This document shows, piece after piece, positions 1 to 24,315 of a stretch of 24,315 bases of DNA. Source of the stretch: a virus; IMG/VR virus record IMGVR_UViG_3300006128_000055, positions 1-24,315 of that record, one strand, 5' to 3'. Made by a program: the position numbers and the translations under genes. The notes below the pieces were generated by a model that saw nothing but the letters and a program-made list of their open reading frames with translations, did not search any database and was not told the DNA's origin. The first letter of the stretch is position 1; every line of letters starts with the position of its first letter.

Positions 1-1
1 A

Positions 2-592
2 CTAGTAAGTGAAGCATCCGAATTTAAATCATCACTCGTCAGTCAGATCAGTGATTACTTAGAACTTTATCTTGAAGAAAAACTTCCATTCGCGGAGATT
101 CAAGAAGCTGTAAACAATAAGAGAGCAAATGCGGTACTCAATGAGATCCGTAATTTACTTTCAGTTGATATGGCTCTTGCAAAAGAAAGCATCAAAGATG
201 CTATTGTTGATGGTAAGTCAAGATTAGATGAAGCTGCAAGTCAGCTTGAAGCTGCTAATAAGCAGATTAATGAACTAAAGAGCAAGCTCGTTCGTACAGA
301 AGCCGATCTTATCCTTGAGAAGAAAGTATCTTCTCTAAGTGAAGATGAGCAGAAGTACATGAAAAAGATGCTCAACGGCAAATCAGCCAAGTTCGTTGTT
401 GAAAATTTCGATTACACACTCGGTCTTTTCAATAAATCTGAAGAAGAGCGGCTCGGCAGTCTTAAGTCACAGGCCATTACAGAGACATTAGCTTCAACAG
501 TTGATCGTCCAGTAATTGAAGAGTCTGTACAAGAGACTGAATCTCCAAGATTTAATACAAATCCGTACCTTGCAGAGTTAAGCAAGTACTAA
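2..592 (+). CDS. 22: Prohead core scaffold protein, gp22-like (partial, 5' end outside window)
   Basis: The frame is open from the first base of the window to the stop at 592, giving about 196 residues of C-terminal sequence. The ATG at 170 is internal, because the upstream in-frame codons continue the same helical Glu/Lys-rich style. The protein is highly charged, with long predicted coiled-coil stretches and no cysteines. It lies directly upstream of the major capsid gene, matching the T4 order scaffold (gp22) then capsid (gp23). In T4, gp22 forms the inner core of the prohead and is chopped up by the gp21 protease. Identity rests on position plus composition, not on a catalytic motif, so a related core protein is possible. 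Confidence 0.72.
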   Translation, partial: LVSEASEFKSSLVSQISDYLELYLEEKLPFAEIQEAVNNKRANAVLNEIRNLLSVDMALAKESIKDAIVDGKSRLDEAASQLEAANKQINELKSKLVRTEADLILEKKVSSLSEDEQKYMKKMLNGKSAKFVVENFDYTLGLFNKSEEERLGSLKSQAITETLASTVDRPVIEESVQETESPRFNTNPYLAELSKY

Positions 593-687
593 TTTAATAT
601 TTTTTAAAACTTGAGGGTTTTTAACCTGAATAGAGGTATCTATCTTTAGATATTTGGTCGACACTAACGAAAGAAATATATAACAAT

Positions 688-2181
688 ATGTCAAATATTC
701 GTCCTTCACAGTCATACATCGATGAGTCCCGCGCAAAGCTTCTCGTAGAGAAGTGGGCACCCGTTCTTGATTACACATCAGCGAACGTCCGCGACATCGA
801 AGATGATCACACACGTCTTAACACAGCTATCCTCCTTGAAAACCAGGAGAAGTGGTGTTTAGAAGCCAACCAATCTGGTGGCGCTGGTGTATTCGGTAAC
901 GGTTCTGGCAATGGCGCTGGCTACTATGGTAATCAGTTCCCTTCACAGAACGACTCCGCATACGCACAGGGTGATGCTCGTCTTCCGAAGATCCTCATCC
1001 CGATGATTAGACGTACATTCCCTGAGCTTATCACTAACGAAATCGTTGGTGTTCAGCCAATGAGTGGTCCAGTAGGACTCGCATTTGCTCTCCGTTATAA
1101 GTACGAAGGCGCAGCTCTCGGTGCAACAACAGCTGCTGGTATCGACGGTTCATTAGGATCCGGTACAACAGCAAGCACATGGGCAGCTCAGTCAAGCGGC
1201 GCTGAATTAGGTTATCAATACCTCGACTCACGATTCACAGGTGCTTCATCTGCGGCATTATCTGGTGCAACCGGATACTTCCCAATGCAGCCTCAGGATC
1301 AGGGTGTCGCTCAGCTCCTCGCTAACTTCGAATTAACAAGTCAGATTCCTCAGATCGTTGTCTCCTTCGAGAAGACAGCAGTTGAAGCCGGCACACGCCG
1401 TCTCGCAGCTCGCTGGTCAGTCGAACTCGAGCAGGATCTTAAGAACATGAACGGTATCGATATCGACACCGAGCTCACAAACGCAATGTCTTATGAGCTT
1501 CAGGCCGAAATCGACCGCGAAATGATCGTCCGTATGATTCAGACAGCTCTCAATGCCGGCTACGGCACTGGGTTCTCAGTCTGGTCACCTGCTTCTGCAG
1601 ACGGCCGCTGGCTCGTTGAGCGTAATCGTGACTTCTATCAGAGACTCATCGTAGAGGCAAATCGTATTGCCGTTCGTAACCGCCGTGGTGCTGCTAACTT
1701 CATCGTTGCAACTCCTCGCGTTTGCGCAATCCTTGAAATGCTCCCTGAATTCCAGTGGGTACCTGTTCAAGGTAACGTCAACACACAGCCTGTCGGTGTT
1801 GCAAAGGTCGGTTCACTCGCTGGTCGCTTTAATGTTTATCGTGATACACGTACTGAGGCTCAGTACGAGGCAAACGCCGGAGGTAACTTCGGTGGCAAGG
1901 GTGGTTTCCCATCCGGCACAACTCGTAATGCACGTCTTGACTACGCGCTTCTCGGTTACAAGGGTCCTGAATTCTATGATACCGGTATTATCTACTGCCC
2001 TTACATCCCTGTAATGGTACAGAGAACAATCGGTCCTAACGACTTCAGTCCTCGTGTTGGCTTACTCACCCGTTATGGTGTTGTTGATAATATCTTCGGT
2101 GCAAACCTTTATTATCACGTCATTATTCTCCAGGGTCTCAGTACAGCCTTCACACCTGCTACACAAGCGGTGTACTTCTAA
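688..2181 (+). CDS. 23: Major capsid protein, T4 gp23-like
   Basis: The 497-residue protein matches T4 gp23 by eye along its length. Shared segments include LLENQEKW near the N-terminus, the GVQPMSGPVG segment after the conserved RRTFPELI, and the RRLAARWSVELEQDLK block. DREM, NFIVATPRV, YKGPEFYDTGIIYCPY and the C-terminal LTRYGV also match. The N-terminal region should be cut off by the head protease: T4 cleaves after (L/I)xE, and both LLE (in LLENQE) and CLE (before ANQSGG) are candidates. A Gly/Asn-rich stretch follows (about residues 62-90). Codon usage is richer in C-ending codons than its neighbours, as expected for a highly expressed gene. A weak late-promoter-like GAAATA lies 9 nt before the ATG; no good Shine-Dalgarno is seen. 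A terminator follows at 2202. Confidence 0.96.
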   Translation: MSNIRPSQSYIDESRAKLLVEKWAPVLDYTSANVRDIEDDHTRLNTAILLENQEKWCLEANQSGGAGVFGNGSGNGAGYYGNQFPSQNDSAYAQGDARLPKILIPMIRRTFPELITNEIVGVQPMSGPVGLAFALRYKYEGAALGATTAAGIDGSLGSGTTASTWAAQSSGAELGYQYLDSRFTGASSAALSGATGYFPMQPQDQGVAQLLANFELTSQIPQIVVSFEKTAVEAGTRRLAARWSVELEQDLKNMNGIDIDTELTNAMSYELQAEIDREMIVRMIQTALNAGYGTGFSVWSPASADGRWLVERNRDFYQRLIVEANRIAVRNRRGAANFIVATPRVCAILEMLPEFQWVPVQGNVNTQPVGVAKVGSLAGRFNVYRDTRTEAQYEANAGGNFGGKGGFPSGTTRNARLDYALLGYKGPEFYDTGIIYCPYIPVMVQRTIGPNDFSPRVGLLTRYGVVDNIFGANLYYHVIILQGLSTAFTPATQAVYF

Positions 2182-2201
2182 GATCGGAGTTCAATCAAAA
2201 G

Positions 2202-2237
2202 AAAGGTGGAATCGAAAGGTTCCACCTTTTCTTTTTT
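2202..2237 (+). terminator. Rho-independent terminator after the capsid gene
   Basis: A 10-bp stem (AAAGGTGGAA / TTCCACCTTT) with an 8-nt loop is followed by a T-rich run. It sits 20 nt after the capsid stop codon and isolates gp23 from the next gene. Confidence 0.9.
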
Positions 2238-2262
2238 ATATACAAAAAACCTAACCGTAGAG

Positions 2263-2270
2263 AATAAATA
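2263..2270 (+). promoter_or_regulatory. T4-late-type promoter box
   Basis: AATAAATA, close to the T4 late consensus TATAAATA, ends 7 nt before the ATG at 2278. The predicted transcript would start at or next to the start codon. Confidence 0.55.
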
Positions 2271-2277
2271 TTCATAT

Positions 2278-2796
2278 ATGGCTTACGAAACCCTTCTTAC
2301 TCTTCCAGTAAACCTCGCAGCATTAGCCTACTCTTCAGTAGGACCTACAAGCGGGTATGATCTTGTATTTTTTACAGATGCAGCATGTACACTCGGTAAT
2401 CTAACCGGTGACTTAGCAGTTATTGTTAACCTTAATACAGGTGTAAATTCAGACGGAGCAACATTATCTGCTGCCACTGGTTCAATTACGCTTACATTAA
2501 GTTCAGCTTCAAGAATTCCAACACCTGTTGTAATTAGCAACGGTTACTTAGCAGCATCAACATACAACGGTACAGTCAGTGGTGCAACAGCAACAATTAA
2601 GTTCACAGAGCCAAACTTCTTAAACACATCAATCAGTGTTTCAGCAAATAAGACAACAACAGTTATGGACCCAACAAAGACATCAGTAATTGATAATCTT
2701 ATCTGGGCTTCAATTAACCCAGCAGAGTCAGGTCTCGGTATCGCCGGTCTTCGTACAGCTTACGGCAATGCAAGACTTGCAGCTCAGCAAGGCTGA
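2278..2796 (+). CDS. Possible head accessory/decoration protein (unknown family)
   Basis: This 172-residue protein is rich in Ala, Thr, Ser and Val and looks all-beta, with no cysteine cluster or membrane segment. I chose the ATG at 2278 over the in-frame ATG at 2206, because the upstream one lies inside the terminator hairpin of the capsid gene while 2278 has a late promoter box at the usual distance. It sits between the capsid terminator and a strong terminator at 2821, so it is its own late unit. Position and composition suggest a capsid surface or other virion protein; that is inference, and no family was recognised. Confidence 0.85.
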   Translation: MAYETLLTLPVNLAALAYSSVGPTSGYDLVFFTDAACTLGNLTGDLAVIVNLNTGVNSDGATLSAATGSITLTLSSASRIPTPVVISNGYLAASTYNGTVSGATATIKFTEPNFLNTSISVSANKTTTVMDPTKTSVIDNLIWASINPAESGLGIAGLRTAYGNARLAAQQG

Positions 2797-2820
2797 GAAA
2801 GAACATTATAATTAAATAAA

Positions 2821-2850
2821 AAAAAGAGGAGACGAAAGTCTCCTCTTTTT
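2821..2850. terminator. Bidirectional terminator between convergent genes
   Basis: A perfect 13-bp stem (AAAAAGAGGAGAC / GTCTCCTCTTTTT) is capped by a GAAA tetraloop. Each strand gives a U-run on its 3' side, so it should stop both the plus-strand head genes and the minus-strand modification operon. Confidence 0.93.
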
Positions 2851-2869
2851 GTTTATATGCCAGTACCTA

Positions 2870-3799
2870 TTACTGACCCATTGCTTTTATTGTATAATTC
2901 TGAACGTTAACTAATCCTACAGGAATAAGCTCAGGCTTACTTGCACGAACAGGATTAATATCAAGTGATCCACGCCGTGAATAAAGAAGTGATACACAGC
3001 AATCCTCAACCTCTGGATGATTCATAATACTTATGAATAGCTTCTCTGCGCAGAATTCATGGAACTCATTAACCTCTCTTAACGAGACAATTTCCTTAAA
3101 GAGTGATTCAGGATCTACAGCCATACCATCTTTCGATATAATATGGATATAAGCAGCTCCAGTATCCTTCTGCTTAGTGTGACGGCAGCGTGAACGAAGA
3201 GCGTTTGTAAAATACTTGCTAGATACTTTCTCGTTATCTTCTGGATGTAGCTTGAAAAACTTAATATGACTCTCCTTAGCAGCATAATCTGTGATCTCAA
3301 TCTTATTAGCCTTATCAACGAGCTCCCAGAAAAGATCCTTATAACCCTCAAGAGGAAACGTATTAGGAAGTGTATCAGCACCTGACGGGAAGAACTTAAC
3401 ATCAACAGGTGAACCGATACAAGCGGAAAGATCGATAGCAATTTGCTTTTCATAATTAGCAATAGCCTCGTTCACCGTCTCACCCATCTTGCACATATCG
3501 AATGAGTTCATGTAAAGCTTTGCAGACTTTGACTCAACCATAAATTCAGAGTCAGCTTTATATGTATACTTGACAGTACCGGCTACAGGGTAGCCGCTGT
3601 TAAGAAGGAAGGTAGCTTCATGGCAGTGCCATGTATCGTATCCTAGAAATTCACTACCAACAATACCCCAGTCCTTGCGAGCGAGCTCACGAGGCATAGG
3701 ATTAAGGAGTGATGGGTCAAACTGCTCAGTATAAACAGCATATGATGCTGATGACCCGAGTGTCTTAGATGCAATATCTGTTAGGGTTGTTGTGGACAT
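2870..3799 (-). CDS. queF: QueF: NADPH-dependent 7-cyano-7-deazaguanine reductase
   Basis: QueF reduces preQ0 (a nitrile) to preQ1 (an aminomethyl group) with NADPH. The 309-residue length fits the long, two-module (E. coli-type) form. The family signature ESKSAKLYMNSF is at residues 89-100 (E. coli ESKSFKLYLNSF). The catalytic Cys is C205 and the proton donor D212, with the same 7-residue spacing as E. coli C190/D197. NEFHEFCAEKLF and the C-terminal SRRGSLDINP also match. It is the last gene of the operon and its start overlaps the kinase stop by 19 nt. Here the product preQ1 would most likely feed DNA modification rather than queuosine in tRNA. No queC, queD or queE lies in the window, so preQ0 must come from the host or from phage genes elsewhere. 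Confidence 0.95.
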   Translation of the reverse strand: MSTTTLTDIASKTLGSSASYAVYTEQFDPSLLNPMPRELARKDWGIVGSEFLGYDTWHCHEATFLLNSGYPVAGTVKYTYKADSEFMVESKSAKLYMNSFDMCKMGETVNEAIANYEKQIAIDLSACIGSPVDVKFFPSGADTLPNTFPLEGYKDLFWELVDKANKIEITDYAAKESHIKFFKLHPEDNEKVSSKYFTNALRSRCRHTKQKDTGAAYIHIISKDGMAVDPESLFKEIVSLREVNEFHEFCAEKLFISIMNHPEVEDCCVSLLYSRRGSLDINPVRASKPELIPVGLVNVQNYTIKAMGQ

Positions 3800-4338
3800 A
3801 AAATCATTTTAATCTGTTCCATTCGTTGTTCAACTGTTCCGTTGACACGAATAATCTTATCATTAAGACCGTAAGCTTCAAATACATGCTCAAATATTTC
3901 AATCATATTCAAGCGAAACTCTACATCAATACTTCTCTCACCATCATCAACAATTTCAACATCATGAGGATTAGGATAGATAATATAATCTAATTTGTCT
4001 TTAAGCTTAAAGAATACTTCTTTTGAATAATCAAACACCCACTTAGATACCTTACCTTGTAAGTGCAAATACCCTGTATAACAAAAGCCATCGACAATAC
4101 AGCGATCTAGTATTAAACCTTGTTTCTCGTGCGATATAAGACTATTCTCAATGTGTTTATTAACGATTAAGCACTGAGTAATATCATCACCAGCTTCATT
4201 AATTTGAACACCATATTGTCTCTTTACCAATCTAGTTACCTCGTCGACAAAATCAAAACGATCACCATAAAGACCCTTACACTCTTTTAATAGAGTAGTC
4301 TTACCTGAACACTGGGGACCTGTAAAGCTTACAATCAT
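3781..4338 (-). CDS. P-loop kinase/ATPase (AAA_28/NadR-like)
   Basis: This 185-residue protein starts with a Walker A motif, GPQCSGKTT (residues 7-15). It has a kinase-style LILDRCIVDGF segment and a possible LID arginine in ERSIDVEFRL. Size and layout fit the small nucleoside/nucleotide-kinase-like P-loop proteins often found in phages. Its substrate is unknown. It lies between NMAD1 and queF, overlapping queF by 19 nt, which suggests a role in the same DNA-modification pathway. DpdA-type base exchange does not itself need a nucleotide kinase, so the role may be indirect. Confidence 0.85.
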   Translation of the reverse strand: MIVSFTGPQCSGKTTLLKECKGLYGDRFDFVDEVTRLVKRQYGVQINEAGDDITQCLIVNKHIENSLISHEKQGLILDRCIVDGFCYTGYLHLQGKVSKWVFDYSKEVFFKLKDKLDYIIYPNPHDVEIVDDGERSIDVEFRLNMIEIFEHVFEAYGLNDKIIRVNGTVEQRMEQIKMILCPQQP

Positions 4339-4353
4339 ATTATGATTATAATA

Positions 4354-4701
4354 CTACTTCGCCCATTTGCCACGATGAACAATTTCAGCAATTATGCTGT
4401 AAACAGCGGCATCCAAGAATGCATCAAATACCGACTCATTTGCAGCCTCGACAATACCCTTACGAAGGACAAGATTAATAAGGCGTTGCAGCTTATCATT
4501 AAGACGAACAACAATAGCCGAAATTGATGCCTTTCGTTCTTCAAAAGACGTGAGAGATGATCCAAGAGAAATATTACCTGGACCGTAATCAAACTGCTTT
4601 TTACAAAACGTGAGGTAATGCTCGGCTTGAATCTTTTTAAATTCAGCACACGTTTGAGGGTATTGTTCTTCGATTGTTTTTACTATTTCTTCAGTTGACA
4701 T
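4354..4701 (-). CDS. NMAD1 (DUF1599) nucleotide-modification-associated protein
   Basis: The 115-residue protein shows features I associate with the NMAD1/DUF1599 family: YGPGNISLG (about residues 39-47), an Arg/Lys-rich VRLNDKLQRLINL helix, then NESVFDAFLDAAVYSIIAEI. NMAD1 is known from phage neighbourhoods that carry hypermodified DNA bases; its chemistry is not established to my knowledge. The start overlaps the formyltransferase stop by 11 nt, so the genes are translationally linked. Function in this pathway is inferred from the family and the operon. Confidence 0.8.
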   Translation of the reverse strand: MSTEEIVKTIEEQYPQTCAEFKKIQAEHYLTFCKKQFDYGPGNISLGSSLTSFEERKASISAIVVRLNDKLQRLINLVLRKGIVEAANESVFDAFLDAAVYSIIAEIVHRGKWAK

Positions 4702-5239
4702 AAGGTTTAAAAAATCTGGTCCAGAGTATTTTTGCTACGGAAGCCATTTCAAAAATCATCTGCTCTTCAGTATAGATACTTCCATTTCGTACAGCACCGG
4801 AGATAATAATCTCCCCTTCATCAACGCCAGGTGTAACTCTATGAATTACACAACCGGCAAGCTTGTACTTCTTATCAATAGCTCTCTTCTGCGGATCAAG
4901 TCCCTTGAGATCCGGATACTCATTAATAAGACCAGGGTGTAGATTATAGATTTCATACTTCTCACATATCAATTGCGGTACAACACGTAGATAGCCATGA
5001 AGTGTAACGAGAGGATTATCGTATTGTTCGAATACGGATTGGTATTCCTCTACAGATGGTTTGTTAGATATATGAACAATATTCAAACCATCATCAATAA
5101 GCTTACGTAAATCTTCGCTTATATCTGAAAGATCGGTTTTATTCGTTACAACAGCTACAGGCCTTGTACCGAGCTTCTCACATAGATAAGCAATTTCCGA
5201 ACCCGAGCGAGAAAAGAAAGCAATCCAATTACGTTTCAT
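4691..5239 (-). CDS. dpdN: PurN-like formyltransferase, candidate dPreQ1 formyltransferase (DpdN)
   Basis: The 182-residue protein has the 10-formyltetrahydrofolate-dependent formyltransferase fold. LHGYLRVVP matches the PurN core, N99 and H101 lie in the catalytic NLHPG motif, and D140 sits in VDEGE. Their spacing matches N106, H108 and D144 of E. coli PurN. True PurN makes purines, but phages carrying 7-deazaguanine DNA are reported to use a related enzyme, DpdN, predicted to formylate preQ1 in DNA to give fdPreQ1. Sitting between DpdA (ATGA overlap of 4 nt) and the NMAD1 gene, with QueF in the same operon, it fits DpdN far better than purine synthesis. The reaction assignment is inference. 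Confidence 0.82.
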   Translation of the reverse strand: MKRNWIAFFSRSGSEIAYLCEKLGTRPVAVVTNKTDLSDISEDLRKLIDDGLNIVHISNKPSVEEYQSVFEQYDNPLVTLHGYLRVVPQLICEKYEIYNLHPGLINEYPDLKGLDPQKRAIDKKYKLAGCVIHRVTPGVDEGEIIISGAVRNGSIYTEEQMIFEMASVAKILWTRFFKPYVN

Positions 5240-6054
5240 CGGCGAATAATCTTTTTGAACATTGATGTATTATAGTTTACTGTCTCTAATTGATCAATGG
5301 TAAATTCATACTCAATTAAATCAGCAAGTTTTGTCGATGGTTTCGTAGGTAGACCGTAGTCTGCATCATATTTGATATTATGAATAGCAGCAACAATAGG
5401 ATTACTAGTATCACAACTTACAATATTATGGATATTGTTATCGACATAATATCTAAATTCTTTAGCTAAAGAACAGCCAAGGAGATGATGTGGCTTATTC
5501 CAATTCCAAATACCCTCTTCAATAAGATGATTAATAAACCGCTGACGACCACTACACCAGCGATCAAGCTTTGTATTACCTTCACCTGTAATTTCATAAT
5601 AGGAAAAATCAAAACTAATAGCAATCATATCTGCCGTTTCAGACATAAACCTATAACACGCAACAAGATCATTCCACGTCTTTCCCTGAACAGCTCCAAT
5701 TGCCTTTGTAATACAAACATCCTTGACAGCTTGTATCTTTCCGCTTACTAACCAACTATGAAAACTTTCAACCGTTCCTTTAGTATCTTCAAGTACATCT
5801 GGAACAATAAACATATTCGGCTTAAGATCGATAGCTGCAGCTAAAAACTTATCACTATCAAACGCATGTCCTAATTCAAATATTGAGTTGTCTAAAAGAA
5901 CTTCTCTATTGTAGACCTCTCTAGATGTTTTGAAGAATTGCTTATAAGCAGGGAACTGATCAAAAAGATGAACGAGTGCGTAGTCGAAATCGTTATAACC
6001 ACGTGAGCTTTCTAGAATAGAAATAGGAGATTCATGAGATACCTTTAGTAGCAT
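5236..6054 (-). CDS. dpdA: DpdA-like DNA guanine transglycosylase
   Basis: This 272-residue protein resembles the phage branch of tRNA-guanine transglycosylases. LLDNSIFELG (D55) corresponds to the TGT general-base motif TDSGGFQ; IVPDVLED (D86) and GAVQGKTW (residues 120-127) follow. CDTSNP near residue 215 carries the likely nucleophile D215. It is shorter than tRNA-acting TGT and lacks the Cys3-His zinc site, as expected for DNA-acting DpdA. It would swap guanine in phage DNA for a 7-deazaguanine base. It is the first gene of the operon; the start at 6054 is placed by a sigma70-type promoter whose -10 box ends 6 nt before the ATG. Which DpdA subfamily it belongs to cannot be told by eye. 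Confidence 0.82.
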   Translation of the reverse strand: MLLKVSHESPISILESSRGYNDFDYALVHLFDQFPAYKQFFKTSREVYNREVLLDNSIFELGHAFDSDKFLAAAIDLKPNMFIVPDVLEDTKGTVESFHSWLVSGKIQAVKDVCITKAIGAVQGKTWNDLVACYRFMSETADMIAISFDFSYYEITGEGNTKLDRWCSGRQRFINHLIEEGIWNWNKPHHLLGCSLAKEFRYYVDNNIHNIVSCDTSNPIVAAIHNIKYDADYGLPTKPSTKLADLIEYEFTIDQLETVNYNTSMFKKIIRR

Positions 6055-6089
6055 AACTATATAATACAGGTAAATATTAATAAAATCAA
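6055..6089 (-). promoter_or_regulatory. Sigma70-type promoter of the DNA-modification operon, fused to the start codon
   Basis: Reads TTGATT, 17-bp spacer, TATTAT, six bases, ATG. The spacing matches the early promoters at 17.4-24.2 kb, so the operon is probably expressed early and its mRNA is predicted to be leaderless. Confidence 0.7.
6069..6076 (+). promoter_or_regulatory. Possible late promoter of the baseplate hub gene
   Basis: GGTAAATA on the plus strand ends 15 nt before the ATG at 6092. It overlaps the spacer of the divergent early promoter. Confidence 0.4.
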
Positions 6090-6091
6090 CT

Positions 6092-9000
6092 ATGGATTAC
6101 CCGAAATACGAAGGAAATTATCTTGGGATTGTCGTACAGAATAACGACCCGCTTAGACAAGGTAGAGTTAAGGTTTTCGTGCCGCATATCTCACCTACTG
6201 TCTATCAAAACTGGGCTACAACACAGAATAAAGATCTTGCGTTTAAATTTGTCGGTCTAAACATCAATAGTGATTTAACTAATATTCTCGACGACTTAAA
6301 GACAATTCTTCCCTGGGCACCTCTTGCAATGCCTATAACCGGTGAGATGGCGAGTGGCAGATACAACGACACGACAAAAAATGCCTCAACGAGTGATTCT
6401 AGTTGGTTTCAAGCAACACAATTCAGCTTGTCAGCATTTCAAGAGGCCGGTGCAAACTGGGATGGAACAGGAGAAAAACCAGGAGCTATTTTCGATCAAA
6501 ACGCTTTTCAGTTATACGATGCGTTTTATAATCCGGCTGAGACGAACGCAAACAACGTTAATAAGCTTGCTTATAATTATAAGCCTGAAACTTATAGTAA
6601 TTTAGCTAAAGGCACATTTGGTATACCGAGAGTAGGCGCCCACGTATGGGTATTTTTCAATCAAGGTGATCCATTAAAACCTGTTGTATTTGCTGCAGCA
6701 TATGGTGCTAGTGACTGGCAGGGTATATATGATGTTGATTTTGGAACAGATCTCGGTCAAGACTATCCCGGGGAGTATGAAAACTTCAATGAGGAAGCAA
6801 ATACATCAACAAGCTCAACGTCTGGTAGAGTAACGCCATCGAAGAACCATACAATAAACACTGATACGTATAGAAACAAATACGTAATAAATCAGAAAGG
6901 CGGTACATTACAATTTGTTAATACTGATAATAGAGAAATGTTAAAATTTACTCATTATTCAGGTTCTTTTAAAGAATTTAACAATCAAGCAAATATCGAA
7001 TTTGCAGCTAATAACGATCAAAAACTCGTAACAGGTGATTCATTTGACACCGTACGTGGATCGAGAAACGTGTTTACACAATTTGATAGTGATAATATTA
7101 CGTTTGGTGATGTATATAGAAAAGTTGGTGATTTAAGTCGTGTAAAAATTTACGATAAGTGGAAGTCAATAATGGACGATATTGCTGATACAAAACAGCT
7201 ATTTGAAATTATGAGATGTAATCCTGTTCAAGGTATTCCATCTAATTCTCTTTTTAAATTAAATTCTAAAAAACAGGAAAAATCCGGTCAGCCAGCTCCT
7301 TGCCCGGTATGTACAGCAATGGATCAGGGTGGTATTGATTTTGCTGTTAATAATAGATTTCCGCAGGATCCAAAAAATGATAAATTAAATGTATCACTAC
7401 CTGTTCATTCCAATAAAACCGGTCTCGGTACAGGTCAGGCCAATGCTACAGGATTACAGCTAGCTCATTATGTGACACAAAAAGGGTTTCCTGTCTTCGG
7501 TCAAGATGCTGCAATTAATGTAATAGGTGCTTCGCCTGGTATACCTACACAGTTAAAAGATCAAGAAGGTAACGCATTTGTTCAAGGACCAGGGTATCTT
7601 GCTGCACCGCTAACAAAGGCACCGGGTATACCCTGCCCGGTTTGCAATCAAGGTAATTTTGCAAAAATTGGTGCCGATAACAGACCTGGTCTTAGTCCAA
7701 GTAGCTTTGCAGGTTTTTGGACTCCAGATATACGTAAGAAAGGTCTTCCTCTTCAATATGATGCTGTATTACCGCAATTAGCTGCACTTGAAGCTGCAAT
7801 GGGTACAGGTGGCACAGAGATTGTTGAAATAGAAAAAAATAAAATTGAATCAATCGGTTTAACGATAAACGATTGGGGTGCTATTCGTGTTGATCCATTG
7901 GGTAAGCTAGACCCAGCACAGGTTCAGGTATTCCCGGGTTATACACGTACCATACCTGCACCTTCACCTCTTATTGAAGTTGTACAGGTTGATGATTTAC
8001 CAGGCGGTACATACACACTTAACGTCGCAAATAGATACAGTATGCTCGTAGGAGCCGGTGGTATCAATATGAAATCATATGGTGTGGTTAATATCTCCGG
8101 CGCTATGTCTAATATTGCTGGTGAACAGATTAACATAGGTTCAGCACTAGAGACAAATATTGACGGTGGTAAGAGATTAAATCTTACAGCTGATATTATT
8201 AGTATAAAGCAGCGCACCAATCAGCAGGTACTTGTGGATAGTGATTTAGGTGTAACCGGACAAACAATTATTAAAGGAGCTCTATATGTCGAGGGTCCTG
8301 TCTTTGTTCATGAACTCAATAGAGTAGGAAAAGTTCATACCACAGATCTCGCACAAGTTCAAGGTGCAAACAAAAAAGCAGCTTCACCACCGACACCGTC
8401 TGGTGTAATGATTACGAGTGATACAGCTCACATGACTGTAGATCCTGAGGATGGTGTTGTTATCGGTGCAAATCCAAAGATCCCAACTTATATGGGGTAC
8501 ACAGATACCGCTCGAGCTGCGGCAGTAATGCCAGAAAATATGTTTATCGGCGTCGCTCCTGCAGGAGCACAGCTTCAAGTAACACTCGGCGGACTACCTG
8601 AAGGGTTACAGAAAATCGTCGGTAGTGTTCTTAATGTAACTCTTTCACTTAACCAAGCACTACCCGTCGTAGCAAAGAAAAATGTTACCCAGGCTAATAT
8701 ACTTGCCTCAGGAATTAACGCTACAAGCGTAACAAACATAACACCACCTATGCTCTCTATTACTGATGTTTCAGCTTTACCTCAATATAAGACAGTCGGT
8801 GATACATCGACACTTGTTAAGGCTATTGGCGGACCGACAGCAACACTCGGTGCTTATATACCTGGTGCAGGTTACGGTGATCCGATAAAACAGGAAAACT
8901 TACCGCTTAGAGGCCTTCCAACAGTTCAAAGAGCAAAAATTATGGCTCTATTCTCACCACCGGCGTATAACGCTTCCTTAGCACCGGGTGTTGTATTCGG

Positions 9001-9199
9001 TGACGGTTCTGATGCTGATGCACACTTATCAGCACCATCGCAATTCACATATATGGCCGGTGCTGAAACATATAATACAACTAATGCAGGCCTAAGAATG
9101 AAATTTATGGATCAAGGTAATGTACCTTCAGCACCAGGTCATTTCACTAATAGAAATAACTACGATCAAACAGAACTCGAAGGTATTTTACCGAAATAA
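6092..9199 (+). CDS. 5: Baseplate central hub/spike protein, gp5-like
   Basis: The 1035-residue protein opens with the gp5 OB-fold signature YLGIVVQNNDPLRQGRVKV (about residues 10-28), and FGIPRVGAHVWVFF (from about residue 176) fits the end of the same N-terminal region. No lysozyme domain (Glu-Asp-Thr type as in T4 gp5) is seen. The middle region carries two PCPVC motifs (C404/C407 and C515/C518). From about residue 640 the sequence becomes Gly/Asn/Ile-rich and repetitive, fitting a beta-helical spike. In the baseplate this protein would be a trimer at the tail tip, piercing the outer membrane. Its stop lies 1 nt from the stop of the convergent gene at 9201. Confidence 0.85.
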   Translation: MDYPKYEGNYLGIVVQNNDPLRQGRVKVFVPHISPTVYQNWATTQNKDLAFKFVGLNINSDLTNILDDLKTILPWAPLAMPITGEMASGRYNDTTKNASTSDSSWFQATQFSLSAFQEAGANWDGTGEKPGAIFDQNAFQLYDAFYNPAETNANNVNKLAYNYKPETYSNLAKGTFGIPRVGAHVWVFFNQGDPLKPVVFAAAYGASDWQGIYDVDFGTDLGQDYPGEYENFNEEANTSTSSTSGRVTPSKNHTINTDTYRNKYVINQKGGTLQFVNTDNREMLKFTHYSGSFKEFNNQANIEFAANNDQKLVTGDSFDTVRGSRNVFTQFDSDNITFGDVYRKVGDLSRVKIYDKWKSIMDDIADTKQLFEIMRCNPVQGIPSNSLFKLNSKKQEKSGQPAPCPVCTAMDQGGIDFAVNNRFPQDPKNDKLNVSLPVHSNKTGLGTGQANATGLQLAHYVTQKGFPVFGQDAAINVIGASPGIPTQLKDQEGNAFVQGPGYLAAPLTKAPGIPCPVCNQGNFAKIGADNRPGLSPSSFAGFWTPDIRKKGLPLQYDAVLPQLAALEAAMGTGGTEIVEIEKNKIESIGLTINDWGAIRVDPLGKLDPAQVQVFPGYTRTIPAPSPLIEVVQVDDLPGGTYTLNVANRYSMLVGAGGINMKSYGVVNISGAMSNIAGEQINIGSALETNIDGGKRLNLTADIISIKQRTNQQVLVDSDLGVTGQTIIKGALYVEGPVFVHELNRVGKVHTTDLAQVQGANKKAASPPTPSGVMITSDTAHMTVDPEDGVVIGANPKIPTYMGYTDTARAAAVMPENMFIGVAPAGAQLQVTLGGLPEGLQKIVGSVLNVTLSLNQALPVVAKKNVTQANILASGINATSVTNITPPMLSITDVSALPQYKTVGDTSTLVKAIGGPTATLGAYIPGAGYGDPIKQENLPLRGLPTVQRAKIMALFSPPAYNASLAPGVVFGDGSDADAHLSAPSQFTYMAGAETYNTTNAGLRMKFMDQGNVPSAPGHFTNRNNYDQTELEGILPK

Positions 9200-9200
9200 C

Positions 9201-9374
9201 TTATGATCGCTTAGTAAATGATTTGATGTTAAGCATCCAATCGAGTAATGCTTTTTCCCACCCAACATCTTTCCCGGCACGCTCTGACATATACCATTTG
9301 TGCTCTTCTATCTGTCGCTTTTCCTCTATATACTTTTTATACAACAATGTATCTTTAAGAGGAAAAGTATTCAT
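9201..9374 (-). CDS. Small HKWYMSE-motif protein (unknown function)
   Basis: A 57-residue acidic/basic helical protein containing HKWYMSERAGKDVGWEKAL, a style seen in short conserved proteins of bacteria and phages (possibly DUF4032-like; not certain). I chose the ATG at 9374 rather than 9398, because a CATAAATA late box lies 5 nt before it, the same geometry as other late genes here. No catalytic motif is recognised. Confidence 0.7.
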   Translation of the reverse strand: MNTFPLKDTLLYKKYIEEKRQIEEHKWYMSERAGKDVGWEKALLDWMLNIKSFTKRS

Positions 9375-9379
9375 AAAAG

Positions 9380-9387
9380 TATTTATG
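9380..9387 (-). promoter_or_regulatory. T4-late-type promoter box
   Basis: CATAAATA ends 5 nt before the ATG at 9374 and overlaps the stop region of the upstream gene. Confidence 0.5.
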
Positions 9388-9805
9388 AATTGGGCCAAAT
9401 GTATTCTAAATTATCTGGTATCTCCGGCCATAATGATTTATAGAATTCAGGCTTTTTTTGTATAAGCATAGACTTATGTGAAATATGAAATGCCTCATCA
9501 CCTAACCATAGTGGTAGATCATTTGTTTCGTTTGCTACATAATGCGCTTTAATCTTTTCATAGCATGTATCTTTATAGCCTCGATCTTTCCAGGCCTGGC
9601 AAATCTGTAAGCCGTATTCAACTAATGCATTAGGATGCTTTGACCACATACGAGTACAAGGGTGATTTGACCATCCTTTTCCTTTTGTTATACCTCTTAT
9701 TTTGTTTAGCATCTGCAGAACTTCAACACGCTGCTTGCCTAAACGCTTTTGATCTAAAACGCTACCTGACTTGTAAAAGTCATTATATGGAAGAAATGTT
9801 TGCAT
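9383..9805 (-). CDS. MSMEG_6728-family protein related to pyrimidine-dimer DNA glycosylase
   Basis: The 140-residue protein is complete for this family. It opens MQTFLPYNDF, then LDQKRLGKQRVEVLQML (residues 17-33), SNHPCTRMW, a conserved PLWLGDEAFHISHKS and the closing PDNLEYIWP. The family is related to the DenV/endonuclease V fold, which excises UV-induced pyrimidine dimers; activity of this branch is not firmly established, so DNA repair is an inference. The ATG at 9805 starts the family's conserved N-terminus. It lies downstream of the structured RNA at 9851-9942 and no clear promoter of its own was found. Confidence 0.85.
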   Translation of the reverse strand: MQTFLPYNDFYKSGSVLDQKRLGKQRVEVLQMLNKIRGITKGKGWSNHPCTRMWSKHPNALVEYGLQICQAWKDRGYKDTCYEKIKAHYVANETNDLPLWLGDEAFHISHKSMLIQKKPEFYKSLWPEIPDNLEYIWPNS

Positions 9806-9850
9806 ACTTTATTACATGCTATATGCAATTTTAATAATAAGCAAGCTTTT

Positions 9851-9942
9851 AAAACAAAGCAGGAGCAGTATGTGTAATTATATCAGTAACAATTGCTTGT
9901 TCCCGCCAACCCGCCCCTGATATAAAAATATACTGCTCCTTC
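9851..9942 (-). ncRNA. Candidate standalone structured RNA with a G-rich internal segment
   Basis: On the minus strand an 11-bp outer stem (AGGAGCAGTAT at 9940-9930 with ATACTGCTCCT at 9871-9861) encloses a 9-bp inner stem (9917-9925 with 9878-9886). A third small hairpin (AACAA-GCAA-TTGTT) lies inside, next to GGGGCGGGTTGGCGGG (9917-9902), four G runs that could form a quadruplex. A CCTAAATA late box ends 7-12 nt before the outer stem, so transcription should begin almost exactly at the stem. The stem is followed by GCTTTGTTTT, a terminator-like tail. It resembles no RNA family I know, and it lies between two minus-strand genes. It could instead be an elaborate terminator or a processing site. 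Confidence 0.5.
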
Positions 9943-9948
9943 AATTTT

Positions 9949-9956
9949 TATTTAGG
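9949..9956 (-). promoter_or_regulatory. Late-type promoter box upstream of the structured RNA
   Basis: CCTAAATA overlaps the stop codon of the gene at 9952-10551. No start codon follows at the usual distance; the RNA stem follows instead. Confidence 0.45.
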
Positions 9957-10551
9957 TTAGAGCGGCAGTATTTTTATACGTCTCAATAATTTTTTTTATT
10001 GCACTATTATTCGTTCTATTAGCGATATTTCTGTTATCGAGAATAAAGATTGTAAAGTAGCCTGCGGCTTGGTAGAACGGGACATTTTTATTTTTAAAAA
10101 TACTTTCGTAAAGAGCTTGTAAATTGATATCATCATCTGTTATTTCCTTAAGACACTCACTGTCGATTGGATAGACGCCTGACTTTAAAAACGAGAAATT
10201 ATTTTCACAACTAAGACCATATTTCTCAATAAGCTTCTTATATGGAGAGACACTATATCCATCAAACACGATACTGGCATTAGACATTATATCATCAATT
10301 ATATTTTGAATTTTCTCACCCTTTGTATTGAGCTTTATACCTCTAAAAAAGCAAGGCATTGTTTCAGGGAAATGAGAAAAATGCAAGACATCAACAGGCT
10401 TGAATTGCTTTTCAATTAAGAGTCGCAATTGATCATAATGATTGCGAATTTGAAAACCGAGAATACACACAGGGTAATCTTCATCATGAAGTGCCGTGAA
10501 TGTACACGGATCAATTTCTTTTTCAACATTATTAATATCTAACGGGCTCAT
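9952..10551 (-). CDS. Unknown protein, 199 residues
   Basis: No family was recognised. The protein is mixed alpha/beta with scattered cysteines (for example near DPCTF, MPCFF, LSCEN) but no clear metal-binding pattern or membrane segment. The ATG at 10551 is preferred. An in-frame TTG at 10587 would add a hydrophobic leader of about 12 residues, which would look like a short signal or membrane anchor. The next gene upstream ends at 10595. The stop codon coincides with a late-promoter box. Confidence 0.75.
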   Translation of the reverse strand: MSPLDINNVEKEIDPCTFTALHDEDYPVCILGFQIRNHYDQLRLLIEKQFKPVDVLHFSHFPETMPCFFRGIKLNTKGEKIQNIIDDIMSNASIVFDGYSVSPYKKLIEKYGLSCENNFSFLKSGVYPIDSECLKEITDDDINLQALYESIFKNKNVPFYQAAGYFTIFILDNRNIANRTNNSAIKKIIETYKNTAALT

Positions 10552-10594
10552 TACCGTTAATAGTAATATGACTATACCGATTATCAACTAAAAA

Positions 10595-10981
10595 CTAGTG
10601 TCTAATAAACTCTGCAACCACAACTGCTATAACCGAACAAACACCTGCTATACCTGCTGCAAACGCCTTGGCCTTAAAATTTAGACTACTATTAACATCT
10701 CTTTTCTTTTTTTCAAATTCTTGTGTTATCTGAAATGAAATAAGATCGAATCTACCATTAACAACATCGGTTATATTTTTGAATTTTAACGCCATCTCCT
10801 TATCCATCGATTCAAAATTTGTATCTAATTTATCCTCTAAACTCGTTATTCTATGTTCAAGCTTAGACACCTGTGTTATAAGTGAAGGTGTACCGTTTCC
10901 TTGGTATACGGTTTTATAAAGCGCATCTACATCGCTACGTAGTTCTTTTATATCTCTTGAAGCGTATTCTTGCTCATTCAT
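10595..10981 (-). CDS. Coiled-coil protein with C-terminal membrane segment
   Basis: The 128-residue protein is a long charged coiled coil (about residues 5-95) ending in one hydrophobic segment (about 104-125) and a short basic tail. This layout resembles XhlA-type lysis accessory proteins and some holin-associated proteins, but no motif proves it. The start at 10981 is supported by AGTAAATA 7 nt upstream; the longer in-frame reading to 11032 would run across that box and into the next gene. Confidence 0.75.
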   Translation of the reverse strand: MNEQEYASRDIKELRSDVDALYKTVYQGNGTPSLITQVSKLEHRITSLEDKLDTNFESMDKEMALKFKNITDVVNGRFDLISFQITQEFEKKKRDVNSSLNFKAKAFAAGIAGVCSVIAVVVAEFIRH

Positions 10982-10988
10982 CGCTATA

Positions 10989-10996
10989 TATTTACT
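10989..10996 (-). promoter_or_regulatory. T4-late-type promoter box
   Basis: AGTAAATA ends 7 nt before the ATG at 10981 and overlaps the 3' end of the gene at 10992-11270. Confidence 0.5.
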
Positions 10997-11270
10997 TATT
11001 GGCCGAAATATTAAAACTATAAGATAAAACACCAGTTTTTAAAGAATATACTTTTCCAGATGTTCTACCTGCTTTATCTTTTACAACGATAGTTAATTTA
11101 TCATATGTTACAACAGGTCCGTTAACTATTTCTACAGCTCCTAAATTAATACTATATGCACGAACACCTGATTCTGCATCAAAAACCGAAATTCTATTCT
11201 TACTATCAACTACTGCAGAATATACTTTCTGCGTAATCTTCTGTTTACCTGGTTGAGACATTTTTCCCAT
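10992..11270 (-). CDS. Small beta-rich protein of unknown function
   Basis: The 92-residue protein is rich in Val, Ser and Lys with alternating hydrophobic residues, suggesting beta strands; there are no cysteines and no membrane segment. The ATG at 11270 has a late box 5 nt upstream. The ATG at 11261, preceded by GGGA, would give MSQPG and is a fair alternative. It is divergent from the tail fibre gene, so it may be a tail-fibre or baseplate partner; that is only positional. Confidence 0.7.
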   Translation of the reverse strand: MGKMSQPGKQKITQKVYSAVVDSKNRISVFDAESGVRAYSINLGAVEIVNGPVVTYDKLTIVVKDKAGRTSGKVYSLKTGVLSYSFNISANK

Positions 11271-11275
11271 ATAAG

Positions 11276-11283
11276 TATTTATT
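11276..11283 (-). promoter_or_regulatory. T4-late-type promoter box
   Basis: AATAAATA ends 5 nt before the ATG at 11270. It is back to back with the plus-strand late box at 11298. Confidence 0.55.
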
Positions 11284-11297
11284 AAAATAATTAATGT

Positions 11298-11305
11298 AAT
11301 AAATA
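11298..11305 (+). promoter_or_regulatory. T4-late-type promoter box
   Basis: AATAAATA ends 12 nt before the ATG of the tail fibre gene at 11318. Confidence 0.55.
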
Positions 11306-11317
11306 ATTTATAGACAT

Positions 11318-12673
11318 ATGTCAACACAAATTGTTAAAATACTTGTAAGAAGAGGCACGGACGCACAGAGAAGAACAGCTGAAGGTACAGGCGTTCTCTT
11401 TACACTCGGAGAAATAGGCTATTCTATAGATACAAATAGACTTTATATTGGTGACGGTGTGACATATGGTGGAAGAACCATCGGTATGAGAAATCTAGGA
11501 TTTGTATCCTCTCTCTTTGGAACATTTGCAAATACAGGTCTTTCTCAAGATGCATATTACGCTTGTACGCTTAGTGCTGCAGATACCGGAGATATTATCT
11601 ATGATCTTTCAACACGCTCTTTTTATACCCTTACTGGTACATCTGCCTTTCCTCCACTTTCAACTGACTTCGTAAAGTATGATTTTACCGTTCACGTTAA
11701 CCCAGCGATCTTCAGTTTTGATTCTAACAATAATTTAAACCTCAATATCGGAGGTGTAGGTCCTCAGTATCTATCACAAGGTTGTGTTGGTAACGGTCTT
11801 GTAAAATATGACATCAACGCACCTATTACAATTGCTAACAACGGTATAGTTAACACAATGTTAGCACCGATGGATGCTAATACTGTAAAAGTAAATTACG
11901 CACAGGGTCTTGCAAATCCTCAGGATCTTTATTGCGGTGAAAATCAAGTTATAGGACGTACAATAGGAAATGGTCTTACAGCAATCGGATTTTCTCAAGT
12001 GCTCGCTGCAGCAAACTTTAACGGTTTAAATGGCGTTCTCGTTCAACGTCCTGATGCATTTACTACAAACGTAAGTTTAAATTCAAATGTGTTCACCGTT
12101 GCAAATGATTTTAGTTCGCTTTCGATTACAACACAGCTTAATGCAAATAGCTTAACTGTATCCGGTAATACAATCCTACAGGGCTTAAACTGCCAGGCAA
12201 TTAATACAAATAGTAACAGTATTAACGCTGGTAATGGTAATATTTATTGTAATCAAATAAGTAGCGGTCAGATTAATACAAACGGCAATCAAATTGCTTG
12301 TGGTAATCTACACGCCGCTGGTAACCTCGCAGCTGACGGTACAATATCAGCTGGCGGTGACGTTATAGCGTTTAATACTTCTGATGCCAGACTTAAGGAC
12401 AATCTTACATTAATCACGAATTCACTAGATAAGATTGATGTAATTAACGGGTATGAATTTGATTGGAATGAAGCTTCACTCAATGTAGGTCATGATGTAG
12501 GTCTTGTAGCACAAGAAGTAGCTCAAATCCTACCACAAGCAGTAAAGGAAAAGAACAATGGATACTTCGGTGTAGATTATCAAAAGGTTATTCCATTACT
12601 TGTATCCTGTATTAAAGATCTTAAAACCCAAGTTGAGGAATTAAAGAATGAAGTTCGATCACTTAGTAAATAG
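11318..12673 (+). CDS. Tail fibre with C-terminal S74 intramolecular chaperone
   Basis: The N-terminus (about residues 1-55) has the RRGT...GEIGYSIDTNRLYIGDG pattern common at the head of phage fibres and hyaluronidase-like tail proteins. The middle is Asn/Ser/Ala-rich with repeated short beta-helix-like units. The C-terminal 100 residues are a peptidase S74 (endosialidase chaperone) domain: TSDARLKDNL with the self-cleaving Ser355-Asp356 pair, then GYEFDWN, VGLVAQEV and VDYQKVIPLLV. It ends in a short coiled coil. The chaperone trimerises the fibre and then cuts itself off. The fibre probably recognises the host surface. Its 3' end overlaps the next gene by 26 nt. Confidence 0.92.
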   Translation: MSTQIVKILVRRGTDAQRRTAEGTGVLFTLGEIGYSIDTNRLYIGDGVTYGGRTIGMRNLGFVSSLFGTFANTGLSQDAYYACTLSAADTGDIIYDLSTRSFYTLTGTSAFPPLSTDFVKYDFTVHVNPAIFSFDSNNNLNLNIGGVGPQYLSQGCVGNGLVKYDINAPITIANNGIVNTMLAPMDANTVKVNYAQGLANPQDLYCGENQVIGRTIGNGLTAIGFSQVLAAANFNGLNGVLVQRPDAFTTNVSLNSNVFTVANDFSSLSITTQLNANSLTVSGNTILQGLNCQAINTNSNSINAGNGNIYCNQISSGQINTNGNQIACGNLHAAGNLAADGTISAGGDVIAFNTSDARLKDNLTLITNSLDKIDVINGYEFDWNEASLNVGHDVGLVAQEVAQILPQAVKEKNNGYFGVDYQKVIPLLVSCIKDLKTQVEELKNEVRSLSK

Positions 12674-12884
12674 TTTGCTCGAAGGCTTTAATGTATTGCC
12701 ACAAGGCTCTACACCACCTAATACCCTCGATGCAGGTACAACAAAGATCGGTCTAGAGGATTTTACCAATAGAATGGAAACAGTTCCATTAAACTTACCT
12801 AATAAAGAAGAGCTTAAAAAAGCTAAGAAGAAAAAGAGAGATCAAAAAGCTAGAGAAGATCTCAAGTCATCCCAAGGAAAATAA
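12648..12884 (+). CDS. Small Lys-rich late protein, possible head-targeted protein
   Basis: A 78-residue protein beginning MKFDHLVNSLLEG and ending in a very basic tail (about residues 54-78). Translation is probably coupled to the fibre gene, which it overlaps; GAGG lies 8 nt before the ATG. The N-terminal NSLLE fits the (L/I)xE cleavage rule of T4-type head proteases and resembles other small late proteins here. The basic tail would suit DNA contact inside the head; this is inference. Its 3' end overlaps the convergent phosphoribosyltransferase gene by 43 nt. Confidence 0.75.
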   Translation: MKFDHLVNSLLEGFNVLPQGSTPPNTLDAGTTKIGLEDFTNRMETVPLNLPNKEELKKAKKKKRDQKAREDLKSSQGK

Positions 12885-13336
12885 ATCCATTTATCCTTCT
12901 CGTATTCACGAATAGAATGATTAGGCACAAACGATGTACCTTGCTTGGTGTATAAGGTGCAGAACTCTAGGTTTGTAATTAACGGTGTAAGAGCATTATT
13001 AATATGATGTAGAGTAGTACCGTTATCAGATAAATCATCAACCACGAGTACTCTTCCATTTACAACCCTACTCAACGTATCAAAAGAAGGCATTTGTACG
13101 ATATCGATATTTGCTTTATCTTGTACGTTGTTGTTATTGTAAGTTTGAACGTTGTAATTAAAAACTGTCTTAACACCTAGGTGGTAGCTAAGAAGTGTAC
13201 CAGGAATATTACCGCCTCTACCGACAGCAATAATTGCAGCAATTTCTTGTGTACTAGAGCTCGTTATTTTTTGAGCAAGTGACAAGGTATCTGTTATAAT
13301 TTCTTTCCAGGAAATAATACACTTTTGGTCTGACAT
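12842..13336 (-). CDS. Purine-type phosphoribosyltransferase
   Basis: The 164-residue protein has the PRPP-binding signature RVLVVDDLSDNGTTL (residues 95-109, acidic pair D100/D101). It also has AVGRGGNIPG (about 37-46) and a C-terminal WIYFPWD typical of the xanthine/guanine PRTase (Gpt) branch. These enzymes join a purine base to PRPP to give the nucleotide. In a phage that makes 7-deazaguanine DNA it could serve base salvage, but this is not shown by position. TATAAT lies 6 nt before the ATG, like the early promoters, although no good -35 box is visible. Confidence 0.88.
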   Translation of the reverse strand: MSDQKCIISWKEIITDTLSLAQKITSSSTQEIAAIIAVGRGGNIPGTLLSYHLGVKTVFNYNVQTYNNNNVQDKANIDIVQMPSFDTLSRVVNGRVLVVDDLSDNGTTLHHINNALTPLITNLEFCTLYTKQGTSFVPNHSIREYEKDKWIYFPWDDLRSSLAF

Positions 13337-13364
13337 GTAGAAATTATATCTACAACCAATAATA

Positions 13365-13634
13365 TTAGCTACTTAATTTTGTTAATTTTTTAATTACGGT
13401 ATGAAGATCCATAAGCGCACTTTGATAAGCCTGCTTATTACCTCTTGCACAGATATCAGCACACTTTCTGAGCATCTCTACAGCATCCTTTGCTTCATTA
13501 CTTTGCTCTCTTGATTCTGGATATTCTTGTGGACGAAACGGATGTACGGCATCACCTTTATTGACTATAAGTGGTCCGATGTTGCTCACAGTACTCTCAT
13601 ATAAGGAATACATTGCTTTATTCTCATCCTTCAT
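13365..13634 (-). CDS. Small late protein with possible capsid-targeting N-terminus
   Basis: The 89-residue, mostly helical protein starts MKDENKAMYSLYES; SLYE fits (L/I)xE head-protease sites. It has two cysteines (KCADIC) and no other recognised motif. A strong TATAAATA box ends 6 nt before the ATG, giving a predicted leaderless late mRNA. Function is unknown; packaging in the head is a hypothesis shared with the neighbours at 14442, 15200 and 12648. Confidence 0.75.
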   Translation of the reverse strand: MKDENKAMYSLYESTVSNIGPLIVNKGDAVHPFRPQEYPESREQSNEAKDAVEMLRKCADICARGNKQAYQSALMDLHTVIKKLTKLSS

Positions 13635-13640
13635 CTAAAT

Positions 13641-13648
13641 TATTTATA
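13641..13648 (-). promoter_or_regulatory. T4 late promoter, perfect consensus
   Basis: TATAAATA, the exact T4 late consensus, ends 6 nt before the ATG at 13634. It shares an 18-nt divergent gap with the plus-strand gene at 13653. Confidence 0.7.
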
Positions 13649-13652
13649 TCTA

Positions 13653-13883
13653 ATGACTGAAGAAGAGAGAGAAGAATATGAAAATGCAAAAGAAATTGTA
13701 TTCGATTATATTAAAGAAAATACCTTTTTATACAAGATATGTGAGGGGTGTGAATCTATTGTCTATCACTCTAGAACATTTTGTCCGGTATGCAGGGGCT
13801 ATAATTTCGACTCCGGTAGAAAGAGAGTTCTTAGTCAGGTGAGAAAAGCGCGTAAGGAGGGTACTACCTATTTTGATGTTTGA
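13653..13883 (+). CDS. Zinc-ribbon protein
   Basis: The 76-residue protein has a CxxC...CxxC ribbon (C30, C33, C44, C47) after an acidic N-terminal helix and before a basic tail (RKRVLSQVRKARK). This is the layout of small phage zinc-finger proteins that bind nucleic acid or RNA polymerase; the partner is unknown. It is the only plus-strand gene between 12.9 kb and the end of the window. It overlaps the convergent gene by 16 nt. Confidence 0.8.
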   Translation: MTEEEREEYENAKEIVFDYIKENTFLYKICEGCESIVYHSRTFCPVCRGYNFDSGRKRVLSQVRKARKEGTTYFDV

Positions 13884-14026
13884 TCTTCTACGTATTTGTG
13901 AAGATTCTTAGATAGAAAAATAACATGCTGCATGGCTTTTTCTTTCTTATCACCTTTAAGCTTTTTTGCATCGAGATACCTATCAATAACATAATCTGGG
14001 GTAACTCTTATTAATTTCTGTTTCAT
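13868..14026 (-). CDS. Small basic helical protein
   Basis: The 52-residue protein (MKQKLIRVTPDY...) is lysine-rich and looks helical; no family recognised. I preferred the ATG at 14026, with TATATAAT shortly upstream, over the ATG at 14095, which would overlap the upstream gene by 35 nt and add a low-quality N-terminus. Confidence 0.65.
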   Translation of the reverse strand: MKQKLIRVTPDYVIDRYLDAKKLKGDKKEKAMQHVIFLSKNLHKYVEDQTSK

Positions 14027-14060
14027 TGGTATTATATAATTATAAACAACATATAAAAGA

Positions 14061-14432
14061 TCAAACGTCTTTAAGTTTAGTTGATGCATCGACATCCATT
14101 TCAGCAGCTATGAGCATGTATTTTAAAACACTGAACGCTACTTCATACTCTTCCTTATCTATTAGTTTGTTACTATAGGCATCAGCTAAATCATCTGAAA
14201 CATTCATAACATAATTTTTAACAAACCCTAGAACACTAAAAGGGGTATCTTCTTTAAACTGTTGTTTTATCTTATCAAGGTATTCAGTATCAAACGGGCT
14301 CTCGTCACCATAGGCGTATTTCTCACGTATTACCCTAACGTATTCATCTTCACGTTTGGTATGAAACTCTTTGAGCTTTTGTTTAAAATCATCAAACATC
14401 CGCTCTTGTATGATTTCTGCGGATAGTTTCAT
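14061..14432 (-). CDS. Unknown late helical protein, 123 residues
   Basis: An acidic, largely helical protein with no cysteines, no membrane segment and no recognised motif. The start at 14432 is supported by ACTAAATA 10 nt upstream; a nearer ATG out of frame lies 6 nt from the box. It stands in a run of late minus-strand genes that each carry their own TAAATA box. Confidence 0.78.
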   Translation of the reverse strand: MKLSAEIIQERMFDDFKQKLKEFHTKREDEYVRVIREKYAYGDESPFDTEYLDKIKQQFKEDTPFSVLGFVKNYVMNVSDDLADAYSNKLIDKEEYEVAFSVLKYMLIAAEMDVDASTKLKDV

Positions 14433-14441
14433 ACATCGGAT

Positions 14442-14972
14442 TTATTTAGTTTTAAAACGTCTTGCGTAACTGCGAATATTTCCAATTACCGATTTAATTA
14501 AATCAGGATTGTCCCTACAAATACTCATAAGAACCTTTAATCCTATCTCCATACCAAGATGACGTGCCTGTTCCTGGGTCTTAATAGTTCCTTTATATGG
14601 AAGCTCCAACCACCCGGCATAATCTGTATACTCTTCCTCCTCACTACTACCCTTGGCGTAGGTACGAATGGAGTTAAGAACGGCGTTAATTAATTCAGGA
14701 TTATCTCTACAGATCTGAACGATCTTCTTACCAATAACGTAGGCAATTCTTGTGGCTTGGCTAGCCGAAGAGACCGGTTGTTTATAAGGAAGCTTCAACC
14801 ACTCACCCTTATCCTCCGGCGTTGATACCGATTGTTCGTTAGAAGAGGGAGATGGTAAGGATGAGGTAGCAGGTACCGGGCTATGAACCGTTGTACTATT
14901 TCCTATAGCATTCCCTGTTCCAACAACGTTATTCTCATACAGATAGACTAATGAATTAATGTCTTTTGACAT
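14442..14972 (-). CDS. Late protein with an internal duplication
   Basis: The 176-residue protein begins MSKDINSLVYLYENN (LYE, possible head-protease site) and a Ser/Pro/Thr-rich linker (about 18-55). Two copies of a 50-residue module follow: GEWLKLPYK...ICRDNPELINAVLNSIRTYAK and AGWLELPYK...ICRDNPDLIKSVIGNIRSYAR. The repeats share about half their residues. The module is not one I recognise. Late expression (TAAATA 7 nt before the ATG) and the N-terminus suggest a virion protein. Confidence 0.8.
   Translation of the reverse strand: MSKDINSLVYLYENNVVGTGNAIGNSTTVHSPVPATSSLPSPSSNEQSVSTPEDKGEWLKLPYKQPVSSASQATRIAYVIGKKIVQICRDNPELINAVLNSIRTYAKGSSEEEEYTDYAGWLELPYKGTIKTQEQARHLGMEIGLKVLMSICRDNPDLIKSVIGNIRSYARRFKTK
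14443..14450 (-). promoter_or_regulatory. T4-late-type promoter box
   Basis: ACTAAATA ends 10 nt before the ATG at 14432 and overlaps the end of the gene at 14442. Confidence 0.5.
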
Positions 14973-14979
14973 ACATCAT

Positions 14980-14987
14980 TATTTAGT
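14980..14987 (-). promoter_or_regulatory. T4-late-type promoter box
   Basis: ACTAAATA ends 7 nt before the ATG at 14972. Confidence 0.55.
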
Positions 14988-15195
14988 CTATAAGCTTACT
15001 GAGAATATTATTAACGTATTGTTCAAATGTACTAACAGACTCGTTAGCTTTTGTTTCCTCACCTTCATTGGCATGAATGGCAGCGATTTGTTTCATTGCT
15101 GCTTTCTTAGAAGGATGGGTACCAAAGACATGACTACTACCGGTCTTCTTCATGACTTTATATTTGCTACCGGATTTTACGATTTTATAAGGCAT
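14983..15195 (-). CDS. Small basic late protein
   Basis: The 70-residue protein starts MPYKIVKSGSKYKV and has a GTHPSKKAAMKQIAAIHAN segment, a layout common in short phage proteins (sometimes fused to portal or head proteins) whose function is unknown. Its N-terminal half is very basic and its C-terminus acidic. TAAATA lies 5 nt before the ATG. Confidence 0.78.
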   Translation of the reverse strand: MPYKIVKSGSKYKVMKKTGSSHVFGTHPSKKAAMKQIAAIHANEGEETKANESVSTFEQYVNNILSKLID

Positions 15196-15199
15196 AGAA

Positions 15200-15577
15200 T
15201 TATTTAATGTCCTTATTATTACGAATAAAGGAAGTTACAATATCAAAAAGCTTAATACCGTGATCGGAATTCTTTGTTTCCTTACCACCGGTTAATTCAA
15301 TGAGTTTGTTCTTAAGATCTACTTGATCAAATCCGGCTTGTTTCTTAGCTATCTCCTTAAGCTCTTTAAAAGCCTGTTGAAAGTGTCCGAGGGCTTTCTG
15401 TAGCTGGGCATCAGGAAGCCCTGGGGAAGGAGGGGCATCATTATAAACAGGACCAGCCGGGGCACTAGTTATGGGCTCGGGATTATTACTCTTACTACCA
15501 AAAGGATCTTCCATCCCCTCTCTATACAATACCTGATTATAGGCATCGGACAGGGAAATAGGCTTCTTTCTCTTCAT
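15200..15577 (-). CDS. Late protein with possible capsid-targeting N-terminus
   Basis: The 125-residue protein opens MKRKKPISLSDAYNQVLYRE, with a Pro/Ala/Ser-rich linker (about 28-58) and a C-terminal helical part. The N-terminus up to LYRE resembles other small late proteins here. I placed the start at 15577 rather than the open frame's 15622, because CCTAAATA lies 7 nt upstream of 15577 and the extension reads through the promoter. Function unknown. Confidence 0.75.
   Translation of the reverse strand: MKRKKPISLSDAYNQVLYREGMEDPFGSKSNNPEPITSAPAGPVYNDAPPSPGLPDAQLQKALGHFQQAFKELKEIAKKQAGFDQVDLKNKLIELTGGKETKNSDHGIKLFDIVTSFIRNNKDIK
15201..15208 (-). promoter_or_regulatory. T4-late-type promoter box
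   Basis: ATTAAATA ends 5 nt before the ATG at 15195 and lies inside the 3' end of the upstream gene. Confidence 0.5.
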
Positions 15578-15584
15578 ACTATAA

Positions 15585-15592
15585 TATTTAGG
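15585..15592 (-). promoter_or_regulatory. T4-late-type promoter box
   Basis: CCTAAATA ends 7 nt before the ATG at 15577. Confidence 0.55.
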
Positions 15593-15663
15593 CTTTCGGG
15601 GTACACACGCCCCCGGATTCACCCAAATAGAGGCCCAAAATTTTTTTTCCGGGCTTTTTCGGC

Positions 15664-15789
15664 CTACTTCCGCTTCTTACCCTTATCCGATCTCTGGGCC
15701 CGGGCCTTTACTCCACAAGACTCACGCAAGTATTTCGCGTAGGACTTATTATCCTTATTTCCGTACATTCCAACTTTTTTAGTAGCCAT
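15664..15789 (-). CDS. Very small basic protein (41 residues)
   Basis: MATKKVGMYGNKDNKSYAKY begins a strongly basic 41-residue protein ending KKRK. No family recognised. It is supported by its own sigma70-type promoter (15798-15826). High charge suggests nucleic-acid contact; that is inference. Confidence 0.6.
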   Translation of the reverse strand: MATKKVGMYGNKDNKSYAKYLRESCGVKARAQRSDKGKKRK

Positions 15790-15797
15790 ATAAGAGA

Positions 15798-15826
15798 ATA
15801 ATAGAATAGAGATTTTAGGAAATCAA
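15798..15826 (-). promoter_or_regulatory. Sigma70-type promoter
   Basis: TTGATT, 17-bp spacer, TATTAT; the -10 box ends 8 nt before the ATG at 15789, so the leader would be 0-2 nt. Confidence 0.5.
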
Positions 15827-15862
15827 TAAAAAAAGGCTATATACGAAATCTCAGAGAATTTT

Positions 15863-15900
15863 ATAAAAAAATTTTTTTTTATCCCCCGGCCATAGCCGGG
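15863..15900 (-). terminator. Probable terminator overlapping the MoaD-like gene end
   Basis: CCCGGC-TATG-GCCGGG forms a 6-bp stem from the last codons of the gene, followed by an A run and then a seven-T run. The hairpin includes the codons for the C-terminal glycines. Confidence 0.45.
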
Positions 15901-16151
15901 ACAATGGAGATCTCATCGGAATCGGTTACTTCGGTAAACTGGGACTTCATAAAGCGAATATCCTCGGCGTTTACGTAGATATTAACAAAGGTCCTAATAC
16001 CGCCCTGTTCATTTAATAGTCTCTCTTTAATTCCAGGGTAACCAAGTTCTAGGTTATCTATAACCTCAAGAATCGTGGTTCCTTTAACGTATACGAGATC
16101 GGCATTATTCGTAAGCTTACGAAGGGGTACGGGTATAAGAATAGAAGGCAT
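15879..16151 (-). CDS. MoaD/ThiS-family (CysO-like) ubiquitin-fold protein with C-terminal Gly-Gly
   Basis: The 90-residue protein is full-length for this family and closely resembles the mycobacterial sulfur carrier CysO. It has IPVPLRKLT at the N-terminus, LELGYPGIKERLL (about 35-47), TFVNIYVNAEDIRF (about 54-67) and ends EISIVPAMAGG. The exposed terminal Gly-Gly (residues 89-90) is what is adenylated and thiocarboxylated, or conjugated, in these systems. No E1-like, JAMM or cysteine synthase partner is in the window. It follows two tiny genes in a compact operon. It could carry sulfur, be attached to a protein, or mimic or block a host ubiquitin-like system. Confidence 0.88.
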   Translation of the reverse strand: MPSILIPVPLRKLTNNADLVYVKGTTILEVIDNLELGYPGIKERLLNEQGGIRTFVNIYVNAEDIRFMKSQFTEVTDSDEISIVPAMAGG

Positions 16152-16157
16152 ATAATA

Positions 16158-16295
16158 TTAATTATCTAACTGTTTCCGGATATCCCGTTTACTGGCCTGG
16201 CGCTCGGATTTCCAGAACATCCGGCGAAGCTGTTTTCTGAAATGCACCCAATATTCAGGTGGCCGGGTAAGGATCCCTTTCTTTAACGTTCCCAT
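16158..16295 (-). CDS. Small basic protein (45 residues)
   Basis: MGTLKKGILTRPPEYWVHF begins a basic protein with RKQLRRMFWKSERQA, a pattern of Arg/Lys/Trp seen in short phage proteins. It starts 3 nt after the stop of the upstream gene (TAACCATG) and ends 6 nt before the MoaD-like gene, so the three form an operon. Function unknown. Confidence 0.65.
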   Translation of the reverse strand: MGTLKKGILTRPPEYWVHFRKQLRRMFWKSERQASKRDIRKQLDN

Positions 16296-16297
16296 GG

Positions 16298-16480
16298 TTA
16301 CTTGTTCCAAACAAATACTGTACTACCGGTAGGGGTAGTCTCCCAATGGGCACCGCCGTGTTTAATAACCTCGGCCTTAGTAACGGCATTAGGACCCGGT
16401 ATAAACCAAAGAATAAGGCAGAATATCAGGGTAAGAACAAAGGAGGTAATAATATTGGTGATCTCAAAGAATGTCTTCAT
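16298..16480 (-). CDS. Small single-pass membrane protein
   Basis: The 60-residue protein has one hydrophobic segment (about residues 8-28, ITSFVLTLIFCLILWFI) and a polar tail (THWE-like KHGGAHWETT). It heads the operon leading to the MoaD-like gene. ACTAAATA lies 12 nt before the ATG. Could be a lysis or envelope protein; nothing proves it. Confidence 0.7.
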   Translation of the reverse strand: MKTFFEITNIITSFVLTLIFCLILWFIPGPNAVTKAEVIKHGGAHWETTPTGSTVFVWNK

Positions 16481-16492
16481 AGAATATATAGA

Positions 16493-16500
16493 TATTTAGT
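16493..16500 (-). promoter_or_regulatory. T4-late-type promoter box
   Basis: ACTAAATA ends 12 nt before the ATG at 16480. Confidence 0.45.
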
Positions 16501-16532
16501 TTAATGAAAGAAAGGACCTACGGTTACATGTA

Positions 16533-16817
16533 TCAGATTATAGTAGACCATTCCTTACCGGCATAGCCCATACTGTACTGGCCCCAGAAGCCGGAACCGG
16601 ATAAGGTCTCCTTATAAAGATCAAATAGCTCTTTCTCGTATACTTTGAAGGCATAGTGACCGGGGATGACAATACAATAGAGCTTATCTTGAAAGGTGGC
16701 CTTTAATACCTTAATGGCATCCATCCCATAGCTTCTAATCTTCTCCTTGATCTGATCGTTAACCTCGGAAACAAATATACAATAGCTCTCCTTAAAGAGT
16801 TCGGACTTTAGATTCAT
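16533..16817 (-). CDS. Unknown protein, 94 residues
   Basis: A mixed alpha/beta protein with no recognised family; it contains YCIFVSEV, KLYCIVIPGHYAFKVYEKE and a Gly/Tyr-rich end (GFWGQYSMGYAGKEW). It starts 6 nt after the stop of the small membrane protein upstream, so the two are probably co-transcribed. Confidence 0.72.
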   Translation of the reverse strand: MNLKSELFKESYCIFVSEVNDQIKEKIRSYGMDAIKVLKATFQDKLYCIVIPGHYAFKVYEKELFDLYKETLSGSGFWGQYSMGYAGKEWSTII

Positions 16818-16823
16818 TGTAGA

Positions 16824-16931
16824 TTACCAGAATTTGATGACAAAGTGGATGGCGGCGTAGATGGCACCTAGAACCAAAGCAGCACTAAAGAGTACCCAGA
16901 GTAGAATTAACAAACGTGCGATTAATTGCAT
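16824..16931 (-). CDS. Tiny hydrophobic membrane protein (35 residues)
   Basis: MQLIARLLILLWVLFSAALV begins a 35-residue, almost wholly hydrophobic protein ending HFVIKFW. One transmembrane helix covers about residues 5-27. It is supported by a -10 box upstream and by close coupling to the next gene. Function unknown. Confidence 0.6.
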   Translation of the reverse strand: MQLIARLLILLWVLFSAALVLGAIYAAIHFVIKFW

Positions 16932-16940
16932 ATAAAGAGC

Positions 16941-16969
16941 ATTATAGGAACCCATATAGGAAAGCTCCA
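16941..16969 (-). promoter_or_regulatory. Possible sigma70-type promoter
   Basis: TGGAGC, 17-bp spacer, perfect TATAAT; the box ends 9 nt before the ATG at 16931. The -35 is weak. Confidence 0.45.
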
Positions 16970-17049
16970 GAAAAATCGATAAAAAATTTTGGCATGCGGC
17001 TTCTAGCTAACTACCCCCTTTTGTCTATATCTATAAATTCCCGTCCACC

Positions 17050-17115
17050 GTTCTCTATTAACGTGGGGGTTCTAGAGACACCACCTTGGTTCTAGAACCC
17101 CACTAACGTTCTAGA
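17050..17115. repeat. Array of four GTTCTAGA-type repeats (19-20 bp period) with an embedded inverted repeat
   Basis: Copies start at 17050 (GTTCTCTA, degenerate), 17069, 17089 and 17108 (GTTCTAGA each), spaced 19, 20 and 19 bp, about two helical turns. GTGGGGGTTCTAGA (17063) also pairs with TCTAGAACCCCAC (17091), making a 13-bp hairpin with one bulged base. The array sits in the 188-nt gene-free gap 16932-17119, beside A/T-rich runs. It marks the switch between the two minus-strand gene blocks. It could be a repressor or activator operator, replication iterons, or a terminator of the early block. Confidence 0.6.
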
Positions 17116-17119
17116 ATAC

Positions 17120-17437
17120 TTACCTCCAGCTTCCACTATTGGCTAGGAACTCATCTTCCATTCCACTACTGAAGGGTAAGGTACGTACACGCTTAGTAGT
17201 CTTCTTTGTAGCTTCTTCTAGCTCTTTAACAGCACTATCATAGCTATCATTAATAACCTCTTGTAAGGTTCTAGTACCTTTATAGTAACCTTTAACCTCC
17301 CAATCTAGTATTGCCTGAATGGTACCTAATGTATAGGCATAAGCATGATCCTTATTGCCTTTAGCCCTTTGGACCTCAAGAAGCTTATTGGTGAGCTCGG
17401 TGACTGTTCTGTTCGTTACTTCTTTCTTATTCTTCAT
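17120..17437 (-). CDS. Early protein, 105 residues, paralogue of the partial gene at the window end
   Basis: The protein begins MKNKKEVTNRTVTEL and looks helical, with Thr/Lys-rich stretches. Its middle, LDWEVKGYYKGTRTLQEVIN, is closely matched by LDFEVKGYAKGIRTLQEQIN in the partial gene at 24190-24315, so the two are duplicates. I chose the start at 17437 because of the fused promoter and the MKNK start shared by the block. No function recognised. Confidence 0.8.
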   Translation of the reverse strand: MKNKKEVTNRTVTELTNKLLEVQRAKGNKDHAYAYTLGTIQAILDWEVKGYYKGTRTLQEVINDSYDSAVKELEEATKKTTKRVRTLPFSSGMEDEFLANSGSWR

Positions 17438-17472
17438 AATCTTATTGTGGCTGCTATTGTAGGGACGTACAA
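17438..17472 (-). promoter_or_regulatory. Early promoter fused to start codon
   Basis: TTGTAC, 17 bp, CACAAT, AAGATT, ATG. Weaker than the other copies in both hexamers. Confidence 0.6.
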
Positions 17473-17475
17473 GCT

Positions 17476-17727
17476 TCAATTGCCGATATGGTAGACAAGC
17501 TCTACCTTGACATGCTCTTCATCCATCCACTCTATACCACCAACGGTAGTATAACCACCGAAGTAATTACCCGTATTCGGATAGCGTTTACTTAGTGCTG
17601 TCCTCATTTTATGAGGCTCGTAATCACCCTCGAAAGGGACCTTATAGCAGGTCAGATCATAATAGGGGCTCTGATCGCCCTTGATGACCTCTCTCTTACC
17701 CCACTTCAATGTGCCGTTATTTTTCAT
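17476..17727 (-). CDS. Early protein, 83 residues, unknown
   Basis: Begins MKNNGTLKWGKREV; contains many Tyr and Gly residues (NYFGGYTTVGGIEW) and probably beta strands. Start at 17727 set by the fused promoter; the longer reading runs through it. No family recognised. Confidence 0.78.
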   Translation of the reverse strand: MKNNGTLKWGKREVIKGDQSPYYDLTCYKVPFEGDYEPHKMRTALSKRYPNTGNYFGGYTTVGGIEWMDEEHVKVELVYHIGN

Positions 17728-17762
17728 ACCTTCAGTATAAGGTCTTTGTTCGGAACAGTCAA
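17728..17762 (-). promoter_or_regulatory. Early promoter fused to start codon
   Basis: TTGACT, 17 bp, TATACT, GAAGGT, ATG; spacer begins GTTCC. Confidence 0.8.
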
Positions 17763-17771
17763 TGCTAAAGG

Positions 17772-17972
17772 CTACCACCTGACCCTGTAGCGATTGTATT
17801 GCTCAACCGAGCAACCCTCTTCGTATTCCCCAAGCATCATGTTCTCACATTGCTGCTCACGAAGGTTCTCCAGCTCGTGATTGATCCTGGTGAGCTCCCC
17901 GAGGCCCTTTGCCTTGTTCGCTTGAAGCTCGAGTTCGTTGATTCGGTATTGGATTGTGTTCTTATTTTCCAT
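17772..17972 (-). CDS. Early coiled-coil protein, 66 residues
   Basis: Begins MENKNTIQYRINELELQ and is Glu/Leu/Asn-rich with heptad-like spacing over residues 7-45, suggesting a coiled coil. No family recognised. It starts directly at its promoter. Confidence 0.78.
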   Translation of the reverse strand: MENKNTIQYRINELELQANKAKGLGELTRINHELENLREQQCENMMLGEYEEGCSVEQYNRYRVRW

Positions 17973-18007
17973 ACTATCAGTATAATGGAATTTGGTCGAA
18001 CGGTCAA
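17973..18007 (-). promoter_or_regulatory. Early promoter fused to start codon
   Basis: TTGACC, 17 bp, TATACT, GATAGT, ATG; one of the best copies. Confidence 0.82.
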
Positions 18008-18279
18008 GCTCCTTCTACGACATTCCCATGCATGTCTCGGACGACGTTCCGCTCCTCCAGAGCCTCTTCCAAGACAGTCATCTCACACTCAAAGACATCA
18101 ATCAGATGACTCCATTGATCGTCTCGGTATTTGAAGCCGGCCATATCGAAGGCGTCTTTGATGTATGAAAGACTGCCTGTACGGAGGGTCTTTCGCCATT
18201 CAGAAGCGAAGAACTGATCGTTGTCAATCCAGAGCTCCAGCTCCTGGGGGCAGTTATTGGTAAGGTCGTTGTTGTACAT
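18004..18279 (-). CDS. Early protein, 91 residues, unknown
   Basis: An acidic protein (MYNNDLTNNCPQELELWIDN...) with Trp/Asp/Glu-rich helices. It is the third gene of a three-gene operon and, unlike the promoter-fused genes, has a classical Shine-Dalgarno (GAAGGAG, 7 nt before ATG). The upstream stop is 1 nt from its start (TAATATG). Its end overlaps the -35 box of the next early promoter. Confidence 0.8.
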   Translation of the reverse strand: MYNNDLTNNCPQELELWIDNDQFFASEWRKTLRTGSLSYIKDAFDMAGFKYRDDQWSHLIDVFECEMTVLEEALEERNVVRDMHGNVVEGA

Positions 18280-18280
18280 A

Positions 18281-18451
18281 TTAAGCTCCTTCGTCGATAT
18301 CGATTACTACAGCCTGACAATCTTCGTCGATTGAGACGTCTCGGATCTGATATTGATATCCATTGACATCGACAATCGCAATCTCCATGTCCGCTAGTTG
18401 ATTCTTCTGGTTCTGTTCTTCTAGGTATTGGATGAGTTCTTTGATCTTCAT
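18281..18451 (-). CDS. Early small protein, 56 residues, similar in plan to the 18598 protein
   Basis: MKIKELIQYLEEQ begins an N-terminal helix, followed by strands with alternating Val/Ile (MEIAIVDVNGYQYQIRDV). The protein at 18598-18789 has the same plan (MTYKQLIKSLMEI, then TITVYDPDRDDYCAV). They may be diverged paralogues. Start at 18451 lies 1 nt after the upstream stop. Confidence 0.75.
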   Translation of the reverse strand: MKIKELIQYLEEQNQKNQLADMEIAIVDVNGYQYQIRDVSIDEDCQAVVIDIDEGA

Positions 18452-18452
18452 A

Positions 18453-18560
18453 TTAGCGAGGCATGAGGGCGAAGGCCACAATGTTGATTACGACGACGGC
18501 TGAAGCAGCAGCCAGGAGCCAGAGGTTGATCGGATTGTTTACGTTGTTCTTATTTTTCAT
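18453..18560 (-). CDS. Tiny early membrane protein (35 residues)
   Basis: MKNKNNVNNPINLWLLAAAS begins a 35-residue protein with one transmembrane helix (about residues 11-32) rich in Ala, Val and Ile. It has the block's MKNKN start and a strong fused promoter, and its stop is joined to the next gene by TAATATG, so it is very likely real despite its size. Function unknown; small early membrane proteins in phages may alter host envelope behaviour. Confidence 0.75.
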   Translation of the reverse strand: MKNKNNVNNPINLWLLAAASAVVVINIVAFALMPR

Positions 18561-18595
18561 ACTATCAGTATAAAGGAACTTCGGACGAACCTCAA
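18561..18595 (-). promoter_or_regulatory. Early promoter fused to start codon
   Basis: TTGAGG, 17 bp, TATACT, GATAGT, ATG. Drives the 18560-18004 operon. Confidence 0.8.
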
Positions 18596-18597
18596 GC

Positions 18598-18789
18598 CTA
18601 GATTCCGTACGAGCGAAGGACTAGGAAGGTATGGCCCTCATCCAGAACATCGTTCTCCGCCTCAACAGCCACGGCTACATGATTGACGGCGCAATAGTCA
18701 TCCCGATCGGGATCATAAACGGTGATGGTATCGTCGAGGCGCTCGGCTGGAATCTCCATGAGCGATTTGATGAGTTGTTTGTATGTCAT
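18598..18789 (-). CDS. Early small acidic protein, 63 residues
   Basis: MTYKQLIKSLMEIPAERLDD begins a helix-then-strands protein, highly acidic, ending FLVLRSYGI. Start at 18789 lies 4 nt after the upstream stop, so it is the second gene of an operon; no Shine-Dalgarno is seen. It resembles the protein at 18281 in layout. No family named. Confidence 0.75.
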   Translation of the reverse strand: MTYKQLIKSLMEIPAERLDDTITVYDPDRDDYCAVNHVAVAVEAENDVLDEGHTFLVLRSYGI

Positions 18790-18793
18790 GGTA

Positions 18794-19021
18794 TTAGCGG
18801 GAGTTACGAACCAAGTCCATTCCATGTCTCACTACATCATCAAAGCTTCCGTAGCTGTTGTAGAGATCGACAATTTGACAGTTAACGTCAGAGGAGCCAA
18901 TTTCAGGCACCCCCCACTCCTTCAACTCTAGCTTGGCTGTGTTACGAACCATGCACTGCATTCCAGTCTCGAGAGCCTTAAACTCTCCCATTACTTCTTC
19001 GAACGTTTTTCTATTTTTCAT
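18794..19021 (-). CDS. Early protein, 75 residues, unknown
   Basis: Begins MKNRKTFEEVMGEFKALETG, N-terminal helical, with two cysteines (MQCMV, VNCQI) and an acidic middle. Directly fused to its promoter and followed by a coupled second gene. No family recognised. Confidence 0.78.
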   Translation of the reverse strand: MKNRKTFEEVMGEFKALETGMQCMVRNTAKLELKEWGVPEIGSSDVNCQIVDLYNSYGSFDDVVRHGMDLVRNSR

Positions 19022-19056
19022 ACTCTTATTATGGCTTCTGATTGTGGAACACTCAA
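19022..19056 (-). promoter_or_regulatory. Early promoter fused to start codon
   Basis: TTGAGT, 17 bp, CATAAT, AAGAGT, ATG; spacer begins GTTCC. Confidence 0.78.
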
Positions 19057-19058
19057 GC

Positions 19059-19328
19059 TTATTCCTTATTCCAGAGGTACGCGACCTCAGTTAGATCCTG
19101 AATGAAGCAGCTAAATTCACCATTCATGCATGCGTTTTCTACAGCAATAGCAGCCTCTTCCATCGTCGGATCCTCAGTATAGATAACATCGACTGCTTCC
19201 TTATATCCAGGCTTTTCCATAAAACCTTTCAGCTCTTTCAGAGCCTTATAAACATTACCTGTGAGGTCCTCGTACTTGGAGGCGATGGCGATTACTTCTT
19301 CGGTGGTTAGGGTGTTCTTATTTTTCAT
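19059..19328 (-). CDS. Early acidic helical protein, 89 residues
   Basis: Begins MKNKNTLTTEEVIAIASKYE; predicted mostly helical and acidic, with two cysteines (ACMNGEFSC). I set the start at 19328 from the promoter; the open frame extends to 19433 but passes through the promoter and the upstream gene. No family recognised. Confidence 0.78.
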   Translation of the reverse strand: MKNKNTLTTEEVIAIASKYEDLTGNVYKALKELKGFMEKPGYKEAVDVIYTEDPTMEEAAIAVENACMNGEFSCFIQDLTEVAYLWNKE

Positions 19329-19363
19329 ACTATTAGTATAAAGGAAATCAGATGGAACCTCCA
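19329..19363 (-). promoter_or_regulatory. Early promoter fused to start codon
   Basis: TGGAGG, 17 bp, TATACT, AATAGT, ATG. The -35 overlaps the end of the gene at 19348. Confidence 0.68.
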
Positions 19364-19506
19364 GCCTCAAGGGTCGAAATGACTTCCAACCAACTCTCAC
19401 GCCATGACTTGAACTCGTCGCCAGCCATGGCAAATTGATTGACCATTTCGCGGATGTTAGCGATGAGCCTCTGTGTCTTCTTGCTTACCTTGTTCTTATT
19501 TTTCAT
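19348..19506 (-). CDS. Early small protein, 52 residues
   Basis: MKNKNKVSKKTQRLIANIRE begins a helical 52-residue protein containing DEFKSWRESW. Promoter-fused and with the block's N-terminal sequence, so real although small. Its last codons carry the next gene's -35 box. Function unknown. Confidence 0.72.
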   Translation of the reverse strand: MKNKNKVSKKTQRLIANIREMVNQFAMAGDEFKSWRESWLEVISTLEAGGSI

Positions 19507-19541
19507 ACATTCATTATGAATGCAGATGACGGAAAGGTCAA
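19507..19541 (-). promoter_or_regulatory. Early promoter fused to start codon
   Basis: TTGACC, 17 bp, CATAAT, GAATGT, ATG. Lies just after the tRNA-Lys gene. Confidence 0.78.
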
Positions 19542-19552
19542 GCCGAAAAAAG

Positions 19553-19624
19553 TGGGACCGCTGGGACTCGAACCCAGAACCAATACCTTAAAAGGGTACT
19601 GCTCTACCATTGAGCTACAATCCC
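19553..19624 (-). tRNA. tRNA-Lys (UUU)
   Basis: Seven-bp acceptor stem with two G-U pairs, GCTC/GAGC D-stem, anticodon stem GTACC/GGTAT with loop CTTTTAA (anticodon TTT), short variable loop and a CTGGG-TTCGAGT-CCCAG T-arm. CCA is not encoded. Confidence 0.93.
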
Positions 19625-19632
19625 GAAAGTGT

Positions 19633-19726
19633 TGGTAGTGGGTGTGGGAATCGAACCCACGCTCGGCCCTAATCTGGGGCGCCACGGTTATAAATCGTGC
19701 GATGCTTCCAATTACATTAACCCACC
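19633..19726 (-). tRNA. Class II tRNA with apparent anticodon UAU (unusual)
   Basis: A 94-nt gene including CCA, with acceptor GGTGGGT/ACCCACT (G1-U72), a three- to four-bp D-stem, and a GTGGG-TTCGATT-CCCAC T-arm. The 22-nt variable arm (GCCC/GGGC stem) makes it class II, as in Leu, Ser or Tyr tRNAs. The anticodon arm centres as CACGA-TTTATAA-CCGTG, giving anticodon TAT (isoleucine AUA) with an A-C mismatch at the base of the loop. True Ile tRNAs have short variable loops, so identity is uncertain. Confidence 0.75.
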
Positions 19727-19729
19727 AAC

Positions 19730-19805
19730 TGGTACCTGTGGTCGGATTCGAACCGACACTGGAGCGATTTTAAGTCGCTTGTCTCTGCCGTTGGACTACA
19801 CAGGC
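19730..19805 (-). tRNA. tRNA with anticodon UAA (Leu) but a short variable loop
   Basis: Acceptor GCCTGTG/CACAGGT (G1-U72), anticodon arm AGCGA-CTTAAAA-TCGCT, variable loop CCAGT (5 nt), T-arm GTCGG-TTCGAAT-CCGAC, discriminator A, encoded CCA. The anticodon reads UUA (Leu), yet Leu tRNAs in bacteria normally have a long variable arm. Confidence 0.85.
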
Positions 19806-19814
19806 GTAAAATTT

Positions 19815-19859
19815 GAAAGAGTCCACCAGGCGCCGGCTTTCCACCTGATAGACTCTTTC
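19815..19859. other. Hairpin upstream of the tRNA cluster
   Basis: GAAAGAGTC (19815) pairs with GACTCTTTC (19851), 9 bp. A 3x3 internal loop and a CAGG/CCTG stem lie above it. On the minus strand it is followed by AAATTTT and then the first tRNA, so it could be a terminator of the upstream gene or an RNase processing site. Confidence 0.5.
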
Positions 19860-19893
19860 GGGGTTCTTTTTGTTCACCGGGCTTTAAGGGCTC

Positions 19894-19916
19894 CTCCGAG
19901 CTTGCGCTCTTCGGAG
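19894..19916. other. Small hairpin after the 19924 gene
   Basis: CTCCGA (19894) pairs with TCGGAG (19911) just past the stop codon of the minus-strand gene; GAGC/GCTC offers an alternative inner pairing. No U-run follows, so termination is uncertain. Confidence 0.4.
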
Positions 19917-19923
19917 TGATTCT

Positions 19924-20289
19924 TTAAGACTTCTTGGTCTTACCGTTGAAGCGGAGAATGGTCTCGGCGGCGAGCTCAGCGATAGGAGACTCAAACGACG
20001 TTCCGAGAATTCCCTGGATCTCAGTTACGGTCTTACCGCTACGGAGGAGCTTGGCGACATCGCGGGAGACGTAGTGCTTGGTAATATCCTCAACCGAGCA
20101 GGCACGCTGCTCTGCCTTCTTCGAGAGGTACGCGGCGTTGGTATAACGTCCGATTCCGGTGACCTGACAGACGAGCTTCGGCGTAACGACCTTAACGGTC
20201 TTAGGCTGCGCACTTTGGGTGGTCTTGCGCTTAACCTGGCTCTTAGGAGCCACTGTGTTGGTTTCGACTGTGGTAGTCATATTGTTCAT
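19924..20289 (-). CDS. Early basic protein, 121 residues, unknown
   Basis: The N-terminal 35 residues are a Thr/Lys/Gln-rich low-complexity tail; the rest is a compact domain, with LVCQVTGIGRYTNAAYLSKK (about residues 38-57) and RDVAKLLRSGKTVTEI. The C...TG..R.TN pattern looks like a family that once held a metal site, but only one of its cysteines is paired loosely with another (C68). High charge suggests nucleic-acid binding. Codons are more GC-rich than its neighbours. Starts at its promoter (MNNM). Confidence 0.78.
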   Translation of the reverse strand: MNNMTTTVETNTVAPKSQVKRKTTQSAQPKTVKVVTPKLVCQVTGIGRYTNAAYLSKKAEQRACSVEDITKHYVSRDVAKLLRSGKTVTEIQGILGTSFESPIAELAAETILRFNGKTKKS

Positions 20290-20323
20290 AGATGATTATG
20301 GCTGCTAATATTCGGACCGGCAA
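20290..20323 (-). promoter_or_regulatory. Early promoter fused to start codon
   Basis: TTGCCG, 17 bp, CATAAT, CATCT (5 nt), ATG. Confidence 0.7.
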
Positions 20324-20326
20324 TAA

Positions 20327-20509
20327 TTATTTTGAGGAATTCGGGGAAAGAAATACGTATGCTGAATTGATGATCAGACCAATGCAGATGATGTAGAAGT
20401 AGAAGAAAGGAACGGGATTATGATCAACCCAGCCTGATAGTCCGACGTGGATACAGATGGCGACATTGATGAGGTTGGCGATGATAGCTGTTGTTTCTAG
20501 CTTAGACAT
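20327..20509 (-). CDS. Small two-pass membrane protein, 60 residues
   Basis: MSKLETTAIIANLINVAICI begins a protein with two hydrophobic segments (about residues 7-25 and 34-54). It is the last gene of a three-gene operon, starting 13 nt after the upstream stop. A start at 20545 would add 12 residues and overlap the upstream gene by 23 nt. No Shine-Dalgarno is clear. Function unknown. Confidence 0.65.
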   Translation of the reverse strand: MSKLETTAIIANLINVAICIHVGLSGWVDHNPVPFFYFYIICIGLIINSAYVFLSPNSSK

Positions 20510-20522
20510 GGTAGTGTTGGGG

Positions 20523-20690
20523 TTAATGTTTGCAGGAATACTCATGCAAACGGTTTTGGTTACGGAGATCCTCCAGCCAGGAGGAGTGGGTAAAGTCATG
20601 AATGTGCATCCCAAGGAGGGTTGGCTTCTTCTGCATGGTCAGTCCCATGAGGTTGAGAATAGCTTCGAGTGGGTTTTCTAGGAACTTCAT
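20523..20690 (-). CDS. Early small protein, 55 residues
   Basis: MKFLENPLEAILNLMGLTMQ begins a protein rich in Leu, Met and His (GMHIHDFTHSSW). Start at 20690 lies 4 nt after the upstream stop, giving translational coupling. The open frame to 20816 overlaps the upstream gene and is less likely. Function unknown. Confidence 0.65.
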   Translation of the reverse strand: MKFLENPLEAILNLMGLTMQKKPTLLGMHIHDFTHSSWLEDLRNQNRLHEYSCKH

Positions 20691-20694
20691 AGTA

Positions 20695-20925
20695 TTAGTC
20701 GATAGCAAGCTTGTGATCGTCGAGGAGCTGATGGATGTAATCTCCTTCCTTCTCGATACAATAATGATTCCAGAGATAGAGGTAAGGATTAGTGAATCCA
20801 GAGCTAACAAATCCAATGTTCAGAATCTGACTCCGAACCTTAGGAGGAAGCGAGAGAATGCTGTCGATGAAAGCATCGTAGTAGTTTCCGTCGACTTGTT
20901 CTTCGTTGGTGTTCTTATTTTTCAT
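20695..20925 (-). CDS. Early protein, 76 residues, unknown
   Basis: Begins MKNKNTNEEQVDGNYYDAFI; mixed helix and aromatic-rich segment (NPYLYLWNHYC), acidic overall. It is the first gene of a three-gene operon and starts at its promoter. No family recognised. Confidence 0.78.
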   Translation of the reverse strand: MKNKNTNEEQVDGNYYDAFIDSILSLPPKVRSQILNIGFVSSGFTNPYLYLWNHYCIEKEGDYIHQLLDDHKLAID

Positions 20926-20960
20926 ACTCTAAGTATAATGGCTAATGGTGGAATGGTCAA
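20926..20960 (-). promoter_or_regulatory. Early promoter fused to start codon
   Basis: TTGACC, 17 bp, TATACT, TAGAGT, ATG; drives 20925-20327. Confidence 0.8.
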
Positions 20961-20962
20961 GC

Positions 20963-21109
20963 CTATTCAGTGCGATAGGGGATTTCAGCACCCTTCAGGA
21001 CCTCGAGAAGATCATGAAGGACCTCCTTGTTTGCATTGACAACCTTCTTGAGGCTATCAATCTCCTGGTGGAGGGCTTCGATCTCTGCTTTGATATCGTT
21101 ATTTGTCAT
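20963..21109 (-). CDS. Early small coiled-coil protein, 48 residues
   Basis: MTNNDIKAEIEALHQEIDSL begins a protein with a clear leucine/isoleucine heptad pattern over about residues 6-40, so likely an oligomer-forming coiled coil. It departs from the MKNKN start (MTNN) yet has the same promoter. Function unknown. Confidence 0.75.
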   Translation of the reverse strand: MTNNDIKAEIEALHQEIDSLKKVVNANKEVLHDLLEVLKGAEIPYRTE

Positions 21110-21144
21110 ACAATGATTATTGCTTCTGGGTTTGGATCTGTCAA
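21110..21144 (-). promoter_or_regulatory. Early promoter fused to start codon
   Basis: TTGACA, 17 bp, AATAAT, CATTGT, ATG. Nothing else recognisable was found in the gene-free 21145-21229. Confidence 0.75.
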
Positions 21145-21229
21145 GAAGAAAAGCGATCTAGGTGTTCAATGAGGCATAAGTGCCCGAGTAGGTTCTCCCT
21201 AGCAATCTATTCCTAAATCGCGTTAAATG

Positions 21230-21448
21230 TTAGTAAGTATCTTCAGCTTCTGCAAGCTTTGATTTAAAGTAATCTGGAAAGAAGCCCTCTTCATAGAGGT
21301 AGTCGCCAAGCTTCTCCATGTCCCTTTCACCGAATGGTTTCTCATCAGCAGCTATAACCATCATCTCGTTCTGCGGGGTTACCCAAGTACACCACGGGCG
21401 TCCAAAGGCTTCAATGTACATCATTCTGTCTAGGTCGGCGTGTGTCAT
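21230..21448 (-). CDS. Early protein, 72 residues, unknown
   Basis: An acidic protein (MTHADLDRMMYIEAFGRPWC...) with many Met, Asp and Glu residues. It is the second gene of an operon and, unlike promoter-fused genes, has a good Shine-Dalgarno (GGAGG, 7 nt before ATG). No family recognised. Confidence 0.78.
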   Translation of the reverse strand: MTHADLDRMMYIEAFGRPWCTWVTPQNEMMVIAADEKPFGERDMEKLGDYLYEEGFFPDYFKSKLAEAEDTY

Positions 21449-21451
21449 AAA

Positions 21452-21676
21452 TTATCCTCCAATCATCTCCGCGTAGAGTTCAGGCTCAGGCTTGAGCTCC
21501 CAGTAACGGACCAGCTGGTTCTTAAAGAACTCATTGAAATCATCTTCACCCATCCAGGTGACAAGCTCGTGGAGGAAGTGCTCTTCAAACCAGATCGGAC
21601 TGGTGGTCTCCTTAATGAATTGAAGCTTCTCGTGGCGGTTGGTGGTACGATACCACTCTTGTGTTTTATTTTCCAT
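21452..21676 (-). CDS. Early protein, 74 residues, unknown
   Basis: Begins MENKTQEWYRTTNRHEKLQF; rich in Glu, Phe and Trp, probably helical. Start at 21676 is set by the promoter; the frame upstream is open but crosses it. Its final codons contain the Shine-Dalgarno of the next gene. Confidence 0.78.
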   Translation of the reverse strand: MENKTQEWYRTTNRHEKLQFIKETTSPIWFEEHFLHELVTWMGEDDFNEFFKNQLVRYWELKPEPELYAEMIGG

Positions 21677-21711
21677 ACGTTCAGTATAAAGGCTTTTGTC
21701 GGAACGGTCAA
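21677..21711 (-). promoter_or_regulatory. Early promoter fused to start codon
   Basis: TTGACC, 17 bp, TATACT, GAACGT, ATG; spacer begins GTTCC. Confidence 0.82.
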
Positions 21712-21936
21712 TCAGGAAACCCACTCAGTATTACTTTCCCAGACACCAACGATGTCTTCGGCAAGGGTAGGATCACCGATCTCACAGCCGTACTCATCAC
21801 GAATATAGTCTGAAACAAGCTTATCGTTCTGATCATACTCCAATGTGTAGATATAACGATCGCCGTCGTAGGTAACAGCCCATCGTTCGATCTTAACGAA
21901 GCTCTTCTCGAGCAATTCAACAGTATTGTTCTTCAT
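21712..21936 (-). CDS. Early acidic protein, 74 residues, unknown
   Basis: Begins MKNNTVELLEKSFVKIERWA; predicted beta-rich in the middle (VTYDGDRYIYTLEYDQ) and very acidic. It overlaps the upstream gene by ATGA (4 nt), so it is translated by coupling; no promoter of its own is seen although it keeps an MKNN start. Confidence 0.76.
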   Translation of the reverse strand: MKNNTVELLEKSFVKIERWAVTYDGDRYIYTLEYDQNDKLVSDYIRDEYGCEIGDPTLAEDIVGVWESNTEWVS

Positions 21937-22064
21937 GCGTATTGGAGGTTGTATTTTGCTTTGCGTGAGTAGGCTTTCTTATTCTTAAAAGCCTTCTGTT
22001 TGGGAGCGAAAGGCTGCCGCACCTTCATCTCTTTGATTTCGATTATCCATTTCTCATTTTTCAT
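21933..22064 (-). CDS. Early very basic small protein, 43 residues
   Basis: MKNEKWIIEIKEMKVRQPFA begins a protein whose second half is Lys/Arg/Tyr-rich (KNKKAYSRKAKYN), typical of nucleic-acid-contacting phage peptides. It is promoter-fused and overlaps the next start by 4 nt, which strongly supports it. Function unknown. Confidence 0.72.
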   Translation of the reverse strand: MKNEKWIIEIKEMKVRQPFAPKQKAFKNKKAYSRKAKYNLQYA

Positions 22065-22099
22065 ACATTCATTATGAATGCATCAGACGGAACACTCAA
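22065..22099 (-). promoter_or_regulatory. Early promoter fused to start codon
   Basis: TTGAGT, 17 bp, CATAAT, GAATGT, ATG; spacer begins GTTCC. Confidence 0.78.
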
Positions 22100-22292
22100 G
22101 CCGAAAATCGTCCAAACAGCCTTCAATCATCTGGACGGCCTCCTTCTCTGTAATTCCTTCCCACCAAACATCATCAATACAAATGATATCTGGTAGATCG
22201 TTTAAGCCGAGTCCGAACTCTTTATGACACTTGAGGTTTAGTGCTCGCCGGAACTCCGACCTTGATACTGTGGGTTGATTAAGCAGCGACAT
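22083..22292 (-). CDS. Early protein, 69 residues, unknown
   Basis: Begins MSLLNQPTVSRSEFRRALNL; a helical protein with VSRSEFRRALN and an acidic WWEGITEKEAVQMI segment, a layout seen in other short phage proteins. It starts inside the end of the upstream gene (14-nt overlap), implying coupling. Family not named with confidence. Confidence 0.72.
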   Translation of the reverse strand: MSLLNQPTVSRSEFRRALNLKCHKEFGLGLNDLPDIICIDDVWWEGITEKEAVQMIEGCLDDFRLECSV

Positions 22293-22731
22293 ACTTCAAA
22301 GTCTTACACGTTGCGTTACAATTCTGGACGTAAGGGCAATCATCGCACTTCCGTCCGCTATTGAGAAAGATATCCGGCCGGAGACAGGCTCCAGATGCAC
22401 TCACTGATAATTGGAGATCAGGGGCGTCCTTAAGGAAGACATTCCGAGCCGGTGAGAAGACCATCTTAGGCATCTCGTACTTCTCAACCTTTACGTCCTT
22501 CTTCTTCTTGCGAACGGAGACCTTCTTTTCCTTCTTAGGCTTTGAAGCACTCACACATGACCGGCACTTGAACTCGTCAAGAAGGCTCCAGAGAGTACCG
22601 AACTTATTGATACGATTCTCAAGGTTAGATCCGAACATCGTAACGTCGGTCTCGCATTGGTTACACTGGATCTTCTTATTGATAAGATGACCGGTTTTAA
22701 GGAAGTGTTCTTGCTGTTCTTTATTTTTCAT
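22279..22731 (-). CDS. Early protein with two cysteine clusters, 150 residues
   Basis: Begins MKNKEQQEHFLKTGH. An N-terminal C23-x2-C26 ... C56-x2-C59 set looks like a zinc ribbon. A strongly basic linker follows (about 64-80, KPKKEKKVSVRKKKK). The C-terminus has C116, C129, C132, C138 and C142 (CxxCxxxxxC inside), a spacing that would suit zinc or an iron-sulfur cluster. Likely binds nucleic acid or RNA polymerase; function not recognised. Promoter-fused start. Confidence 0.82.
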   Translation of the reverse strand: MKNKEQQEHFLKTGHLINKKIQCNQCETDVTMFGSNLENRINKFGTLWSLLDEFKCRSCVSASKPKKEKKVSVRKKKKDVKVEKYEMPKMVFSPARNVFLKDAPDLQLSVSASGACLRPDIFLNSGRKCDDCPYVQNCNATCKTLKYVAA

Positions 22732-22766
22732 ACGTTCATTATGGCTGCTTCTTCTGGAACTGTCAA
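22732..22766 (-). promoter_or_regulatory. Early promoter fused to start codon
   Basis: TTGACA, 17 bp, CATAAT, GAACGT, ATG; a full consensus -35. Spacer begins GTTCC. Confidence 0.83.
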
Positions 22767-22858
22767 GCTATTTGAAATTGAATTTGCCCTCCGAATCTAC
22801 GTGTGGTGGTATTGGATGCGCAAACAAACGCGTTTCTCCAAGGGCTCCCGTGTTTCTC

Positions 22859-23074
22859 TTATGAATGATCCGTTTGATTCAGAAGCATCTCGTCAGCTGC
22901 TACTGACTCACTAGCGTTTTTAAGGTCAGAATAGTTCTCCATTACAAAGAGATATTCATCCTTTGTGAGTCCGGAGGCTAGTCTAGCCTGGGAGCTAAAC
23001 ATATTGTATACTCCGGATCTACGAATGATTTCGTAGGACTTAAAGTGATTGATTTGACGTTTAGTAAAGCTCAT
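22859..23074 (-). CDS. Early protein, 71 residues, unknown
   Basis: Begins MSFTKRQINHFKSYEIIRRS; basic N-terminal helices then an acidic tail, with SGLTKDEYLFVMENYSDLK in the middle. Starts 2 nt after the upstream stop (TAATCATG), so it is translationally coupled. No family recognised. Confidence 0.76.
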   Translation of the reverse strand: MSFTKRQINHFKSYEIIRRSGVYNMFSSQARLASGLTKDEYLFVMENYSDLKNASESVAADEMLLNQTDHS

Positions 23075-23076
23075 GA

Positions 23077-23331
23077 TTAGGCAGCGGTTAGGGGGTTCTT
23101 CTTGTTAAATGTCTCGGCTCGGTCTTGCATTCCGACCAGATCACCGACAATATTCTCAAGCTTAGTAATCTTCTGTCCGATGAAAGGATCATCAGAACGA
23201 AGCACTTTATGAAGAGACTTAACTACATCCTCAATCTCTTCTAACGTATAAAAAATGTGCATAGACTTATCGTCTTCACACATCTGGTTAATCTCCTGGG
23301 CGCGAACGCGGTTGTATAGGTTTGTATTCAT
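23077..23331 (-). CDS. Early helical protein, 84 residues
   Basis: Begins MNTNLYNRVRAQEINQ and is predicted helical with an EEIEDVVKSLHKVL segment. The promoter-fused ATG seen in other genes is here ATC (23346-23344), so translation must begin at the ATG 15 nt further on. It is preceded by the same AAAAATAAGAAC that elsewhere codes for KNKN. Function unknown. Confidence 0.76.
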   Translation of the reverse strand: MNTNLYNRVRAQEINQMCEDDKSMHIFYTLEEIEDVVKSLHKVLRSDDPFIGQKITKLENIVGDLVGMQDRAETFNKKNPLTAA

Positions 23332-23346
23332 GTTCTTATTTTTGAT

Positions 23347-23381
23347 ACTATCAGTATAAGGGAATTTGATTGGAAGTTCAA
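23347..23381 (-). promoter_or_regulatory. Early promoter with a lost start codon (ATC)
   Basis: TTGAAC, 17 bp, TATACT, GATAGT, then ATC instead of ATG. Predicts a 15-nt leader for the gene at 23331. Confidence 0.78.
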
Positions 23382-23435
23382 GCCTAGAGCCCGGAACCAT
23401 CGAAGTCTTCGTCCATGTTATTTGTTTGTTAAAGG

Positions 23436-23511
23436 TGGTGCGCCCGGAGGGATTTGAACCCCCAACCAATCAGTTATGAGCCGACTGCTCTGACCATTGA
23501 GCTACAAGCGC
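23436..23511 (-). tRNA. tRNA with anticodon CAU (Met or lysidine-Ile)
   Basis: Acceptor GCGCTTG/CGGGCGC, GCTC/GAGC D-stem, anticodon arm GTCGG-CTCATAA-CTGAT, variable TGGTT, T-arm GGGGG-TTCAAAT-CCCTC, A73 and encoded CCA. It lacks the GGG/CCC anticodon-stem pairs and 1-72 mismatch of an initiator, so it is elongator Met or Ile2. Confidence 0.93.
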
Positions 23512-23518
23512 ATTGTTG

Positions 23519-23728
23519 TTAAAGCTCCTCGTATAGTGGAGGTAAAAGTTTACGGAGTTGGAGATCGAGTTCACGTGCAGTCTTCAGATCGATCACTTGA
23601 ATATAGTTGCAGTTATATCCGTGAAACGTAATCTCTACTACGTCCTTTAGAGGCTCGTAGTTATGACGTCCTTTGCGAACGCTGACGTCTTCGTGAATCG
23701 ATCCGCTGATTGGGTCTTTATTTTCCAT
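23519..23728 (-). CDS. Early protein, 69 residues, unknown
   Basis: Begins MENKDPISGSIHEDVSVRKG; contains YEPLKDVVEITFHGYNCNYI, suggesting beta strands, then a Leu-rich helix. Start at 23728 follows the promoter; the longer reading to 23827 crosses it. It lies 7 nt from the tRNA with anticodon CAU. Confidence 0.76.
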   Translation of the reverse strand: MENKDPISGSIHEDVSVRKGRHNYEPLKDVVEITFHGYNCNYIQVIDLKTARELDLQLRKLLPPLYEEL

Positions 23729-23763
23729 ACGTTCATTATGGCTGATTGGGAAGGAAAGGTCAA
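23729..23763 (-). promoter_or_regulatory. Early promoter fused to start codon
   Basis: TTGACC, 17 bp, CATAAT, GAACGT, ATG. Confidence 0.8.
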
Positions 23764-24014
23764 GCCTCAAGCGGGGTTGGGTCCTGCCAGTAAGCTTTGT
23801 TGAATACAACGAGCCAGAAGGCTGCATTCAATACCATTCCATTCATTACGATCTCACCAGTCTCGTCGTCGTTAATCTGGAATTCCATATCATCCTTCTT
23901 GACGATATAACCAGCGTCCTTACCTGCGTCTAGATAGCTCTTCAGAGAACCCTTCTTCATGACCTTCTGGAACCAATCTCCACGCTTGCGCATGAGCTCC
24001 AACGGGGTTTGCAT
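23760..24014 (-). CDS. Early protein, 84 residues, unknown
   Basis: Begins MQTPLELMRKRGDWFQKVMK; basic N-terminus, then DAGYIVKKDDMEFQINDDET and a hydrophobic C-terminal part (NAAFWLVVFNKAYW). Start at 24014 lies 7 nt after the upstream stop; an in-frame ATG at 24041 would overlap it. Its end overlaps the next promoter's -35 box. No family recognised. Confidence 0.74.
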   Translation of the reverse strand: MQTPLELMRKRGDWFQKVMKKGSLKSYLDAGKDAGYIVKKDDMEFQINDDETGEIVMNGMVLNAAFWLVVFNKAYWQDPTPLEA

Positions 24015-24021
24015 TGTGATA

Positions 24022-24174
24022 TTACCAGTTAAAGATTTCATCAGGATCGTTCTTAATTTCGCAGATCTCTTCCTGTTCCTCGTCAGTGAGGTTATCGAAG
24101 TTCTCTTCACACCAATTCATGAACGTCTTGAAGCGTTCGATTTCTTTCGTTATGTTGTATTTCTTATTTTCCAT
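24022..24174 (-). CDS. Early acidic protein, 50 residues
   Basis: MENKKYNITKEIERFKTFMN begins a very acidic helical protein (LTDEEQEEICEI, DPDEIFNW). It is promoter-fused, has the block's MENK start, and is followed closely by a coupled gene, so it is likely real. Strong negative charge recalls DNA-mimic or inhibitor peptides, but no function can be assigned. Confidence 0.74.
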   Translation of the reverse strand: MENKKYNITKEIERFKTFMNWCEENFDNLTDEEQEEICEIKNDPDEIFNW

Positions 24175-24209
24175 ACCAGTATTATGATATCAATCCCTGG
24201 AAGCGGCAA
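24175..24209 (-). promoter_or_regulatory. Early promoter fused to start codon
   Basis: TTGCCG, 17 bp, CATAAT, ACTGGT, ATG. The -35 lies in the last codons of the gene at 24190. Confidence 0.72.
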
Positions 24210-24315
24210 GCTCCAATTCATGCTTAAGTTCCTGCTCGTACCTCTCGTACGCGTCGTTAATCTGTTCCTGGAGGGTTCTGATTCCCTTGGCATATCCCTT
24301 GACTTCGAAGTCAAG
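24190..24315 (-). CDS. C-terminal part of a paralogue of the 17120-17437 protein (partial)
   Basis: The frame is open from the window end to the TGA at 24192-24190, 41 residues. LDFEVKGYAKGIRTLQEQIN matches LDWEVKGYYKGTRTLQEVIN in the 105-residue protein at 17120, so this is a second copy; its C-terminal tail differs. Function unknown. Confidence 0.8.
   Translation of the reverse strand, partial: LDFEVKGYAKGIRTLQEQINDAYERYEQELKHELELAASRD

Follow-up and report, generated by a model that had tools for sequence, protein, structure and literature searches.

A clade of T4-like phages probably expresses most of its genes from leaderless or near-leaderless mRNAs whose promoters are fused to the start codons. 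We assign a probability of about 0.8 to this reading, in which transcript starts are deduced from promoter geometry. It was developed from a 24,315-nt stretch of the IMG/VR virus record IMGVR_UViG_3300006128_000055 (here called the window) and its relatives. The window derives from a T4-like phage, as judged by a Gp23-family major capsid protein, the sole T4-lineage marker tested in it (Table 1). Two close relatives of ~195 kb each, G003 (syntenic to the window) and G004, contain a gp20 portal, a Gp23-type capsid, the T4 replisome and a gp55-like sigma factor. This T4-like group is large and uncultured, with at least 598 capsid relatives in IMG/VR, and no cultured phage matched the window when near-identical sequences were sought. 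Searches with capsid, portal and polymerase reached 31–34% identity at best, mostly with cyanophages and one Pelagibacter phage, and therefore no host was assigned.

Table 1. Promoter cassettes, late-type boxes and capsid gene of the window.
Feature	Coordinates	Strand	Remarks
Major capsid protein, Gp23 family	688..2181	+	E 3e-89; basis of the T4-like assignment
Late-type box TAAATA, 7 nt before ATG 2278 (172 aa)	2265..2280	+	
Late-type box TAAATA, 5 nt before ATG 11270 (92 aa)	11268..11283	-	
Late-type box TATAAATA, 6 nt before ATG 13634 (89 aa)	13632..13648	-	
Late-type box TAAATA, 5 nt before ATG 15195 (70 aa)	15193..15208	-	
Cassette 1, CTTGTACGTCCC / CACAAT (weak promoter) with ATG 17437 fused to it, MKNKKEV..., 105 aa	17435..17473	-	Weak PHROG 357 (repressor) match, E 4e-4
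Cassette 2, TTGACT-N17-TATACT-GAAGGT-ATG 17727, MKNNGTL, 83 aa	17725..17764	-	
Cassette 3, TTGACC-N17-TATACT-GATAGT-ATG 17972, MENKNT, 66 aa	17970..18009	-	Start kept in G003 ortholog
Cassette 4, TTGAGG-N17-TATACT-GATAGT-ATG 18560, MKNKNN, 35 aa	18558..18597	-	
Cassette 5, TTGAGT-N17-CATAAT-AAGAGT-ATG 19021, MKNRKT, 75 aa	19019..19058	-	
Cassette 6, TGGAGG-N17-TATACT-AATAGT-ATG 19328, MKNKNT, 89 aa	19326..19365	-	
Cassette 7, TTGACC-N17-CATAAT-GAATGT-ATG 19506, MKNKNK, 52 aa	19504..19543	-	After three-tRNA array
Promoter TTGCCG-N17-CATAAT, then ATG 20289 (5 nt) and ATG 20280 (MTTTVET)	20278..20325	-	Probably short-leader mRNA
Cassette 9, TTGACC-N17-TATACT-TAGAGT-ATG 20925, MKNKNT, 76 aa	20923..20962	-	G003 ortholog: CATAAT-type promoter, equally fused
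Cassette 10, TTGACA-N17-AATAAT-CATTGT-ATG 21109, MTNND, 48 aa	21107..21146	-	
Cassette 11, TTGACC-N17-TATACT-GAACGT-ATG 21676, MENKTQ, 74 aa	21674..21713	-	
Cassette 12, TTGAGT-N17-CATAAT-GAATGT-ATG 22064, MKNEKW, 43 aa	22062..22101	-	
Cassette 13, TTGACA-N17-CATAAT-GAACGT-ATG 22731, MKNKEQ, 150 aa	22729..22768	-	
Sixteenth cassette (23352), TTGAAC-N17-TATACT-GATAGT-ATC	23332..23383	-	Absent from the earlier note
Cassette 14, TTGACC-N17-CATAAT-GAACGT-ATG 23728, MENKDP, 69 aa	23726..23765	-	
Cassette 15, TTGCCG-N17-CATAAT-ACTGGT-ATG 24174, MENKKY, 50 aa	24172..24211	-	

Putative early promoter cassettes

An earlier note on this DNA had described fifteen ATGs preceded by a -35 hexamer, a 17-bp spacer and a -10 hexamer. 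All fifteen are present on the minus strand, but a sixteenth cassette, at 23352, had been missed. It carries ATC instead of ATG at the putative +1, the next in-frame ATG (MNTNLYN) following 15 nt further, and its G003 ortholog has ATG at +1 (MKNKEW). The cassettes fill most of the intergenic space in this left-facing block, their ends falling precisely on the start codon. The distance between the -10 hexamer and ATG, given before as 5–6 bases, is 6 nt at 14 of the 15 sites; the exception, 20289 with 5 nt, was probably mis-assigned. At the syntenic position of G003 this ATG is absent, ATGACTACCACAGTCGAA being kept in both the window and G003. Because G003 lacks the first ATG and retains the second, the true start is probably 20280, with a predicted leader of ~8 nt. 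The hexamers and their spacing had been described correctly, but the motif was understated: TTCC adjoining the -35 hexamer, a feature beyond a normal sigma-70 promoter, and the first four to five codons are conserved along with the promoter.

A scoring matrix trained on the promoter alone, with the ATG excluded, gave 16 matches in the window that scored more than 19 bits; every one was on the minus strand and within 17.4–24.2 kb. First-order Markov shuffles gave about one match above 10 bits, the best in 40 shuffles reaching 18.6 bits. In a model-free search, 13 of the 17 TTG-N20-YAYAMT sites of the window were followed by ATG at a distance of exactly 6 nt, against a mean of 0.25 for other distances; the corresponding counts were 13 in L053, 16 in L056, 21 in G004 and 0 of 20 in T4. 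Seventeen loci on ~14 related IMG/VR contigs, searched without use of the ATG, contained 178 promoter matches, and in 130 of these an ATG followed the -10 box by exactly 6 nt, in each case with a pyrimidine at -1. The -10 box thus lies ~10–12 bp before the start codon, the position known for leaderless genes. In some relatives the ATG is found 7–10 nt past the -10 box (10 nt in the L081 lineage). In relatives the promoter is also predicted to drive transcripts with a leader, as well as a candidate non-coding RNA, and a leaderless product is therefore not a fixed consequence of it.

The conserved TTCC is what would be expected of an activator site or operator, and the box might accordingly be an operator or processing site that merely resembles a promoter and is read through by upstream transcripts. 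We regard this as highly improbable, since two hexamers at exactly 17 bp, an initiator base preference and the coupling to ATG are promoter traits. GCTTGA was set aside as a MotA box because it lies too far upstream for such a box. Homologs of RegA, gp33, MotA and AsiA were not detected by tblastn or phmmer. The cassette consensus gave weak partial matches only in cultured phages (E 0.1 or worse). Seventeen pattern matches in bacterial genome contigs were rejected as a host clue; they were AT-rich, scattered singletons without TTCC and were taken as chance.

The early ATGs are true coding starts: orthologs are conserved from the ATG onward, and substitutions in the gene bodies amount to 0.22/0.16/0.41 by codon position. 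Downstream of these starts, the nucleotide-level motif AUGAAAAAUAARAA was recognized. Third positions in the first codons were changed in 4 of 40 cases versus 299 of 728 elsewhere (P=4e-5), and codon 3 is AAT in 90 cases versus AAC in one, compared with 252:222 in gene bodies. Judging by these substitution and codon patterns, the first codons are constrained at the nucleotide level.

Such similarity could also have arisen if duplication or homologous recombination had multiplied a promoter-plus-start cassette, in which case the spacing and MKNKN would be inherited and the fusion would have no translational meaning. Indeed, non-orthologous genes cross-match at 80–95% over 35–60 bp, and gene 20925 has different promoter types in the window and G003, with the fusion retained. 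However, spacers vary widely among the cassettes while the 6-nt distance is constant, a distinctive spacer has been retained in several pairs of orthologous cassettes (e.g., 22064 and G003 191516), and an unrelated late promoter is fused likewise, at its own distance. We therefore consider this explanation improbable; moreover, it does not truly compete with leaderlessness, as a copied fusion still yields a leaderless mRNA.

Shine-Dalgarno sequences and late-type boxes

The absence of a Shine-Dalgarno sequence from the cassette genes was noted correctly before, but in the relatives it is genome-wide and not special to early genes. Matches versus control numbered 12 versus 15 of 210 in G003, 5 versus 10 of 220 in G004 and 24 versus 0 of 40 in T4; thus, no signal above background was found anywhere in G003 or G004. 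Because these two relatives lack the signal, the proposed contrast with the downstream genes 18279 and 21448 fails, their supposed Shine-Dalgarno sequences being no more than the background rate of matches would produce. One of the two, the GGAGG near 21448, is also present in G003 and could nonetheless be a real Shine-Dalgarno sequence. In each relative, 78–79 genes fit none of our simple classes; the gene starts used were those of a home-made caller.

The hexamer TAAATA ends 5–6 nt before the start codon in 36 genes of G003 and 36 of G004, against a background of ~0.3 per offset and 0–1 genes per stretch in five stretches from cultured T4-like phages. Among 80 capsid relatives, it lies 5 nt before the start in 126 genes and 6 nt before it in 58. 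The late box of T4 precedes +1 by roughly one turn of the helix (PMC2988020). In the clade, TATAAATA-like boxes co-occur with the gp55 homolog, and by analogy to T4 the +1 would be placed ~10 bp downstream of them. Given the 5–6-nt spacing of TAAATA, the late genes too look leaderless or nearly so. Some late boxes are 7–9 nt from the ATG. GTG is used in a minority of the fused late starts; in E. coli this codon supports leaderless translation poorly. The earlier suggestion that early genes are translated differently from other phage genes is not supported, as the relatives show no Shine-Dalgarno signal above background throughout and their late genes are fused as well, to a promoter type of their own at the corresponding distance.

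Transcription might instead begin 1–5 nt upstream of the start codons, which would be used by virtue of an unstructured, A-rich start region and not by true recognition of a 5′-terminal AUG. Short leaders appear to be tolerated (20280, the L081 lineage with its ATG at 10 nt, late boxes 7–9 nt off), and the regions upstream of the starts are A/T-rich. The peaks, however, are sharp, lying at exactly 6 nt in early promoters and at 5 nt in late ones, and together with the T at -1 they favour the A as +1, making such an upstream start rather unlikely. For 14 of the 15 sites, initiation on the A of ATG, as claimed earlier for predicted leaderless early mRNAs, is the best reading of the geometry; it does not apply to 20289.

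Proposed expression mode and known systems

According to the leaderless reading, ~15 closely similar, putative sigma-70-type promoter cassettes ending at the start codon would drive the left-facing block. RNA polymerase would initiate on the A of ATG, a YA initiator at the seventh base after the -10 box, yielding mRNAs that start with 5′-AUGAAAAAUAARAA and have no leader. Their early timing is suggested by promoter type and gene character. RNA polymerase can initiate 1–2 nt to either side, and therefore some mRNAs may carry leaders of a few bases. Late transcripts, depending on the gp55-like late sigma factor, would begin at or within 1–2 nt of the start codon. The host would read leaderless mRNAs by recognition of the 5′-terminal AUG, as for lambda cI, and inner operon genes would rely on translational coupling. 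A probable role of the A-rich first 12 nt is to hold the 5′ end open or to act as a common tag recognized by a regulator; RegA was rejected as the reader of this tag, no homolog having been found by tblastn or phmmer.

The lambda cI mRNA transcribed from PRM is leaderless, and its -10 box directly before the ATG, AUG at the 5′ end and A-rich early codons have counterparts in the fusion, the predicted 5′ end and the early codons of this clade. Other single leaderless genes of phages or plasmids are comparable. In lambda one gene is of this kind; in the T4-like phage the arrangement extends to almost every early-block gene and to many late ones. Lambda is cited as the first leaderless case, and TANNNT placed ~12 bp upstream of the start codon characterizes leaderless genes in Actinobacteria and Deinococcus-Thermus (PMC3160421). 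The phage cassettes share this TANNNT position and the lack of a Shine-Dalgarno sequence, but differ from the bacterial genes in being viral, in combining a strong -35 hexamer with TTCC, in the nucleotide tag that follows the ATG and in the presence of a further, late class of fused promoters. T4 (PMC2988020) has the gp23 capsid, gp55-like late sigma factor, TAAATA late box and replisome in common with the clade, but in the stretch examined its late boxes mostly lie 21–29 nt before the starts, and its genes have Shine-Dalgarno sequences. The mobile PeSL cassettes of T4-type phages (references in PMC4503421) are likewise repeated early promoters between small early genes. They combine a stem-loop terminator with an early promoter, whereas the unit found here runs into the coding sequence and no stem-loop terminator was found at it. 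Terminator-like sites in the window were near chance (8 found versus 5.9 expected), with none joined to a minus-strand cassette, and identity with PeSL was rejected for lack of the stem-loop terminator. The mRNA leaders of the giant phage AR9 are 26–491 nt long. In the papers searched we found no phage with genome-wide leaderless mRNAs and no published equivalent of the promoter fusions in this clade.

Most bacterial mRNAs have a ribosome-binding leader, and leaderless translation is usually regarded as a minor or ancestral bacterial mode. If the proposed expression mode is true, this clade would be a natural system for studying 5′-terminal AUG selection at scale. It raises the questions what a phage gains by dropping Shine-Dalgarno sequences and whether its host lacks them too. 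For gene callers relying on Shine-Dalgarno scores it calls for caution, and the promoter-to-ATG distance would offer a simple rule for start calling in these genomes. More tentatively, a widespread T4-like clade may largely have given up leader-dependent translation, with host-type early promoters and phage late promoters both fused to start codons. Once the phage has altered the host ribosomes, the AUGAAAAAUAARAA tag might then allow joint translation, and perhaps joint regulation, of the early mRNAs.

Putative early promoter cassettes of a T4-like phage

The window, a 24.3-kb IMG/VR virus fragment, encodes the major capsid protein Gp23, QueF, a gp5-like baseplate protein and a tail fibre. 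One end of the 193-kb contig G003 is syntenic with it at roughly 66-80% nucleotide identity, and synteny with the 199-kb contig G004 is less close. No DNA-level match to the window was found among cultured phages, and the best cultured matches of capsid, portal and polymerase, mostly cyanophages, share only 31-34% identity. The T4 replisome is present in both G003 and G004, as is a gp55-like late sigma factor. Capsid in the window and portal, replisome and late sigma factor in the relatives place the phage among the T4-like phages. G003 and G004 also carry homologs of GTP cyclohydrolase, QueD and QueE, which together with QueF in the window suggests 7-deazaguanine DNA modification.

The 15 sites described in an earlier note, each with a putative early promoter fused to an ATG, are present, every one on the minus strand. 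A promoter-only matrix, trained on positions -37 to -7 with the ATG excluded and applied to both strands, gave 16 matches above 19 bits, all within 17.4-24.2 kb and on the minus strand; first-order Markov shuffles yielded about one match above 10 bits, with a top score of 18.6 in 40 shuffles. The cassette consensus is gCTTGAcnnTTCC-N12-(T/C)ATA(C/A)T-N4-GT-ATG(A/G)AAAATAAgAA. An independent consensus scan returned the same 17-bp spacing; TTCC and the first codons, missing from the earlier description, are also part of the consensus. The TTCC elements adjoining the -35 region could be operators.

Two cassettes deviate. At 20289 the ATG lies 5 nt from the -10 region, and the G003 ortholog lacks an ATG at this point but shares ATGACTACCACAGTCGAA with the window. 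For this reason the start proposed earlier is not favoured, and the gene probably begins at 20280, which would leave a leader some 8 nt long. A 16th cassette, at 23352 and additional to the 15 of the earlier note, reads ATC in the window and ATG in G003, so that the window gene must start with ATC or with an ATG five codons downstream.

Features and their coordinates (strand in parentheses where given)
Feature	Locus	Position	Remark
Gp23 major capsid protein	window	688-2181	Pfam E 3e-89
QueF gene	window	2870-3799 (-)	
First cassette product	window	17120-17437 (-)	weak match to PHROG 357, transcriptional repressor (E 4e-4)
Variant cassettes	L081	7241 (-), 6599 (-), 5057 (-)	lineage-specific; -10 followed by CTTATCTGTAATG or CTTATCTGTTATG
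Promoters with leadered mRNAs	L055; L056; L058; L095; L089; L092	4473 (+), 6533 (+); 15945 (+); 4698 (-); 7632 (+); 1446 (+); 5223 (-)	leaders of 30-45 nt
Candidate non-coding RNA	L055; L056; L057; L058; L079; L093; L095	2828 (-); 10128 (-); 8204 (+); 5620 (+); 725 (+); 10020 (+); ~6753 (-)	~100 nt
Facing promoters	L053; L059	16808 (+)/16842 (-); 6563 (+)/6597 (-)	~30 bp apart

Recurrence, spacing and start codons

A degenerate pattern scan of IMG/VR found 15 stretches on 14 contigs. Whole-record counts for the window and ten scan contigs were 1-19 sites per record, and the reversed control pattern gave 0. Above 14 bits, the promoter-only matrix had 178 matches in 17 loci, with an ATG exactly 6 nt past the -10 region in 130 (7 nt in 8, 9 nt in 4, 10 nt in 4). 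Position -1 was a pyrimidine at all 130 sites with the 6-nt distance and T at 120. In a matrix-free count, 13 of the 17 TTG-N20-YAYAMT sites in the window had an ATG 6 nt downstream; such sites numbered 12 in G003, 21 in G004, 13 in L053 and 16 in L056, and in T4 the fraction was 0/20. The ATG-fused layout is thus neither due to chance nor confined to the window contig. With six bases after the -10 hexamer, +1 would fall on the A of the ATG. For leaderless bacterial genes, the published mark is TANNNT about 12 bp upstream of the start (PMC3160421).

In cassettes related to the L081 variants, the ATG lies 10 nt past the -10 region, which would give fixed leaders of 3-4 nt. Outside the main clade, L082, L083, L088 and L090 (one contig 367 kb) share a single conserved promoter fused to ATG, TTGACA-N17-TATACT-ACTCGT-ATGAAAAATAAAA with the spacer ATAAATACGGGTTGTGA/C; the gene product has 52 aa.

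The same ATG begins the alignment in most orthologs. Gene bodies of window and G003 differ by 0.22, 0.16 and 0.41 at the three codon positions; they evolve like coding sequence, and the start codons are real. Substitutions affected 4 of 40 third positions within codons 2-5, versus 299 of 728 (P 4e-5). At codon 3, AAT outnumbers AAC by 90 to 1 (252:222 in gene bodies), a comparison that is only indicative because the sites share some common ancestry. The bases after the start codon are constrained as nucleotides, and this A-rich tag may have a functional role.

The same promoter in other predicted roles

Leadered mRNAs are also predicted from this promoter. In front of one protein family (V-IEYL-YFETFGNLP), the leader consists of (CAA)n repeats almost devoid of G (AGAAGAGTAGAATAAGTCAAACAACAACAACAA...ATG); free of a Shine-Dalgarno sequence, it resembles a CAA-repeat translation enhancer. 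A candidate structured non-coding RNA (GAGCAGGGnCC...AAAACAGCTCG...GTTAGC) begins at the promoter's presumed +1. In its fold, 6 of 17 pairs are compensated among seven sequences, and a search with five loci gave no Rfam match. The two facing early-type promoters lie on either side of GGACCCCAAATGCCGGCTGCACC and together form a long inverted repeat; they would yield short overlapping transcripts.

Shine-Dalgarno sequences and late promoters

The earlier note had contrasted early genes lacking a Shine-Dalgarno sequence with operon genes bearing one. This does not hold as a rule, since counts in close relatives are at control level. With gene starts from a home-made caller blind to Shine-Dalgarno and promoter information, matches occurred in 12 of 210 genes versus 15 at the control position in G003, and in 5 of 220 versus 10 in G004. 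In the closest capsid group, too, matches did not exceed the control (24 vs. 20 of 356); a weak excess was seen in groups farther away (49 vs. 13 of 330). T4 had 24/40 (control 0) and BUCT-ZZ01 20/40 (control 5).

In T4-type late promoters, the box precedes +1 by about one turn of the helix (PMC2988020). G003 and G004 each have 36 genes in which 5-6 nt separate the end of TAAATA from the start codon downstream, against a background of about 0.3 per offset; the number of such genes is 0-1 in T4 and in four further cultured T4-like stretches. Among 80 capsid relatives (887 kb), the distance was 5 nt in 126 genes and 6 nt in 58, and eight window genes carry a TAAATA-type box 5-7 nt before the start. 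Early and late promoters differ in geometry and each lies near the start; therefore, both would set +1 at or beside the start codon.

The cassettes do not qualify as promoter-stem-loop (PeSL) cassettes of T4-type phages on the feature tested, a stem-loop terminator joined to the promoter. In the literature searched, which leaves out most subscription journals, no description was found of a phage clade with fused early and late promoters throughout. Lambda cI and the leaderless genes of Actinobacteria and Deinococcus share the mode of working suggested for the fused cassettes. Fusion in two promoter classes is the strongest argument that leaderless or near-leaderless expression is its purpose.
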